Shown here one piece after another: positions 1 to 64,000 of a stretch of DNA of 64,000 nucleotides. Each line of letters opens with the position of its first letter. The stretch's first letter is position 1. The notes beneath the pieces were generated by a model. That model was given only the letters and a program-made list of their open reading frames with translations. It was not told the origin of the DNA and made no database searches. Made by a program: the position numbers and the translations under genes. The DNA comes from Thioalkalivibrio sp. ALJ21 (lineage in GTDB: Bacteria; Pseudomonadota; Gammaproteobacteria; Ectothiorhodospirales; Ectothiorhodospiraceae): the NCBI RefSeq assembly GCF_000378605.1, contig NZ_KB905156.1, positions 124,001-188,000 of the forward strand, read 5' to 3'.

Positions 1-336
1 CATGTGAGCCTGGTCGAGCCCGGCCCCATCCGCAGTGCCTTCCGTGCCAACGCCCTTAAGGCCTTCCGTCGCCACATCCACCGCGAGCACAGCCCCTGGA
101 CCGAGACCTATCGCGCCGCCGAGGCGCGCATGGCCAACGCCGAGTCCGACGCCCCGTTTACCCTTGGCCCGGAGGCCGTCGCTCGTTGCGTGGTGCATGC
201 CCTGGAGGCTCGCCGCCCGCGGGTGCGCTACCGCATCACGTTCCCGACCAAGCTGTTCGCCTTCCTGAAGTGGCTGCTGCCGGCACGAGCGATGGACGCT
301 GTGCTGCGCGGGGTATCGCGCGGAGAGAACCGCTGA
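1..336 (+). CDS. Short-chain dehydrogenase/reductase, C-terminal part
   Basis: This is the 3' end of a gene that begins before the window; the frame is open from base 1. The visible part opens with VSLVEPGPIRSAF, the loop after the last Rossmann strand of classical SDR enzymes that ends in a P-G-x-I/V-x-T/S motif and contacts the NAD(P) nicotinamide. The remaining roughly 100 residues are the substrate-side helices and a basic hydrophobic tail (FAFLKWLLPARAMD), seen in membrane-associated SDRs. The catalytic Tyr-Lys pair and the glycine-rich motif lie outside the window, so cofactor and substrate cannot be assigned. Confidence 0.75.
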   Translation, partial: HVSLVEPGPIRSAFRANALKAFRRHIHREHSPWTETYRAAEARMANAESDAPFTLGPEAVARCVVHALEARRPRVRYRITFPTKLFAFLKWLLPARAMDAVLRGVSRGENR

Positions 337-364
337 TGTCCGCGCGGCCAGGGGCGGGCACCGC

Positions 365-1738
365 ATGAATCTGATCTTTCTCGCGCTGATCGTGATCGCC
401 GTGGCCACCGCCGCGATCCGCGAGATCCAGTCCACCGACCCCGACGAACAGCCGATGCAGGCTTTGTCCGAGGGCGCGATCGACGCGGCCGGCTCGGCGG
501 TGGAGCTGGCGCTGGGGCTGGTCGGGGTGATGGCGCTGTTCCTCGGCCTGATGAAGATCGCCGAGGCCGGCGGCCTGCTGACCGTGCTGGCACGGCTGCT
601 GCGCCCGCTGATGGTGCGTCTGTTCCCGTCGGTCCCGCCGGAGCACCCGGCGATGGGCGCGATGATCCTGAACTTCTCCGCCAACATCCTCGGGCTGGGC
701 AATGCCGCGACCCCGTTCGGCATCCGCGCGATGCAGGAACTGGAGAAGCTGAACCCGCACCCCGGCACCGCCACCAATGCGATGGCGCTGTTCCTGGCGA
801 TCAACACCTCCAGCATCACATTGCTGCCGACCGGGGTGATCGCGCTGCGCGCCTCGCTCGGCTCCGAGGCCCCGGCCGCGATCCTGCCAACCACCCTGTT
901 CGCCACGCTGTTCGCGACCATCGCCGGCATCACCAGCGCCCTGATCCTGCAGCGCTATTTCCGCAGCCCGCCGCCCACCCGTTCGATCGACGCGGATGCC
1001 TCCTCCGGCTCCGACGAGCTGGAAGACACAATCCGGGCGGCGAGCCAGGACAGCACCGAAGCGGCGTCGGCCGAAAACCGCGGACAGGACAGCGGCCAGC
1101 CTGACCAGCAGCCGATGAACATCGAGGTCCCCACCGAGGGCTACCCGGCCTGGGTCTCGATCCTGGTCCTGCTGGGGGTGCTGGCGATCATCCCGCTGAC
1201 GATTGTGTACGGCCAGGCGATCGCCCCCTGGATCATCCCCGGGCTGGTGGTCGGCTTCCTGTCCTATGGCGTAATCCGTGGCGTGCCGGTCTACGAGGTC
1301 TTCGTCGAGGGGGCCAAGGAAGGCTTCAACGTAGCCCTGCGCATCATCCCCTACCTGGTGGCGATCCTGGTCGCGGTGGGGATGCTGCGCGAGAGTGGTG
1401 CGCTGGGCATGTTCGTCGGGCTGGTCGGCCCGCTGACGACCCCGTTCGGCCTGCCGGCCGAGGCCCTGCCGATGGCGCTACTGCGTCCGCTGTCCGGCTC
1501 CGGCGCCTACGGCATCATGGCCGGCATCATGCAGGACCCGGCCACCGGCCCGGACACCCACGTCGGCATCCTGGTCTCCACCCTGCAGGGCTCGACCGAG
1601 ACCACCTTCTACGTGCTCGCGGTCTACTTCGGCGCGATCGGCATCAAGCGCGTACGCCACACCCTGGCCGCGGCGCTGACGGCAGACGCCGTCGCGGTGA
1701 TCGCAGCCGTGACCATCGTGGCCATCCTGTTCCTGTAA
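365..1738 (+). CDS. Fused SpmA/SpmB-type nucleoside-recognition (Gate domain) membrane protein
   Basis: A 457-residue integral membrane protein made of two homologous halves. Residues 1-200 match the SpmA type, with FSANILGLGNAATPFG at about 103-119, a hallmark of this family. Residues 260-457 match the SpmB type. The halves are joined by an acidic, Ser/Gln-rich linker at about 201-260 that is probably cytoplasmic or periplasmic and disordered. In Bacillus the two are separate spore maturation proteins; in non-sporulating proteobacteria fused versions are common and their substrate is unknown. The gene starts 28 bp after the dehydrogenase and may be cotranscribed with it. The family call is firm; the function is not known. 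Confidence 0.88.
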   Translation: MNLIFLALIVIAVATAAIREIQSTDPDEQPMQALSEGAIDAAGSAVELALGLVGVMALFLGLMKIAEAGGLLTVLARLLRPLMVRLFPSVPPEHPAMGAMILNFSANILGLGNAATPFGIRAMQELEKLNPHPGTATNAMALFLAINTSSITLLPTGVIALRASLGSEAPAAILPTTLFATLFATIAGITSALILQRYFRSPPPTRSIDADASSGSDELEDTIRAASQDSTEAASAENRGQDSGQPDQQPMNIEVPTEGYPAWVSILVLLGVLAIIPLTIVYGQAIAPWIIPGLVVGFLSYGVIRGVPVYEVFVEGAKEGFNVALRIIPYLVAILVAVGMLRESGALGMFVGLVGPLTTPFGLPAEALPMALLRPLSGSGAYGIMAGIMQDPATGPDTHVGILVSTLQGSTETTFYVLAVYFGAIGIKRVRHTLAAALTADAVAVIAAVTIVAILFL

Positions 1739-1759
1739 CGGGTCTCCCGCGTAGCGCGG

Positions 1760-1966
1760 TCAGTTGGGCGGGCCGCCGGGGTTGATGTCCTTGTCCTTCA
1801 CAATGAAGTAGACACCGATCGCGGCCAGCGCCATCCACAGCACCAGGGCCACCACGCCCAGGATCTCCCACAGGGTGACAAAGAAGAACAGCATCAGCGC
1901 GGCCGCGCCGAGAAAGATATTGCCGATTACGAAGTTCGAGGGACGGCGGGATCCGTTGTCGGACAT
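1760..1966 (-). CDS. Small two-helix membrane protein, hypothetical
   Basis: A 68-residue protein with a short basic N-terminus (SDNGSRRPSNF), two closely spaced hydrophobic segments at about 13-32 and 36-56, and a charged tail (VKDKDINPGGPPN). It therefore probably spans the inner membrane twice with both ends in the cytoplasm. The gene ends 21 bp from the convergent SpmA/SpmB gene and lies 30 bp downstream of the 72-residue gene on the same strand, suggesting a two-gene unit. I do not recognise a family. GC-rich codon use matches its neighbours, which supports a real gene. Confidence 0.6.
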   Translation of the reverse strand: MSDNGSRRPSNFVIGNIFLGAAALMLFFFVTLWEILGVVALVLWMALAAIGVYFIVKDKDINPGGPPN

Positions 1967-1996
1967 CAGGGGGCTCCGGGCCTGCGCGGCAGGCGA

Positions 1997-2215
1997 TTAC
2001 TGCTTCTTGTAAGGGGCGAAGTCGAACTGCCCGGCGGTCATGTCGTCCCACAGGTCGCTCTGGAGCACGGCCAGCAGCTTGAACAGCTTGCGCAGCTCCG
2101 GGTCGTCCATGAAGCGCTGGTCCTCGCTGGCCTTCAGCGCCTCGACCAGCGTCGCGCATTGCTCGCGGCTGATCCCGAGGACGTTCAGGCCCTCTTCTCC
2201 CATCTCGACATCCAT
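1997..2215 (-). CDS. Small acidic protein, hypothetical
   Basis: A 72-residue soluble protein, strongly acidic at the N-terminus (MDVEMGEEG), with an amphipathic helical middle (REQCATLVEALKASEDQRFMDDPELRKLFKLLAVLQSDLW split over about residues 18-56) and a basic C-terminal YKKQ. No signal peptide or membrane segment is visible. It sits directly upstream of the 68-residue membrane protein, likely in one transcript. I do not recognise a family; the length, start codon and codon use are consistent with a genuine small gene. Confidence 0.6.
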   Translation of the reverse strand: MDVEMGEEGLNVLGISREQCATLVEALKASEDQRFMDDPELRKLFKLLAVLQSDLWDDMTAGQFDFAPYKKQ

Positions 2216-2290
2216 CGGGTAACTCCGGTTCGGTCAAAGCGGCGATTGTAGCGGCTCGCGCGCCCGCAGCGAAAACGCCGGGTCCGGACT

Positions 2291-2320
2291 CCGGCATTGC
2301 GCCCGCGGGCGCAATGCCGG
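2291..2320 (-). terminator. Perfect 30-nt palindrome downstream of the RND pump gene
   Basis: Two 14-nt arms (CCGGCATTGCGCCC and its complement) meet with a 2-nt centre, 8 bp beyond the stop codon of the efflux pump gene. On the minus strand it is followed by GGACCCGGCGTTTTC, a poor U-tract, so it may stop transcription or simply protect the 3' end. The position directly after a long operon favours the terminator reading. Confidence 0.6.
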
Positions 2321-2328
2321 GTTTGGCC

Positions 2329-5300
2329 TTACGCCGCTTGGGCGCGGATCAGCTCGACCCGGTTGCGCACGTACAGGTAGTACAGCACCGGGATGATCAC
2401 CAGCGTCAGCAGCGTGGAGACAAAGACGCCGAAGATCAGCGAGATCGCCAGGCCCGAGAAGATCGGGTCGTCGAGGATGAACCCGGCACCGACCATCGCC
2501 GCCAACCCGGTCAGGATGATCGGCTTGGCGCGCACCGCACCCGCGTGCACCACCGCCTCGATCACCTCCACGCCGCGGCGGATCTCGTCGTTGATGAAAT
2601 CCACCAGCAGGATCGAGTTGCGCACGATGATCCCGGCCAGCGCGATCATCCCGATCATCGAGGTCGCGGTGAACTTGGCGTCCATGAAGAAGGCATCCAT
2701 GAACGCATGCCCCGGCATCACCCCGATTACGGTCAGCGGGATCGGGGCCATGATGATCAGCGGCACCATGTACGAGCGGAACTGCGCGACCACCAGCAGG
2801 TAGATCAGGATCAGGCCCACCGAGTAGGCGATGCCCATGTCGCGGAAGGTCTCGTAGGTCACCTGCCATTCGCCGTCCCACTTCAGCGAGAAGTTGTACG
2901 GGTTGTCCGGCTGGCTGATAAACAGCTGTTCCAGCGGCTCGTCATAGGCCATTGGCGTGTCGCGCAGCCCGAAGAACATGTCGAACATGCCGTACAGCGG
3001 GCTGTCCAGCCCACCGGCCAGGTCGCCCATTACGTAGACCACCGGGAGCAGATTCTTGTGGTGAATCGAGTGCTCAAGGGTCGAGTCGACCACATTCACC
3101 ACCTCGGACAGCGGCACCAGGGTACCGTCACGCGAGCGCACCTTGAGCCCCAGCACCGGTTCCAGGCTGCCCTTCTCGGTCTGGTCAAACTCGAGCCGCA
3201 CGGGGACCGCGTACTTCACGTTGGAGCCGTACAGATAGGTGACGTCCTCGCCGGACAGCGCGGTCTCGATCGCCTGCACCACCGCCTGCTGCGACACACC
3301 CAGCCGTGCGGCCCGCTCGCGGTCCACCTGCAGGATCTTCTTCGGCCCCGGATATTCCACCGAGTCGTCGATGTCGGTGATGCCATCGGTGTTCTCGAAC
3401 ACCTCGCGCACCTTCTTCGCAATCTCGATCTGACCGTTGTAGTCCGGGCCGTAAATCTCGGCCACGATCGGCGACATCACCGGCGGCCCCGGCGGCACCT
3501 CGACCACCTTCACGGCCGCGCCGTGACGATCGGCGATCGCGTTGATCGCCTCGCGCACGCCCAGGGCGATCGCGTGGCTCTGACGTGAACGGTCGGAGGC
3601 ATCGGTCAGATTGACCTGGATATCGCCTACGTGAGAGCCCTCGCGCAGGTAGTACTGCCGCACCAGACCGTTGAAATTGATCGGCGCGGCCGTGCCCGCA
3701 TAGGTCTGCACGTTGTGCACCTCGGGGACCGTCTTCAAGTAGTCGCCCATCTCCGCCAGGACCGCGGACGTACGCTCCAGGCTGGTGCCTTCCGGCATGT
3801 CGAGCACCACCTGGAACTCCGACTTGTCGTCGAACGGCAGCATCTTCATCACCACCAGCTGGAAGTAGGCCAGCGAGACGGAGCCCAGGATCAGTACCAG
3901 CGTGCCCACCCACAGCGCGAGACGATTGGCCTTCTTGCGTCCGCCGGTCCCGAGGAACGGCAACAGCAGGGTATTGAAGATTTTCATCAGGCCGGCGGAG
4001 GCGCTCTCGCCTTCCGGGCCATGACCGCCACCCGCCGGGGTGGCGTGCTCGTGCTGCTCGGCCTGTCGGCGCAGGACCTTGTAGGTCAGCCAGGGCGTGA
4101 CCACATAGGCCACGGCCAGCGAGATGATCATCCCCATCGAGGCGTTGATCGGGATCGGGCTCATGTACGGGCCCATCAGGCCGGTCACAAAGGCCATCGG
4201 CAGCAGTGCCGCGATCACGGTAAAGGTTGCGAGGATCGTCGGCCCGCCGACCTCGTCCACCGCGACCGGGATCGCCTCGAGGAGCTTCTTTCCGCCCTGG
4301 ACCATATGCCGGTGGATGTTCTCCACCACGACGATCGCGTCATCCACGAGGATCCCGATGGAGAAGATCAGCGCAAACAGCGATACGCGGTTGAGCGTGA
4401 AGCCATAGGCCCAGGAGGCGAACAGCGTGATCGCCAGCGTGATCACCACCGCCACGCCGACGATGAAGGCCTCGCGCCAGCCGAGCGCGATCCAGACCAG
4501 GATCACCACCGAGGCCGTCGCCAGGATGAGCTTCTGGATCAGGGTGTTCGCCTTGTCGTCGGCGGTCTCGCCGTAGTTGCGGGTGATCGTGGTCTCGATG
4601 CCGTCGGGGATGTACGTGCCCCGTAGCTGTTCAAGCCGCTCGATCAGGGCATCGGCGATGTCCGGGGCGTTGGTGCCCGGCTGCTTGGCAATCGCAACCG
4701 TGACCGCCGGGTGGCTCTCGCCAATGCGCGCACGATCCCCGGCCGCCGCCCCGTGGGCGAAGCGCACATGCTCGGTCGCGTACGCCGGGCCCTGGATCAC
4801 CTCGGCGACATCGGACAGGTAGATCGGACGGCCGTCGTGCATGCCGACCACCAGCCCAGCGAAGGCCTCGGGTTCGGTGATGAAGTCACCCGCCTGGACC
4901 AGGACCTCCTGATCATCCTCGTACAGCCGTCCGGCATCGCGCGAGAAATTGGAGGCCTGCAGGCTGTCGCGCAGATCGTCCACCGACAGGTTGTAGGCCG
5001 CCAGGGTCTCCGGCTTGAAGCGCACGTGCACGACGTGGTCCGGACCGCCGACGGTATAGATGTCACGGGTTCCGGGGACGCGCTTGAGCTCGGACTCCAG
5101 CGCATGCGCGACCCGCAGCAGATCGTGTCCACCGCGCGCCTCGTCCTCGGACCACAGGGTTACATTGACGATTGGCACGTCATCAATACCCATCGGCTTG
5201 ATGATCGGCTCGCCCACCCCCAGCCCTGGCGGCAGCCAGTCCTGGTTGGAGAATACCTGGTTGTACAGGCGCACCAGTGCTGCGGTGCGGTCCTCGCCGA

Positions 5301-5634
5301 CCTCGAACTGGATGGTGACCTGCGCCATGTTCGGGCGCGAAGTGGAATAGATGTCGTCGATGCCCTCGATCTCGGAGAGCACCTGTTCGGCCGGCGTGGC
5401 CACCAACTGCGCCACCTCCTGCGCGCTCGCCCCGGGAAACGGGATGAACACATCGGCCATCGTCACGTTGATCTGCGGCTCTTCCTCGCGCGGGGTCACG
5501 AGGATCGCGAACAGCCCCAGTAGCAGGCCCAGCAGGGCCAGCAGCGGCGTGATCTGGGTCGTCAGGAAGGCCTGGGCGATGCGCCCGGAGATCCCCATGC
5601 GGCCGGATGCCGCGTCCGTGCTGGCATCACTCAT
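2329..5634 (-). CDS. RND efflux transporter, inner-membrane pump subunit
   Basis: About 1101 residues, the usual RND size. The N-terminal helix (about 24-45) is followed by a porter region opening with TPREEEPQINVTMADVF, then a second set of membrane helices. LVDDAIVVVENIHRHM near residue 425 is the TM4 motif whose paired Asp residues carry the proton relay. The second half repeats the layout, with GLVRQ-type porter segments and a final helix bundle ending in YVRNRVELIRAQAA. It would export substrates from the periplasm or inner leaflet through the adaptor encoded upstream and an outer-membrane channel not found here. The ATG at 5634 is preferred over GTG at 5640. It overlaps the adaptor gene by 8 bp, indicating translational coupling. 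Substrate unknown. Confidence 0.92.
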   Translation of the reverse strand: MSDASTDAASGRMGISGRIAQAFLTTQITPLLALLGLLLGLFAILVTPREEEPQINVTMADVFIPFPGASAQEVAQLVATPAEQVLSEIEGIDDIYSTSRPNMAQVTIQFEVGEDRTAALVRLYNQVFSNQDWLPPGLGVGEPIIKPMGIDDVPIVNVTLWSEDEARGGHDLLRVAHALESELKRVPGTRDIYTVGGPDHVVHVRFKPETLAAYNLSVDDLRDSLQASNFSRDAGRLYEDDQEVLVQAGDFITEPEAFAGLVVGMHDGRPIYLSDVAEVIQGPAYATEHVRFAHGAAAGDRARIGESHPAVTVAIAKQPGTNAPDIADALIERLEQLRGTYIPDGIETTITRNYGETADDKANTLIQKLILATASVVILVWIALGWREAFIVGVAVVITLAITLFASWAYGFTLNRVSLFALIFSIGILVDDAIVVVENIHRHMVQGGKKLLEAIPVAVDEVGGPTILATFTVIAALLPMAFVTGLMGPYMSPIPINASMGMIISLAVAYVVTPWLTYKVLRRQAEQHEHATPAGGGHGPEGESASAGLMKIFNTLLLPFLGTGGRKKANRLALWVGTLVLILGSVSLAYFQLVVMKMLPFDDKSEFQVVLDMPEGTSLERTSAVLAEMGDYLKTVPEVHNVQTYAGTAAPINFNGLVRQYYLREGSHVGDIQVNLTDASDRSRQSHAIALGVREAINAIADRHGAAVKVVEVPPGPPVMSPIVAEIYGPDYNGQIEIAKKVREVFENTDGITDIDDSVEYPGPKKILQVDRERAARLGVSQQAVVQAIETALSGEDVTYLYGSNVKYAVPVRLEFDQTEKGSLEPVLGLKVRSRDGTLVPLSEVVNVVDSTLEHSIHHKNLLPVVYVMGDLAGGLDSPLYGMFDMFFGLRDTPMAYDEPLEQLFISQPDNPYNFSLKWDGEWQVTYETFRDMGIAYSVGLILIYLLVVAQFRSYMVPLIIMAPIPLTVIGVMPGHAFMDAFFMDAKFTATSMIGMIALAGIIVRNSILLVDFINDEIRRGVEVIEAVVHAGAVRAKPIILTGLAAMVGAGFILDDPIFSGLAISLIFGVFVSTLLTLVIIPVLYYLYVRNRVELIRAQAA

Positions 5635-6676
5635 CGGCACCCACCTGCTGATGCTCCTTCAGGTAGATCGCCGCGTGCACCGGATCCAGCGCCACGCGCT
5701 CGCCCTCGCTCAGCCCACCGAGAATCTCGATGTACCCGTCATGCGTGCGCCCGACACGGACTTGACGAAAACGCACCCGGTCCTCGTCATCGATCACGTA
5801 CACCGCGGTGACCTCGCTGCGATACACAACGGCCTCGCGCGGGACGGTCAGACGCTCGACGTCATCCAGAAAGAACGCCGTCTTCACGAACATGCCGGGG
5901 AACAGCCCCAGGTCGTCCTGCTCCGGCAAATTCACACGGATACGAAAGGTGGAACTGGCCGGGTCGGCATAGGGGAAGATGGTCAGGCTCTCGGCCGCGA
6001 GCCGCCGGTCGTCATTCAACAGCACCTCGGCCTCGCGCCGCTCGCGCACCGCATGGATCATGCGCTGCGGGACATCCACCTCCACGCGCAGCCGATCCAG
6101 GCTGATGCCGGACAACAGGGGCGAACCCGGGCTGACCGATTCACCCACCTCGACATGACGTTCGGTCACGATGCCGGAGTACGGGGCAAAGACCTCGGTA
6201 TAGCCAAGCTGCTCGCGGGCTTCCTCGACCCGGCCCTCGGCGGAGCGCAGACGCGCCCGCGCCGACTGCAGCTCGGCCTCGGCGCGCTCGAACTCCGAGC
6301 GCGAAACGACCCCGCGTTCGAACACATCCTGGATGCGGTTGAACTCCGAACGTGCCTCGTTGAACCGGGCGCGCGCCTCGGCCAGGTCCCCTTCGGCCTG
6401 GCTCACGCGCGCCTGCTGCTCGGAGTCGCTGACCCGCAGCAGCAGTTCGTCCGCCTCGACGAAATCATCGACATCGACATAGATCTCGCGGATACGCCCG
6501 GAGGTCTGCGCCGAGATCGTGGAACGCTGCACGGCCTCGACCCGACCGTCCAGGACACGTTCCTGTACCAGGGTCTGGCGTTCCGCGGTTGCAGTCTCGA
6601 ACGGGAAATCCGCCTGGGCAGAGAACGGCAACAGCAACAGACCCCAGAGGGCCGGGCGCATCCACTTGAGTGTCAT
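5627..6676 (-). CDS. RND efflux periplasmic adaptor (membrane fusion protein)
   Basis: A 349-residue protein starting MTLKWMRPALWG, with a cleavable signal peptide ending at SAQA. The mature chain shows the adaptor plan: a first half-lipoyl strand (TISAQTSGRIREIYVDVDDFVEADELLLRV), a long alpha-hairpin rich in Glu, Arg and Ala (about 85-155), the second half-lipoyl (EQLGYTEVFAPYSGIVTERHVEVGESV), and a beta-barrel/membrane-proximal part. It docks the pump to the outer-membrane channel. The ATG at 6676 is chosen because it begins the signal peptide; an upstream in-frame codon at 6718 would bury it. First gene of the pump operon, with a candidate operator 47 bp upstream. Confidence 0.9.
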   Translation of the reverse strand: MTLKWMRPALWGLLLLPFSAQADFPFETATAERQTLVQERVLDGRVEAVQRSTISAQTSGRIREIYVDVDDFVEADELLLRVSDSEQQARVSQAEGDLAEARARFNEARSEFNRIQDVFERGVVSRSEFERAEAELQSARARLRSAEGRVEEAREQLGYTEVFAPYSGIVTERHVEVGESVSPGSPLLSGISLDRLRVEVDVPQRMIHAVRERREAEVLLNDDRRLAAESLTIFPYADPASSTFRIRVNLPEQDDLGLFPGMFVKTAFFLDDVERLTVPREAVVYRSEVTAVYVIDDEDRVRFRQVRVGRTHDGYIEILGGLSEGERVALDPVHAAIYLKEHQQVGADE

Positions 6677-6722
6677 CGGCTTCGATTCCTTGCGTGCTGT
6701 CGGGCCCGCCGGACCCACATAT

Positions 6723-6738
6723 ATTAGAGTTTTCTAAT
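6723..6738. promoter_or_regulatory. AT-rich palindrome, candidate operator of the RND pump operon
   Basis: ATTAGA-GTTT-TCTAAT is a perfect inverted repeat (6-nt arms, 4-nt spacer) in an AT-rich patch (about 6716-6743) that stands out from the GC-rich surroundings. It lies 47-62 bp upstream of the adaptor start codon. On the minus strand TATAAATT overlaps the palindrome and could supply a -10 element, so a bound repressor would block the promoter. The pattern resembles winged-helix (ArsR/MarR-like) operators. No regulator gene is adjacent. Confidence 0.45.
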
Positions 6739-6910
6739 TTATACGCCGATTGCGCGCCGACAGCAACGGCGGCGCATAAGACGCATCGGAAATCCCCTAG
6801 CGCGAGTATAGACACCTCCCGCACCACCGCATCAGCCGACCGCAATGCGCTGCACGAGCCGCCCACTGGCCGTATCATGTGGCGCCTCAGTCAATCGAAG
6901 GGGAGCCGAG

Positions 6911-7252
6911 ATGCCGCTTCTGCGAGTCGAGACCAACGCCGCCCTGCCCGACGATCCCGCGGGGCTGTGCCAACGCCTGTCCGCGCAGGTGGCCGACTGG
7001 CTGGGCAAGCCCGAGGGGTACGTGATGGTCGCCTGCACGCACAACCCGGCGATGTGCTTCGCCGGCAGCACCGACCCGCTCGCCTACTGCGAGCTGAAGA
7101 GCATCGGCCTGCCCGAGGGGCTGACCCGCGAGCTGTCACGCAAGCTCTGCGACGCCCTGCAGGCCGAACTGGGTCTGGACCCGGCCCGGGTCTATATCGA
7201 ATTCGCCGACGCCCCGCGCCACTTCTGGGGCACCAACAGCACGACGTTCTGA
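6911..7252 (+). CDS. MIF-like tautomerase (phenylpyruvate tautomerase-related)
   Basis: A 113-residue protein beginning MPLLRVETN; removal of Met would expose the N-terminal Pro that serves as catalytic base in the tautomerase superfamily. The length, the internal GYVMVACTHNPAMCFAGS segment and the C-terminal RVYIEFADAPRHFWGTN match macrophage-migration-inhibitory-factor-like proteins, which form trimers and keto-enolise phenylpyruvate-type substrates in vitro. The physiological bacterial substrate is generally unknown. The ATG at 6911 is preceded by GGGGAG, a good ribosome site, and upstream in-frame codons would destroy the N-terminal Pro. It is divergent from the RND operon and 58 bp before proS. 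Confidence 0.85.
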   Translation: MPLLRVETNAALPDDPAGLCQRLSAQVADWLGKPEGYVMVACTHNPAMCFAGSTDPLAYCELKSIGLPEGLTRELSRKLCDALQAELGLDPARVYIEFADAPRHFWGTNSTTF

Positions 7253-7310
7253 ATTCTCGCGGCCCGGTGGGCCGTCACTTCTCTCACGCACTTGATAACG
7301 GACTGCCCCG

Positions 7311-9023
7311 ATGCGCGTCTCGCAATTCCCGCTGAACACCCTGAAGGAAACCCCGGCCGACGCCGAGATCGTCTCCCACCAGCTGATGCTGCGCGCCGGC
7401 TATGTCCGGCGCCTGGCCGCCGGGCTGTACACCTGGCTTCCACTGGGGCTGCGCGTACTGCGCCGGGTGGAGAACATTGTGCGCGAGGAGATGAACCGGG
7501 CCGGTGCGCTGGAGGTACTGATGCCGGCCGTGCAGCCGGCCGAGCTGTGGCAGGAATCCGGTCGCTGGGACTTCTACGGAGCCGAGCTGCTGCGCCTGAA
7601 GGATCGCCACGAACGCGACTTCTGCTTCGGCCCGACTCACGAGGAAGTGATCACCGATCTCGTGCGCCGCGAGATCCGCAGCTACCGCCAACTGCCGGTC
7701 AACTACTACCAGATCCAGACCAAGTTCCGGGACGAGCGCCGCCCGCGCTTCGGCGTGATGCGCGCCCGCGAGTTCCTGATGAAGGATGCCTACTCCTTCC
7801 ACCTGGATGCCGAGTCGCTGGGGCAGACCTACCAGCAGATGCACGATGCCTACTGCCGTATCTTCGAGCGCTGTGGCCTGGACTTCCGCGCGGTAGAGGC
7901 CGATACCGGCGCGATCGGCGGCAACGCCTCGCACGAATTCCACGTCCTCGCCAGCTCCGGCGAGGACGCGATCGCCTTCTCGCCGGGTGGCTATGCCGCC
8001 AACGTCGAGTTGGCCATGTGCCCGAAGCCGGCTCAGGCGCCGCCCCCCAGCGCTGACATGGAGAAGATCGCCACCCCCGGGGTGCATACCATCGAGGACC
8101 TGGCGAACTTCCTCGAGATCCCGGCCGCACAGACCGTCAAGACCCTGGTCGTCGCCGCCTCCGACGAGGTCGACGCCGACCTGGTCGCGCTGGTCCTGCG
8201 CGGCGACCATGAGCTCAATGCGGTAAAGGCCGAGAAGCACCCGTGGGTCGCCGAACCGCTGCGCATGGCCGAGGCAGCCGAGATCCGCGCCGCCTTCGGC
8301 GCCGACCCCGGATCGCTGGGGCCGGTGGGCAGCCCGATCCCGGTACTGGCCGATCAGGCTGTACTGGGCATGGCGGACATGGTCGTGGGGGCCAACGAGG
8401 ACGGCCACCACCTGAAGCACGTGAACTGGGAACGCGACCTGCCGCAGCCGGAGAGCGCCGACCTGCGCAACATCACCGAGGGCGAACCGGCCCCGGACGG
8501 CTCCGGCCCGATCGAAATCCGCCGCGGAATCGAGGTTGGCCACATCTTCCAGCTCGGCGACAAGTACTCGCAGGCGCTGGGCGCCCGCGTGCTGGACGAG
8601 GACGGCCGCGAACAGGTGGTGACCATGGGCTGCTACGGCATCGGCGTCTCCCGTGTGGTCGCTGCCGCAATCGAGCAGAACTCCGACGAGCGCGGCATCT
8701 GCTGGCCCACGGCAATCGCCCCCTTCGACATCGCCCTGTGCCCGATCGGCGCCAAGAAGTCACAGCGCGTGCGCGAGGCCGCAGAGCAGTTGCACGAAGA
8801 GCTGGAGGCCGCCGGCTTCCAGGTGCTGCTGGATGACCGCGAACAGCGCCCCGGCGTTATGTTCGCCGACATGGAACTGATCGGCATCCCGCACCGCCTG
8901 GTCGTCGGCGAACGCGGCCTCGATGCCGGCGAACTCGAATACCAGGCGCGCACCGCCAGCGAGGCCGAACACCTCCCGATGGACGGCCTGCTCGACGCCC
9001 TGCGCGAACGTCTGCGCGGCTGA
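7311..9023 (+). CDS. proS: Prolyl-tRNA synthetase, bacterial (editing-domain) type
   Basis: A 570-residue class II synthetase, close to the 572 of E. coli ProS. The N-terminal catalytic part carries motif 1 (around [11 protein letters not shown]) and motif 2 ([25 protein letters not shown] split over about 140-160). An insertion of about 160 residues between motifs 2 and 3 (about 230-390) is the YbaK-like domain that hydrolyses Ala-tRNA(Pro). Motif 3 is in [20 protein letters not shown], and the C-terminal anticodon-binding domain ends at LRERLRG. It charges tRNA(Pro) in the cytoplasm. The ATG at 7311 begins the conserved [15 protein letters not shown]; no strong Shine-Dalgarno is seen. Confidence 0.97.
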
Positions 9024-9039
9024 ACCCGGGGCGACCACG

Positions 9040-10902
9040 ATGGAAGAGGTCGCCTTTACCCTGGAGATGGGGATCGTGTTCGGCCTGCTGGGCCTGACGA
9101 TCCTGCTGTTCGTCACCGAGGTCATCCGGATCGATCTGGCGGCGCTGAGCGTGCTGTTCCTGCTCGGCATGGTCGCGCTGGTGCCGGGGGTGGCGCCGAT
9201 CGTCGAGGGCGAGGAACTGTTCTCGGGCTTCGCCTCGAACGCGGTGATCGCGATCATCGCGGTGATGATCATCGGCGCGGGCCTCGACCGTTCAGGCGTA
9301 ATGAACCGCCTGGCGGACCTGATCCTGCGCTTCGGCGGCCAGACCGAACGCCGGGTGATGGCCACGACCTCCGGCGCGGTGGGGGTGATCACCAGCTTCA
9401 TGCAGAACATCGGGGCCGCCGCCCTGTTCATGCCCGTGATCAACCGCATCGGTGCGGCGGCGCGCATCCCGCGCTCGCGGCTGCTGATGCCCATGGGCTT
9501 TGCCGCGATCGTCGGCGGCACCCTGACGCTCGTCGCCTCCAGCCCGCTGATCCTGCTGAATGACCTGATGCCCGGGCACCTGGACGACTTCGGGCTGTTC
9601 GACGTAACCCCGATCGGGCTGGCGCTGCTGGCCACACTGATCCTCTACTTCGCGATCCTCGGACACTGGGTCCTGCCGGCCCGCGATCCGCGGGCCGAGG
9701 ACCCGGACGAGAGCCGGGTGCAGACCACCTCGGCCTGGTTCCGCGACGTCTACGGGATGGACTTCGGCGTGCGCGAGGCGCGTCTGGGCGAGGACAGCTC
9801 ACTGGCCGGGATGCGCGTGGGCGACTTCGAGGCGGCCTTCGGGGTGCATGTGGTGGGAGTGACCACGGGTGACGAGACGCGTATCGAGCCGAACCGCGAG
9901 ATCGAACTGGAACGCGGAGCGCATCTCGCCATCCTCGGCCCGGTCACCACCATCGAGAAGACCTGCGACAGCACCGGCACGATTCTCAAGGACGAACTGG
10001 ACGTGTTCGCGCGTGCGATGTCGGCCCGTTACGCCGGAATTGCCGAGGTAATCATCCCACCGGGCTCCGACCTGATCGGCCAGACCGTGCGCGACAAGGG
10101 CATGCGCCGTACCTACGGGATCTCGGTGCTGCGTATCCAGCGCGGGGAGGACCGGATCATCGACGAGGTCCCGGACACCCCGCTCAAGGCTGGCGACACC
10201 CTGGTCGTGCACACCCCGTGGGAAAACCTGCAGGCGCTGGAGGACGACCGCGACTTCGTCGTGGTCACCAGCCGCTACCCGCGCCGCCGGCGCGAGGAAC
10301 CCGCTACCCATCGGCCACTGGCCGCACTCGGGTCGCTGGCACTGGGCCTGGGGCTGGTGCTGTTCACAGACCTGCCGCTGGCACTGGCCCTGCTGGGCGG
10401 GGCCCTGGGAATGATCTTCACCGGTGTGATCGGCATGGACGAGGCCTATCGGGGCATCAGCTGGAAGACGGTATTTCTGCTGGCCTCGCTGATCCCGCTG
10501 GGGCTTGCGGTGGAAAACTCCGGGGCCGGCGAGTGGATCGCGACCAACGGCATGGCGCAGCTGGAGGGAATGCCGGTCTGGGTGCTGCAGGTCGCGGTGT
10601 TCCTGCTGACCACCTTCTTCACGCTGGTGATGTCGAATGTGGGCGCCACCGTGCTGCTGGTGCCGCTGGCGGTCAGCTTCGCCACCGTCGCCCAGGGCGT
10701 CGGCATCGATGCCGATCCACGGGTTTTCGCGCTGATCGTCGCGATTGCCGCGTCCAACTCGTTCCTGTTGCCCACCCATCAGGTGAACGCCCTGATCATG
10801 GACCCGGGCGGCTACCGCGTGGCCGACTACCTCCGCGCCGGCGCGCTGATGACCCTGCTGTTCATGGTCGTCTCGCTGATGGTGATCAACCTGATCTTCT
10901 GA
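9040..10902 (+). CDS. SLC13 family permease with two RCK-C (TrkA-C) domains
   Basis: About 620 residues starting MEEVAFTLEMG, 16 bp after proS. An N-terminal bundle of hydrophobic helices (to about residue 210) is followed by a soluble middle with two RCK-C-like repeats (about 230-300 and 320-395, containing ARLGEDSSLAGMRVGD and IPPGSDLIGQTVRDKG). A second membrane half contains SNVGATVLLVPLA and ASNSFLLPTHQVNALIM, typical of the divalent anion:sodium symporter/ArsB fold. Proteins of this layout move sulfate, dicarboxylates or other anions, the RCK-C pair probably sensing a ligand. The exact substrate cannot be read from sequence. An in-frame extension to 8923 inside proS is not believed. Confidence 0.88.
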   Translation: MEEVAFTLEMGIVFGLLGLTILLFVTEVIRIDLAALSVLFLLGMVALVPGVAPIVEGEELFSGFASNAVIAIIAVMIIGAGLDRSGVMNRLADLILRFGGQTERRVMATTSGAVGVITSFMQNIGAAALFMPVINRIGAAARIPRSRLLMPMGFAAIVGGTLTLVASSPLILLNDLMPGHLDDFGLFDVTPIGLALLATLILYFAILGHWVLPARDPRAEDPDESRVQTTSAWFRDVYGMDFGVREARLGEDSSLAGMRVGDFEAAFGVHVVGVTTGDETRIEPNREIELERGAHLAILGPVTTIEKTCDSTGTILKDELDVFARAMSARYAGIAEVIIPPGSDLIGQTVRDKGMRRTYGISVLRIQRGEDRIIDEVPDTPLKAGDTLVVHTPWENLQALEDDRDFVVVTSRYPRRRREEPATHRPLAALGSLALGLGLVLFTDLPLALALLGGALGMIFTGVIGMDEAYRGISWKTVFLLASLIPLGLAVENSGAGEWIATNGMAQLEGMPVWVLQVAVFLLTTFFTLVMSNVGATVLLVPLAVSFATVAQGVGIDADPRVFALIVAIAASNSFLLPTHQVNALIMDPGGYRVADYLRAGALMTLLFMVVSLMVINLIF

Positions 10903-10931
10903 CCGCGTCTGTCCGCTCCCTTGGGCAGCCC

Positions 10932-11648
10932 TCAGGGCGTCGTCGCGCGCCAGCGGCAGGCCCCACCCACGGCCTCGTCCAGCGTGCGCAGCAAGGCCTC
11001 GTGCGCGGCCTGTTCGCCGGCATCGGGCTCGATCACCGGCAGGGGCTTGCCGGAACGCTGCGCGCGTACCGGGGCGCCGGCCTCGGCACCCCCCTCGCCC
11101 CCGGCGTCCAGGCCGAGGGCGACCTGTCCCCCGGTCATCGCCAGATAGACATCCGCCAGTAGCTCGGCATCGAGCAGCGCGCCGTGCAGCGTGCGTCCGG
11201 AGGCATCGATCTCGTAGCGCTTGCACAGTGCGTCCAGCGAGTTGCGCGTGCCCGGGTGCATACGTCGCGCCATGACCAGCGAATCCAGCACGGTGCAGGC
11301 CTCCGCGAGCTCCGTCACCGGCGCGGCGGCGCCCAGCAGGCGCAGCTCGTGATTGATAAAGCCGACATCAAACGGGGCGTTGTGGATGATCAGCTCGGCC
11401 CCGCGCACAAACTCGATGAACTCGCCAACCACATCGGCAAAACGCGGCTTGTCGGCGAGGAACTCGTTGGTAATCCCGTGGACCTCGATCGCCCCGGCAT
11501 CGATCTCGCGATCCGGCTGCAGGTACTCGTGCAGCTTGCGCCCGGTCGGGCGCCGGTTGTCCAGCTCCAGGCAGCCGATCTCGATGATGCGGTGCCCCTC
11601 GGCCGGCTCCAGGCCGGTGGTCTCGGTATCCAGCACAATCTGTCGCAT
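10932..11648 (-). CDS. dnaQ: DNA polymerase III epsilon subunit, proofreading exonuclease
   Basis: 238 residues, a usual DnaQ length. The DEDDh exonuclease signature is complete: Exo I VLDTETTG (Asp7, Glu9), Exo II HNAPFDVGFIN, and Exo III HGALLDAELLADVY. The C-terminal 65 residues, rich in Ala and Gly and ending ALLRTLDEAVGGACRW, are the flexible tail that tethers the polymerase alpha subunit. It removes mispaired 3' ends during replication. ATG at 11648 begins MRQIVLDTETTG; upstream in-frame codons only add non-conserved residues. It lies on the same strand as rnhA, 190 bp downstream, whereas in E. coli the two are divergent. Confidence 0.95.
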   Translation of the reverse strand: MRQIVLDTETTGLEPAEGHRIIEIGCLELDNRRPTGRKLHEYLQPDREIDAGAIEVHGITNEFLADKPRFADVVGEFIEFVRGAELIIHNAPFDVGFINHELRLLGAAAPVTELAEACTVLDSLVMARRMHPGTRNSLDALCKRYEIDASGRTLHGALLDAELLADVYLAMTGGQVALGLDAGGEGGAEAGAPVRAQRSGKPLPVIEPDAGEQAAHEALLRTLDEAVGGACRWRATTP

Positions 11649-11677
11649 TTCAGTTCTCCGTCGGCTGTCCGGCCAGA

Positions 11678-11703
11678 GGAAACGCCGATTTATCGGCGTT
11701 TCC
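11678..11703. repeat. Perfect hairpin with GGAAACGCCGAT arms upstream of dnaQ
   Basis: Two 12-nt arms (GGAAACGCCGAT and complement) flank TT, giving a near-loopless palindrome 30 bp upstream of the dnaQ start codon. No U-tract follows on either strand, so it is unlikely to be an intrinsic terminator. The GGAAACGC core recurs next to several other genes in this window (34.1, 46.5, 54.8 and 55.1 kb), suggesting a dispersed motif. Confidence 0.6.
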
Positions 11704-11823
11704 TTGCGGCACATGGACGTGTCGCCGGAATCGGCCACCGCAGGTGGTTGATTCCGAAGCAAGCTGCAAATTCCTTTCCCAGTGCAAAATCATACAAAGT
11801 GGTGCAGCGCAGCGTGCGCTGAG

Positions 11824-11840
11824 AAAGCCAGGATGGCTTT
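11824..11840 (-). terminator. Stem-loop at the end of rnhA
   Basis: AAAGCCA-GGA-TGGCTTT forms a 7-bp stem that overlaps the rnhA stop codon. Read on the minus strand it ends in GGCTTTCTC, a weak U-tract. It may be a modest terminator for rnhA, leaving dnaQ dependent on a promoter in the 190-bp gap. Confidence 0.4.
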
Positions 11841-12291
11841 ATTCAGCGCTTCCCAAGAGGGCGTCGATCCCCGCATTGGCCAGCTGGTCGGCGCGCTCGT
11901 TTTCCGGGTGGCCGCTGTGACCGCGCACCCAGTACCACTCGATGTCGTGGCGCGCGGCCTGGGCGTCCAGTGCCTCCCAGAGGTCGCGGTTCTTTACCGG
12001 GGAACCGCTCGCGGATTTCCAGTTGCGGCGTTTCCAGCCGGGCAGCCAGTCGGTCACGCCCTGCTTCACGTATTTCGAATCCGTGACCAGTTCCACCTTG
12101 CAGGGGCGCTTGAGCGTCTCCAGCGCGCGGATCGCGGCGGTCAGCTCCATGCGGTTGTTGGTGGTCTCGGCCTCTGCCCCGTACAGCTCCCGCTCGGTGC
12201 CCTGGTACCGCAGGATTGCGCCCCAGCCACCAGGGCCCGGATTGCCACGACAGGCGCCGTCGGTATAGATGTACACGCGTTCGTCAGCCAT
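11839..12291 (-). CDS. rnhA: Ribonuclease HI
   Basis: 150 residues (E. coli 155). The four catalytic acids are visible: Asp in [16 protein letters not shown], Glu in [10 protein letters not shown], Asp in [11 protein letters not shown] and Asp in NERADQLAN, together with the basic handle [15 protein letters not shown] that grips RNA/DNA hybrids. It cleaves the RNA strand of hybrids such as R-loops and primers. ATG at 12291 overlaps the end of the upstream methyltransferase gene by 8 bp, indicating coupling. This methyltransferase-rnhA pairing is conserved in E. coli (yafS-rnhA). Confidence 0.96.
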
Positions 12292-13045
12292 GCGCTCGGC
12301 GGACTCCGGAATGAGGGGAGCGCGAGGATACCAGCCCGGGTCGCAGGCGGGGACCCGGGGTAGCGAAGCGATACTGCGGGGCCGGGCGCAAGGGCAGATC
12401 CACCCGCTTGTGGGCAACGGTCAGGATCACGCTGGCCAGCGGCGGCAGCCCCCGGCGGGTCCAGGCATCCACCGGGGCCAGCCGCTGCTGCCAAGCCTCG
12501 GACAGTCCGGGCGGCAGCAGGCTGAGGCTCCACTGCTCCAGTACCTCCAGGTCGGCGGATTCCATGAACTCGCGGTACTGGCGACGCCGGAGCCCCTCCG
12601 GCAGCGGAGACACGCGCACCCCGCCCTGGTCGCCCAGCTGCAGGCGATTGCCCTCGAGCATGAAGACCATGCCCTCCGGCTCCAGCACGCGCGCGGCCTC
12701 GGCGACCACGGCGGCGGGCAAATCGCTGTAGGAACAGGGATGGGCCAGCACAATGCGGCGCGCACAATCCGACTCCAGTGGCCAGGATTCCGGCTCCGTC
12801 AACAGGCCCGGCCGCGTGGAATCCATGCGCACGATCGGGCCACCCAGGGTATCGGAATCCTCCAGCATCGGGACCGGAGAGAGCTCGATCGCGACCTCCC
12901 CGGGGGCGGGGGCGGCGTGCTGTCGAATCCGTTGCAAAAGCCGCTCGCGTACGCGCCGACCCTGCGGCTTCTCGTACCAGTGAGAAAGCCAGCGCAAAAA
13001 AGGGTCTTGGTGATACTCGGAGTGTGGTTTATCCTTCAGCGCCAT
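12284..13045 (-). CDS. YafS-like SAM-dependent methyltransferase
   Basis: A 253-residue protein of the class I methyltransferase fold, placed as YafS is in E. coli (just upstream of rnhA). The SAM-binding loop is divergent: [16 protein letters not shown] replaces a standard GxGx[14 protein letters not shown]-like and [18 protein letters not shown] segments match motif IV and post-motif strands. Substrate unknown. The C-terminal tail after [12 protein letters not shown] is Arg/Pro-rich and poorly conserved. Its ATG (13045 to 13043) shares two bases with the ATG of divergent mltD, so no intergenic DNA separates the two start codons. The gloB gene found at this place in E. coli is absent. Confidence 0.75.
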
Positions 13046-14630
13046 GATGATCCGACCCCGCTCCCGACTGCCGCTTGGCATTATCCTGGGCCTGGCGACC
13101 CTGCTGGCCTCTGCCTGTAGCCTACACGACTCCGAACGCGCACTGGATACCTCCCAGGTCGACAGGCCTGTGGTGGAGGGGCCGACCCAGGCCGACGTCC
13201 AGGCCGCCATGGAGCGACAGGCCCGCGAGGCGGCCGACCAGGCCGCGGAGACCGACGACCTGTGGGAGCGCACCCGTCTGGGCTTCGGCTTTACCGATGA
13301 CCTGCACCACGAGCGCGTGGAGCGGTACATCGAGCATTACCGCGCCAACCCGCGCATCATCCAGCTCTCCACCGAGCGCGCCGAGCCGTTTGCGTACTTC
13401 ATTCTCTCGGAGATCGAACAGCGCGACATGCCGACCGAACTGCTGCTGCTGCCGATCGTGGAGAGTGGCTTTGCCGCCGAAGCGACCTCCAGCGGTCGTG
13501 CAGCCGGCATCTGGCAGTTCATCCCGGCGACCGGCGACCATTTCGATCTGACGCGCGACCACTGGTACGACGGGCGCCGCGATGTCTATCAGTCCACCCT
13601 CGCCGCGCTGGACTACCTGGAGGCCCTGTATCAGCGCTTCGATGACTGGTACCTGGCCCTGGCGGCCTACAACTTCGGTCAGGGCAACGTGACACGGGCG
13701 ATGGAGCGCAACGCGGCGCGCGGGGAGCCGACCGACTACTGGAGCCTCGAGCTCTCGGCCGAGGCGACCGCCTACGTGCCCCGTCTCCTGGCCCTGCGCG
13801 AGCTGTTTCTGGAGCCCGACGAACACGGGACACAGATTACCCCGATCGCCAATGAACCGGCGTTGGAGCGGATCGAGCCCGGTCGCCAAGCCGATCTCGC
13901 CCTGATCGCCGAGATGATCGGGCTCGAGGCGGATGACCTGAAGCGCCTGAACCCAGGCTATCAGCGCCACGCCACCCATCCGTCGCATGCCCAGCATCTG
14001 TTCATTCCGCACGATGCAGCCGAGACCCTGGAAGTCGCCCTGGCCGAACACGGCGACGATCCACTGATCCGCTTCCGCGAATATACCGTGGCCAGTGGTG
14101 ACAACCTCGGCTCCATCGCCCAGCGCGCCGGTACCCGCGTGGCCGTGCTGCGCGAGATGAACAGTCTCAACGGCGACACCATCCGCGCCGGGCAAACGCT
14201 GAAACTGCCGGTGACCGGGCAGGAAGACGCCGAGATCCAGGTCGCGGCCGCTGCCGAGGCGGGCAAGCTCGACACCTACGAGATCCAGGAAGGCGACAGC
14301 CTGTGGACCATCAGCGAACGCACGGGCATGACCATCAGCGAGCTGCGCGCGGCCAACGAATTGGAGCGCGATGCCATCCTGCGCCCGGGCGACACGCTGC
14401 AGGTCGCCCAAGCCAATGGGGGGAGCGCGTCGGATAACGGCCGCAGCGTGGCCTACGAAGTCCAGCCTGGGGATTCCCTGTCCAGCATTGCCCGTCAGTT
14501 CCAGGTCTCGGTAAGCGACCTGCGCCGTTGGAACTCGCTCAATGGCGACGGCATCCGCGCGGGGGAGACCCTGACGCTCTACGTGGCCGAGGCCGACGAA
14601 GAGGCCATTGCGCGAGCCCGCGACGCCTGA
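13044..14630 (+). CDS. mltD: Membrane-bound lytic murein transglycosylase D
   Basis: 528 residues. An N-terminal lipoprotein signal ends LLASAC, so Cys25 would be lipidated and the protein anchored in the outer membrane. The lysozyme-like SLT domain (about 115-225) has the catalytic Glu140 in PIVESGFAAEA and GIWQFIPATG, plus LALAAYNFGQGNV. Three LysM peptidoglycan-binding repeats follow at about 346-390, 411-454 and 470-514. It cleaves glycan strands to 1,6-anhydro ends during cell wall turnover. The second ATG at 13047 is an equally possible start. It is divergent from the yafS-like gene with overlapping start codons and convergent with hflX. Confidence 0.95.
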   Translation: MMIRPRSRLPLGIILGLATLLASACSLHDSERALDTSQVDRPVVEGPTQADVQAAMERQAREAADQAAETDDLWERTRLGFGFTDDLHHERVERYIEHYRANPRIIQLSTERAEPFAYFILSEIEQRDMPTELLLLPIVESGFAAEATSSGRAAGIWQFIPATGDHFDLTRDHWYDGRRDVYQSTLAALDYLEALYQRFDDWYLALAAYNFGQGNVTRAMERNAARGEPTDYWSLELSAEATAYVPRLLALRELFLEPDEHGTQITPIANEPALERIEPGRQADLALIAEMIGLEADDLKRLNPGYQRHATHPSHAQHLFIPHDAAETLEVALAEHGDDPLIRFREYTVASGDNLGSIAQRAGTRVAVLREMNSLNGDTIRAGQTLKLPVTGQEDAEIQVAAAAEAGKLDTYEIQEGDSLWTISERTGMTISELRAANELERDAILRPGDTLQVAQANGGSASDNGRSVAYEVQPGDSLSSIARQFQVSVSDLRRWNSLNGDGIRAGETLTLYVAEADEEAIARARDA

Positions 14631-14676
14631 CGCGCCGGCGCTCGCGGCCCCTGATGTCGCGCGCCCGTCCGGGTAC

Positions 14677-16002
14677 CTACTGCCCCACCGCGGCCGATGA
14701 GGGCGCGTCGAATACGACCTCGATCTGTTCCGGATTCAGACCGGCATCGCGCACCAGTTGCTGGAAGCGCCGTTGCGGCAGACTCAAGCGCAGCTGGATC
14801 TGACCGTCAGCGGTGGTCTGCTCCGCCTCCACGGCCTTCTCCTCGTAGAGCTGGGCGCGCAACCGACCGGCACTGGCCGGCAGTTCCACCCAGCCCCGCA
14901 TCATCGACTCGGTAAAGGTCTCGGCCAGGCGCTCTTCCAGCGTGGCGATACCCTCGCCCGTATACGCGGACACCCAGAAGACGTCATCGCCGGAGCCGAA
15001 GCGGGCCTCGGCGGCATCCGGGGCCGACTCCAGTCGGTCAATCTTGTTGTAGACCCGCCAGCAGGGGACATCCTGCGCGCCGATCTCCTCCAGCACCGCA
15101 TCGACCTGGTGGATGCGCGCCTCGCGTTCGGGGTCGGCGGCGTCGATCACGTGCAGCAGCAGCGCGGCCTCGCGGGTCTCGGTCAGGGTCGCCTTGAAGG
15201 CCGCCACCAGTTCATGTGGCAGGTCGCGCACGAAGCCGACGGTGTCCGCCAGGATCAGCGACTGGTGCGGAGCCAGGTCGAGGCGTCGCAGGGTCGGATC
15301 CAGGGTCGCGAACAGCTGATCCGCCTCGTACACATCCGAGTGGGTCAGGCGGTTGAACAGCGTGGACTTGCCGGCGTTGGTATAGCCCACCAGGGACACG
15401 GTCGGGATCTCGTTGCGCAGGCGTGCCTGGCGCCCCTGCTCGCGGGTGCGCTCGACCTTCTCCAGACGTCGTTCGATGTGCTTGATGCGCGCCGCCAGCA
15501 GGCGGCGGTCGGTTTCGAGCTGGGTTTCCCCCGGCCCGCGCAGGCCAATGCCGCCCTTCTGCCGTTCCAGGTGAGTCCAGCCGCGCACCAGCCGCGTGGC
15601 CATGTGCCGCAACTGGGCCAGCTCGACCTGCAGCTTGCCTTCGTGCGAACGCGCGCGCTGGGCGAAGATATCGAGGATCAGGCCTGCCCGATCCAGTACC
15701 CGGCACTGCAGGTGGCGTTCGAGGTTGCGTTCCTGGCTGGGCGAGAGGGCGTGGTTGAAGATCACCACATCGGCTCCATGGGCCTCGACCGCGGCGCGAA
15801 TCTCGTCGGCCTTGCCGGCGCCTACGAACAGGCGGGGGTGCGGGCGGTCACGTGAACCACGGACGAGCTCCAGCACATCGGCGCCGGCGGAGCGGACCAG
15901 CTCGTCGAATTCCTGGACCTGGGCCTCGATGTCGGGGTTTTCGCCGATGGCCAGCGCCACCAGCACGGCGCGATCGCCGGCGCTATCGGGACGCTCAAAC
16001 AA
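14677..16002 (-). CDS. hflX: Ribosome-associated GTPase HflX
   Basis: 441 residues. The N-terminal HflX domain includes LFVGAGKADEIRAAVEAHGADVVIFNHALSP split over about 57-87 and a coiled linker with GIGLRGPGETQLETDRR. The GTPase domain shows G1 GYTNAGKST, G2/G3 ATLDPT and DTVGFVRDLP, and G4 NKIDRLES. It splits stalled or heat-damaged 70S ribosomes. The start is an unusual TTG at 16002, supported by GGGAGG about 10 nt upstream; no in-frame ATG is better placed. It is the last gene of the superoperon, 24 bp after hfq. Confidence 0.95.
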   Translation of the reverse strand: MFERPDSAGDRAVLVALAIGENPDIEAQVQEFDELVRSAGADVLELVRGSRDRPHPRLFVGAGKADEIRAAVEAHGADVVIFNHALSPSQERNLERHLQCRVLDRAGLILDIFAQRARSHEGKLQVELAQLRHMATRLVRGWTHLERQKGGIGLRGPGETQLETDRRLLAARIKHIERRLEKVERTREQGRQARLRNEIPTVSLVGYTNAGKSTLFNRLTHSDVYEADQLFATLDPTLRRLDLAPHQSLILADTVGFVRDLPHELVAAFKATLTETREAALLLHVIDAADPEREARIHQVDAVLEEIGAQDVPCWRVYNKIDRLESAPDAAEARFGSGDDVFWVSAYTGEGIATLEERLAETFTESMMRGWVELPASAGRLRAQLYEEKAVEAEQTTADGQIQLRLSLPQRRFQQLVRDAGLNPEQIEVVFDAPSSAAVGQ

Positions 16003-16026
16003 AAAAGACGAACCTCCCGCGCATGC

Positions 16027-16281
16027 TCAAGCCTCCGCCTCGGCGGTAGCGGCCTCTTCGCCCTCGGTATTCATGCGCACCTGGCGGGACGGGACGATGG
16101 TCGAGATCGCATGCTTGTACACCATCTGCGAAACGGTGCTTCGCAGCAGCACCACGAACTGATCGAAGGACTCGATCTGTCCCTGCAGCTTGATGCCGTT
16201 GACCAGATAGATCGAGACCGGCACACGGTCCCGACGCAGCGCGTTCAGGAAGGGTTCCTGCAGCATTTGCCCTTTGGCCAT
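16027..16281 (-). CDS. hfq: RNA chaperone Hfq
   Basis: 84 residues, starting [17 protein letters not shown]. The Sm1 motif ([28 protein letters not shown] split over about 19-46) and the Sm2 signature ([13 protein letters not shown]) are intact. Gln8, Phe42 and the KH of YKHAIS, which bind U-rich RNA, are present. The C-terminal tail is short and acidic ([14 protein letters not shown]). It forms a hexamer pairing small RNAs with mRNAs. The ATG has AAGGAA upstream. Located between miaA and hflX as in most gammaproteobacteria. Confidence 0.98.
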
Positions 16282-16375
16282 CAGTGCGTTCCTTGGTTGT
16301 TATTCTTCAGCTCGCCACACGCCAAAAGCTCCTCCACCAAGCCCTGGCGGCGCCCTCTCAGAGAGTAGCACATCA

Positions 16376-17320
16376 CTACTGGAAGTCTGCGCGGCGAATC
16401 ACGTTCAACACTTCCGACCGATCGACCGTGGACGCGTTCAATCGCGCATGCAGGGGGAATCGCCGCAGGCCGGTCAGCTGGCGCTTGGCCAGTTGCCGGG
16501 TGGCGGCGATCGCCCGCTCGCGGAACTGCACAAAGTCGAGCTCTCCGGCCAGCCACTGCCAACCCTGACGGTAGCCCACCGCACGCTGGGAGGGATGCTC
16601 CGCCGTCAGCGCGGGACGCTGCTGCAGGGCCATCAGTTCATCGACGAACCCGACCTCCAGCATCGCGTCGAAGCGACGGGCGATCCGTTCGCGCAGGACG
16701 TCGCGATCCTCCGGCCACAAGGCCAGTGACACCCAGCCCTCCGGCACGCGGGCCGCCGCACCCTGCTGAAAGCTGGACAGCGGCCGCCCGGTCGCCTCGA
16801 AGACCTCCAGCGCCCGCAGGATGCGCTGCGGGTCGTTCGGGTGGATACGCGCCGCGGCCTCGGGATCCACCCTGGCGAGTTCGCGATGCAGGGCCTGTCC
16901 GCCCTCCACGTCCAGGCGCGCGCGCACTTGTTCACGCACTACATCCGGTACCTCGGGGATCTCGTCGAAACCATCCAGCAGGGCACGCAGGTACAGCAAG
17001 GTACCGCCCACCAGCAAAGCCGTCCGGCCACGCGCGTGGATCCCGGCGATCACCTCCCGGGCGTCGCGCGCGAAGTCGGCGGCACTGTAGGTGTCCTCCG
17101 GGTCGCGGATATCCAGCAGGTGATGCGGCACGCGGGCTCGCTCCTCTGCAGTGGGCTTCGCGGTGCCGATATCCATGCCGCGATAGACCAATGCGGAGTC
17201 GACGCTGACGATCTCGCCCTCCAGCGACTCGGCGAGCGCCAGCGACAACGCGGTCTTGCCCGAGGCCGTCGGTCCGGCCAGGATCACCACCGGCGGGCGG
17301 CCGGGTCCGAGTGCGTCCAT
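16376..17320 (-). CDS. miaA: tRNA dimethylallyltransferase
   Basis: 314 residues. Near the N-terminus is the P-loop GPTASGKTALS, followed by SVDSALVYRGMDIGTAKP, the conserved substrate segment, and HHLLDIRDPEDTYSAADFARD. The C-terminal part has GYRQGWQWLAGE and RQLAKRQLTGLRRF, which contact the anticodon arm. It transfers dimethylallyl to A37 of tRNAs reading U-starting codons. It begins 6 bp after the mutL stop codon, indicating cotranscription; hfq follows after 94 bp. Confidence 0.97.
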   Translation of the reverse strand: MDALGPGRPPVVILAGPTASGKTALSLALAESLEGEIVSVDSALVYRGMDIGTAKPTAEERARVPHHLLDIRDPEDTYSAADFARDAREVIAGIHARGRTALLVGGTLLYLRALLDGFDEIPEVPDVVREQVRARLDVEGGQALHRELARVDPEAAARIHPNDPQRILRALEVFEATGRPLSSFQQGAAARVPEGWVSLALWPEDRDVLRERIARRFDAMLEVGFVDELMALQQRPALTAEHPSQRAVGYRQGWQWLAGELDFVQFRERAIAATRQLAKRQLTGLRRFPLHARLNASTVDRSEVLNVIRRADFQ

Positions 17321-17326
17321 TGATCG

Positions 17327-19219
17327 CTAGCGGCCTCGCAGAAACAAGCGATCCAGCGCCTGGTGATCGAGCTCCACCCAGGTCGGGCGGCCATGATTGC
17401 ATTGCCCGGAGCGTTCGGTCGCCTCCATGTCGCGCAGCAACTGGTTCATCTCCGGGAGCGTCAGACGGCGCCCGGCGCGCACCGAACCGTGGCAGGCCAT
17501 GGTGCCGAGTACCGCATTCATCTCGCCCTCGGCGCGGTGGCTGTAGCCGACGGCCGCGAGGTCCGCGAGCACATCACGCACCAGCTGGGCCGTGTCACGC
17601 CCGCGCAGCAGCGCCGGGGCCGCGCGCAAGGCCAGCGTCTCGGGCCCCGCGCGATCCAGCTCGAACCCCAGGGCGCCCAGCACACCGGCATGCTCCTCGG
17701 CCAGCGCGGCCTCGGCAGGCGTCACGTCCAGTGTTTCCGGCACCAGCAAAGGCTGTGAGGTAATGCCCTGCGAGCCCCATTCGCACTTGAGGCGCTCGTA
17801 GGTAATGCGCTCGTGCGCCGCATGCATGTCGACCACGATCAGGCCGCTTGCATTCTCCGCCAGGATGAAGGTCTCCGCGACCTGCCCCAGCGCGAAACCC
17901 AGCGGTGGCATACCTTCCGCACCATCGCTTTCACTCGCACCGCCCGCCGCCTCGAACGACCGGGGTGCGGGCTCGGCGACCGCGGCTGGCCCGCGGAACT
18001 CGGCCCAGGCCGCCGCATAATCCGATGATGTGCCAGAGGCATACTCGCGGCGATCACCCGACCCGGCTGCAGGCGACCGGGCTTCGGCCCGGTACTCGGG
18101 CACCCCCAGCCCGCTCAGGGCGCGCTCGCGCGGGAACGCCGGAATCGCTCGCTCCTGCGGCGCCGGAGCGGACCCGGTATCGGCTGGCAAATACCCGGGC
18201 ATCCCGCCATCCCCGGGACGCACATCGGCCAGCGCCTTGTGCAGGGCATGAAAGATGAAGTCGTGCACCATCCGCGACTCGCGGAAGCGCACCTCCTGCT
18301 TGGTGGGATGGGCGTTCACGTCCACCTGCACCGGGTCCAGTTCAAGCTCCAGCACGAACATCGGGTGACGCCCGTGGTAGAGCACGTCCTGATAGGCCTT
18401 GCGCACGGCCGCCGCCAGCACGCGGTCGCGAATCGCGCGGCCATTAACGAAGAAAAACTGCTGATCAGGCTGTGCCCGCGACTGGGTCGGGGCGCCTAGC
18501 CAACCCGAAAGCTTGAGGCCGGCACGCTGCTCGTCCACCGGCGTCGCCGCGTCCATAAAGGCCTCGCCCAGCAGGGCGCGCACGCGCTGTGCGGGGTCCG
18601 CTGCGGCGGGCAGGTCCAGCACCACACGATCGTTGTGGCGCAGGGTGAAGGCCACCTCCGGGCAGGCTGCCGCCTGGGTGCGGATGACGGTCTCGCAGTG
18701 GTTGAACTCGGTGCGCTCGGTGCGCACAAACTTGCGCCTTGCAGGGACATTGAAGAACAGGTCCCGCACCTCGACCGTCGTACCCACCGGGTGCGCGGCC
18801 GGGGCCGCCTCGCGAAAGACATCCGAGCCATCCCCGGTCAGGCGCCAGCCATTGCGCTCGCCCTCCACCGCCGAGGTCATGGATAGGCGCGAGACGGATG
18901 CGATCGAAGGGAGTGCCTCGCCGCGAAAACCCAGGGTGTGCAGGGCCTCCAGGTCCTCCATCGAGCGGATCTTGCTGGTCGCGTGGCGTGACAGTGCCAG
19001 CGGGAGCTCGTCGCGATGGATGCCGCAACCATTGTCGCTGATCTGGATCAGACGGATGCCGCCCTGCTCCAGACGGATCTCGATGCGGGTCGAACCCGCG
19101 TCCAGGGCATTCTCCACCAGCTCCTTGACCACCGAGGCCGGGCGCTCGACCACCTCGCCCGCCGCGATCTGGTTGATCAGTTGCTCGGAGAGTTTCTCGA
19201 TGGACACACGCGAATCCAT
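17327..19219 (-). CDS. mutL: DNA mismatch repair protein MutL
   Basis: About 630 residues. The GHKL ATPase domain has ELVENALDAG, DNGCGI, GFRGEALPSIASVS and the GTTVEVRDLFFNVPARRKF loop, all in the first 160 residues. A variable Pro/Ala-rich linker (about 340-440) leads to the dimerisation domain (GFALGQVAETFILAENASGL onwards), ending GRPTWVELDHQALDRLFLRGR. It couples MutS recognition to strand cleavage. The start at 19219 (MDSRVSIEKLSEQLINQ) fits the family; in-frame codons up to 19267 would add 16 unconserved residues. The DQHAAHER-type endonuclease motif is not intact (VDMHAAHERITYE), typical of species with MutH. Confidence 0.96.
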   Translation of the reverse strand: MDSRVSIEKLSEQLINQIAAGEVVERPASVVKELVENALDAGSTRIEIRLEQGGIRLIQISDNGCGIHRDELPLALSRHATSKIRSMEDLEALHTLGFRGEALPSIASVSRLSMTSAVEGERNGWRLTGDGSDVFREAAPAAHPVGTTVEVRDLFFNVPARRKFVRTERTEFNHCETVIRTQAAACPEVAFTLRHNDRVVLDLPAAADPAQRVRALLGEAFMDAATPVDEQRAGLKLSGWLGAPTQSRAQPDQQFFFVNGRAIRDRVLAAAVRKAYQDVLYHGRHPMFVLELELDPVQVDVNAHPTKQEVRFRESRMVHDFIFHALHKALADVRPGDGGMPGYLPADTGSAPAPQERAIPAFPRERALSGLGVPEYRAEARSPAAGSGDRREYASGTSSDYAAAWAEFRGPAAVAEPAPRSFEAAGGASESDGAEGMPPLGFALGQVAETFILAENASGLIVVDMHAAHERITYERLKCEWGSQGITSQPLLVPETLDVTPAEAALAEEHAGVLGALGFELDRAGPETLALRAAPALLRGRDTAQLVRDVLADLAAVGYSHRAEGEMNAVLGTMACHGSVRAGRRLTLPEMNQLLRDMEATERSGQCNHGRPTWVELDHQALDRLFLRGR

Positions 19220-19360
19220 GGGCCGGAATGGGTCCACAAGCCTAGGGAAACGCAGCTCGATTTGCACGCGCCGGTGGGCGCCCCTGCACAGACCGCAGTG
19301 GGTACAAAGTCCGAATCCGTGACGGGCACCCGTTCCGGGACGGGCAGGCGGCGATGGGCG

Positions 19361-20728
19361 TCAGGAATCGCGCGGGATGCGCAGGACCTGGCCGGCGTAG
19401 ATGCGATCGTCGCTGACGTTATTCGCCGAGCGCAGATCGGCCAGCGACAAGCTGTAACGATCGGCGATCCCCGAAAGCGTCTCGCCGGGACGAATAATGT
19501 GCTGGTCCGGCTGGCCATCGGCGATCAGCGTGCCCGGGCGGGCATGCGTCGAGAAATAGGAGCGCAGCCCGGTCAGCAGCGCATCCGCCAGCGAATTCTG
19601 GAAGTCGCTGCTGCGCAGCTTGCGCTCCTCGGACGGGTTGGAGATGAACGCGGCCTCGACCAGGATGGACGGGACATCGGGGGAGCGCAGCACCGCGAAG
19701 TTGGCCCGCTCGACCTCCGGCTTGCGCACCTTGCCCACCCGGTGCAATTCGGAAATCATGCGCTCGGCCAGGGTGTTGCTCGCCTCGAGGCTGCCGCTCT
19801 GGGCGAGATCCAGCAGCACGTTGGTCAGGGAGTCATCCTTGCCGTTGATCGGCACTCCGCCCAACCGCAGGTCGGCCTGGTTCTCGCGCTGCGCCAGAAA
19901 ACGGGCGGCCTCGCTGGAGGCCCCACGTTCGGAGAGCATGTAGACCGAGGAGCCCTGCACATTGCGGTTGGCGATCGCGTCGGCGTGAATCGACACAAAG
20001 ACGTCAGCATCCGCCTCGCGGGCACGCTCGATGCGCTCGCGCAGGGGCAGGAAGTAATCGCCGGTGCGGATCATCACCGCCTTCATGCCGCGCTCGTTGT
20101 CGACGCGCTCGGCCAGCCGCTTGGAGATCTGCAGGACCACGTCCTTCTCGCGGGTCCCGGCGGGGCCGATCGCGCCCGGGTCATGCCCGCCATGACCAGC
20201 GTCGATGGCAACCACCACATCACGCAGATCCTCCTGCGAGCGGCCACGGCGGGGTTCGCCGTTGTCGCGGGATTCCTCCCGGGCCGACTGCGTGGGGGCC
20301 CCCTCGCGGCTGGTCAGATCGAGCACCAGACGATGTGGGGAATCCTGGGCCGGCATCAGCTTGAAGCTGCGCGGCTCGATTGGCTTGCGCAGGTCGAACA
20401 CCACGCGCAGATCACCGCCGTCGCGCGGGGCGTGACGGATCGACTCCACGACCGAACGCGGATTGGAACTGAGCTTCAGCTCGTCCACCGCGCGGGCGTT
20501 CTTGATATCCACCACCAGGCGATCGGGCGACTCGAGCTTGAACATCGAGTATTCGGCATCGCCATCCATGTCGAAGACCAGGCGCGTGGTGTCACCATCC
20601 ACGGACATGCGCACCCGCTCGACACCCGTGCGCGCCAACGCAGGCAGCGGCAGCCCGACCAGCCCCAGGGCAGTCAGAGCGCGCAGCACCTGGCGGCGGC
20701 GCATATCCGGAATCGTGCTTTGGCCCAC
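19361..20728 (-). CDS. amiC: N-acetylmuramoyl-L-alanine amidase with AMIN and LysM domains
   Basis: 455 residues. The N-terminus MRRRQVLRALTALG (from residue 9) resembles a twin-arginine signal, as in E. coli AmiC. The AMIN domain (about 38-130) targets septal peptidoglycan. Amidase_3 (about 170-390) has the zinc ligands in AIDAGHGGHDPGAIG, a second His in VSIHADAI and the catalytic Glu in LVEAAFISNPSEE. A C-terminal LysM (HIIRPGETLSGIADRYSL) follows. It splits daughter-cell walls. The GTG at 20728 is favoured by AAGGGA 7 nt upstream. Gene order is that of E. coli amiB, but AmiB lacks a Tat signal, so amiB is an alternative name. Confidence 0.9.
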   Translation of the reverse strand: MGQSTIPDMRRRQVLRALTALGLVGLPLPALARTGVERVRMSVDGDTTRLVFDMDGDAEYSMFKLESPDRLVVDIKNARAVDELKLSSNPRSVVESIRHAPRDGGDLRVVFDLRKPIEPRSFKLMPAQDSPHRLVLDLTSREGAPTQSAREESRDNGEPRRGRSQEDLRDVVVAIDAGHGGHDPGAIGPAGTREKDVVLQISKRLAERVDNERGMKAVMIRTGDYFLPLRERIERAREADADVFVSIHADAIANRNVQGSSVYMLSERGASSEAARFLAQRENQADLRLGGVPINGKDDSLTNVLLDLAQSGSLEASNTLAERMISELHRVGKVRKPEVERANFAVLRSPDVPSILVEAAFISNPSEERKLRSSDFQNSLADALLTGLRSYFSTHARPGTLIADGQPDQHIIRPGETLSGIADRYSLSLADLRSANNVSDDRIYAGQVLRIPRDS

Positions 20729-20915
20729 GGCGAATCCCTTTTAATTCAGGGGGTCTGACTCCATTGTGGACGCTTTTTCTGGAAAAGCAATAGCAAAATT
20801 CTTTCTTTATGAGCGAGATATCGAGGTTTTTGCGTGTGGCATTGCAACTAATCCTTCGCGCACCACGAACCGGAACCCCACTCGATATTGGGATTATTAT
20901 CGGTTTTTCATTGAG
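20729..20915. other. AT-rich 187-bp gap between tsaE and amiC
   Basis: This gap is clearly AT-rich compared with the flanking genes, the only such patch in the superoperon. On the minus strand TTGCTT-N16-CACAAT (about 20767-20795) could act as a promoter for amiC. GGGGGTCTGACTCC lies at 20749-20762; similar GGGTCAGACT-type words often border REP sequences associated with Y1 transposases, so the gap may be a decayed insertion. No convincing protein is encoded. Confidence 0.5.
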
Positions 20916-21383
20916 TTAATGAACCCGAAAGGCTTTGTCAACGAGCGCCCGGTAATCGGCAGCGGCCGGCCCGGACACATACAGCATGCGCCCGTCCGGC
21001 TCGTGCGCTTCCAGCCGCACCCGCAGATCCGCCTCCGGCAGCCAGCCGGCCCCGCGCTCCGGCCACTCCACCAGCCACAGCGCCTGCTCGCCAAAGGCCT
21101 CGCGCACCCCCAGATACTCCAGTTCTTCCGGGTCCGCCAGGCGATACAGGTCGAAGTGCAGCACGCTGCGCCCCTGGAGTTCGTAGGGCTCCACCAGCGT
21201 GTAGGTGGGGCTGCGCACGTTGCCCGCATGCCCCAGCGCGTGCAGGAGGCCGCGCGCCCAGGTCGTTTTGCCCGCGCCGAGATCCCCCTCCAGGTAGACG
21301 ATCCGCAGGCCTTCCATTCCTGCAAGCACTGCACCGGCCCGCTCCGTGGCCGCGGCGTCCGGCAGCCGGATCCCTGTGTTCAC
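20916..21383 (-). CDS. tsaE: tRNA threonylcarbamoyladenosine biosynthesis ATPase TsaE
   Basis: 155 residues. The P-loop GDLGAGKTTWARGLL is followed by the family block VRSPTYTLVEPYE, FDLYRLADPEELEYLG and LVEWPERG. It is the ATPase partner of TsaD-TsaB in forming t6A37 on tRNAs. It starts with GTG at 21383, overlapping the nnr stop by 4 nt (GTGA), so the pair is translationally coupled. amiC follows after the AT-rich gap. Confidence 0.95.
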   Translation of the reverse strand: MNTGIRLPDAAATERAGAVLAGMEGLRIVYLEGDLGAGKTTWARGLLHALGHAGNVRSPTYTLVEPYELQGRSVLHFDLYRLADPEELEYLGVREAFGEQALWLVEWPERGAGWLPEADLRVRLEAHEPDGRMLYVSGPAAADYRALVDKAFRVH

Positions 21384-22894
21384 GCCCCCTCCTCCCCGGC
21401 GGCAGCCGGCAGCGCATCCGCCAGTTCGCCCGCCAGCAGCCCGCGCCAGCTGCCCAGCCGCGCGCGCAGAACCTGGCCCGCGGCACAATGCCAGGCCGCC
21501 CCGATCTCGGCCGCGGCACGCGCCTCGAGCCCCTGCGCCCGAAGCGCGACGATAATCCCCGTGAGCACGTCCCCGCTCCCGGGGATCGCCATGCCGGCAT
21601 GGCCTCCGGTCACACAGGTCAGTGTTTCGCCACCAGCATCGGCGACCAGCGTCCCACCCCCCTTGAGCAGCGACACTCCGCCGAAGCGCTGCGCCAGCTC
21701 GAGCACGGCCCCTGGTCGATCGGCCTCGACCTCCGCCGTCGGGCGATTCAGCAGGCCACCGGCCTCTCCCGGATGCGGAGTCAGGATCCAGGAATCCATC
21801 TGACGGGGTGTCGCGGCCAGCAGGTTGAGGGCATCGGCATCCACCACCAAGGGCGCCCCGGCATCCGCGACTGCGTGCCACAGGCGGCGCCCCCACTCCT
21901 CCGTACCCAGACCCGGACCTGCCGCAATCACATCCACCTGGCGGGCCAGGCGTAACAGATCGGTCGGCTCGCGCACGGCCCGCACCATGATCTCGGGCCG
22001 GTCGGCATTGGCCCAGGCGGCATGGTCCTCGTGTGTGGCCAGTGTCACGCGGCCGGCCCCGGCGCGCAGGGCCGCCAGTGCCGTCAGGCGAGCCGCCCCG
22101 GAGAACCCCGGTGCACCCCCGACCACCAGCACATGTCCGGCGTCGCCCTTGTGCGCCCCCGGCCGACGGGCCGGCAGGCGATCCCGCCAGCCCTCGGGGC
22201 CCAGATGCCGGGCCCGCGGCATCACGCCCCGGGCAATCTGCTCGGGCAGATCCAGCCGCGCCACCTCGACGGTGCCCGCGTAGTCCACGCCCGCGCCGGT
22301 GTGCAGCCCCAGCTTGTCGGCAATCATGGTCACGGTATGCCGGGCGCGCACCGCGGGTCCCGGCACCGCGCCGGTATCGGCATTGACGCCCGAGGGGATG
22401 TCCGCGGACAGCACGGGCCGCCCGGAGGCATTCAGGCGCTCGACTACCTCGCCGTAGGCGTCATGCAACGGGCGCTCCAGCCCGATACCGAACAGACAGT
22501 CGACCCACAGCTCGGCATCCGCCGGGTCGAAGGCCTCGAGCGGCGCCATCGCACCCCCCTGTTCGATCCAGTGCCGATGCGCCTGGCGGCCGTCCGACTC
22601 CGGGCGCGCGCGCGACGGGCCACCGTGGAGCCGCACATCCAGGCCCGCCTGTGCCGCCAGTCGCGCCAGCACATAGCCGTCGCCCCCATTGTTGCCGGGG
22701 CCGCAGAGGATGCCGAGCCGACGCACATCGGGCCAGCGCGCCCTGACGGCCGCCAGCAGGGCCGCCCCGGCCCGCTCCATCAACTCGCCGGGCGCGATCT
22801 CCGGCAGGGCCATGCCGGCCGCATCCAGGGCCCGCATGCCCTCGCTGTCGTAAAGCGCGCTGGTCAGGGGGATCGCCCCGGGTCCATCATTCAC
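21380..22894 (-). CDS. nnr: Bifunctional NAD(P)H-hydrate epimerase / ADP-dependent dehydratase
   Basis: 504 residues joining two repair enzymes. The N-terminal epimerase domain (about 1-215) has LMERAGAAL, GPGNNGGDGYVLAR and LWVDCLFGIGL. The C-terminal kinase-like dehydratase (about 235-500) has GDAGHVLVVGGAPGFSGA, AAGPGLG, LTPHPGEAGGLL and the GSGDVLTGIIVAL anion hole. Together they restore NAD(P)H from its hydrates. A GTG start at 22894 is needed to include the conserved ALYDSEGMRALD segment. Only 19 bp separate it from divergent queG, as in E. coli yjeF/yjeS. Confidence 0.95.
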   Translation of the reverse strand: MNDGPGAIPLTSALYDSEGMRALDAAGMALPEIAPGELMERAGAALLAAVRARWPDVRRLGILCGPGNNGGDGYVLARLAAQAGLDVRLHGGPSRARPESDGRQAHRHWIEQGGAMAPLEAFDPADAELWVDCLFGIGLERPLHDAYGEVVERLNASGRPVLSADIPSGVNADTGAVPGPAVRARHTVTMIADKLGLHTGAGVDYAGTVEVARLDLPEQIARGVMPRARHLGPEGWRDRLPARRPGAHKGDAGHVLVVGGAPGFSGAARLTALAALRAGAGRVTLATHEDHAAWANADRPEIMVRAVREPTDLLRLARQVDVIAAGPGLGTEEWGRRLWHAVADAGAPLVVDADALNLLAATPRQMDSWILTPHPGEAGGLLNRPTAEVEADRPGAVLELAQRFGGVSLLKGGGTLVADAGGETLTCVTGGHAGMAIPGSGDVLTGIIVALRAQGLEARAAAEIGAAWHCAAGQVLRARLGSWRGLLAGELADALPAAAGEEGA

Positions 22895-22913
22895 CTTTCT
22901 TGCCCCGATCGTA

Positions 22914-24056
22914 ATGATTGCCGAAATCGTGCCTGAGCCTCTCGATCCACGCCAATGTGCCGCGCTGGCCGAACAGATTCGGGCCTGGGGCCGCGAGCTG
23001 GGCTTTCAGGCCCTGCGCATTGCGCCGGCCACGGTCCCGGATGCAGATCGCCAGCACCTGGATCGCTGGCTGCAGAAGGGCTCGCACGGCGAGATGGACT
23101 GGATGGCCGAACGCGCCGCACTGCGCCACGATCCCGCACAACTGATGCCGGGCGTACGGCGCGTGATCAGCGTGCGCATGGACTATTTCCCGCCGCGCAC
23201 CCGACGCCCGGCCATCCAGCTGGCCGAACGGGACCGCGCCTATGTCTCCCGCTACGCCCTCGGCCGCGACTACCACAAGCTGATCCGCAAGCGCCTGACC
23301 GAGTTGGGGCGGCGCATCGAGGCCGCGACAGGGCCGCACGGCTATCGCGCGTTCACCGACAGCGCGCCGATCCTGGAAAAGGCCCTGGCCGCCCGCTCCG
23401 GGCTCGGCTGGATCGGCAAGAACACCAACCTGCTCGCCCGCGAGAGCGGCTCCTGGTTCTTCCTTGGCGAGCTGTTTACGGACCTGCCACTCCCGGTGGA
23501 CGACCCGGTCGGCGAACACTGCGGGGCGTGTACCGCCTGTCTCGACATCTGCCCGACGCAGGCCTTTCGCGGACCCTACGACCTGGATGCCCGGCGCTGC
23601 ATCTCCTACCTGACTATCGAGCTGAAGGGATCGATCCCCGAAGAGCTGCGCCCGCTGATCGGCAACCGCATCTACGGCTGCGACGACTGCCAGCTGGTCT
23701 GCCCGTGGAACCGCTTTGCCGAAGTCTCCGCGGAGCCCGACTTCGTCGCCCGCCACGGGCTGGATGCCGCCAGCCTGGTGGAGCTGTTCGGCTGGGACGA
23801 GACTACCTTTCTGCAGCGCACCGAGGGCATGGCCATCCGCCGCATCGGCCACGAGCAGTGGCTGCGCAATCTGGCGGTCGCCCTGGGCAATGGCCCGCCC
23901 TCCGCGAAGGCCGAGGCGGCCCTTCGCGCCCGCGCCGAGCACCCCTCCCCCCTGGTACGCGAACACGTCGGCTGGGCACTCGAACGGTTGCACAGCCCCT
24001 CGCCATCGCCGGCCGTGAACCACCTCTCCCGTCTCACCCAGGCGCCCGGACAATAA
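22914..24056 (+). CDS. queG: Epoxyqueuosine reductase
   Basis: 380 residues. The N-terminal cobalamin-binding reductase domain includes GEMDWMAERAALRHDP and ALGRDYHKLIRKRL, with YRAFTDSAPILEKALAARSGLGWIGKNTNLL split over about 143-173. Two 4Fe-4S clusters follow, in CGACTACLDICPTQAF and CDDCQLVCPWNRF. A C-terminal HEAT-like helical part ends the protein. It performs the last step of queuosine synthesis in tRNA. Divergent from nnr; its promoter must lie in or beside the nnr 5' end. Confidence 0.96.
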   Translation: MIAEIVPEPLDPRQCAALAEQIRAWGRELGFQALRIAPATVPDADRQHLDRWLQKGSHGEMDWMAERAALRHDPAQLMPGVRRVISVRMDYFPPRTRRPAIQLAERDRAYVSRYALGRDYHKLIRKRLTELGRRIEAATGPHGYRAFTDSAPILEKALAARSGLGWIGKNTNLLARESGSWFFLGELFTDLPLPVDDPVGEHCGACTACLDICPTQAFRGPYDLDARRCISYLTIELKGSIPEELRPLIGNRIYGCDDCQLVCPWNRFAEVSAEPDFVARHGLDAASLVELFGWDETTFLQRTEGMAIRRIGHEQWLRNLAVALGNGPPSAKAEAALRARAEHPSPLVREHVGWALERLHSPSPSPAVNHLSRLTQAPGQ

Positions 24057-24156
24057 CCAGCGACCAACGCTTGCCAGCACCCGCGCGACAGGTGACACTC
24101 GGGAGCGGATCCACGTTGCGACCCCGGCACCCTACGAAAGGATTCATCCTGTCGCT

Positions 24157-26592
24157 ATGCCCGATCACCCGGACAGCACCCGCTTTCAGCGCCTGTTTGA
24201 ACAGGCACCGGAGGCACAGCTGGTGCTCAATCGAGCGGGCCATGTTGTCGCGGCAAACCAGGCCGCATCACGCCTGCTCGGCTACGCCCAGGACGAACTG
24301 ACCGGCGGCATCCACATCACCACGATCGACCTCGAGGCCACGCAAGCCGACGTCGACCGTGCGCACGGCCAGCCCGACGAGCGCCTGCCGGCCCGCTTTG
24401 AAACGCGCTACCGCCGCCGCGACGGGGCGGAATTCCCGGCCGAGATCAATATCAACGCCATTCATACCGGGGAGGATATCGAGGTCCTGGCCACGGTCCG
24501 CGACATCACCCGGCAACAGCAGTCCGAGCAGGCCCTGCACGAACTGGAAACCCAGCTCTCGGCCACGATCCGTCACGCACCGCTGATCCTGTTCGGGCTG
24601 GGGCCCGATGGCGTTTTCACCCTGTCCGAGGGGGCTGCCCTGCACAGCCTGGGACTGCAACCCGGCGAGGTCGTCGGACAGGACGCACGCCTGTTGTACG
24701 CCGACCATCCGGCCATTCTGTCCGCGATCGACCGCGCGCTCGGGGGAGAACAATTCCAAAGCGAGGTCAAGGTCGGCGACAGCCACTTCGCCATCTCCTG
24801 GATGCCGATGGAGGTTGCCCAGTCACTTCAGCCGGGCGTGCTCGGTGTCGCCTGGGACATCACATCGCTGCGCGCGGCCGAGGCCAGCACCGCCTCGGAA
24901 CGCGACCGGCTCCTGACCACGCTGCACTCCATCAGCGACGGCGTGCTGACCGCGGACACCACCGGGCGCCTGACCTATCTCAACCCGTCGGCGCGCGACC
25001 TGCTGGGCGTGGACGCCACGGCGGTCCAGGGCCAGCGCCTCGACGAGGTGCTGGAACTCGAGGACACGCATACCGGCCACCGGGTTATGAATCCGGTCAC
25101 GCAGTGCCTGGAAACGGGCATGACGCTGGAGTCGCCGGAGCGCGTGCTGCGCCGTCCGGACGGGGCCGCGCGCGTGGTCCGTCTGCTGGTCTCGCCTCTG
25201 CGGCGACCGGACCACCACAGCGAGGGGGTCGTGGTCGTGCTGCACGACCACACCGAGCTGTGGCGCATGACCCAGCAACTGAACCACCAGGCTACCCACG
25301 ACGAGCTCACCGGCCTGTGCAACCGCCGCGAGTTCGAACGCCGCCTGGACGAGGCCCTGCGCACCCTGGAGGAGGGCGACACGCCCCACGCGCTGTTCTA
25401 CATGGACCTGGACCAGTTCAAGATCATCAACGACACCTGTGGCCACCAGGCCGGGGATGCACTGCTGCGCGAACTGGCCGATCTGCTCCCCGCCCACATC
25501 CGCGACAGCGACACCTTGGCGCGGCTCGGGGGTGACGAGTTCGGCCTGCTGCTGACGCATTGCCCGGTGGAACGCGCGGAGGCCATCGGCAAGAAACTGC
25601 TGGCGACCGCGCAGGGTCTGCGCTTCTCCTGGGAGGACCGCCGCTTCGATGTCGGCATGAGCATCGGCCTGGTCCCGATCGAGGGCCCCGGCCAGAATCT
25701 TCCGGAGGTCCTCAGCCAGGCGGATTCCGCCTGTTACGTGGCCAAGGATCTCGGGCGCAACCGCCTCTATACCTGGAAGCCCTCCGACCAGATCCTGCGC
25801 CGGCGCCATGGCGAGATGGAATGGGTCGGCCGTCTGCGTGCGGCGCTGGAGGAGGCCCGGTTTGTCGCCTATGCCCAGCCAGTCAAGCCCCTGAACGGCG
25901 CCGATCTGCCACTGGACCATGTCGAGATCCTGCTGCGTCTGCACGGGGAAGACGGAACCCTGATCACTCCGGGTGCCTTCATCCCGGCCGCCGAGCGCTA
26001 CCACCTGATGCCCGAGATCGATCGCCATGTGGTCGAACTTGTGTTCCGCCAGCTGGCCGATCACCGGGACCGGAACCCGCATCATGCCCCAGTCGTGGTG
26101 TCGATCAATCTGTCCGGACAATCGCTGGCGCAGGACGGGATGCTCGAGTTCATCACCAGCCGCATGAGCCAGTTCCGCATTCAGGCGCAGCAGATCATCT
26201 TCGAGGTTACCGAGACCGCCGCGATCAGCCATCACGACCGCGCGCAGGGTCTGATCCGCGCGCTGCGCTACATGGGCTGCCGCTTCTCCCTGGACGACTT
26301 CGGGAGCGGGCTGTCCTCGTTCGGCTACCTGAAGAACCTGCCGGTCGATTTCCTCAAGGTGGACGGCAGCTTCGTGCGCGACATCGCGACCAACGCCGTC
26401 GATGCGGCGATGGTCACCGCGATCCACCGCGTCGGCCATGTACTCGGGCTGCGTACTATTGCCGAGTGCGTGGAATCCGAGGAGACCATGCACCACCTGC
26501 GCGAGATCGGGCTCGACTTTGTCCAGGGCTACCACCTGGCAAAGCCAATGCCGCTGACCGATTACCTCGCGGGTCTTGCCGGCCAGGCTTGA
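24157..26592 (+). CDS. PAS-GGDEF-EAL cyclic-di-GMP signalling protein
   Basis: 811 residues with no membrane segment, so cytoplasmic. Three PAS-like modules occupy about 1-125 (FEQAPEAQLVLNRAGHVVAANQ), 130-250 and 255-370. The GGDEF domain (about 375-540) has an intact GGDEF motif near residue 456, so a cyclase is possible. The EAL domain (about 560-805) has EIL in place of EAL near Glu590 but keeps DDFGSG, SINLSG and VDFLKVDGSFVRDI. Phosphodiesterase activity is therefore plausible. Signals for the PAS domains are unknown; no haem or flavin motif is obvious. It stands as a single gene between queG and fpr. Confidence 0.93.
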   Translation: MPDHPDSTRFQRLFEQAPEAQLVLNRAGHVVAANQAASRLLGYAQDELTGGIHITTIDLEATQADVDRAHGQPDERLPARFETRYRRRDGAEFPAEININAIHTGEDIEVLATVRDITRQQQSEQALHELETQLSATIRHAPLILFGLGPDGVFTLSEGAALHSLGLQPGEVVGQDARLLYADHPAILSAIDRALGGEQFQSEVKVGDSHFAISWMPMEVAQSLQPGVLGVAWDITSLRAAEASTASERDRLLTTLHSISDGVLTADTTGRLTYLNPSARDLLGVDATAVQGQRLDEVLELEDTHTGHRVMNPVTQCLETGMTLESPERVLRRPDGAARVVRLLVSPLRRPDHHSEGVVVVLHDHTELWRMTQQLNHQATHDELTGLCNRREFERRLDEALRTLEEGDTPHALFYMDLDQFKIINDTCGHQAGDALLRELADLLPAHIRDSDTLARLGGDEFGLLLTHCPVERAEAIGKKLLATAQGLRFSWEDRRFDVGMSIGLVPIEGPGQNLPEVLSQADSACYVAKDLGRNRLYTWKPSDQILRRRHGEMEWVGRLRAALEEARFVAYAQPVKPLNGADLPLDHVEILLRLHGEDGTLITPGAFIPAAERYHLMPEIDRHVVELVFRQLADHRDRNPHHAPVVVSINLSGQSLAQDGMLEFITSRMSQFRIQAQQIIFEVTETAAISHHDRAQGLIRALRYMGCRFSLDDFGSGLSSFGYLKNLPVDFLKVDGSFVRDIATNAVDAAMVTAIHRVGHVLGLRTIAECVESEETMHHLREIGLDFVQGYHLAKPMPLTDYLAGLAGQA

Positions 26593-26696
26593 ATCCCCGC
26601 CTGCTGCCTCAACCCTTTAGATAGCCAACGCTTTCGCCTTGCCAGCGGCAAGCTGTTAGCGTGCTGTCATTCTCAGTTGATCAACCGTGGGACCCC

Positions 26697-27488
26697 ATGC
26701 CGTATTCGGAAGAACAGATCACCTCGACCCATCGCTGGTCGGACAAGACCTTCAGCTTCAAGACCACGCGCCCCGAAGGGCTGCAGTTCAAGAACGGGCA
26801 GTTCGTGACGCTGGGGCTGCGCCCCGAGGGCAAGTTGATCCCGCGCGCCTACTCGATCGTCTCCGAACCCGGGGCCGAGGAACTGGAGTTCCTGAGCATC
26901 CACGTGCCCGACGGCGCGCTGACCAGCCGCCTCGCCCAGGCCGGACCGGGCGATTCGGTCTGGATCAACACCAAGGTCACCGGCTCGCTGACCTTCGACT
27001 ACGTGCAGCCCGGACGCACCCTGTACATGCTGGCTACCGGCACGGGGCTGGCCCCGTTCATCTCGCTCATCCGCAGCCCGGAGCTGTTCGAACACTTCGA
27101 TAACGCGGTGCTGGTACACAGCGTGCGTACCGTCGAGGAGCTGGCCTACCGCCAGGAGATCGAGTCGCGCATCAGCGACCGCCTGCGCTACGTGCCGACG
27201 GTGACCCGCGAGAACCACGACTTCGCATGCCCGATCGCACAGCAGCCGTATGACAACAACCAGCGCGGGGCCGACATGTTCCGTTCCGGCGAGCTGTTCC
27301 AGATCCTGAACCTGCCCCCGGCGGATCCGGAGCACGACCGCGTAATGCTCTGCGGCAATCCGGCGATGAACCGCGAAATGAGCGAGTGGCTGGTCGAACA
27401 CGGCTGGACCCAGACCAACTACAAGGGGGTCGGCAACTTCACCGTGGAACAGGCCTTCGTGACCACGATGTCCGACTCGGACGACTGA
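26697..27488 (+). CDS. fpr: Ferredoxin/flavodoxin--NADP reductase
   Basis: 263 residues, the subclass I bacterial FNR length. FAD binding is shown by RAYSIVSEPG, with DGALTSRLAQAGPGDSV near it, and NADP binding by LATGTGLAPFISLIR and VMLCGNPAMNREM. The C-terminus VGNFTVEQAF replaces the terminal aromatic seen in plant enzymes. It shuttles electrons between NADPH and ferredoxin or flavodoxin. The ATG at 26697 (MPYSEEQITS) is chosen over an upstream codon at 26661 that only adds 12 unconserved residues. It is convergent with the DnaJ-related gene, with stop codons abutting. Confidence 0.94.
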   Translation: MPYSEEQITSTHRWSDKTFSFKTTRPEGLQFKNGQFVTLGLRPEGKLIPRAYSIVSEPGAEELEFLSIHVPDGALTSRLAQAGPGDSVWINTKVTGSLTFDYVQPGRTLYMLATGTGLAPFISLIRSPELFEHFDNAVLVHSVRTVEELAYRQEIESRISDRLRYVPTVTRENHDFACPIAQQPYDNNQRGADMFRSGELFQILNLPPADPEHDRVMLCGNPAMNREMSEWLVEHGWTQTNYKGVGNFTVEQAFVTTMSDSDD

Positions 27489-28094
27489 CTATTTCTGAGC
27501 CAGTAGCACCCAGCGGGCCGCGTTGATCCGCTGCAGGGTGGCCGTGTCACCACCCCGGTCGGGGTGGTGACGCTGCGCCAGGCGCCGGTACTGTTGCTGG
27601 ATCGCCGCCGCGTCGACCGGATCCTCCAGCCCCAGCACCTCGAGCGCCTGACCACGCCGCTCGTCGCGCGCCAGATGCGACCAGAACTCGCCCAGCAGCA
27701 CCTCCACCGCGGCCGCGTCCATCCCCTCCAGCCGCGTCAAATCCAGGTAGTAGGCCCGCAGCGGATCCTCCTGCGCCGGCAGGTCCGACCCCGTGTCCAG
27801 CACATACAACGGCTCGATTCCGATATCCAGGCAATGGATGCGCAGCCACTCGCCCTGCCCCGCGAGCATGTCGCGCAGCCGGTACAGACAGTGGAACAGC
27901 ACAAAGTGGGTCTGGAACAGGCTCAGCGGTTCCTGCAGGCGCGCCGCGGCGAACGGTTCCACTGCCAGATCGCGCAGCTGCGCAATCAGCGCGTGCTCCG
28001 TACATCCGCGCGGATGTCCGCGCAGCGCCTCCAGCACCCGTTCCAGCAGTGCCACATCCATCGGCGAACCGGCTGGGCAATCCCGATCGATCAT
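27489..28094 (-). CDS. DnaJ-related protein with C-terminal J domain
   Basis: About 201 residues. The N-terminal three quarters (LLERVLEALRGHPRGCTEHALI, LFQTHFVLFHCLYRLRD) match the DNAJ-related family found in marine and soil gammaproteobacteria. The C-terminal 60 residues form a J domain (ALEVLGLEDPVDAAAIQQQYRRLAQRHHPDRGG split over about 140-175) with the HPD motif that stimulates Hsp70 ATPase. A J domain at the C-terminus distinguishes it from DnaJ. ATG at 28094 overlaps the YchJ-like stop by 4 nt (ATGA); ATG at 28061 is an alternative. Probably a co-chaperone; its client is unknown. Confidence 0.82.
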   Translation of the reverse strand: MIDRDCPAGSPMDVALLERVLEALRGHPRGCTEHALIAQLRDLAVEPFAAARLQEPLSLFQTHFVLFHCLYRLRDMLAGQGEWLRIHCLDIGIEPLYVLDTGSDLPAQEDPLRAYYLDLTRLEGMDAAAVEVLLGEFWSHLARDERRGQALEVLGLEDPVDAAAIQQQYRRLAQRHHPDRGGDTATLQRINAARWVLLAQK

Positions 28095-28516
28095 GCGCCC
28101 GGGAACTCGCCGTCCACATAGACCCAGCACCCGTCCTCGCGGCGAAAGCGGCTGCGTTCGTGCAGGCGCACCCCCTGCCCACGCACCCGCGAGCGGGCGA
28201 CGAACTCGACCCAGCCCTCCTGATCCTCCGGCCCCCCGGCCCCGGTCGCGCGGATCGTCAGACCCAGCCAGCGCTGGTCCGGATCCAGCATCAAGGATTC
28301 CGGGCGCGTCGCGGCGGCCCAGGTGGCCAGCAGATAGTCCTCGCGCCCCTCCACGAAGGCGGCATAGCGCGAGCGCATCAGCGCCTCCGCCGTCGGAGCC
28401 GCAGCCGCGCGGTCCAGGTACGGCCCGCAGCAGGCCGCTCGGTCCAGACCGGACCCACAAGCGCATGCGCCCACCTTCCTGCGACTGACCTTGCCCACGC
28501 AATACCTCACCCTCAT
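28091..28516 (-). CDS. YchJ-like protein with SEC-C zinc motif
   Basis: About 141 residues. CACGSGLDRAACC near the N-terminus is a SEC-C-type zinc site (C-x-C-x8-C-C). The rest, with TAEALMRSRYAAFVEGREDYLLATW and WVEFVARSR, LHERSRF and GCWVYVDGE, matches the YchJ/UPF0225 NTF2-like fold. Function unknown. The start is uncertain: ATG at 28516 and GTG at 28498 both have GAGG-type ribosome sites at suitable spacing. It is translationally coupled to the DnaJ-related gene downstream and divergent from the epimerase gene. Confidence 0.82.
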   Translation of the reverse strand: MRVRYCVGKVSRRKVGACACGSGLDRAACCGPYLDRAAAAPTAEALMRSRYAAFVEGREDYLLATWAAATRPESLMLDPDQRWLGLTIRATGAGGPEDQEGWVEFVARSRVRGQGVRLHERSRFRREDGCWVYVDGEFPGA

Positions 28517-28631
28517 CGAAGCCCTCGCCAGCATGCCCGAGCCATCGCCCTGGGTCGAACCCTTACTGTGGTGCTGGTCTTCCGCACGCCGAAACGTTAG
28601 GTTGCGAAAGCACCCAGGGAGATACTGATTC

Positions 28632-29477
28632 ATGGCCAACATCCTGATCATGGGCTGCGGCGATCTCGGCTGCGGCGTCGGAGAACAGCTCGGCGCGGCC
28701 GGCCACACGGTCTGGGGCCTGCGCCGCCAGCCGGAGCGCATCCCGGAACCGATCCAGCCGCTGGCCGGCGACTTCACCCGCGCGGACGCGCTGCCGCCGC
28801 TCCCCCCGGCGCTGGATACCGCCTATTTCATCGCCACCCCAGGCGAGTTCACCGAGGCCGCGTACCGCCGCGCCTATGTCGACGGCCTGCGCAACACCCT
28901 GGCCGCGCTGGAGCAGGCCCGCCAGCACCCGCGCCGCATCGTGTTCGTCTCCAGCACCTCGGTCTTTGGTGCCGACGACGGGCGCTGGGTGGACGAAACC
29001 AGCCCGGCCGAGCCCACCCGCTTCTCCGGGCGCTGCCTGCTGGAGGCCGAGCAATTGCTGGCCGACAGCCCGTTTGCCGGCGTGGTCGTGCGCTTTGGCG
29101 GCATCTACGGGCCGAGGCGCGAATACCACCTGCGCAAGGTGCGCGAGGGCGTGCGCGGTCAGCACGAAGCACCGGTCTGGACCAACCGCATCCACCGTGA
29201 GGACTGCGTGGGGCTGCTGACCCACCTCTTCCACCTGGACGAGCCCGAGCCCCTCTATCTGGGCGTCGATGACGAGCCGGCCCTTCGCCACGAGCTGCTC
29301 GGCTGGCTGGCGCAGGAGATGGAGCTCGATCCACCGGGGACGCCGCCGATGCCGGCCGGCGAGGTCTGCGGCAAGCGCTGCCGCAACGCGCGGCTGCGTG
29401 CCAGCGGGTATCGCCTGCGCTATCCCGACTACCGCACCGGCTATCGCGCGCTGCTCGACCGGCTCGCCACCGCCTGA
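28632..29477 (+). CDS. YeeZ-like NAD(P)-dependent epimerase/reductase
   Basis: 281 residues of the extended SDR fold. The Rossmann start is NILIMGCGDLGCGVGEQL, followed by GDFTRAD and VFVSSTSVFGADDGRWVDE, with the catalytic Ser region STSVF. The usual YxxxK is replaced (SGRCLLEAEQLL), as in YeeZ-type proteins, so classical epimerase chemistry is doubtful. VVVRFGGIYGP and NRIHREDCVGLLTHL are well conserved in this family. Substrate unknown. It is followed by the large gene-free repeat region. Confidence 0.82.
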   Translation: MANILIMGCGDLGCGVGEQLGAAGHTVWGLRRQPERIPEPIQPLAGDFTRADALPPLPPALDTAYFIATPGEFTEAAYRRAYVDGLRNTLAALEQARQHPRRIVFVSSTSVFGADDGRWVDETSPAEPTRFSGRCLLEAEQLLADSPFAGVVVRFGGIYGPRREYHLRKVREGVRGQHEAPVWTNRIHREDCVGLLTHLFHLDEPEPLYLGVDDEPALRHELLGWLAQEMELDPPGTPPMPAGEVCGKRCRNARLRASGYRLRYPDYRTGYRALLDRLATA

Positions 29478-29498
29478 GTCAAGCTCTCGCCGCTTTCA

Positions 29499-29775
29499 GG
29501 CTGGGCCTGGTTCGGCCTCGGGTGTTCCGAGTGCCTTCGGCCGGCCGCCTGCCATGCGCTGTCTCGGCAGCGCACCCCGAGGTACTTTCTTGCTTGCCCA
29601 AGAAAGTACCCAACGAAGGGCACCCGGATTCCGCCCGGGGACCTTGCTCCAGGGCCCTCGGGCCGGCGGCGCTGAAACTCGCTTCGCTCAGACAGTCAGC
29701 GCCTTTCTTCCGTCCCGAGGACCCTTCCGCAAGGGGCTTCATACGGGGGGAGAAGGTCAAGACAACGGCGATCCA
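29499..29775 (+). repeat. Structured repeat, left copy of an inverted pair
   Basis: About 277 bp that reappear in reverse complement at 29985-30270 with roughly four in five positions alike by eye. It contains a perfect 12-bp hairpin (GGTACTTTCTTG, 6-nt loop) at 29581-29610 and a GC-rich tract ending in CGCTCAGACAGTCAGCGCC. Frames through it are shadows with stops, so it is treated as non-coding. The matching hairpin in the other copy has a different stem sequence that still pairs. Together with the centre it fills the gap between the epimerase gene and valS. Confidence 0.75.
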
Positions 29776-29799
29776 GAGGTTCGTGCGAGTGGATGGAGG

Positions 29800-29819
29800 C
29801 AAGATGTTCCAACATCTTG
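29800..29819. repeat. Short palindrome in the centre of the inverted pair
   Basis: CAAGATGTT-CC-AACATCTTG is a perfect 9-bp stem with a 2-nt centre in the spacer between the two large repeat copies. A GC-rich imperfect stem (CCTGGCG ... CGCCAGG, about 29838-29871) follows it. Function unknown. Confidence 0.5.
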
Positions 29820-29876
29820 GCACGCGCGGCCTACGGCCCTGGCGTGCCGCGCCCGCGAGCGGGCGCCAGGGGGCAG

Positions 29877-29960
29877 GTAGGATGCTGATGAGCGCAGCGA
29901 ATCGCATCAGGGTTGCCCCGACGTTGGAACGGTGCGTTTCGCTGCGCTCAACACACCCTA
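29877..29960. repeat. 84-bp palindromic dispersed repeat, copy 1
   Basis: Begins GTAGGATGCTGATGAGCGCA and ends with the imperfect reverse complement, closing TGCGCTCAACACACCCTAC. The arms are about 30 nt and the centre about 24 nt. A second copy with the same arms lies at 62883-62972. Such GTAGG...CCTAC units containing GAGCGCAGCGAA are mobile-looking intergenic repeats. It sits inside the spacer of the larger inverted pair. Confidence 0.7.
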
Positions 29961-29984
29961 CAGCTCGGGCTTGTCGCGGGTGCT

Positions 29985-30270
29985 CGAATACCGCCTGTTT
30001 TGACCTACCCTCCCGATATGAGCCCCTTGTGGAGGGCGTGACAGGCCGGGAGAAGGCGCTGACTGTCTGAGCGAAGCCAAAGGCGCAGCGAGTTTCAGCG
30101 CCGCCGGCCTGGCGCGTCCGGAGCAAGGTTCCCGGGCGAATCCCGGGCGTGTTTCTTGGTTACTTCTTTGCACGAGCAAAGAAGTAACTCGGGGTGCGCT
30201 GCCGAAACAGCGCATGGCAGGCGGCCGGCCGAAGGCACCGTAAACACCCGAGGCCGAACCAGGCCCAGCC
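29985..30270 (-). repeat. Structured repeat, right copy of an inverted pair
   Basis: Reverse complement of the 29499-29775 copy, with a 10-nt insertion in the GCTCAGACAGTC part and a different hairpin. Here GTTACTTCTTTGC-acga-GCAAAGAAGTAAC (30159-30188) forms a perfect 13-bp stem. The outer ends of both copies are identical for about 28 nt (from GGCTGGGCCTGGTTCGG). It ends 124 bp upstream of the valS start, so it may shape the valS leader. Confidence 0.75.
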
Positions 30271-30393
30271 ACTACTGGGCAGGCGGCCAGAAAAAACCAA
30301 CGCAAACACGAGAGCCGGCAGCGGGCGATGAGCGCGCCGCGCCGTTATAATGCGCGGCTTTCCCCACATTCCGACCCGAGCGCGCCCGCGATC

Positions 30394-33171
30394 ATGGACA
30401 AGAGCTTCGACCCCAAGAGCATCGAGCAGACCCAGTACGAACGCTGGGAGGCCGCGAACATCTTCGCGCCGCCGGAGTCGGGCGAGGCCGGCTACTGCAT
30501 CCTGCTGCCGCCGCCGAACGTGACCGGCACGCTGCACATGGGGCACGCGTTCCAGCACACGCTGATGGACACCCTGATCCGCTACCGGCGCATGCACGGC
30601 GACCGCACCCTGTGGCAGGGCGGCACCGACCACGCCGGGATCGCCACCCAGATGGTGGTCGAGCGCCAGCTCGCCGCCGACGGCAAGAGCCGCCACGACC
30701 TCGGGCGCGAGGACTTCCTGAAGGCCGTGTGGGAGTGGAAACACGAATCCGGCGGCACCATCACCCGGCAGATGCGCCGCCTGGGCGACTCGGTGGACTG
30801 GTCGCGCGAGCGTTTCACCATGGACGACGGGCTGTCCGACGCGGTGCGCGAGGTCTTCGTGCGCTTGCATGAGGAGGGCCTGATCTACCGCGGCAAGCGC
30901 CTGGTCAACTGGGACCCGGTTCTGCACACCGCGCTGTCCGACCTGGAGGTGCTGTCGGAGGAGGAGAACGGCCACCTGTGGCACTTCCGCTACCCGCTGG
31001 CGGACGGCTCGGGCCACCTGACCGTCGCCACCACGCGCCCCGAGACCATGCTGGGCGATACCGCCGTCGCGGTGCACCCGGAGGACGAGCGCTACCGGCA
31101 CCTGATCGGCCAGAGGATCAAGCTGCCGCTGGTCGGGCGCGAGATCCCGATCATCGCCGACGACTATGTCGAGGCCGAATTCGGTTCCGGCTGCGTAAAG
31201 ATCACCCCGGCGCATGACTTCAACGACTACGCGATGGGCCAGCGCCACGACCTGCCGGTGATCAATATCCTGACCATCGACGCCTGCCTGAACGACAACG
31301 TGCCCGAGGCCTACCGCGGCCTGGATCGCTATGAGGCCCGCAAGCGGGTGGTCGCGGATCTCGAGGCCGAAGGCCTGCTGGAGAAGATCGACGACCACAA
31401 GCTGATGGTCCCGCGCGGCGACCGCTCCGGCACCGTGGTCGAGCCCTACCTGACCGACCAGTGGTACGTGAAGGCCGGCCCGCTGGCCGAGCCGGCGATC
31501 CAGGCGGTGGAGGACGGGCGCATCCGCTTCGTGCCGGAGAACTGGTCGAAGACCTACTTCGAGTGGATGCGCAACATCGAGGACTGGTGCATCTCGCGCC
31601 AGATCTGGTGGGGCCACCGCATCCCGGCCTGGTACGACAGCGATGGCAACGTGTACGTCGGGCGTTCCGAGGACGAGGTGCGCGAGAAGCACGGCCTGGC
31701 GGCCGATGTGGTGCTGACCCAGGACGAGGACGTGCTCGACACCTGGTTCTCCTCCGCGCTGTGGCCGTTCTCCACCCTCGGCTGGCCGGAACAGACGCCG
31801 GAGCTGCGCGACTTCTACCCGACCAGCGTGCTGGTCACCGGCTTCGACATCATCTTCTTCTGGGTCGCCCGCATGATCATGATGGGCGAGCACTTCATGG
31901 GGGACGTGCCGTTCCGCGAGGTGTACGTCACCGGCCTGATCCGCGACTCGGAAGGCCAGAAGATGTCCAAGTCCAAGGGCAACGTGATCGACCCGATCGA
32001 CCTGATCGACGGCATCAGCGCCGACGACCTGGTGGCCAAGCGCACCCAGGGCCTGATGCAGCCGCAGATGGCGAAGAAGATCGAGAAGACCACGCGCAAG
32101 GCCTTCCCCGACGGCTTCCCCGCGTTCGGCACCGACGCCCTGCGCTTCACCCTGGCCGCGCTGGCCACCACCGGGCGCGACATCAAGTTCGACCTCGGCC
32201 GCATCGAGGGCTACCGCAACTTCTGCAACAAGCTGTGGAACGCCTCGCGCTTCGTGCTGATGAACGTGGAGGGCCACGACTGCTCGGCCGCGGACGACAC
32301 GGCGGAGCACCGCACCCTGGCCGATCGCTGGATCCTCGACCGCCTGGCGGCCACCGCCGAGACCGCCACGCAGCAGCTCGATGCCTACCGCTTCGACCTC
32401 GCCGCTCAGACGCTCTACGAATTCACCTGGCACGACTACTGCGACTGGTACCTGGAGCTGACCAAGCCGGTCCTGAACGACGAGGCCACCCCGGACGCGG
32501 TCAAGCGCGCCACGCGCAATACGCTGGTCACCGTGCTCGAGGCCCTGCTGCGCCTGCTGCACCCGGTGATGCCGTTCATCACCGAGGCGATCTGGACCAG
32601 TGTGAAGCCGCATGCGGGGATCGACGACGACACCGAGTTCCTGGTGCAGTGCCGCTGGCCGGCGCAGGACGGCTTCCCGCGTGATGCCACCGCCACCGCC
32701 GAGCTCGACTGGGTCAAGGACTTCATCACCGGGCTGCGCCGCATCCGCGCGGAGATGGACATCGCTCCGGGCAAGCCGCTGCCCGTGCTGGTGAAGAACT
32801 GGACCGACGCCGACCAGGAACGCTACACCCGCCACCGCGGCCTTCTGGAATTCCTGGCCAAGCCGGAAAGCGTCACCTGGCTGGATGCCGCCGACGAGGC
32901 CCCGGAGTCCGCGATGGCCCTGGTCGACGACATGCAGCTGCTGATCCCGCTGGCCGGGCTGATCGACAAGGATGCCGAGCTGGCACGCCTGGACAAGGAG
33001 ATCGGCAAGCTCGACAAGAATCTCGAGCAGAGCGCAAAGCGCTTGTCCAACGAGAGCTTCGTCGACCGCGCTCCGGCCGAGGTGGTGCAGAAGGAACGCG
33101 ACCGCGTCGCCGAAATGCAGGCCACCCGCGATCAGCTCGCCGCCCAGCGCGAGCGCATCCGCGCGATGTAG
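30394..33171 (+). CDS. valS: Valyl-tRNA synthetase
   Basis: 925 residues (E. coli 951). The class I signature HMGH in [15 protein letters not shown] and KMSKSKGN near residue 526 are intact. The CP1 editing domain (about 190-350) has [22 protein letters not shown], which hydrolyses Thr-tRNA(Val). The C-terminal coiled coil ([21 protein letters not shown] onward) is complete. The ATG at 30394 begins [19 protein letters not shown]; upstream in-frame codons to 30328 are unconserved. Convergent with the DUF218 gene. Confidence 0.97.
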
Positions 33172-33196
33172 CGGCTGCGATCACCGCATTGGAGGC

Positions 33197-33931
33197 CTAG
33201 CTGATCCGGTCGAGCATCCCCTGATGACGGATCAACCGGGCAAACAGCCGCCCGGTGTGATACCAGTGCAGCATCCAGATTTCGCGCGCCAGACGCACCT
33301 GCGGCACCCGGGGCGAGCGCTCGGCAGGGCAGGGACAGACCTCGAGTCCCACCCCGCGCGCGATGGCCACCGCACGGGGCAGGTGAAAACGACTGGTCAC
33401 GAGCACACAGCGCGGCAGGCTGCCGCCGGTACGCTGGACGAGCAGGTCGCGGGCGTTTTGCAGATTCTCCAGGGTGTGCCGCGAGTCCTCTTCACAGAAG
33501 ATGCGAGAGGCCGGGATGCCGCGCTGGCGCAAAAAGGCCGCACCCGCAGCCGACTCGCTGGGCCCCTCCGGCGAGGTGTATCCGCCCAGCAGCAGAACGC
33601 GGGCCTCCGGGTCGCGCCGCAGCAGGCGCAGGGTTCGCAACAGGCGCAGCCGGTAACCCGGTCCAGGGCAACCCTCTTGTAACTGCTGTCCCAGGACAAT
33701 GATCCAAGGTGCCCGCCCGGGACAATCCAGGCTCCGGACCCACAGATGCATGCGCCCCCACAACGCGAGCCAGCTAAGCCCCGCCGTCAGCACAATGACC
33801 AGATTGGACAGCCCGAAGGTCAGCAGCCCGTCCGGCCCGACGCGCCGCAGTCCTACCCGACCGCCGATCACGACTCGCCCCCCATACTTGCCCCCTGGCG
33901 ATTCGCTGGCGGTCGACTGATCGCACCCCAT
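33197..33931 (-). CDS. DUF218 (YdcF/SanA-type) membrane-anchored protein
   Basis: About 244 residues. One membrane segment (LLTFGLSNLVIVLTAGLSWLAL split over about 35-56) precedes a DUF218 domain starting PWIIVLGQQL. VLLLGGYTSPEG, EEDSRHTLENLQNARDLL and LVTSRFHLPRAVAIARG are the family's conserved strands and acidic or His positions. Relatives (SanA, ElyC, YdcF) affect envelope integrity and vancomycin sensitivity; the chemistry is unknown. The start may be ATG 33931 or 33982. It is divergent from the polyene cluster. Confidence 0.8.
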   Translation of the reverse strand: MGCDQSTASESPGGKYGGRVVIGGRVGLRRVGPDGLLTFGLSNLVIVLTAGLSWLALWGRMHLWVRSLDCPGRAPWIIVLGQQLQEGCPGPGYRLRLLRTLRLLRRDPEARVLLLGGYTSPEGPSESAAGAAFLRQRGIPASRIFCEEDSRHTLENLQNARDLLVQRTGGSLPRCVLVTSRFHLPRAVAIARGVGLEVCPCPAERSPRVPQVRLAREIWMLHWYHTGRLFARLIRHQGMLDRIS

Positions 33932-34057
33932 GAGAGCACCCACTCTGCCGCCCCGCCCTGCAAAACCGCGTATTCCCTGCATTTGGAGGGTACCACGCCC
34001 CCTTGGGGTTGCGTATCATCGGCCCCGGGCCGGGAGGTGCACGGCGCGCCCAGCACC

Positions 34058-34118
34058 TCCCCAGGGGAACAATCAGCGTTTCCCCAGGGGAACAATCAGC
34101 GTTTCCCCAGGGAAACGC
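34058..34118. repeat. 23-bp tandem repeat and GCGTTTCCC hairpin before the polyene cluster
   Basis: A 23-bp unit starting TCCCCAGGGGAACAATCAGC occurs at 34058-34080 and 34081-34103 without change, then continues as a partial third unit. That third unit creates a perfect hairpin, GCGTTTCCC-CA-GGGAAACGC (34099-34118). It lies 33-93 bp upstream of the ACP start codon. It could be an operator array, an attenuator or merely a slipped copy of the dispersed GGGAAACGC motif. Confidence 0.65.
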
Positions 34119-34150
34119 TTTCGGATTCCGCCGCTATTTAGGGGAGAGAC

Positions 34151-34423
34151 GTGGCAGCACAAACCGCAATGGAACAGGAAGTCGCCAGGCTGATCGTCGA
34201 CAGCCTGAATCTCGAAGAGGTCAGCCCCGAGGACATCGAGCCGGAGGCCCCCTTGTTCCGCGAGGGCCTTGGGCTGGACTCGATCGATGCGCTGGAACTG
34301 GCACTGGCCATCTCGCGGGCCTATGGCGTGCAGATCCGCTCCGATGACGAGAACAATCGCCAGATCTTCGCATCCTTGCGGGCCCTGACCGCCCATATCG
34401 AGGCGCACCGAGCCACGTCGTGA
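34151..34423 (+). CDS. Acyl carrier protein of the aryl polyene cluster
   Basis: 90 residues, acidic, with the phosphopantetheine site Ser in GLGLDSIDALELAL. DSIDALEL rather than DSLD.VEL is typical of ACPs in aryl polyene clusters. It would carry the growing polyene. The GTG start at 34151 is supported by GGGGAGAG a few bases upstream. First gene of the operon; its TGA overlaps the next GTG (GTGA). Most related clusters have two ACP genes side by side; only one is seen here. Confidence 0.9.
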   Translation: MAAQTAMEQEVARLIVDSLNLEEVSPEDIEPEAPLFREGLGLDSIDALELALAISRAYGVQIRSDDENNRQIFASLRALTAHIEAHRATS

Positions 34424-35034
34424 GTACCCGTCTCGCCGCCGCGGTAGCCCTGGGCTACCCGGTGGCCGTGATCACGGGCATTTTCCTGGAGCTGCCGCGA
34501 CTGCCGCTGGCCTGGCTGGCGCTGCTCATCCTGGTCCTCGCCTGGCCGGTCCTGCCCGTGCTCGGCCGAGCGGTGATGGCCCTGGTGCTGGCCGTGCTAG
34601 TGTTGCTTCTGGGTGCCGAGCCGGCCGGGAAATGGCTGATCTATGCAATACCGGTGCTTATTCAGGGGGCCCTGGCATGGCTGTTTGCCCGCTCCCTGCG
34701 TCCGGGCTCCACCCCCCTGATCACCCGGTATGCGCTGGCCATGGGCGCCTCCGACAGCACGCCGGTGCATCGCTATACACGGCGGCTGACCGCTGCCTGG
34801 GCCCTGCTGTGCGGTGGACTCGCCCTGCTGTCGGCGGTACTGGCGGTGGCGGTGCCCACCACCACCTGGGCCTTGTTCGCAAATGGGATCAACTATCTGT
34901 TCCTGGCGGCGCTGTTCATGCTGGAATATCCATTACGGCGCTGGCTTCTGCGCGACGAACCCCGGGCGGGTTTCCTGCCCTACCTCGCCGCACTGGCACG
35001 CGCCGACCACCGCCACATCCTGAGACAACGATGA
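34420..35034 (+). CDS. Aryl polyene cluster membrane protein (COG4648-type)
   Basis: 204 residues with about five or six hydrophobic segments (about 5-25, 28-50, 52-70, 72-90, 120-145, 150-170) and a basic C-terminus (ALARADHRHILRQR). Proteins of this kind are a fixed, functionally uncharacterised part of aryl polyene clusters, usually between the ACP and the AMP ligase genes, as here. It probably works at the inner membrane with the acyltransferase or exporter. Both ends overlap their neighbours by 4 nt (GTGA, ATGA). Confidence 0.8.
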   Translation: MSTRLAAAVALGYPVAVITGIFLELPRLPLAWLALLILVLAWPVLPVLGRAVMALVLAVLVLLLGAEPAGKWLIYAIPVLIQGALAWLFARSLRPGSTPLITRYALAMGASDSTPVHRYTRRLTAAWALLCGGLALLSAVLAVAVPTTTWALFANGINYLFLAALFMLEYPLRRWLLRDEPRAGFLPYLAALARADHRHILRQR

Positions 35035-36371
35035 GGGACTCGAACACGCTAGCGCTGATTGCCGACCACCCAACGCCACTGGCCTGGGTGGCGGGACGCC
35101 GTGTCTCGCGGGCCGCGTTTCTGACGGATGTGCGCGCCCTCGCCCGGCGCATCCCGGCCGGCGGAGCCCACTTCAACCTGTGCGAGGATCGCTATCGCTT
35201 TGCCGTCGCGTTTGCCGCGATCCTGCTGCGCGGGGGCGCTAACATCCTCCCTCCGAACCGCGCCCGGACAACCCTGAGCGAGATCGCCGAGCGTCATCCC
35301 GGCGCGCACGCCCTGGTGGACGAGCGGGACCTCAGTGTCACCCTCCCCGTCATCCCGGTCACCGCGGCCGGGACAGAGGACGCCCACAATGCGGGCGCGA
35401 CCCCGGAGATCCCGTCGGATCAGATGGCGGTACACGCCTATACCTCGGGCAGCACCGGACAGCCCACCGCTCACAGCAGGAGCTGGAACAGCCTTCATGT
35501 CGTGACCGCACAGGCCCTGCGCCGCTTCGGGCTGGATACCGACGGGGGAACACTGGTGGGGACGGTCCCCGCGCAGCACATGTACGGCCTGGAATCCACG
35601 GTGCTTTATGCCCTGCTCGGCCCCTGCACGCTGCTGGCCGAACGCCCGTTCTTCCCGGACGATATCCGCCAGGCCATGGCCGAGCATGCCCCGGCAAACC
35701 TGGTCACGACCCCATTTCACCTGGACGCCTGCCTGCGGGCGGGCCTGACCTGGCCCAGGGCGGCACGCATCCTCAGCGCCACCGCCCCACTGGAACAAGA
35801 CCGGGCACAGTCCGCGGAAACACTGTTTGGCACGACCGTCCGCGAGATCTACGGCTGCACCGAGGCCGGGGCCATTGCCAGCCGCGAGACGGCCCGGGAG
35901 CTCCTGTGGACGGTCTATGACGGGATTGCGCTGACGACCCAGGGCAGCGACCGGGTGGCGGTACAGGGACCCCAGCACCCGGCACCAGTCCCCCTGCCCG
36001 ACCGCATCGAGCGGGAAGGTGCCCAGCGCTTCCGCATGCGCGGACGCCTGGCGGATCAGCTCAATATCGCCGGCAAACGAGCCTCGCTGGCCGAGCTGAA
36101 CCGGCGCCTGAACGCCATTCCCGGCGTAGAGGACGGCGTGTTCATCCCGCCCGATCCCGGACAGGACAGCGGGACCGCCCGTCTGGCTGCGATCGTGGTC
36201 GCCCCGGAGCGCTCCGAGGCCGAGATCCTGGCGGCCCTGGCCGAAACCATGGACCCGCTGTTCCTTCCGCGCCCCCTGGTGATGGTGGGAGCCCTCCCCC
36301 GCAGCGCGACGGGCAAGCTCCCGCGCCAGGTCCTGCTGGACTTGCTGGACCAGCACGGGCAGTGCGCCTGA
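35031..36371 (+). CDS. Aryl polyene AMP-dependent ligase (aryl-acid activation)
   Basis: 446 residues of the ANL adenylating family. The phosphate loop is YTSGSTGQPTAHSRSW near residue 140. EIYGCTEAGAIASR is the A5-type core, and ATGKLPRQVLL near the end carries the catalytic Lys. It probably activates a hydroxybenzoate-type starter and loads it on the ACP. It begins at ATG 35031 in an ATGA overlap; in-frame codons upstream lie inside the membrane protein gene and are ignored. A dehydratase gene follows 3 bp downstream. Confidence 0.88.
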   Translation: MRDSNTLALIADHPTPLAWVAGRRVSRAAFLTDVRALARRIPAGGAHFNLCEDRYRFAVAFAAILLRGGANILPPNRARTTLSEIAERHPGAHALVDERDLSVTLPVIPVTAAGTEDAHNAGATPEIPSDQMAVHAYTSGSTGQPTAHSRSWNSLHVVTAQALRRFGLDTDGGTLVGTVPAQHMYGLESTVLYALLGPCTLLAERPFFPDDIRQAMAEHAPANLVTTPFHLDACLRAGLTWPRAARILSATAPLEQDRAQSAETLFGTTVREIYGCTEAGAIASRETARELLWTVYDGIALTTQGSDRVAVQGPQHPAPVPLPDRIEREGAQRFRMRGRLADQLNIAGKRASLAELNRRLNAIPGVEDGVFIPPDPGQDSGTARLAAIVVAPERSEAEILAALAETMDPLFLPRPLVMVGALPRSATGKLPRQVLLDLLDQHGQCA

Positions 36372-36374
36372 GCA

Positions 36375-36701
36375 ATGGCACCGATCATTGCCACGCGCCG
36401 CATCCCGGCCAGCCACCCCTCACTGCCCGGGCATTTCCCCGGTCAGCCGGTCGTACCGGGCGTGGTCATCCTGGCCACGGTGGACGCCGTCGCGCGCGCA
36501 AGCGGCCTGGGCCCGGTGGCCGCCCTGCCACGGGCGAAATTTCTGGCGCCGTTGCTTCCGGAGGTCGATTTCCGGGTGGAGATTGATCCCCCTGGTACCA
36601 GCGGCCTGCGCGCATTCCGCGTTATCCGCGACGGTGCGGAGACATCCGACCCCCTGTGTAGCGGACAACTGAAGCTGCACGACGCCGGACAAACGGCGTG
36701 A
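36375..36701 (+). CDS. Hotdog 3-hydroxyacyl-ACP dehydratase, ApeI-like
   Basis: 108 residues. The hotdog active-site segment ASHPSLPGHFPGQPVVPGVVIL is split over residues 12-33, with the catalytic His in GHFPG. In aryl polyene synthesis one dehydratase of this type removes water to make each conjugated double bond. The stop TGA overlaps the GTG of the acyltransferase by 4 nt, fixing the intended start of that gene. Confidence 0.82.
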   Translation: MAPIIATRRIPASHPSLPGHFPGQPVVPGVVILATVDAVARASGLGPVAALPRAKFLAPLLPEVDFRVEIDPPGTSGLRAFRVIRDGAETSDPLCSGQLKLHDAGQTA

Positions 36702-37593
36702 GCCGGGGGTGGTTCAGCCAGGGGGAGCGAGGGTCCCCCCTGGCGCTGCGCATCATCCTGTGGGTTGCTCTGCATCTCGGGCGGCCGGTCGCGCACTGCT
36801 CTACCCGATAACCGCCTACTTTCTTCTGTTTGCCCCGAAATCCCGGGGTTACAGCCGGGACTACCTGCGCCGCGTGCTCGGACGCGAGCCGCGCCTGCGC
36901 GAGATTGCCCGGCACTTCCACAGCTTCGCGGCCGTGATCCTGGACCGCGTCTTCCTGCTGGCCGGCAAGGACGCGTGCCTGGATCTTCATGTCCACAATC
37001 GCGAGATCTTCCTCGAGCATGTCGAAAGCGGCCACGGGGCCCTGCTGCTGGGGGCACACCTGGGCAGTTTCGAGGCCCTGCGGGTACTCGCGGTCGGCAA
37101 GAACGACTTTCCCGTGCGCGTGCTGATGTACCGCGATCACAATCAGCGCATCACCCAGTTGCTGGAGGCGCTTAACCCCGAGGTCGCCGCGTCGGTCATC
37201 CCCCTGGGGGACACCGAGACCCTGCTGCACGCCCGCGACTGTCTGGAACAGGGGGGGATTGTGGCCACCCTGGCCGATCGCGTGGCCGAGAGCGACAAGA
37301 TGGTGGAATGCCGTTTCCTCGGGGGACGGGCCTTTTTTCCCCAGGGTCCCCTGCTGCTGGCCGCAGTGCTGAAGGTCCCGGTCATCCTGTGCTTCGGCCT
37401 CTATCGCGGCGGCAATCGCTACGATATCGTCTTTGAACGCTTTGCCGACGTCATCGAGGCCCCCCGCGGCCGACGCGAAGAGGCCCTGGCCGAATGGGTG
37501 CAACGCTACGCCGATCGCCTCGAGACGCGCGTGCGTGAGGCCCCGTACAACTGGTTCAACTTCTATGATTTCTGGAATGACTCGTCCCGCTAA
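36698..37593 (+). pseudogene. LpxL/HtrB-type acyltransferase of the polyene cluster, frameshifted near the 5' end
   Basis: The GTG at 36698 (GTGA overlap) opens a frame reading MSRGWFSQGERGS...WVALHLGRPVA, the normal N-terminus and first helix of aryl polyene acyltransferases, but it stops 12 bp past 36796. The rest of the protein continues in another frame from RALLYPITAYFLLF to the stop at 37593, with the HX4E catalytic motif in GAHLGSFE. A loss of 1 or 4 bases in the GTCGCGCACTG stretch near 36790 explains this. A GTG at 36709 would give 294 residues with an unrelated head. The enzyme would attach the polyene to a lipid. Pseudogene or sequencing error. Confidence 0.75.
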
Positions 37594-38194
37594 GCCTTGC
37601 TACCGGCAACTGCTCGGGGTCCGAGCACTGGCCCTGGCGGTGCTCCTGCTGGCCTGCCCGCTGTTCGCCAAGGCGGAAACCTCCGGTGACACACTGGACC
37701 AGATCCTGGAAGCACTGGCCGACAATCCGCCTTCACGTATCGACTTTCGCGAAACCCGCCAGGACCCCCTGCTCGAATTCCCCGAGACCCGCACCGGCAC
37801 GCTGGTGTTCGAGCCGCCGGACACCCTGGAGCGTCGGATGGATGGCGACGGCGGCGAACGCGTGCGGATCGAGGGACGCCAAGTAATCGTGGAGCGCCGA
37901 GGCTCCAGCCGCGAGGTGGACCTGGACGAGCAGCCGGGTCTGGCCGCGTTTGCCGCCTTGTTCCGCTCCCTCGCCAAGGGGGAACGCGAGGGACTGGAAG
38001 AACACTTCGAAGTCGAGACCGAAGGCGACCTGGAGGCCTGGAGGCTGGAACTCACTCCGCGTGACCGCGCCCTTCGCCGCATGATCCTCGGACTCGACCT
38101 CCAGGGCGAGGGCGGTGCCCTCCTGCGCCTGGATACCGAGGAGTCAGGAGGGCGCCACAGCCGCATGCAGCTTGATCCGCAAGACGGCGACTGA
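37577..38194 (+). CDS. LolA-like periplasmic carrier protein of the polyene cluster
   Basis: 205 residues. The signal peptide is LALAVLLLACPLFAKAE, cleaved after AKA. The mature part has the LolA-type opening (LDQILEALADNPPSRIDFRETRQDP) and beta-strand-rich body, including TGTLVFEPPDTLERRM and FEVETEGDLEAWRLELTPRD split over about 147-167. In aryl polyene clusters such proteins are thought to move the lipid-linked polyene across the periplasm. The ATG at 37577 overlaps the acyltransferase end by 17 nt. Confidence 0.83.
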   Translation: MTRPAKPCYRQLLGVRALALAVLLLACPLFAKAETSGDTLDQILEALADNPPSRIDFRETRQDPLLEFPETRTGTLVFEPPDTLERRMDGDGGERVRIEGRQVIVERRGSSREVDLDEQPGLAAFAALFRSLAKGEREGLEEHFEVETEGDLEAWRLELTPRDRALRRMILGLDLQGEGGALLRLDTEESGGRHSRMQLDPQDGD

Positions 38195-38197
38195 TTG

Positions 38198-40582
38198 GTG
38201 CCGAATCGCTTTCCCCTGTCACCGGGACCGGCGCTCTGGCTGATCGGGCTGCTGGTGGCAGCCAGCATCCTGCTGTGGCGGGGCGAGCTGGTCACCGACC
38301 TTCAGGGCTTCACCCCGGAGCCGGTCACCGAGACCGGGGTGGCGCTGGACCCCGGGGGCGGCCCGGCCGGACAGATCCTGCTGCTGGGCATCGAGGGTGG
38401 CAGCAGCCAGGCACGCGCGGATGCCAGCGACCATCTGGTCGAGGCGCTGCGCGGCCACCCCACGGTCGGCGAAATCCGCAACGGGCGTCTCGACCCGGAT
38501 GACCCCGCCCTGGATTTCCTGCTCGAGCACCGCTATCTCCTGAGCCCCGAGGTCACCCCGGAGCGCTTCTCTGTCGACACCCTGCGCGACCAGCTCGAGG
38601 AACGTCGGGAGGACCTCGGTAGTGCCGCACCTCTGATGCCCCGGGAACTGATCGGCCGCGACCCCACGGGCGAATCACTGGTGGTGCTCGAACAGCTGGG
38701 ACAGGCCGGCGGCGGGGGCGAACGCGACCGCCACGGCGTCTGGGTCGACCCCGAGCGCGAGCGGGCCCTGCTGGTCCTGCACAGCGCGGCCGAAGGCATG
38801 GATCTGGACGGTCAGGAAGCGCTCCTGAAGGCGCTGGACGAGGCCTTCGCCGAGTACGCGGACGATCTGGACCTGCTCGTCGCGGGACCCGCGGTGATCG
38901 CAGTCGAATCGCGCGGGCGCATCCGGGGCGAGATCACCGTCTTCAGCCTGGCCGCCAGTCTGGCCCTGGCCACGCTCCTGCTGGTCGTGTTCCGCCACCC
39001 CCACCCGGTCTGGCTCGCGGCCGTTCCGCTGGCCACCGGCATCCTGGCCGGGGCGGCGGTCGTGACCGTGGTCTTCGGCCACCTGCACGGGATCGCACTG
39101 GCGTTCGGCATTACCGTGCTGGGCATCGCGCTCGACTACCCGTTGCACCTGTTCGCGCACAGCCGGCAGCCCCCGAGTGACGGGATGCGCGGCGTGGCGC
39201 GCGAGCTGTGGCCGGCGATTGGCCTGGGTGCCGGGAGCACGGTACTGGTCTACGCGCTGATGGCGATCACGGGGTTTTCCGGCATGGCCCAGCTCGGGCT
39301 GTTCGTACTGACCGGTGTCGGCGTGGCCGCGCTCACCACGCGCTGGGTACTGCCCCAACTGATGCCACTGGCGCTGCAACGCGACGGGGTGCCCCCGGCC
39401 CGCCTGCCGGTACCGGCCGCCCTGACACAGCCGCCAGTGACGGCGCGCTGGATCCTGGCCGCCTCCGTGCTGGGGGCCCTGGTGGTTATCGCCAGCGCCG
39501 ACCCGTTCCCCTGGGAGGACAACCTGGGTGCCCTGCACCCGGTGCCGCAGGAGCACATCGACCGCGACCGCGAACTGCGCCACGCCCTGGGGCTGCCGGA
39601 TATCCGCCATGCCCTGCTGATCACCGCGTCCGACCCCGAGCGGGCGCTGCAGGCCGCCGAGGCGCTGACCCCGGGCCTGGAAGACCTGCGCAACCAGGGG
39701 GTGCTGACCGCCTACGACCATGCGGCCCGGGCCTTGCCGAGCCAGGCCCTGCAGCGCATACGCCAGGGTGCCCTGCCCGCCGCGGACACCCTGCGCGAGC
39801 GGCTGGACACTGCCGTCGACGGGCTGGGTTTTCGCGCAGACGCCTTCGATCCCTTTCTGGAGGATGTGGCCCGGACCCGTGATCTGGAGCCGCTGACCCC
39901 GGCCACACTGCCCGACGGCCCGCTGCGCCAAACGACAGGCACCCTGCTGATGCCGGACGAGGAGGGCGGCGACTGGATGGCCTGGGTACGGCTGAGCGGC
40001 GTGGAGGATGCAACCGAGGTGAGGCAATGGCTGCAGCGGGAACCGCTGGCAGACCTGCCCGGCCTGGCCGATGTGGGCGTACAGCACGTGGATTTCCTGC
40101 GCGCCTCGGAGGACCTGGTCAGCGGATTCCGCGATCAGGCGCTGGAGCGGCTGGCCCTCGGTGTGGTGGCCGTCACCCTGTTGCTGTTGCTGGCCACCCG
40201 CGCCCCCGGGCGCAGCCTGCGCATCCTGACCGCAGTAGGGAGCGGGCTGGTCCTGACCGTGGCCGCGCTGATCCTGCTCGGGATTTCCCTGTCCCTTTTC
40301 CATCTGATCGCGTTGTTGCTGATCGTTGGCCTGTGCCTGGACTACGCGGTGTTCTTCAGCCGCCCGCTGAGAGACCTGCAGGCACGCCAGAACACGGCCG
40401 CATCGGTCAGCATCTGCGCATTGTCCACCGTGGCCGTGTTTGGCCTGCTGGCCCTTTCCAGTCTTCCGGTATTGCGGGCCATGGGGCTCACCGTATTACT
40501 GGGCGTGATATTTTCCTTTCTCGCAGCCGCGCTTCTGGCGCAGCCCCCCCGGTCGCGCCGTACAGTAGCCGTTGACCACTAA
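38198..40582 (+). CDS. MMPL/RND-type exporter of the polyene cluster
   Basis: About 794 residues. An N-terminal helix precedes a large periplasmic domain (about 35-240). Helices 2-6 contain GHLHGIALAFGITVLGIALDYPLHLFAH split over about 285-312, the MMPL signature with Asp in TM4. A second periplasmic domain (about 430-645) and a second helix set with LLIVGLCLDYAVFFSRPL follow. It is expected to extract the polyene lipid from the inner membrane. The start may be GTG 38198 or the adjoining TTG 38195. Confidence 0.88.
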   Translation: MPNRFPLSPGPALWLIGLLVAASILLWRGELVTDLQGFTPEPVTETGVALDPGGGPAGQILLLGIEGGSSQARADASDHLVEALRGHPTVGEIRNGRLDPDDPALDFLLEHRYLLSPEVTPERFSVDTLRDQLEERREDLGSAAPLMPRELIGRDPTGESLVVLEQLGQAGGGGERDRHGVWVDPERERALLVLHSAAEGMDLDGQEALLKALDEAFAEYADDLDLLVAGPAVIAVESRGRIRGEITVFSLAASLALATLLLVVFRHPHPVWLAAVPLATGILAGAAVVTVVFGHLHGIALAFGITVLGIALDYPLHLFAHSRQPPSDGMRGVARELWPAIGLGAGSTVLVYALMAITGFSGMAQLGLFVLTGVGVAALTTRWVLPQLMPLALQRDGVPPARLPVPAALTQPPVTARWILAASVLGALVVIASADPFPWEDNLGALHPVPQEHIDRDRELRHALGLPDIRHALLITASDPERALQAAEALTPGLEDLRNQGVLTAYDHAARALPSQALQRIRQGALPAADTLRERLDTAVDGLGFRADAFDPFLEDVARTRDLEPLTPATLPDGPLRQTTGTLLMPDEEGGDWMAWVRLSGVEDATEVRQWLQREPLADLPGLADVGVQHVDFLRASEDLVSGFRDQALERLALGVVAVTLLLLLATRAPGRSLRILTAVGSGLVLTVAALILLGISLSLFHLIALLLIVGLCLDYAVFFSRPLRDLQARQNTAASVSICALSTVAVFGLLALSSLPVLRAMGLTVLLGVIFSFLAAALLAQPPRSRRTVAVDH

Positions 40583-40620
40583 CATCCGATGCCGATCCCC
40601 CGCCAACTGCAGCCCGCCGA

Positions 40621-41805
40621 ATGAATCCACTGGTAATCTCCGCCCACACCCTGACCTCCGCCACCGGAACCGGCCGCCAGGCCAACGCCGACGCACTGCA
40701 CAAAGGGTACAGCGGGCTGCGCGCCTGCGACCTGGACTCCGTGCGGCTGGACACCCACATCGGGCGTGTGGCGGGTGTGGAGGCGATCGTGCTGACGGAT
40801 CACCTGGCCCCGTTCCAGTGCCGCAACCACCAGCTGGCCGAGCTGGGGCTGCGCCAGGATGGCTTCATCGAAGCCGTCGAGATCGCGCGCGAGCGCTACG
40901 GGGCCGGGCGCATCGCAGTCCTGATGGGCACCAGCACCTCGGGGATCGCCGCGACGGAACAGGCCTACCACCGCCGCGACCTGGCCACCGGGGATCTGCC
41001 ACCGGACTACGACTACCAGCACACCCAGAACATGTTCTCGCTGGCCGATTTCATTGGCACCCGGCTCGGGCTGCGGGGACCGGCGATGGTGGTCTCCACG
41101 GCCTGCTCGTCCAGCGCCAAGGTCTTTGCCGACGCCGAACGCTTTATCGCGGCCGGGCTTTGCGACGCGGCGGTGGTCGGTGGGGTCGACAGTCTCTGCG
41201 GCATGACCCTGCACGGTTTCAATGCGCTGCAGCTCGTGGCCCCGGAACCCTGCCGCCCGCTGCATGCCGAGCGCGCCGGCATCTCCATCGGCGAGGCTGC
41301 CGGATTCTTCCTGCTGGAGAGGCCCGACAACGGCGCGGCCGGTCCCCGGCTGATCGGCCACGGCGAATCCAGCGATGCCCACCACATGTCGGCCCCGCAC
41401 CCGGAAGGGCTCGGTGCAGCGCGGGCCATGGAACAGGCCCTCACGCGGGCACAGCGGTCCGCCGGGGCCATCGACTACGTGCTTATGCATGCCACCGCGA
41501 CCCCCGCCAACGACCGCTCCGAGGCACGCGCCCTGGCGCGCCTGTTTGGCGCAAAGAGCCGCGCCACCGGCACCAAGGGCCTGACCGGTCACACCCTTGG
41601 GGCGGCCGGCGCGGTCGGGGTCGCGCAGGCACTGGCCAGCCTGGAGAGGGGCTTCGTGCCCGCCACGGCGGGGCTCGACCACCTGGACCCTGAGCTTGAA
41701 CTGGACGCCCGGGGGGCCGCTGAGGAACGCGACATCCGCCACGTACTCGTAAACGCCTTCGGCTTTGGCGGCAACAATTGCAGCCTGCTGCTGGAGGCCG
41801 CATGA
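40621..41805 (+). CDS. Aryl polyene beta-ketoacyl synthase
   Basis: 394 residues of the KAS I/II fold. The catalytic triad is complete: Cys162 in VSTACSSSAK, His in MHATATPANDRSE and His in KGLTGHTLGAAGA, followed by the FGFGGNN C-terminal loop. It extends the polyene chain by malonyl-derived units, with the chain length factor encoded directly downstream (ATGA overlap). The start ATG at 40621 lies 38 bp after the exporter stop. Confidence 0.9.
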   Translation: MNPLVISAHTLTSATGTGRQANADALHKGYSGLRACDLDSVRLDTHIGRVAGVEAIVLTDHLAPFQCRNHQLAELGLRQDGFIEAVEIARERYGAGRIAVLMGTSTSGIAATEQAYHRRDLATGDLPPDYDYQHTQNMFSLADFIGTRLGLRGPAMVVSTACSSSAKVFADAERFIAAGLCDAAVVGGVDSLCGMTLHGFNALQLVAPEPCRPLHAERAGISIGEAAGFFLLERPDNGAAGPRLIGHGESSDAHHMSAPHPEGLGAARAMEQALTRAQRSAGAIDYVLMHATATPANDRSEARALARLFGAKSRATGTKGLTGHTLGAAGAVGVAQALASLERGFVPATAGLDHLDPELELDARGAAEERDIRHVLVNAFGFGGNNCSLLLEAA

Positions 41806-42578
41806 AGGTTGGTATTGCGGCCGTTGGCCTGCTGGGTCCGGGCCTGTCCGATTTCGCCTCGGCGCGCCCCGTCCTTGCCGGGCAGGAGCCCCATGAGCGG
41901 GCACCGGTGACCATCCCGCCGACCACCCTGCTGCCGGCCAACGAGCGCCGCCGCACGACGGACACCATTCGCCTGGCGCTGAAGGTCGCGGAGGAGGCCA
42001 CGGCCGACTGCGACCGCAGCCAGCTGCGCTCGGTGTTCGCCTCGTCCTCCGGGGACATGGACATCATCGACCGCATCTGCGAGGCCCTGACACAGGCGGA
42101 GCCCATGGTCTCGCCCGTGCAGTTCCACAACTCGGTACACAACGCCCCCGCCGGCAACTGGTCGATCGCGACCGCGAATCCGGCCCCGGCAACGGCCATC
42201 TCCGGTTTCGATGCAACGCTGGCGGCGGGGTTGCTGGAGGCCGCCACGCTACTGCAGGCTGGCAGTGGCGAGGTCCTGCTGGCCGCCTACGATGTCGCCT
42301 CCATGGCCACGTTCCGGCGTGTACGGCCCATCACCGAGTCGTTTGCCGTCGGCCTGCGCCTGTGTCCCGCAGGTGCCGGGCGGCCCACCCTCGAGCTGGC
42401 CCTGGGAGAGGGCAGCGACCCCACCCCCTGCCGCCAGGACTCGCTGGAGGCCCTGCGCGGCACCAACCCCGCTGCCCGTTCCCTGCCCCTGCTGGAGGTG
42501 CTCGCGCGCGGCGAAGGCGGTCATGTTACGCTTGCCGCGCCACTGGGACGATCGCTGGAGATTCGCGTCACGCCCTGA
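41802..42578 (+). CDS. Aryl polyene chain length factor (ketosynthase-like)
   Basis: 258 residues, much shorter than a ketosynthase, with VFASSSGDMDIIDRICEAL and FHNSVHNAPAGNWSIATANPAP. No catalytic Cys is seen where ketosynthases have one. It is expected to form a heterodimer with the preceding ketosynthase and limit the number of extensions, like type II polyketide chain length factors. The start ATG at 41802 forms an ATGA overlap. Confidence 0.85.
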   Translation: MKVGIAAVGLLGPGLSDFASARPVLAGQEPHERAPVTIPPTTLLPANERRRTTDTIRLALKVAEEATADCDRSQLRSVFASSSGDMDIIDRICEALTQAEPMVSPVQFHNSVHNAPAGNWSIATANPAPATAISGFDATLAAGLLEAATLLQAGSGEVLLAAYDVASMATFRRVRPITESFAVGLRLCPAGAGRPTLELALGEGSDPTPCRQDSLEALRGTNPAARSLPLLEVLARGEGGHVTLAAPLGRSLEIRVTP

Positions 42579-42628
42579 TCTTCCGGTGGTTTGCCTCTCG
42601 CATTAACAACGGATCAGGACGATCCCGC

Positions 42629-43084
42629 ATGAAGGCCGCCAGCCCCCAACTGAACCACGAGGCGATCTGCCGCATGCTGCCGCATGCAGGCGCAATGTGC
42701 CTGCTGGAGACCGTGGTCGGATGGGACGAACAGGCGATCCGTTGCCGCGCCATCAGCCACCGCGCCCCTGACAACCCCTTGCGCAACACCACCGGGCTCC
42801 CGGCCCTGTCGGCGCTGGAGTACGGCGCCCAGGCGATGGCCGTACATGGCGCCCTGCTGGCCGACGCCGGACCACCCAAGGCCGGCTTCCTGGCCGCAGT
42901 CCGCAACCTGCGCGTGCACCGGACTCTGCTGGACGACCTGAATGCGGATCTCGACATCACGGCCCGCAGCGTGATGTCGGATCGCAACAGCTCCATCTAT
43001 GATCTCGAGGTATCGGCCGACGGCGAGCCCGTCCTGTCCGCGCGGGCGACCGTGATCCTGCAAACCGAGGACACCCCGACATGA
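42629..43084 (+). CDS. Hotdog dehydratase, ApeP-like
   Basis: 151 residues. CRMLPHAGAMCLLETVVGWDE has the His characteristic of the polyene-cluster dehydratase. DNPLRNTTGLPALSALEYGAQAMAVHGAL is split over about 52-80. Together with the small ApeI-like protein it would make the double bonds, and pairs of such hotdog proteins are common in these clusters. Its stop overlaps the ketoreductase start (ATGA). Confidence 0.85.
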   Translation: MKAASPQLNHEAICRMLPHAGAMCLLETVVGWDEQAIRCRAISHRAPDNPLRNTTGLPALSALEYGAQAMAVHGALLADAGPPKAGFLAAVRNLRVHRTLLDDLNADLDITARSVMSDRNSSIYDLEVSADGEPVLSARATVILQTEDTPT

Positions 43085-43803
43085 GCCATCGTGCACTGAT
43101 CACCGGCGCCAGCGGTGCCATCGGCCAGGCCATCGCACGGGCCCTGGCCGATGGCGGCTGCGAGGTTTTGCTGCACGCACACCGCAACCCCGAGCCTGCC
43201 CGCGAGCTGGCCGAACAGATCCACTCCGACGGCGGTCAGGCGGATGTCCTGGTCTTCGACATCACCGACGCCGATGCCGCGCGGGCGCAGCTGGAGCCCG
43301 TCGCGGCTGCGCAGCCGGTGCAGATCCTGGTTCACAACGCGGGCGTGCACGACGACGCGCCGCTGGCCGGCATGAGCCCGGAACAATGGGCCCGGCCGAT
43401 CGATGTCGCGCTCAACGGGTTCTACAACGTGGCCCAGCCGCTGCTGCTGCCCATGATCACCACCCGCTGGGGTCGCGTGATTGCGATCTCCTCGGTAGCC
43501 GGCGTGGTCGGCAACCGCGGCCAGGCCAACTACGCCGCGGCCAAGTCCGGGCTGCACGGGGCCATCCGCTCGCTGGCGCAGGAGGTCGGGTCGCGCGGCA
43601 TCACGGCCAATGCGGTCGCGCCGGGGATCATCGAGACCGCGATGAGCGAGTCGAGCTTCGACGCCGAGACGATCAGGCGCATGGTGCCCGCGCAGCGCGC
43701 CGGACGCCCCGAGGAGGTCGCCGGACTGGTGGCATATCTGGCCTCCGAGCAGGCCGGCTATGTCTCCGGCCAGGTGATCGGCATCAATGGCGCACTGGCC
43801 TGA
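43081..43803 (+). CDS. 3-ketoacyl-ACP reductase (FabG-like) of the polyene cluster
   Basis: 240 residues, classical SDR. Cofactor loop TGASGAIGQAIA, NAGVHDDAPL, catalytic Ser in ISSVAGVVGN and Tyr-Lys in YAAAKSGL, and the VAPGIIETAMSE loop are intact. It reduces the 3-keto group after each condensation, before dehydration. In many related clusters a second ketosynthase follows; here a glycosyltransferase does. Confidence 0.92.
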   Translation: MSHRALITGASGAIGQAIARALADGGCEVLLHAHRNPEPARELAEQIHSDGGQADVLVFDITDADAARAQLEPVAAAQPVQILVHNAGVHDDAPLAGMSPEQWARPIDVALNGFYNVAQPLLLPMITTRWGRVIAISSVAGVVGNRGQANYAAAKSGLHGAIRSLAQEVGSRGITANAVAPGIIETAMSESSFDAETIRRMVPAQRAGRPEEVAGLVAYLASEQAGYVSGQVIGINGALA

Positions 43804-43812
43804 CCCGAACCG

Positions 43813-44553
43813 ATGGCGGTCGTCCACGCGCTGATACCGGCCCATAACGAGGCCCCCACGATCACCGCCGTCGTCGCGGCCACACGCCCCCATGTCGACC
43901 GGGTAATCGTGGTCGATGATGGCTCGCGGGATGACACCGCCGACCGGGTCCAATCTGAACCCGGGGTCGTGGAGGTCCTGCGCTTACCGCAAAACCGCGG
44001 CAAGGCGAACGCGCTGTGGACGGGTATGCAGCACGCCCTGGAACAGGGAGCGGACGCCGTGGTCACGCTGGATGCGGACGGCCAGCACGATGCCTCTGAG
44101 ATCCCGAACCTGATCACCGCCTGGCAGGCCCACCCCCACCATCTGGTGATCGGGGCACGGCTCAAAGGCAGGGAAACAACGCCCCCTCTGCGCCTGTTCG
44201 GCAACCGCACCGCCGACTTCTGGATTGGCTGGGCCTCGGGACAGCCGCTGCGCGACTCGCAGTCCGGCTTTCGTCTGTATCCGGCCGACCTGTTGCGACG
44301 CCTGGAGCTGCCTCATGGCGAGCGCCGCAGCTTCGTATTCGAGAGCGAGGCCCTGATCGAGGCCGAGCGCCTGGGCTTCCCGGTCACCCTGGTACCCGTG
44401 CGCTGCATCTACCCGGACCAGCACCGCGCCAGCCATTTCCGGGCCGCAACGGATACCCTGCGCATTATCCAGATGGTTGCCCTACGCCTGCTGGCACGTG
44501 GTCTCCACCCGCTCGGTCTGTTGAGGCATCTGGGACTGCTTCGCAGACCCTGA
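43813..44553 (+). CDS. Family 2 glycosyltransferase of the polyene cluster
   Basis: 246 residues, GT-A fold. HALIPAHNEAPTI and VIVVDDGSRDDT are the nucleotide-sugar binding core and LDADGQHD holds the DxD metal site. No strong membrane segment is seen apart from the hydrophobic C-terminal LLARGLHPLGLLRHLGLL. It may glycosylate the lipid anchor or transfer a head group. Clusters of the aryl polyene type often carry a GT2, sometimes fused to the acyltransferase. Last gene of the operon, 9 bp after the reductase. Confidence 0.83.
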   Translation: MAVVHALIPAHNEAPTITAVVAATRPHVDRVIVVDDGSRDDTADRVQSEPGVVEVLRLPQNRGKANALWTGMQHALEQGADAVVTLDADGQHDASEIPNLITAWQAHPHHLVIGARLKGRETTPPLRLFGNRTADFWIGWASGQPLRDSQSGFRLYPADLLRRLELPHGERRSFVFESEALIEAERLGFPVTLVPVRCIYPDQHRASHFRAATDTLRIIQMVALRLLARGLHPLGLLRHLGLLRRP

Positions 44554-44599
44554 AAACCGCGGCAAAGGTCGGATTCACAAACCTTTTTCCAGGGCGGGA

Positions 44600-44629
44600 A
44601 TGGCAATTCGCGGTCACGCTGCCTACACT
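44600..44629 (+). promoter_or_regulatory. Possible sigma-70 promoter of the small lipoprotein gene
   Basis: ATGGCA (44600-44605) and TACACT (44624-44629) are separated by 18 bp, 34 bp before the lipoprotein start codon. The match is moderate and the only support is position. Confidence 0.3.
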
Positions 44630-44663
44630 GCCAGGTGATCATCCACCATCAAGGACAACACCA

Positions 44664-45059
44664 ATGTCTGCAAGACTCCTGCTGCTCCTGCTCGTGGCCG
44701 GCGTGCTCGTACTCGCGGGCTGCCGCGGTACCGCACCGGTGCATGATGTCAGCGACACCACGGTCACCGATGTGCACGGCGAGCGCCCAAGCGCAGAGCA
44801 GATGCAGCAGGCGATCCGCAACGCCGGCGCGGCACTGGGCTGGCAGATCAGCGAAACCGAGCCCGGCCTGCTCGAAGGTCGGCTGTCGCTGCGCGACCAT
44901 ATTGCAGTGGTCGAAATCCCCTACAGCGACGGGGCGTACAGCATCCGCTACAAGGACAGCTCGAACCTCGACTACGAAGATGGTCGCATCCACCCGAATT
45001 ACAACAACTGGGTGCAGAATCTGGACAACCAGATCCGCGCGGAAATCTCGGCGCTCTAA
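44664..45059 (+). CDS. Small conserved lipoprotein, unknown function
   Basis: 131 residues. The lipobox is LVLAGC, so Cys20 would be lipidated. The mature part has LGWQISETEPGLLEGRLSLRDH and the conserved YSIRYKDSSNLDY...IHPNYNNWVQNL block, typical of a widespread short proteobacterial lipoprotein without known role. AAGGA lies 8 nt before the ATG. A strong terminator follows, so it is probably its own unit. Confidence 0.75.
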   Translation: MSARLLLLLLVAGVLVLAGCRGTAPVHDVSDTTVTDVHGERPSAEQMQQAIRNAGAALGWQISETEPGLLEGRLSLRDHIAVVEIPYSDGAYSIRYKDSSNLDYEDGRIHPNYNNWVQNLDNQIRAEISAL

Positions 45060-45086
45060 TCACCGCCCCTGGGTCGTCAACCCGAT

Positions 45087-45118
45087 AAAAAAGGCCGGGC
45101 GCATGCCCGGCCTTTTTT
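45087..45118. terminator. Strong bidirectional terminator
   Basis: AAAAAAGGCCGGGC ... GCCCGGCCTTTTTT is a perfect GC-rich stem flanked by six A and six T, 28 bp after the lipoprotein stop and before the convergent ZapG-like gene. It should terminate both strands. Confidence 0.92.
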
Positions 45119-45166
45119 CGTCTGATCCCCCGAGTACGTCTCGGCAACAGCCGAGTATTCACCCGT

Positions 45167-45658
45167 CTAATCGGCCCGCGGGCGCGACGGCGACTGCTCG
45201 GCGTCGGACGACTCGCGGTAGTCGCTCTCGTAGCGCCGGTCGGGTACATCGCCCTCCGGCTCCGAATCGCGTTCACGGTGACCGGGGCCCTCGCCCGAAC
45301 TGCCGCCGTAATCACGATTTGGCACGTTCGACAACAGACGCCCTGCACGATCCTCCAGACGGTCCCGGGTCGGCTTGTCCGCCAGCTCCTCCGCACTCTG
45401 GGCGAGGTGGTGGTAGAGGTCGCGATAGGAACCGGCCATGGTCGCGAACAGGGTGGCGGTACGGTCGAAGTGGTCGTTGACCTGACCGCGATAGCGCGTC
45501 AGCTCCTGCATGCGCCGATCCAGCTCTTCCTCCAGTTCGCGGATCAGTTTGCGTTCGTCACTGGTCACGCGCCCAACCCAGAAACCCACCAGGCCGGCTA
45601 CCACGATCGCCAGAATCCCGAGGGCCGTCCACAGCCCGACTGCCGTTTGATCTTCCAC
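45167..45658 (-). CDS. ZapG/YhcB-like (DUF1043) membrane protein
   Basis: About 163 residues. One N-terminal membrane helix (VGLWTALGILAIVVAGLVGFWVG split over about 6-28) is followed by a coiled coil (DERKLIRELEEELDRRMQELTRYRGQV) and the DUF1043 core NDHFDRTATLFATMAGSYRDLYHHLAQSA split over about 61-90. The tail is disordered and rich in Ser, Arg, Asp and Glu. YhcB/ZapG links cell division and envelope growth. The GTG at 45658 is favoured by GGAAGG 5 nt upstream. Confidence 0.8.
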   Translation of the reverse strand: MEDQTAVGLWTALGILAIVVAGLVGFWVGRVTSDERKLIRELEEELDRRMQELTRYRGQVNDHFDRTATLFATMAGSYRDLYHHLAQSAEELADKPTRDRLEDRAGRLLSNVPNRDYGGSSGEGPGHRERDSEPEGDVPDRRYESDYRESSDAEQSPSRPRAD

Positions 45659-45853
45659 TGTCACCTTCCGCGAGGAAACACGGTCGCCATTGTGCCGCAG
45701 GGCCGTCGCGAACGCACTCGTCGTCCCCATTCCCGGCCATGCTAATCTCGCTCAACGCGAACCGCGTCAATGGAACCCGCCCGAGCGGGTGACGGACAAC
45801 GATTCGATCGCCCGTCGCGATCGTCGACACACACAGCCAAAGGCCCCTGAACC

Positions 45854-46459
45854 ATGCGCCCAAGGCAGACCACACGCTGGCGATCCCTGATCCTGGTTAT
45901 CGGCCTGGCCGGGCTCCTGTCCGGTTGCGCCCCAACCACCCTCAAGGCCCCGGCGCAGCCCGAAGACCCGGTGACCGTGGCCGTGCTCGACCATGGCCGC
46001 CACTCCAGCCTGGTGCTGCCGACCGAGCCGCCCGGGCACTGGCTGCGGTATTCCTATGGCGACTGGTCGTTCTATGTCGAACGCAATACCGGACCGGGTG
46101 CGATGCTCGCGGCCGTCTTCGCCTCGACCCGCGCAGCACTGGGACGCCAGGAACTTGAGGGCGCCGATCTTAACGCCGCCGTGCGCACGGGTCTGCGGGT
46201 CCCGCTGGAGGACATCCACCACATCGAGGTCCCCGCCACGCGGGCGCAGGCGCTGATCGAAAAGCTCGAGGCCATATGGGAAGAAGGAGCCGACGAGCGC
46301 GTCGACTCCGCGGCCTGGGGCATGAGCTTCGTCCACCATCCGGATGCCTACACCCTGCGCCACAACTCGAACCGCGTGGTCGCCCAGTGGCTGGAGAGCC
46401 TGGACGTCGAGGTATCGAAGAAACCGGTGCTCTCGAACTGGCAGGTCGAAACCCGCTAA
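45854..46459 (+). CDS. Lipoprotein resembling the DUF2459 family
   Basis: 201 residues. The lipobox LLSGC makes Cys25 the lipidated residue. VAVLDHGRHSSLVLP and LRYSYGDWSFYVERNTG resemble DUF2459 proteins, which keep a His near the N-terminus and a GDW-FY motif and may be periplasmic hydrolases; the match is by eye. No metal site is certain. It is convergent with dacB across a hairpin. Confidence 0.6.
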   Translation: MRPRQTTRWRSLILVIGLAGLLSGCAPTTLKAPAQPEDPVTVAVLDHGRHSSLVLPTEPPGHWLRYSYGDWSFYVERNTGPGAMLAAVFASTRAALGRQELEGADLNAAVRTGLRVPLEDIHHIEVPATRAQALIEKLEAIWEEGADERVDSAAWGMSFVHHPDAYTLRHNSNRVVAQWLESLDVEVSKKPVLSNWQVETR

Positions 46460-46462
46460 TCC

Positions 46463-46490
46463 AGGGAAACCCTGAGATCAGCGTTTCCCT
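46463..46490. terminator. AGGGAAAC hairpin between convergent genes
   Basis: AGGGAAAC (46463-46470) pairs with GTTTCCCT (46483-46490) across a 12-nt loop, between the DUF2459-like stop and the dacB stop. The dacB stop codon TAG is itself part of the CTAGGGAAACGCTGAT word. It may serve as a shared terminator; no long U-tract is present. Confidence 0.5.
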
Positions 46491-47955
46491 AGAGCCCGTG
46501 CGCCCACTCCAGGACCGCGTCCTGGAGATTGCGCCCATGCCCGATGTGCGCACGCGGCCCATTCACCAGCACCGTGACGATCACGTCATCGCCGCTGGAC
46601 GTGCGGACATAGCCCGCCACCGCCGAGACCTCGTTGATGTGCCCGGTCTTCAGGTGCATCTGCCCGCGCAGGTCGCCATTGCGGAAGCGGTTGCGCAGAG
46701 TGCCGTCCAGCCCCGACAGGGCCAGGGACGACTGGAACTCGGGCCGATGCGGGTGCTTCCAGCCCGCCTCGAGGATCTCGCCGAGCTGGCGCGCGGTCAT
46801 CCGGGCATCGCGGCTGAGGCCCGAGCCGTTGTCGACCACCATACCGCCGACATCCACACCCAGGTCGCGCAGTGAGTCGACCAGAGCCTCGCGCCCCTTG
46901 TCCATCGTCGCGGGCGGGCCGTTCTTGCGCGCCCCCAGGGTCAGCAGCAAGTGATCGCTCATGACATTCGAGCTCCACTTGTTGGACACCCGGATCAGAT
47001 CGGACAGGGGCCGCGAGCGATGGCGCACAATCGGCTCGTCATGCAGCACGGGCAGCACGCCGGTACGCACCCTGCCCGTCAGTTCGCCGCCCCATTGATC
47101 CCAGGCCATGTGAAACATCTCGGCATGGTTGGCCTCCGGCGTGAGCACCGAGCGCAGCATCTCGTAGTTGCCACAATTCACCGGGTACTGACCGGAAAAG
47201 GTCACCCGCTGGGCGTTCTGATCGACATTGAACTGGATACCCCGCTGCCACTCGCCACACCCCCCTCGGGTCGACTGCAGACGGTTGACGACCTCGAGCC
47301 CGGGCAGTGGCGGATCGACCACCACGTCGATGCCGTTGCCGCGGCGCTCGGGACGCACATGGAAGCGCTGGGAGTTGGAATTCACGTGCAGGGCATACGG
47401 CAGCTGGTTGTACGCCCGCAGTGGCTGGCGATTGAAGTCTCCAGGGTTCCCATTCGGGAGCTGGAAGTGGCTGGCATCCAGGATCACATCACCCTCGATG
47501 CGCTTGAGCCCGGTACGGCGCAGCTCGCCGATCATGCGCCAGTATTCCTCGGTCACCATGCCCGGGTCGCCAGTCCCGCGGATCACCAGGTCCCCACGCA
47601 GTACACCGTCCTGGATCGGGCGGGTGGCCCAGATCTCGGTCGTCCAGGTGTAATTGGGGCCGAGTTCGTGCAGGGCCGCCAGCGAGGTGGCCAGCTTAAC
47701 CGTGGAGGCCGGGTTATAGGGGGTATCGGCATTCAGCCGGGCCAGCACGGCCCCGTCCGGGACCCGTTGCACCCAAAGGCCCACCGAGTCGGGAGACAGC
47801 CCCTGGGCCTGGATTGCCCGCTGCAGCGGCGCAGGCAGGTGTTCGAACTGCGCCTGCGCCGGCGGCACCGCCAGCAACAGCGCGACGCACAGCGTCCAGG
47901 GGGACAAGGCCCGGCGGAACGACCGTCGGGCGAACCAGAAAAAACACTTGTGCAT
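46489..47955 (-). CDS. dacB: D-alanyl-D-alanine carboxypeptidase/endopeptidase (PBP4)
   Basis: About 488 residues with a signal peptide (RALSPWTLCVALLLAVPPAQAQ split after residue 15) for export. The three penicillin-binding motifs are present: STVK at 84-87 in NPASTVKLAT, SSN in NKWSSNVMSD, and KTG in HLKTGHINE. The insert between the first two motifs is the long one of class C PBPs. It trims and cleaves peptidoglycan cross-links. ATG at 47955 is chosen with GGATGG upstream; ATG 47967 is an alternative. It follows epmA on the same strand. Confidence 0.93.
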   Translation of the reverse strand: MHKCFFWFARRSFRRALSPWTLCVALLLAVPPAQAQFEHLPAPLQRAIQAQGLSPDSVGLWVQRVPDGAVLARLNADTPYNPASTVKLATSLAALHELGPNYTWTTEIWATRPIQDGVLRGDLVIRGTGDPGMVTEEYWRMIGELRRTGLKRIEGDVILDASHFQLPNGNPGDFNRQPLRAYNQLPYALHVNSNSQRFHVRPERRGNGIDVVVDPPLPGLEVVNRLQSTRGGCGEWQRGIQFNVDQNAQRVTFSGQYPVNCGNYEMLRSVLTPEANHAEMFHMAWDQWGGELTGRVRTGVLPVLHDEPIVRHRSRPLSDLIRVSNKWSSNVMSDHLLLTLGARKNGPPATMDKGREALVDSLRDLGVDVGGMVVDNGSGLSRDARMTARQLGEILEAGWKHPHRPEFQSSLALSGLDGTLRNRFRNGDLRGQMHLKTGHINEVSAVAGYVRTSSGDDVIVTVLVNGPRAHIGHGRNLQDAVLEWAHGL

Positions 47956-48075
47956 CGAAGCTACCATCCCGAAGCAGACACCGGATCGACGCCACAATAG
48001 TCACCCGCAACGGGGGGGCTGACAAGCCCCGGATCGCCGCAACGCCGGACATCCTGGACAAACCCGCAAACCGCC

Positions 48076-49041
48076 TCAGGCGGACTCTAACGGGAAATCG
48101 ATTACCTGCTCGATCCGCTCCGCCCCCAGCAACCGCATCAGCAGGCGATCGACCCCCAGCGCCACCCCTGCACACTCGGGCAATCCCGACGCCAGCGCGG
48201 CCTCCAGATGGGCATCGGGCCGGGGCAGGACCTGGCCGCGCTGTCTGCGCAGCGCCTGGTCGCGATCGCGACGTTCGCGAAACTGGGCGAGGTCACTCAG
48301 CTCGTGGTAGCCGTTGGCCAGCTCCAGCGCACCCCAGTACACCTCGAAGCGCGCCGCGAGCCGGGTATCATGCGCACAGGGGCGTGCCAGCACCGCCTGG
48401 CTCTCCGGGTAGTCGTGCACCACGGTGAGCCGGTCGTGCGGAAACGCCGGGGCAATCGCCAGGCTGATCAGGAGATCCAGCCAGGCATCACGATCCAGCG
48501 CCCCCTGGATCTCGAGGCCCTGCCGTGCCGCGACGGCCTGCAGTTCCTCGGCATCCGCCACCAGCGGATCGATGCCCAGGTGCTCCTGAAACAACGCCTG
48601 ATACGAGATCACGCGCAGGCGGGCCGGACGCCTCCAGCTCGCATCCAGTGCCGCCTGGTTCATGATCAGGGCTACCACCTCGCGCGCCAGACGGTGATGG
48701 TCCATCCCGTGGCGGTACCACTCCAGCAGCGTGAACTCGGGATTGTGGCGGGACCCCGATTCGCCACCCCGAAAGACGCGCGCGACCTGGTAGATGTCGG
48801 GCGCGCCATCCGCCAGCAAGCGCTTCATCGGATATTCTGGCGAGGTCTGCAGATAGCCACTGGCGCCGTCCGGGCTGGTTGCGATCCAGCTCTCCACCAT
48901 TGGATCGAGAGGCGCCCCGCGGCTCAGGATCGGGGTCTCCACCTCGAGCACATTGCGTGCGGCAAAGAACCCGCGCAGGCCGGCCAGCAGCCGCGCGCGC
49001 GCCTCCCGGGCCGCCGCGGCGCCCGGTCGCCAGTCAGTCAT
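48076..49041 (-). CDS. epmA: Elongation factor P--(R)-beta-lysine ligase
   Basis: 321 residues, homologous to the catalytic core of lysyl-tRNA synthetase without the anticodon-binding domain. Motif 2 is in YQVARVFRGGESGSRHNPEFTLLEW (split over about 84-108) and motif 3 in GVALGVDRLLMRLLGAE. It ligates beta-lysine to EF-P. It lies 21 bp downstream of efp on the same strand, and epmB is on the other side of efp, so the modification pathway is clustered. Confidence 0.95.
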   Translation of the reverse strand: MTDWRPGAAAAREARARLLAGLRGFFAARNVLEVETPILSRGAPLDPMVESWIATSPDGASGYLQTSPEYPMKRLLADGAPDIYQVARVFRGGESGSRHNPEFTLLEWYRHGMDHHRLAREVVALIMNQAALDASWRRPARLRVISYQALFQEHLGIDPLVADAEELQAVAARQGLEIQGALDRDAWLDLLISLAIAPAFPHDRLTVVHDYPESQAVLARPCAHDTRLAARFEVYWGALELANGYHELSDLAQFRERRDRDQALRRQRGQVLPRPDAHLEAALASGLPECAGVALGVDRLLMRLLGAERIEQVIDFPLESA

Positions 49042-49062
49042 GCCCGGCCGTCCCCGCGACGA

Positions 49063-49626
49063 TCAGACGCGCGAGACGTACTCGCCGGAGCGGGTGTCGA
49101 CCTTGACCGTCTCGCCTTCCTCGACGAACAGCGGGACCTTGACCACAGCACCGCTCTCGAGCGTTGCGGGCTTGGTGCCACCCTGGGCGGTATCACCGCG
49201 CACGCCCGGATCGCACTGGGTGATCTTCATCTCGACAAAGGCCGGGGGCACCACCGACAGCGGTTCGCCGTTCCACAGGGTTACGGTGCAGACGTCCTGC
49301 TCCTTCAGCCACTGACCGCAGCCGCCCAGCGCGGCCTCGCCGACGGCGTACTGTTCGAAGGTATCCGGCACCATGAAGTGCCAGAACTCGCCATCGTTGT
49401 AGAGATACTGCATCTCGGTATCCATAACATCGGCCGCCTCGACCGATTCACCGGACTTGAAGGTCTTTTCCAGCACCCGCCCCGTGCGCAGGTTGCGCAG
49501 CTTGACGCGGTTGAAAGCCTGGCCCTTGCCCGGCTTGACGAATTCGTTCTCGACGATGGCCTGCGGGTCGCCATCCAGCAGGAGTTTGAGACCGGCCTTG
49601 AATTCGTTGGTACTGTAGGTTGCCAT
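49063..49626 (-). CDS. efp: Translation elongation factor P
   Basis: 187 residues with three OB/KOW-type domains. The modification site is Lys34 in the loop VKPGKGQAF, the lysylated type that fits the epmA/epmB neighbours. It relieves ribosome stalling at polyproline stretches. The start ATG at 49626 begins [14 protein letters not shown]. Divergent from epmB with 61 bp between them. Confidence 0.97.
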
Positions 49627-49687
49627 TGCGCGTCAGTCCTCAAGCGATTGCGTGGCGCGGACATGACCGCCCACTAACGAGTCCGCC

Positions 49688-50752
49688 ATGCCCACAAAGC
49701 CCATCATGATAACGCGCACGCCGCAGGGAACCCAGCCGAGCGACCGAACCCACACGGGGGACACCACCCCGGCCTGGCAGCAGGCGCTCGCCCGCGCGAT
49801 CCGCGACCCCGACACCCTGGCCCGCGAACTGGAACTGGACCCGGCTCACCTGCCCGGCCTGCACGCGGGCCATACCCTGTTTCGGGTGCGCGTCCCGAGG
49901 AGCTACCTCGCACGCATGCGCAAGGCGGACCCGCAAGACCCGCTGCTGCTGCAAGTCCTCCCGCAGCAGCAGGAGAGCGAGGAACACCCGGGCTTCGTGG
50001 CGGATCCGGTGGGCGACCACGACGCCCTGGCCGCCCCGGGTCTCGTGCACAAGTACCACGGTCGCGTGCTGTTGCTGACGACCGGGGCCTGCGCGGTGCA
50101 CTGTCGCTACTGTTTCCGCCGCGAGTTTCCGTATGCCGAGCACAACGCATCCCAGGACGACTGGGCGCCAGCGATTGCCTACATTCACGCCGACACCTCC
50201 ATCCGCGAGGTGATCCTGAGCGGGGGCGACCCCCTGTCGCTGTCAGACCGCCGCCTCGCCGATCTGGTCCGGCGCCTGGAGGCCATCCCCCACCTCGAGC
50301 GCCTGCGCATCCACACGCGGCTGCCGGTCGTCCTGCCGGAGCGTGTGGACGAGCAACTCCTGAGCTGGCTGGGCAAGGGGCGCCTGCATCATGTACTGGT
50401 CCTGCACGCCAACCACCCCAGGGAGTTTGCCGATCCGGCCGCCTCCGCCCTTGCGCGTCTGCACGCGCGGGGCGTCACACTGCTGAATCAGGCGGTACTG
50501 CTGGCCGGGATCAACGATGACCCGGACACCCTGTGCGAACTCCAGGAGGCCGGCTTTCGCCACGGGGTCCTGCCCTATTACCTCCACTTGCTTGACCGCA
50601 CCCGCGGCACCGCCCATTTCGAGGTCGCGGAACACCGTGCGCTGGAGTTGCACCAGGCCCTGCATACCCGGCTGCCCGGTTACCTGGTCCCCCGCCTGGT
50701 CCGCGAGATCCCCGGCGAGCCCGGCAAGACGCCCCGTTGGGCCGCGCTGTGA
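49688..50752 (+). CDS. epmB: EF-P beta-lysylation protein (lysine 2,3-aminomutase-like)
   Basis: 354 residues, radical SAM. The cluster motif is CAVHCRYCFRREFPY. VILSGGDPLSLSD is the SAM-binding strand, and HTRLPVVLPERV and LVLHANHPREF are conserved PLP/substrate segments. It converts alpha-lysine to (R)-beta-lysine for EpmA. The C-terminal extension of true lysine 2,3-aminomutases is absent, as expected for EpmB. ATG at 49706 is an alternative start. Confidence 0.95.
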   Translation: MPTKPIMITRTPQGTQPSDRTHTGDTTPAWQQALARAIRDPDTLARELELDPAHLPGLHAGHTLFRVRVPRSYLARMRKADPQDPLLLQVLPQQQESEEHPGFVADPVGDHDALAAPGLVHKYHGRVLLLTTGACAVHCRYCFRREFPYAEHNASQDDWAPAIAYIHADTSIREVILSGGDPLSLSDRRLADLVRRLEAIPHLERLRIHTRLPVVLPERVDEQLLSWLGKGRLHHVLVLHANHPREFADPAASALARLHARGVTLLNQAVLLAGINDDPDTLCELQEAGFRHGVLPYYLHLLDRTRGTAHFEVAEHRALELHQALHTRLPGYLVPRLVREIPGEPGKTPRWAAL

Positions 50753-50845
50753 AGACGCGCACAGAGGTCTTGAGTAGCCCCCCCTCGGGAGGTGCTACAG
50801 TGAACGGATGCCCCGCCACCAACGGTGCGACCCCCAGACCCCCTC

Positions 50846-52681
50846 ATGACCGACATCCTGCCCAAACTGCCAACCCGCTCAGCCGGCACCGATAGCTTCC
50901 CGCATCGCCAGCCGCGCAGCCTGCGCCAGTGGTGTCGAGCGCTCCCGTCGGCCGACCCGGAATCGGCCTTTTCCCATTTGCGTCAGGCCCTGAGAGAACT
51001 GAACAGTCTCGCGCTGGAACCCGGGGTTCGTTACTCGTTGATCACCCTGCTGGAGGAGCCCCTGCTGCCCTTGCTGCAGCGGAACGGAAGATCCCTTTCC
51101 CAGCGCACGCTCCCCCTGGGGGCGCGCAGTCTGAGGCGCGCGCGGGAGCAGGCCGAGGCACTGGACAGCCTGCTCACCGCCTGGCTCCTGGTTGCACGCG
51201 AACACCACGGGCAGAGCGAACGCGGTGCGCGCGCGTTGCAGGCTGCCCTGGCCTTGAGCGCCGCCCAGGCCGTGCACCACTGGCGCCTGTATCAACCGCT
51301 CCCGGATGACTTCTGGCAGCGTACCTACGCCATCCTGTCATGGGCCCGCGCACAGAACCTCGCGCAGGCACAGCCCCGTGACGAGCCCCGCTATGGGCCC
51401 CTGTCCATGGCCCCGGTCGAGACCCTGGCAGCACGTCTGATGCTGCTGGGCGGCAGCGACCCAAATGCCCTGGAGGTGGGCGAGGTCGACCTGCTGGCTC
51501 GCTGGCTGGACCGGCTGCCGCTGTCCTGTGCCGAAGGGCTGTCCGCAGCCCCGCACCCCGACCTCCCGGTCCTCTGTGCGGCCCTAGACAGCGCCCACCC
51601 TCCGGGGCTGACGTTGCGCGAGCACGCGCGGCTGCACAGCGACTGTTGCGTCGAACTCGGACCGGTGCTGGAGCAGCTGCGAGAGGAACCCCGCCGCCTG
51701 GAACCGCACCGGCGCCCGGACGAGCGCAGCCTGACCGAACGGCTGCTGCGGCTCTGGTCGCAGCTGCCCACCCGCCAGCATTCGCGCGAAACCACCGAGG
51801 GCCAGCACCGCCTGTGCCTGCTGGGGATCAAGCGCATCCAGCACTTCCTGTGCGAGGAACTGGAGGAGCGCAAGCGCGGCACATCGGATGCATTCCCTCC
51901 AAGCGGAGTCACGCGGGACACGGATCGGGTGGGCGTTTACCACATGTCGACCGCCGCCGAGCGGGGCTCGGACTTTGCCCTGGTGGACGCCGCGAGCCCG
52001 CACCGGCCACCGTCCGAGCTGCGCAAGCTGGCAGATGGGCCGCCCGATACGGCCGCAGCCGCGTGGGAGAACGTCGGCCGCGGGCTGGAGAGTGCCCGTC
52101 CGGACGAGCCCCGCACCCCGATCACCAAGCGGCATCCCCCCGAGCAATGGACCGTGGACGACATCGGGGCGGGCGGACTGCGCCTGCGGCTGGCTCAGCC
52201 CCGCCAGTCACTACTGATTGGCGACCTGGCCGCCCTGCGCCACCCCGACGACCACTACTGGACGATCGGGGTCCTGCGCTGGATCCGCTACGAAAGCGAG
52301 ATCGAGATCAGCATCGGGGTGGAATTTCTTGCCGAACGCGGCCTTCCGGTGCAACTACAGGAGTACCGTAATGGCCGTGCGGCCGGCCCGGCGCACCCGG
52401 GTCTTTTTGCCTCGCTGCGCAGGGATCGCGGCGGAGCGGCGCTGTTCATGCCGGCCCAGGTATTCGACCACGAGAGCCGCCTCGTATGCTGGCTGGCCGG
52501 GCGCCCGCGCGTCCTGGCACTGGACAGCGAGCGCACCGGTACGACACTGTTTACCGAAACCGGCTGCCGGATGACCGATCTGACGCTGGGAGAACCGCCT
52601 CCCGATGACATGGAAGCCAACGAAGCGGTGACCGAGCAGGTCCGATCCGGGCTGTCGCTCACACCGCGCGAACGCAAATAA
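50846..52681 (+). CDS. PilZ-like domain protein upstream of fimX
   Basis: About 611 residues, no signal or membrane helices. The first 330 residues are a helical region rich in Leu, Ala and Arg. The C-terminal part (about 430-560) looks PilZ-like by eye: ITKRHPPEQW, VDDIGAGGLRLRL, LIGDLAALRHPDDHYWTIGVLRWIR and SIGVEFLAERG. The tandem RxxxR typical of strong c-di-GMP binders is not evident. It ends 9 bp before fimX, so the two are an operon and probably act together on type IV pili. ATG 50846 is chosen; GTG 50825 is possible. Family name not recognised with certainty. Confidence 0.7.
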   Translation: MTDILPKLPTRSAGTDSFPHRQPRSLRQWCRALPSADPESAFSHLRQALRELNSLALEPGVRYSLITLLEEPLLPLLQRNGRSLSQRTLPLGARSLRRAREQAEALDSLLTAWLLVAREHHGQSERGARALQAALALSAAQAVHHWRLYQPLPDDFWQRTYAILSWARAQNLAQAQPRDEPRYGPLSMAPVETLAARLMLLGGSDPNALEVGEVDLLARWLDRLPLSCAEGLSAAPHPDLPVLCAALDSAHPPGLTLREHARLHSDCCVELGPVLEQLREEPRRLEPHRRPDERSLTERLLRLWSQLPTRQHSRETTEGQHRLCLLGIKRIQHFLCEELEERKRGTSDAFPPSGVTRDTDRVGVYHMSTAAERGSDFALVDAASPHRPPSELRKLADGPPDTAAAAWENVGRGLESARPDEPRTPITKRHPPEQWTVDDIGAGGLRLRLAQPRQSLLIGDLAALRHPDDHYWTIGVLRWIRYESEIEISIGVEFLAERGLPVQLQEYRNGRAAGPAHPGLFASLRRDRGGAALFMPAQVFDHESRLVCWLAGRPRVLALDSERTGTTLFTETGCRMTDLTLGEPPPDDMEANEAVTEQVRSGLSLTPRERK

Positions 52682-52690
52682 TGGACCCGC

Positions 52691-54778
52691 ATGAGCGAAA
52701 CCATCCGAATCCTCTTCGTCACGGCAAACCCGAATCTCGCCGAGCAAGTCATCAGCAGCATTCGTACGCGGGGTAGCGCGGTACGGCCGGAACAGGTCGA
52801 GACCCAGGATGACCTGATCAACGCGCTGGAGAACACTCGACACGACGTGGTCGTATTGATCGAGCCGGGTCTCGCGCTCTCGCGCGAGGTGGTCGATACC
52901 GCCCTGCGCGACAGTGGGCGCCGCATCCCGCTGGTCCTGCTGACCGAGCGCCCGGAGCCCGAGCGTGTCCTGGACTACGAAGCCGGGAGTTTCGCCGTGG
53001 TCGATCACGAACAGGTGGAACTGGCGAGCCTGATGGCCATCCGTGCGGCCGAACAACGGCGCCTGCGCCAACGCGTCCAGCGCCTCGAGGCCGCGCTGCA
53101 CGAGTCGGAAAACCGCTGTCAGTTGCTGCTCGACAACTCGCGCGATGCGATCGCCTATGTGCACGAGGGCATGCACCTGTACGCGAACGCCTCCTGGCGC
53201 GAGCGCTTCGGTATCGAGGATCCCGACGAGGTCGACGGGCTGCCACTGATGGACCTGGTCACGGCCGATAACCGCGGCGAGATGAAGGCGCTGCTGCGCC
53301 GCTTCCAGAATGGCGAGGAAGGCGATACGGCTCGCGCCCACTTCCACCTGCAGAGTATCGATGGCCTGCCATTCGAGGCCGACCTGCGCCTGTCCGCCGC
53401 AAGCGTGGAGGGCGAGGCCTGCACCCAGCTCCAGCTGGAAGCCAGCCAGGAAGACCCCGAGCTGGCGGAGCGAATCGACTTCCTCTCGCAGCGCGATCTG
53501 GTCACCGGCCTGTACAACCGCCAGCACTTCCTGTCCGCGATCGAGAGCGCTCAGACCCGGGCCGAGGAGACGGAGAAACCCTTCGCCCTGCTGACCCTGG
53601 CGGTCGACCGCTTCGCGGAGATCCGCGCGAAGGTCGGGATGTCCGCCGCCGACCTGCTCCTGGCCGACATGGGCAAGCTGATCGAGGATCACTTCCCCGA
53701 ACCCGCGATTGCCGCGCGCCTGGAGGGCGAACACTTCGGCGTGCTGGCGCCAGAGACCCGTCGCCAGGAGGTCGAGGAGCGCATCCACGGCCTGATGCAG
53801 GCCGTCACCGGGCACGTCTTCGAACTCAACCAGTCGTCGACCAACTGCACCCTGTCAGCCGGCGCGGTGATCGCCGATGAGAGCGCCCCCAGCACGGAGG
53901 ATCTGCTCGACCAGGCCCACCGGGCGCTGGAGGAAGCGGTCGAGGCAGGCGGCGGCGTCCATCGCTTCTACCACCCGGCCGAAGGCGAGCTGACCCAGGG
54001 CCAGGCCGACCAGCAGTGGAAGCTGCGCATCCAGGACGCCCTGGACCATGACCGCCTGGAGCTTCGCTTCCAGCCGATCGTGCATCTGCACGGCAACGAC
54101 CGGCCACGCTATTCGGTGTTCGTGCGCCTGCGCGACGCCGACGGCCACCTGCACGAACCCCCTGCCTTCCTGCCTGCGGCCGAACGCACCGGCATGGCCC
54201 CGGCAGTGGATCGCTGGATCGTCAAGACCGCGCTGACCGAACTCGCCGGGTGCCTGAAGACCCAGCCCAAGACCCAGTTTTTCCTGAAGCTGGGCACCGG
54301 CTCAATGGGCGACCCGACTGTGGTCAGCTGGCTCAACGATGACCTGCACGCCCTGCGCATCCCGGCCGACAACGTCGTGGTCGAGCTCAAGGAGCCGACT
54401 GTGGTCACCAACCTGAAGCCGGCGATGAATGTGTCGCGCGGCCTGGTCGAGATGCACAGCCACCTGTGCATCGACGACTTCGGCAATGGCCTGAACCCGT
54501 TCCAGCTGCTGCAGCATCTGGAGGCCGATCACATCAAGCTCGACCCCTCGTTCGTCGAAGGGCTGGCGGAGAACGAGGAAAACCAGGAGGCGATCCGCGA
54601 GTACGTCGACGCGGCGCACGCCAAGGGCAAGCAGGTGATCGTGCCGCACGTCGAGGATGCCAGCGTGCTCGCCGTGCTCTACGGATTGAACGTCAACCTG
54701 GTGCAGGGGTACTTCATCCAGTCCCCCTGGCCAAACCGACGTTCGACTTCGAGGCGACCTGACCTAGGGAGACGCTGA
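52691..54778 (+). CDS. fimX: FimX-type REC-PAS-GGDEF-EAL regulator of type IV pili
   Basis: 695 residues as read. A receiver-like domain (about 1-120), PAS (140-250), degenerate GGDEF (262-430) with EGEHF at 345-349, and degenerate EAL (440-675) with SVF at 475-477, lacking the catalytic Glu. DDFGNG is retained near 595. Loss of both catalytic motifs is the hallmark of FimX, which binds c-di-GMP and promotes pilus assembly. After Pro679 the frame changes: another frame reads LAKPTFDFEAT and stops at 54762, a better family C-terminus. One C is apparently missing from the CCCCC run at 54723-54727. As read, the tail runs into the repeat element. Confidence 0.88.
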   Translation: MSETIRILFVTANPNLAEQVISSIRTRGSAVRPEQVETQDDLINALENTRHDVVVLIEPGLALSREVVDTALRDSGRRIPLVLLTERPEPERVLDYEAGSFAVVDHEQVELASLMAIRAAEQRRLRQRVQRLEAALHESENRCQLLLDNSRDAIAYVHEGMHLYANASWRERFGIEDPDEVDGLPLMDLVTADNRGEMKALLRRFQNGEEGDTARAHFHLQSIDGLPFEADLRLSAASVEGEACTQLQLEASQEDPELAERIDFLSQRDLVTGLYNRQHFLSAIESAQTRAEETEKPFALLTLAVDRFAEIRAKVGMSAADLLLADMGKLIEDHFPEPAIAARLEGEHFGVLAPETRRQEVEERIHGLMQAVTGHVFELNQSSTNCTLSAGAVIADESAPSTEDLLDQAHRALEEAVEAGGGVHRFYHPAEGELTQGQADQQWKLRIQDALDHDRLELRFQPIVHLHGNDRPRYSVFVRLRDADGHLHEPPAFLPAAERTGMAPAVDRWIVKTALTELAGCLKTQPKTQFFLKLGTGSMGDPTVVSWLNDDLHALRIPADNVVVELKEPTVVTNLKPAMNVSRGLVEMHSHLCIDDFGNGLNPFQLLQHLEADHIKLDPSFVEGLAENEENQEAIREYVDAAHAKGKQVIVPHVEDASVLAVLYGLNVNLVQGYFIQSPWPNRRSTSRRPDLGRR

Positions 54779-55068
54779 TTCAATCGCACGTCCGCGTTGG
54801 TGCCCCCTGTTTTCCGAGACAAGGCGCGTCGTGCAGCGGGTAGTGGTTCTACCTGCAAGCGGCGCAACGCAGGATCGGGGAACAGGGGGCACCAACCCCA
54901 CAAGCCATTGAAGGCAGGGGCTCGGCCGCCCGTTGTTGATCAAAAACGGGCGCGCGCACGGCGTTGCGGCTCCCTTGTGCAGAATGACTGCACGGCGGTC
55001 ACCGCGCCTTGTGCGCACGCAAAAGCGACTCGAGCGCGGACGTGCGATTAAATCAGTGTTTCCCTAGC
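54763..55068. mobile_element. 305-bp non-coding element with 33-nt terminal inverted repeats (MITE-like)
   Basis: The ends 54764-54796 and 55035-55067 are inverted repeats of 33 nt with 3 mismatches, starting CTAGGGAGACGCTGATT on the left and CTAGGGAAACACTGATT on the right. The interior has a 16-nt perfect inverted repeat (54796-54811 with 54881-54896), an 8-bp stem at 54836-54856, and a palindrome at 54927-54952. No open frame with protein-like content is seen. It lies exactly between the fimX and dnaJ stop codons. No clear target duplication beyond CTAG is visible. Confidence 0.7.
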
Positions 55069-56211
55069 CTATTTCGACCAGAAGTTCAGGTCCTCGAAAA
55101 AGCCCTTCACGCCATCCAGCCAGGAGTGCGCCTGCGGGCTGTGCTTGGTGCCGCCCGCCTGAGTTGAATCCTCAAACTGGCGCAGTAGCGCCTTTTGCTC
55201 CTTGGTCAGGTTGATCGGGGTCTCCACGGTCACCCGGCAGATCAGATCGCCGACACCACCCCCGTGCACGGACTGCACGCCTTTGCCACCGACGCGGAAC
55301 TGCTTGCCGGTCTGGGTCTCGGCCGGCACCTTCAGCTTCACCCGACCATCCAGGCAGGGGACCTCCAGCTCGCCGCCGAGTGCGGCGGTGGCAAACGAGA
55401 TCGGCACCTCGATGTGCAGATCCGATCCGTCGCGGCGGAACAGCTTGTGCGGCTTGACCCGCACCTGCACGTAGAGATCACCCGGTGGGCCGCCGTTGAC
55501 CCCGGCCTCTCCCTGGCCGGCCAGGCGGATGCGGTCACCGCTGTCGACCCCGGCGGGGATCTTCACGTCCAGCGTGTTCTGCTCCTGCACCCGGCCGTTG
55601 CCGTTACAGGCCTTGCAGGGGCTGGCGACGATCTTGCCCGAGCCCTCGCAGCGCGGGCAGGTCTGCTGCACCGAGAAAAAGCCCTGCTGGATGCGCACCT
55701 GGCCCACGCCGTTACAGGTCGGGCAGGTCTCCGGTGAGGTCCCCGGTTCGGCACCCGAGCCATCGCAGGCCTTGCAGCTGACCGTGGTCGGGATGCGGAT
55801 CTTGACCTCGGTGCCGAATACGGCTTCCTCCAGGGTCAGATCCAGGTTGTACTGCAGGTCGGAGCCGCGGAATGCACGCGAACCGCGCGCGCGGCCACCG
55901 CCACCCCCGAAGATGTCGCCAAAGATATCCTCGAAGATATCCGAGAAATTGGAGGCCCCGGCACCACCAAAACCCCCGGCCCCACCATCGACACCGGCAT
56001 GGCCGTAGCGGTCGTAGGCGGCCCGCTTCTGGTCGTCGCTGAGGACGTCATAGGCGGCGCGCGCCTCCTTGAACTTGGCCTCGGCCTCCTCGTCCCCCGG
56101 GTTGCGGTCGGGGTGGTACTTCATCGCCAGGCGGCGAAAGGCCTTCTTGATGTCGGCGGCCGAGGCGTCCTTGGAGACACCCAGCACCTCGTAATAGTCG
56201 CGTTGTGACAT
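55069..56211 (-). CDS. dnaJ: Chaperone protein DnaJ
   Basis: About 380 residues. The J domain starts [23 protein letters not shown] with HPD in [10 protein letters not shown] Gly/Phe-rich linker (about 72-118), four CxxCxGxG zinc repeats ([42 protein letters not shown]) and the substrate-binding C-terminal domains follow. It delivers clients to DnaK. ATG 56211 has GGGA 6 nt upstream; 56217 is less well spaced. Last gene of the hrcA-grpE-dnaK-dnaJ unit. Confidence 0.97.
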
Positions 56212-56359
56212 GGTCATTCCCAGCTAGCCCGAATGTTCGCGTGAACGCGGAGTGCCTTCACGCAAACGCCCGGAGAGTACCCCGGGCGCGGCGTTAAAAC
56301 GACAGGGAAACGCGCGGGCCTCCCTGGCGGTGGGACACAAGGCCCCACCGGGTGTGGCA

Positions 56360-58291
<1,932 letters not shown>

Positions 58292-58324
58292 GGCTGAATT
58301 CTCCTGATGCGAAAATTTTTGCTC

Positions 58325-58345
58325 GGCAGAGAACGACTCTCTGCC
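58325..58345 (-). promoter_or_regulatory. Stem-loop near the 5' end of the dnaK transcript
   Basis: GGCAGAGA-ACGAC-TCTCTGCC is a perfect 8-bp stem with a 5-nt loop. It begins about 14 bp downstream of the sigma-32 -10 element and 34 bp before the dnaK start codon, so it would be among the first RNA made. A stabilising 5' structure or thermosensor is possible; the ribosome site AGGAG lies outside it. Confidence 0.5.
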
Positions 58346-58358
58346 AACTTGTACGGGA

Positions 58359-58386
58359 ATCTGGGGTCCCGGGCCGCGTTTTCAAG
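58359..58386 (-). promoter_or_regulatory. Sigma-32 (heat-shock) promoter of dnaK
   Basis: On the minus strand CTTGAAA (58386-58380), a 13-bp spacer and CCCCAGAT (58366-58359) match the sigma-32 consensus CTTGAAA-N13-CCCCATnT closely. It lies 68 bp before the dnaK start. Confidence 0.8.
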
Positions 58387-58431
58387 GGACGCCCTGTCAC
58401 GCGCCCGGAAAACCGACCCGAAGGGACCGGG

Positions 58432-59013
58432 TCAGGCGCTCTCGTCGATGTTGGGCGAGGTGGGCGCCTTGGAGACCACGACCATCGCCGGGCGCAGCAC
58501 GCGACCCTGCAGCAGGTAGCCCTTTTGCATGGTCGCCACCACGGTATTCGGCGGGTTCTCCGGGTCTTCCTGCATGGACATCGCCTGATGGCGTTCCGGG
58601 TCGAAACGCTCGCCGGTCGGGTCCTCGGCCTGGATGCCAAACTTCTCGAACACCCGGTTCAGGTTTTTCAGGGTCAGTTCGGCGCCTTCGATGATGCGAT
58701 CGACATCCTTGGACTCGCGGGCAGCCTGCAGGCCCATCTCCAGGGAGTCGCCCACCTCCAGCATCTCGGAGGCGAATTTTTCCATCGCATACTTGTGCGC
58801 GTTCTCCAGCTCGCGCTCGAAACGCCGGCGCTGATTTTCCAGCTCCGCTTGGGCGCGCAGGGCCTGATCGCGGCGTTCCTCGGCCAGGGCTTCGAGCTCC
58901 TGCATGCGCGCATCGGCATTCTCGACGGCCTCGTCGCCCTCGGGCTGGGTGTGCTCCGAATCCGCGGCCTCGAATGCTTCTGCCGGTTCCTGGGGTTCAC
59001 GCTGATCGGACAT
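58432..59013 (-). CDS. grpE: Nucleotide exchange factor GrpE
   Basis: 193 residues. The acidic N-terminus leads into a long helix (DARMQELEALAEERRDQALRAQAELENQRRR split over about 34-64) that forms the thermosensing coiled coil. The four-helix core and the C-terminal beta-wing (GYLLQGRVLRPAMVVVSK) follow. It releases ADP from DnaK. ATG 59013 begins MSDQREPQEPAE; the frame upstream is unconserved. Confidence 0.96.
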   Translation of the reverse strand: MSDQREPQEPAEAFEAADSEHTQPEGDEAVENADARMQELEALAEERRDQALRAQAELENQRRRFERELENAHKYAMEKFASEMLEVGDSLEMGLQAARESKDVDRIIEGAELTLKNLNRVFEKFGIQAEDPTGERFDPERHQAMSMQEDPENPPNTVVATMQKGYLLQGRVLRPAMVVVSKAPTSPNIDESA

Positions 59014-59102
59014 GTCTGCCTCGTAGAATCGGTGAAAAAGTAGAACGCATACCGGACCTTGCGGGCGGCATACGCGAATCAATTTCGGTTTGACTATCGG
59101 GA

Positions 59103-59130
59103 CTCTGGGGGCACCCGGCGCGGTTTCAAG
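59103..59130 (-). promoter_or_regulatory. Sigma-32 (heat-shock) promoter of grpE
   Basis: On the minus strand CTTGAAA (59130-59124) is followed after 12-13 bp by CCCCCAGAG (59111-59103). It starts just inside the 126-bp hrcA-grpE gap, giving grpE heat induction independent of hrcA. Confidence 0.75.
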
Positions 59131-59139
59131 GGCGCCCGG

Positions 59140-60195
59140 CTATTTCGTGTCATGGACCGGGTCGCCAAGCGCCGAACCCAGCAGGCGCGCGGTCACATCC
59201 ACAATCGGAATCACGCGATCGTAGGACATGCGCGTGGGTCCGATCACCCCGAGCACGCCGACCACTTCCCCGTCGACACTGTAGGGCGCGGTGACCACCG
59301 AACAGTTCTCGAACCAGTCGAGCCCGGACTCGCGCCCGATGAAGATCTGCACCCGGTCGCTGCGGATGCACTGATCCAGAATCCCGAGGATCTCGCGCTT
59401 CTCGTTGAAGGCCTCCAGCAGCTGGCGCAGGCGGTCGATGTCCGCCAGCTCCTCGTAGCTGAGCAGGTGAGTCTGACCCGCCACCACGACATCGTCCGGG
59501 TCTTCGCCGGCCACGGCCTTCTCGCCCAGATCAATGGCCGCCAGCATCATCGCATCGAGGTTCTCGCGCACGTCGCGCATCTCGCGCAGCAGGGCATCGC
59601 GCACCGCGTGCAGGCTCTTGCCGGCCAGGTGCGCGTTCAGGTAGTTGGCCATGCGCTGGAGATCGTCCTGATCGAAGTCGCGCTCCAGCTCCAGTACGCG
59701 GTTCTGCACCTCCTTGCCGTCGATCACCAGGATCGCCAGCACCCGGCGCTCGCCCAGCCGGAGGAACTCGAGCTGGCTGAGCGCCACGTTGCGGTGGCGC
59801 GGCAGGCGCACCATGCCCGCCATGCGCGTCACCTGCGACAGCAGGTTGGAGGTCGCGCCCATCAGGTCCTGGGTGGTCGCGTTCGGGTCGAAACCCGACT
59901 GGATCGCGCGAATCTCCTCAACCGTCGGTTCGCGCACCTCGAGCAGGCTGTCGACGAACAGGCGGTAGCCACTCGCGGTCGGGATCCGCCCGGCGGAGGT
60001 GTGCGGCGCCTGGATCAGGCCCAGATCCTCGAGATCCGCCATCACATTGCGCACCGTGGCCGCACTGACATTGAGCCCGGAGGTGCGCGCGAGGGTACGC
60101 GAGCCGACCGGCTGACCGTCGCGGATATAGCTCTCGATCAGGGTCCGCAGCAGGGTACGGGCCCTGGCATCCAGATTGATCGCAGCGTTTTCCAT
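59140..60195 (-). CDS. hrcA: Heat-inducible transcription repressor HrcA
   Basis: 351 residues. The N-terminal winged helix shows YIRDGQPVGSRTLAR, SAATVRNVMADLEDLGLI and TSAGRIPTASGYR. A GAF-like domain and dimerisation region follow, ending VTARLLGSALGDPVHDTK. It represses heat-shock genes by binding the CIRCE inverted repeat with GroEL help. No CIRCE is visible upstream of hrcA, grpE, dnaK or dnaJ here, so its targets are probably elsewhere (for example groESL), while this operon uses sigma-32. Confidence 0.95.
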   Translation of the reverse strand: MENAAINLDARARTLLRTLIESYIRDGQPVGSRTLARTSGLNVSAATVRNVMADLEDLGLIQAPHTSAGRIPTASGYRLFVDSLLEVREPTVEEIRAIQSGFDPNATTQDLMGATSNLLSQVTRMAGMVRLPRHRNVALSQLEFLRLGERRVLAILVIDGKEVQNRVLELERDFDQDDLQRMANYLNAHLAGKSLHAVRDALLREMRDVRENLDAMMLAAIDLGEKAVAGEDPDDVVVAGQTHLLSYEELADIDRLRQLLEAFNEKREILGILDQCIRSDRVQIFIGRESGLDWFENCSVVTAPYSVDGEVVGVLGVIGPTRMSYDRVIPIVDVTARLLGSALGDPVHDTK

Positions 60196-60307
60196 CGGTG
60201 ATCAGCGCTCCATGGGGGCGAGTAACAATGCCCAGTGTTCGATCCGCGCCGGGACACGTCAAGAAACCGCGGATGCAGTCGCCCGCCCTTTTCCGGATAA
60301 TGCCGCC

Positions 60308-61186
60308 ATGATGCCGGAATTCAAGACGATCGGGCTGGTGGGCAAGACCAGCGACTCGCGCACGGGGCCGCTGGTGGCACGACTGGTAGAGCTACTCCAC
60401 TCGCGCGACCGCCAGGCCCACATGGAGCAGGACATCCCCGGCTTCGACCGCCCGGACGACATCGCCCTGCTTCCCCTGGCCGAACTCGCCGAGGCCGCCG
60501 ACCTGCTGGTCGTGATCGGCGGCGACGGCACGTTGCTGGCGACGGCCCGGCGGATCGCCGACAGCGAGACCCCGGTACTCGGCATCAACCTCGGACGGCT
60601 GGGCTTCCTGGTGGACGTCTCTCCGGAGACGGCCTGCGAGGAACTGGGCGAGGTCCTTGATGGCGCGTACGAGCTGGAGCCGCGCGCGATGCTCGAGGCC
60701 GAGCTGATCCGCGACGGCGTCACCATCCACGAAGGTATCGCGCTCAACGACGTGGTGCTGCACGTGCTGAGCGTAGTGCGCATCATCGAATTCGACACCG
60801 CGATCGATGGCATGGACATCGGCCGCCTGCGCGCCGACGGGCTGGTCGTGGCCACCCCCACCGGCTCCACTGCCTACGCCCTCTCCGCTGGCGGCCCGAT
60901 CCTGACCCCGCAGCTGGATGCGATGGTCATGGTCCCGGTCTGCCCGCACAGTCTGAACCACCGCCCGCTGGTGGTCAGCGGGCGGTCCACGGTGGAGATT
61001 CGCCTGTCCAGCGGGAGCCGGTCGCCGGCCCAGATTGCGTTGGATGGCCAGGAGAACATCGACTTTGCCCCGGGCGATCTGGTGCGCATCCGCCGCCGCG
61101 AGCGCAACCTGACCCTGATCCACCCGCGCGAGCACTACTTCCTGCGCGTGCTGCGGACCAAGCTGCGCTGGGGCGAGCAGCCCTGA
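60308..61186 (+). CDS. nadK: NAD kinase
   Basis: 292 residues. The signature GGDGT is in LLVVIGGDGTLLATAR, and GINLGRLGFLVD, ALNDVVLH and ADGLVVATPTGSTAYALSAGGPI are the conserved NAD/ATP-binding blocks. It phosphorylates NAD to NADP. Two consecutive ATG codons (60308, 60311) are possible starts. It is divergent from hrcA and 7 bp before recN, a common pairing. Confidence 0.96.
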   Translation: MMPEFKTIGLVGKTSDSRTGPLVARLVELLHSRDRQAHMEQDIPGFDRPDDIALLPLAELAEAADLLVVIGGDGTLLATARRIADSETPVLGINLGRLGFLVDVSPETACEELGEVLDGAYELEPRAMLEAELIRDGVTIHEGIALNDVVLHVLSVVRIIEFDTAIDGMDIGRLRADGLVVATPTGSTAYALSAGGPILTPQLDAMVMVPVCPHSLNHRPLVVSGRSTVEIRLSSGSRSPAQIALDGQENIDFAPGDLVRIRRRERNLTLIHPREHYFLRVLRTKLRWGEQP

Positions 61187-61193
61187 TCCCGCC

Positions 61194-62855
61194 ATGCTGC
61201 GACTGATCAGCATCCGCGACTTCGCGATCATCGACCACCTCGAACTGGAGCTGGACACGGGCCTGAGCGCCCTGACCGGCGAGACCGGGGCCGGCAAATC
61301 CATCCTGATCGACGTGATCGGCCAGCTACTGGGCGACCGCGCTGACGCCGGCATGGTGCGCGAGGGCGCCGAGCAGGCCGACCTGTCCGCGGAGTTCGCC
61401 CTGCCCGACACGGGTCCGGCCGGCACATGGCTGGCCGAACAGGATCTGGCGGACCCCGATGACGACGCGGTGTTGCTGCGCCGGGTCCTGACCCGCCAGG
61501 GCAAGAGCCGCGCCTGGATCAACGGCCGCCCGGTCGCGGTCGGCCAGCTGCGCACGCTGGGCGAGTGGCTGGTGGACATCCACGGCCAGCACGCCCATCA
61601 GCAGCTGCTGCAGCGCGACACTCAGCGCCACTGGCTGGACGGCTTCATCGAAGGCAATCCGGTGTCCCGCGTGCGCGAGGCCCACCAAGCCTGGCGCGAG
61701 GCCGCCCGTACGCTGGAGCAGGCCCGCGAGAGCCAGGCCGACACCTCCGACCGCCTCGACCTGCTGCGCTTCCAGACCACCGAGCTGGCCGAACTGGCCC
61801 CGGTCCAGGACGAATACCCGCAACTGCTGGTCGAGCAGAACCAGCTCGCCCACGGCACCGAGGTGCTGAGCGCGCTGCAGACCGCCAGCCAGCAGATCGA
61901 GGACGACGCCGGACTCGATGCCCAGATCGGCCATGTGCTGCACGCGCTGCAGGATGCCGCGCAGCACGACGAACGGGTCAACCCGGCTGTGGAGCTGCTG
62001 GAATCGGCGCGCATTCAGATCATTGAGGCCGGCGACACCCTGCGTCGGCTGGCCGACGGCATCGAACTGGACCCGGAGCGCCTGGCCGAGCTGGACCAGC
62101 GCGTCGGCGAGTACCTGCGCCTGGCGCGCAAGCACCGGGTCGACCCCGAGGCCCTCCCGGGCCTGCACGACGAACTTCAGACCGAGCGGGACGCCCTGGA
62201 AAACGGCGACCAGACCCTCGAGGCCCTGGAAGCCCGCGAACAGGAGACCCGCACGGCCTTCGACTCGGCTGCCAAGGCGCTGAGCAAGGCCCGCCAGCAG
62301 ACCGCCAAGCGCATCGGCCAGTCGGTCACCGACACCATGCAGGAGCTGGGCATGGCCGGCGGCCACTTCGAGATCGCGATCGAGCCCGCCGACAAGCCAC
62401 AGGCACACGGTGTGGATCACATCGAGTTCCGCGTCGCCGCGAACCCCGGCGCCGCCCCCCAGCCGATGGCGAAGGTCGCCTCCGGCGGCGAGCTCTCGCG
62501 TATCGGGCTCGCGCTACAGGTGCTGGCCAGCCAGCAGCAGACCGTACCCACGCTGATCTTCGACGAGGTCGACAGCGGCATCAGCGGCGCGGTCGCTGAG
62601 GTCGTCGGGCGCAAGCTGCGCACCCTGGGCGAGCGCCATCAGGTCCTGTGCGTGACCCACCTGGCGCAGGTCGCCGCCCAGGCCCACCAGCAGCTGGAGG
62701 TGCAGAAATCGCACGGCAAGGACGGCACCCGCACCGCCATCCAGCCGCTGGACGACGAGCGCCGCGTCGAGGCCCTGGCCCGCCTGATCGGCGGCACCCA
62801 GCTCACCGAGACCACCCGCACCCACGCCCGCGAACTCCTCGCCGCTGCTGGCTAA
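61194..62855 (+). CDS. recN: DNA repair protein RecN
   Basis: 553 residues, SMC-like. Walker A is GETGAGKSILIDV, followed by two coiled-coil arms (about 150-370). The C-terminal ATPase lobe has the signature KVASGGELSRIGLAL and Walker B PTLIFDEVDSGISG, then VLCVTHLAQVAAQA. It is recruited to double-strand breaks. The start ATG at 61194 begins MLRLISIRDFAIID. No LexA box is obvious in the short nadK-recN gap. Confidence 0.96.
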   Translation: MLRLISIRDFAIIDHLELELDTGLSALTGETGAGKSILIDVIGQLLGDRADAGMVREGAEQADLSAEFALPDTGPAGTWLAEQDLADPDDDAVLLRRVLTRQGKSRAWINGRPVAVGQLRTLGEWLVDIHGQHAHQQLLQRDTQRHWLDGFIEGNPVSRVREAHQAWREAARTLEQARESQADTSDRLDLLRFQTTELAELAPVQDEYPQLLVEQNQLAHGTEVLSALQTASQQIEDDAGLDAQIGHVLHALQDAAQHDERVNPAVELLESARIQIIEAGDTLRRLADGIELDPERLAELDQRVGEYLRLARKHRVDPEALPGLHDELQTERDALENGDQTLEALEAREQETRTAFDSAAKALSKARQQTAKRIGQSVTDTMQELGMAGGHFEIAIEPADKPQAHGVDHIEFRVAANPGAAPQPMAKVASGGELSRIGLALQVLASQQQTVPTLIFDEVDSGISGAVAEVVGRKLRTLGERHQVLCVTHLAQVAAQAHQQLEVQKSHGKDGTRTAIQPLDDERRVEALARLIGGTQLTETTRTHARELLAAAG

Positions 62856-62882
62856 TCCGGCACTCAGACCACAAGGCAAAGC

Positions 62883-62972
62883 GTAGGACGCGATGAGCGC
62901 AGCGAATCGCTTCAAGCGTGGAACCTATCTCAGCCCCAATGATGCGATTCGCTGCGCTCATCAGCATCCTAC
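62883..62972. repeat. 90-bp palindromic dispersed repeat, copy 2
   Basis: Begins GTAGGACGCGATGAGCGCAG and ends with the imperfect reverse complement, closing GCTCATCAGCATCCTAC. Arms share GAGCGCAGCGAATCGC with the copy at 29877-29960, while the centres differ. It follows recN by 27 bp and precedes the convergent cyclotransferase gene, so it could also end transcription. Confidence 0.7.
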
Positions 62973-63029
62973 ACCCCGCGCGGATCGTGGAGCGGACGCT
63001 ACAGGACCACCACAGCTGAGCCAGGCGGT

Positions 63030-63512
63030 TCAGGGCCGTGCCGGCCAGGTGCCGTCCGCCAGAAGGCGCGCGCCGGGCGGCAGGCGTGGCATCCAGTAGA
63101 CCCAGAGGGCCGCCGGACCATCCTCGGTCCAGGCGGGCACCAGGGCGCGGCGATACTCCCCGCGGCCGTCCGGGCGTACACCCTCGAGGGCGTCGACGCG
63201 CGGCAGGGTCCGTGGCGGGTCGGGCAGGCGAATCCACTCGCCGTGCACAACCTCCGGTGTCGCCTCCAGGCCAGGCGGCGCGAACCCCCGAAAGCGGTGT
63301 TGACGCCCTGCGTCACGAGCCGGGTCCTGCCCGGCCTTCAGAAGAATGCTGCAGTCGGGGATCTGCACGGCGGGGTAGCCCACGGGCAGGTCATAGAGCG
63401 ACCCCGCGATGGTAGCCGTGCGAATCCGGAGGGCCCGCGCGCAGAATGCGCGGTGGTTGGCGAAGCCCTGCTTCAGCGTCCCGTATACGAACAGGTCGAC
63501 GTAGCCCGACAT
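63030..63512 (-). CDS. Gamma-glutamylcyclotransferase-like (AIG2/GGCT) protein
   Basis: 160 residues. VDLFVYGTLKQGFANH is the defining (V/L)YGTLxxG motif of the family, followed by AGSLYDLPVGYPAV and the central acidic region (VDALEGVRPDGRGEYRRALVP) holding the Glu expected for catalysis. It may release 5-oxoproline from gamma-glutamyl amines, but substrate range in bacteria is poorly known. ATG 63512 has AGGAG upstream; the frame beyond is unrelated. It ends 57 bp from repeat copy 2. Confidence 0.8.
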   Translation of the reverse strand: MSGYVDLFVYGTLKQGFANHRAFCARALRIRTATIAGSLYDLPVGYPAVQIPDCSILLKAGQDPARDAGRQHRFRGFAPPGLEATPEVVHGEWIRLPDPPRTLPRVDALEGVRPDGRGEYRRALVPAWTEDGPAALWVYWMPRLPPGARLLADGTWPARP

Positions 63513-63514
63513 CG

Positions 63515-64000
63515 CTACTCCTGCGGGAGCCTTACCACCGGGCGCCACAGGCGCGCGGACTCCGGCACCTGGCCGGGCCAGTCGACCACGTAGTCGATCA
63601 GGGGGAGATCCGGGGCATCGCACTCGCGGATGACCCTTCCGGCCACCGAGACGCGGGCGTGCCTGACCGTCTCCGGATCGCCCGTCAGCAGAGGGTGCCA
63701 GGTGGGCAGCGGCTGGCCCTCGAAGCGCAGCCGATAGGCGCAGGTCGGCGGCAGCCAGTGGTAGTTGGGCAGGTCTTCCAGGGTGAGCTGGATGCAGTCG
63801 GGCACGAAGTTGCGGCGGTTTGCGTAGTCCGAACAGGCGCCGGTCTCGCAGTCGAGCAGATCGCAGGCCAGCCAGGTAAAGGCCAGCTCGCCCGAGTCCT
63901 CGTCTTCCAGTTTGTGCAGGCAGCAGCGGCCGCAGCCATCGCACAGGGCCTCCCACTCGGCGTGGCTCAGCGTCTCCAGCGGGCGCTCCCAGAACGGGAC
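63515..64000 (-). CDS. YcgN-like (UPF0260) CxxCxxCC protein, N-terminus cut off
   Basis: The last 161 residues are visible; the gene starts beyond the window. FWERPLETLSHAEWEALCDGCGRCC (split over the first 28 visible residues) starts the Cys-rich signature, continued by LLDCETGACSDYANRR and VPDCIQLT. These are the spacings of the CxxCxxCC-type metal-binding proteins. Function unknown; a metal or Fe-S site is likely. It lies 2 bp before the cyclotransferase gene on the same strand. Confidence 0.85.
   Translation of the reverse strand, partial: VPFWERPLETLSHAEWEALCDGCGRCCLHKLEDEDSGELAFTWLACDLLDCETGACSDYANRRNFVPDCIQLTLEDLPNYHWLPPTCAYRLRFEGQPLPTWHPLLTGDPETVRHARVSVAGRVIRECDAPDLPLIDYVVDWPGQVPESARLWRPVVRLPQE

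Follow-up and report, generated by a model that had tools for sequence, protein, structure and literature searches.

A xanthomonadin-type polyene operon and an unlinked chorismatase-methyltransferase pair as candidate natronochrome genes of Thioalkalivibrio

Which pigment does the polyene operon of Thioalkalivibrio sp. ALJ21 make, and where does its aryl starter come from? The operon, twelve genes all on the plus strand at positions 34151-44553, lies in a stretch of 64,000 nucleotides from this Thioalkalivibrio genome, which we refer to as the window. An original prediction, made from the letters of this DNA, had assigned the genes to the aryl polyene/xanthomonadin type and regarded the set as reduced, perhaps decaying, and dependent on a starter made elsewhere. 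The genus is also that of natronochrome and of its chloro form, known by name as chloronatronochrome; in the available text of the 2011 genome paper natronochrome is a membrane-bound yellow, highly unsaturated pigment whose genes were unidentified at that time, and strain K90mix is reported as a producer (PMC3368412). A literature search, outside which lay supplementary files and most subscription papers, found no later gene assignment, and papers on how Thioalkalivibrio adapts to cold, oxidises thiocyanate and makes betaine mentioned the pigment via references only.

The open reading frames were identified by Pfam, NCBIfam and PDB searches, and the operon extends exactly from the start of the acyl carrier protein (ACP) gene to the stop of the glycosyltransferase (GT2) gene. 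Its genes and the divergent neighbour are as follows.

33197..33982, minus strand: DUF218 gene, divergent from the operon (PF02698, 91.7 bits)
34151..34423, plus strand: single ACP (PF00550, 39.7 bits; NF006617, 139.1 bits, cut-off 70)
34420..35034, plus strand: membrane protein in the ApeG/arcU place, label from gene order only
35031..36371 (start chosen), plus strand: AMP ligase (PF00501, 63.4 bits, cut-off 29.9)
36375..36701, plus strand: FabA-like dehydratase in the ApeI place (PF07977, 25.2 bits, cut-off 23; ApeI-like below cut-off)
36709..37593 (start uncertain), plus strand: LpxL-type acyltransferase (PF03279, 39 bits, cut-off 22.3)
37577..38194 (start chosen), plus strand: LolA-like carrier (PF19574, 65.6 bits, scored on the longer reading frame from 37433)
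38195..40582, plus strand: MMPL/RND-type exporter (PF03176, 47.4 bits)
40621..41805, plus strand: ketosynthase, KS (NF006618, 494.3 bits, cut-off 407; PDB 7f28_B 3.1e-63, 6qsp_A 4.6e-62)
41802..42578, plus strand: KS-fold chain-length factor, CLF (PF13723, 103.3 bits; PDB 6qsp_B 1e-9, 7f28_A 1.3e-7)
42629..43084, plus strand: ApeP-like dehydratase (PF22817, 25.7 bits, slightly below its Pfam cut-off, 27)
43081..43803, plus strand: SDR ketoreductase, KR (PF13561, 169.8 bits; NF004200, 341.7 bits, cut-off 273)
43813..44553, plus strand: free-standing GT2 of the polyprenyl-phosphate glycosyltransferase type (PF00535, 85.5 bits)

These family matches, together with a gene order like that of the Azoarcus arc genes, bear out the predicted type. 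The KS and the adjacent half-size, KS-fold CLF match the partner chains of 6qsp and 7f28, and they are accompanied by one ACP, a ligase, two dehydratases (the second just under its Pfam cut-off), a KR, an acyltransferase, a LolA-like carrier and an exporter, as expected of the xanthomonadin type. The prediction had also counted a single ACP, and PF00550 and NF006617 found just one in the operon; it had placed a separate glycosyltransferase at the end, where the GT2 indeed stands, with PDB matches to an ArnC-type transferase (1.2e-6) and dolichol-phosphate mannose synthase (9.4e-6). Its statement that a second ketosynthase is missing holds for a second catalytic KS, of which the operon has none; a KS-fold CLF does stand at 41802-42578. 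Residues C162, H290 and H324 of the KS are invariant across five aligned loci, as is the Ser of the ACP motif GLDSID across six. For the conserved Gln of the Lysobacter CLF, given as Q166 in the available text of PMC3691225, no confident counterpart could be placed in the operon CLF. The reading frame at 34420-35034 yielded no family match at E 0.001 and no convincing one at 0.1 in the Pfam, NCBIfam and PDB searches, and has a counterpart in 12/12 named Thioalkalivibrio loci.

All twelve genes are present in unchanged order in ten of these twelve loci, the exceptions being L010, a MAG without GT2 despite 5.7 kb of sequence after the KR, and L012, which ends inside dehP. When the operon genes were compared with those of four close relatives on the best aligned segment per gene, dN/dS was 0.05-0.38 and the aligned stretches contained no stops (chorC3 rows, in which the query aligned to a paralogue, were excluded). 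The operon is thus intact and under purifying selection, and the order kept across loci together with low dN/dS places it beyond chance occurrence. That the operon is of the aryl polyene kind but reduced or in decay, with no starter of its own, is hardly credible: this idea can point to the one ACP, to the lack of a thioesterase and an ApeR-type KS in the operon and to a genome without ammonia lyase, but decay is contradicted by the substitution ratios and by the lack of stops in the aligned stretches, chorismatases are present in the genome, and the same composition is found in Lysobacter and Azoarcus.

In the available text on these two genera (PMC3691225, PMC3949708), the clusters likewise carry a single polyene ACP, pair the KS with a half-size KS-like protein and encode the glycosyltransferase as a gene of its own, which leaves 'reduced' unsupported for the ALJ21 operon; it is the E. 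coli aryl polyene (APE) type that has two ACPs and three KS-like genes. The closest likeness is to the arcuflavin (arc) genes of Azoarcus sp. BH72, which, as described in the accessible part of PMC3949708, share with ALJ21 both the order ACP, hypothetical protein, ligase, dehydratase, acyltransferase, LolA and exporter (arcV to arcP) and the order KS, N-terminal-KS protein, dehydratase and reductase (arcK to arcH), as well as one ACP in the polyene loci, a separate glycosyltransferase and a division over two unlinked loci. The arc set also includes a chorismatase, a halogenase and a methyltransferase (arcM), as in Thioalkalivibrio. In Azoarcus, however, the core itself is split over the two loci and a dialkylresorcinol cluster is also present, whereas in ALJ21 the twelve core genes stand together and chorismatase and methyltransferase lie apart. 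The 'yellow' xanthomonadin-like cluster of Lysobacter enzymogenes OH11, as far as the available text of PMC3691225 describes it, shares the single ACP, the KS with its half-size partner, two dehydratases, KR, acyltransferase, LolA-like carrier and exporters, a dolichyl-phosphate-mannose-synthase-like gene beside KS-CLF, and a cluster without thioesterase or methyltransferase; it differs in carrying its chorismatase inside the cluster (ORF5) and in listing no halogenase. E. coli CFT073 has the ACP, COG4648, ligase, two dehydratases, acyltransferase, LolA, exporter, KS-CLF and KR functions in common with ALJ21, but in the accessible text of PMC8253772 it has two ACPs, an initiating KS (ApeR), a thioesterase, a glycosyltransferase-acyltransferase fusion and 4-HBA from UbiC. 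The ALJ21 operon has one ACP rather than two, no thioesterase ApeK, and separate GT2 and acyltransferase genes in place of an ApeJ fusion. With one ACP, no ApeR-type KS and no UbiC, the APE type (E. coli, Xenorhabdus) was rejected.

Searching the whole genome for partners absent from the operon, we found two KS by PF00109, the operon KS and one, taken to be FabF, that adjoins a FabG-like gene; a third KS-like gene is absent from these matches, and an ApeR-type second catalytic KS is likewise absent from the operon. As predicted, neither a thioesterase nor an aryl-acid-forming enzyme occurs among the operon reading frames, and PF00221 detected no aromatic ammonia lyase in the genome, ruling out a starter of that origin. 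UbiC is absent from the genome, which excludes it as a source too. What the genome does encode are two FkbO/Hyg5-type chorismatases, both unlinked to the operon and both below the NCBIfam subfamily cut-off (TIGR04444), in line with the expectation that the starter is made elsewhere. The original prediction had suggested looking for a XanB2-like chorismatase, which is thus present in two copies, and had named the missing genes in a second, linked cluster as evidence against it; a second locus does exist, but it is unlinked. One chorismatase adjoins mutM and the other (333 aa, G000:C1), the copy that co-occurs with the operon, adjoins a UbiE-like methyltransferase. Xanthomonadin-type systems use 3-hydroxybenzoate as starter; of the three CH-II residues, both ALJ21 chorismatases retain two, Gly and Cys, and have Ala in the third place (mapped by offset), and their product is not predictable from sequence. 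The methyltransferase is not UbiE itself, since it scores below the cut-offs of curated UbiE models (144.1 bits against 216; 135.9 against 158.35) and the genome has a separate canonical UbiE (C2:548489, 425.8 bits against 378).

Among 47 genomes of the family, in which KS matches below 40% and KR matches below 50% identity were left out of the operon survey, 12 of the 15 genomes with the operon have two chorismatases, against none of the 32 without it, and for the methyltransferase the counts are 14/15 and 0/32, respectively; because the genomes of the genus are kin and reflect about a single gain and a single joint loss, these counts are not independent. The divergent DUF218 gene accompanies the operon in 15/15. 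In relative G025 the operon and the chorismatase-methyltransferase pair are both cleanly absent at their two sites (matches below 35% identity were left out of the comparison at the latter), and DUF218 is lost with the operon at the valS locus. G025 groups inside the operon-bearing clade, with a fork of 91/88 on the mutM tree and, together with G020b, 100/100 on the chorismatase tree (25 mutM and 37 chorismatase rows, out of 54 chorismatase matches). G032, a 66% complete genome whose cluster shows no GT2, bears the operon and shows neither the second chorismatase nor the methyltransferase.

We considered whether a natronochrome-like polyene might draw its starter from the mutM-linked chorismatase alone, as a bifunctional XanB2-like enzyme for ubiquinone and pigment, the second copy serving another use or an extra dose. 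G012 and G022 have the operon and the methyltransferase but, of the two chorismatases, just the one linked to mutM, which means that the second is not essential; the genome's lack of UbiC and, in the available text of PMC3949708, the service of XanB2 to both pathways in X. campestris agree with such a division. We nevertheless regard this as unlikely, as the second copy forms one clade that stands directly before the methyltransferase in 12/12 genomes, is absent from G025, as the operon is, and has counterparts neighbouring a methyltransferase inside polyene clusters L176 and L178, which come from other genera.

This association extends beyond the family. In 369 gammaproteobacterial genomes, all 22 with the methyltransferase have a CLF, within 8 kb in 6/22, while 64 of 86 CLF-bearing genomes lack a methyltransferase match; at most seven first-look candidates were scored per genome, so that misses are possible, and the two draws of 369 were taken as the same sample from their shared handles. 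CLF, methyltransferase and chorismatase lie together in clusters L176, L177, L178 and L180, among ten inspected of which six had been picked for a known nearby methyltransferase, with overlapping weaker matches left out. We lean towards the view that at least 15 gammaproteobacterial families have recruited a UbiE-related clade as a methyltransferase dedicated to aryl polyenes, and that in Thioalkalivibrio it may form, with the second chorismatase, a detachable natronochrome locus, a halogenase cassette beside the core operon providing optional chlorination. The clade would offer a candidate enzyme for the methylation of xanthomonadin-type pigments, a step that the available text of the Lysobacter paper assigns to no known enzyme (PMC3691225).

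Taken together, our data suggest that a working xanthomonadin-type type-II PKS operon and the unlinked chorismatase-methyltransferase pair most likely make natronochrome, a yellow and probably protective pigment. The sequences show the gene set, its conservation and purifying selection, the co-occurrence, the linkage in other genera and the joint absence in one relative; we infer each enzymatic step, the succession of steps and what the product is. The dedicated chorismatase would convert chorismate to a hydroxybenzoic acid, which the AMP ligase would load as starter onto the single ACP; KS-CLF, ketoreductase and the two dehydratases would build the polyene, and the UbiE-like enzyme would methylate the aryl hydroxyl, although we only infer O-methylation as the enzyme belongs to a C-methyltransferase family. 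Acyltransferase and GT2 may then attach the product to either a membrane lipid or a sugar carrier, and the LolA-like and MMPL proteins may move it outwards. Slightly less probable than a starter from the mutM-linked enzyme is that the operon yields a different aryl polyene, natronochrome being the work of genes outside this set. We know of no pigment described from ALJ21, which leaves room for this idea, but the single genomic KS besides the operon KS means few PKS candidates elsewhere in the genome, the optional halogenase fits the chlorinated pigment of T. versutus, and the K90mix-like genome G016 (identity tentative) carries the operon, the second chorismatase and the methyltransferase. Natronochrome and chloronatronochrome would now have candidate genes, and the role of the pigment in salt, light and oxygen stress becomes testable in soda-lake sulfur oxidisers.

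A flavin halogenase adjoins the operon in 8/15 operon-bearing genomes, including T. versutus AL2, and could produce a chlorinated form as well in these strains. Chloronatronochrome was reportedly described from T. versutus ALJ 15, and AL2 is a different strain of the same species. In ALJ21 no flavin halogenase lies beside the operon, and this strain should therefore make unchlorinated pigment only; more generally, we predict the chloro form in strains with the neighbouring halogenase and none in strains without it. A weak PF04820 match elsewhere in the ALJ21 genome (C1:24954, E 4.5e-4) lies in a stretch without operon, chorismatase, methyltransferase or halogenase matches at E 1e-4. The nearest solved relative of the operon-adjoining halogenase is PltA (E 3.8e-52). 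FADH2-dependent halogenases carry the motifs GxGxxG and WxWxIP, and the two halogenase proteins inspected, both from relatives of ALJ21, contain GGGPAG and WIWMIP.

The twelve-gene operon was predicted to lie at 34151-44553, and ORF coordinates confirmed this position in the ALJ21 genome (2.96 Mb, 5 contigs). It begins with genes for an acyl carrier protein (ACP), a membrane protein in the place of ApeG/arcU, an AMP ligase, a FabA-like dehydratase, an LpxL-type acyltransferase and a LolA-like carrier, and continues with an MMPL exporter, a ketosynthase (KS), a chain-length factor (CLF), an ApeP-like dehydratase, a ketoreductase and a GT2 glycosyltransferase. With the starts as chosen, adjoining genes either overlap or are separated by no more than 50 bp, so the operon is likely to form one transcription unit. 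The surrounding features are:

24157-26592 and 52691-54778, GGDEF/EAL proteins with PAS domains, one on each side of the region
33197-33982, minus strand, DUF218 gene
44664-45059, plus strand, putative small lipoprotein gene 3' of GT2, without a family match

In a PDB search, KS and CLF matched the partner chains of 6qsp and 7f28, the former being the APE complex ApeO-ApeC. A scan reaching close relatives returned exporter matches from Thioalkalivibrio records only (12 loci, identity up to 93%); ten of these loci carry the twelve genes in identical order, while no GT2 is shown in L010, from a MAG, and the sequence of L012 stops inside dehP.

The original prediction regarded this operon as reduced and possibly decaying. 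Compared with the E. coli APE cluster, with its pair of ACPs and its three KS-like genes (PMC8253772), the ALJ21 operon indeed contains one ACP and a KS with a CLF. However, these supposed anomalies are what is usual in xanthomonadin-type clusters, as those of Lysobacter OH11 and Azoarcus BH72 share them. As described in PMC3691225, the Lysobacter cluster comprises one ACP, two dehydratases and a KS adjoining a half-size KS-like protein, with a dolichyl-phosphate-mannose-synthase-like gene next to the KS, half-size KS-like and dehydratase genes, and it is without a thioesterase or a methyltransferase. The Azoarcus polyene genes, in the account of PMC3949708, occupy two unlinked loci and include a free glycosyltransferase, a chorismatase, a halogenase and a methyltransferase; from arcV (ACP) to arcP (exporter) their order is that of the ALJ21 operon. 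Decay was not borne out either: against ARh2, ALJ3, G016 and G024, operon genes gave dN/dS values of 0.05-0.38 and the aligned segments contained no stops. For the ACP, G016 has an identical copy and G024 one with zero nonsynonymous changes, and both the KS Cys/His/His residues (5 sequences aligned) and the ACP serine (6 sequences) are invariant.

The aryl starter had been expected to come from elsewhere in the genome, with a XanB2-like chorismatase as one candidate source, and our genome search did recover two FkbO/Hyg5-type chorismatases from ALJ21, together with no aromatic ammonia lyase and no UbiC. Hyg5 is the closest PDB relative of both, and both keep its C-terminal Cys and Glu. Their scores of 244.9 and 193.0 lie below the NCBIfam subfamily cut-off of 325, so the product is not assignable by the subfamily model. 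One type directly precedes mutM, overlapping or abutting its start, in 25 of 25 loci examined, as in this pair:

L018:8050-8994 with 7242-8057, chorismatase/mutM pair

This type is present with and without the operon, and also in two genomes of other genera; given that UbiC is absent from ALJ21, it is probably the 4-hydroxybenzoate enzyme of ubiquinone synthesis. The second type forms one clade (100/99, chorismatase tree) and directly precedes a UbiE-like methyltransferase gene in 12 of 12 genomes, at a locus with a SpoT/RelA-abhydrolase pair on one side and an amidohydrolase gene on the other.

Among 47 genomes of the family, CLF was found in 15 of 30 Thioalkalivibrio and in none of 17 from other genera. 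Two chorismatases occur in 12 of the 15 CLF-bearing genomes and in 0 of 32 without CLF, the exceptions being G012 and G022 (taken as HL17 and ALJ24), with one each, and the 66% complete G032, with none. The methyltransferase, at 71% identity or more, accompanies CLF in 14 of 15 genomes (missing from G032) and in 0 of 32 others, where the best match reaches 36%. G012 and G022 carry it at the usual amidohydrolase locus; in this lineage a long GGDEF/EAL gene (L112:6350-9835; also L113) stands upstream, in the chorismatase's place. In the mutM tree, the 14 represented CLF-bearing genomes and G025, which lacks CLF, form one clade (99/100), with G025 nested inside (91/88); the chorismatase tree groups G025 with G020 (100/100). 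Because the genomes are kin and G025 falls inside the CLF-bearing clade, the pattern reflects roughly a single gain and a single joint loss rather than 47 independent points. In G025, the lipoprotein and zapG genes come immediately after valS, DUF218 and operon being absent; at the second locus the amidohydrolase gene comes immediately after the abhydrolase gene, with no chorismatase or methyltransferase. valS likewise adjoins zapG in outgroups G013 and G015. Retention of the lipoprotein gene at this empty site marks it as flank rather than operon. The DUF218 gene, present in 15 of 15 operon-bearing genomes, is gone with the operon from the G025 valS site, and L176, a polyene cluster from outside the genus, also has a DUF218 gene beside GT2. 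The DUF218 gene may therefore be part of the pathway.

Across 369 gammaproteobacterial genomes, CLF was detected in 86; a methyltransferase match with E of 1e-36 or lower was obtained in 22, from 15 families, all 22 with CLF (Fisher p 1.2e-15, kinship not corrected); 64 of the 86 have no methyltransferase match. The two genes lie within 8 kb in 6 of the 22. We fetched these six clusters, chosen for that proximity, and four others: the ten contain the methyltransferase in 6 (by choice), a chorismatase in 5, a halogenase in 3 and DUF218 in 1. In L178, chorismatase adjoins methyltransferase in the Thioalkalivibrio order, beside ligase, halogenase, GT2, ketoreductase, dehydratase, CLF, KS and exporter genes. 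The Thioalkalivibrio second locus looks like a part of this polyene pathway that has become detached. The fetched clusters are not all of one make, since the methyltransferase-bearing L175 has a second KS-like stretch (L175:16002-16778, G246:C62), perhaps an ApeR-like initiating KS. L177 (2101-5674, G094:C48), from another family, has a polyene cluster directly beside a mutM-chorismatase pair, which hints at how chorismatase and polyene cluster became associated.

The dedicated, chorismatase-linked methyltransferase METHYLTRANSFERASE falls under every UbiE cut-off of the curated models. We rejected its identity as canonical UbiE, which is a separate gene:

C2:548489 (ALJ21 genome), canonical UbiE, 425.8 bits against a cut-off of 378

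The Lysobacter authors postulated a methyltransferase, the enzyme not being known to them (PMC3691225), and our analysis names a candidate for the xanthomonadin-type class. Azoarcus ArcT is described as disfavouring 3-methoxybenzoate (PMC3949708), so methylation there would come after activation. We infer O-methylation by this UbiE relative, which would act on the aryl hydroxyl of the ACP-bound or finished polyene.

Collectively, operon and second locus represent one xanthomonadin-type aryl polyene pathway divided between two sites in the genome, and natronochrome is its most likely product. This pigment is a methoxyphenyl polyene ester. G016 (taken as K90mix) has the operon, the second chorismatase and the methyltransferase, and lacks the halogenase. 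According to reference titles, the genus makes natronochrome and chloronatronochrome; K90mix is reported to make natronochrome, and its genome paper describes the responsible genes as still to be identified (PMC3368412), a gap that our assignment would fill. Our literature search, with supplements and most subscription journals outside its range, returned no gene assignment for natronochrome, so these clusters may appear uncommented in some listing.

A halogenase gene, divergent from the operon, lies between DUF218 and ACP in 8 of 15 CLF-bearing genomes (T. versutus AL2, AKL19, ALE31, ALE14, ALJ7, ALMg11 and ALJ16, strains as assigned, and MAG G032) and is absent beside the operon in 7, ALJ21 included. 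PF04820 at E 5.5e-14 or better picks out exactly these eight among the 47 genomes; G014, without the operon, gave a weaker match (E 1.9e-11). Flavin and WxWxIP motifs are present in the two sequences inspected, and the nearest relatives are PltA and ChlB4, whose substrates are carrier-bound.
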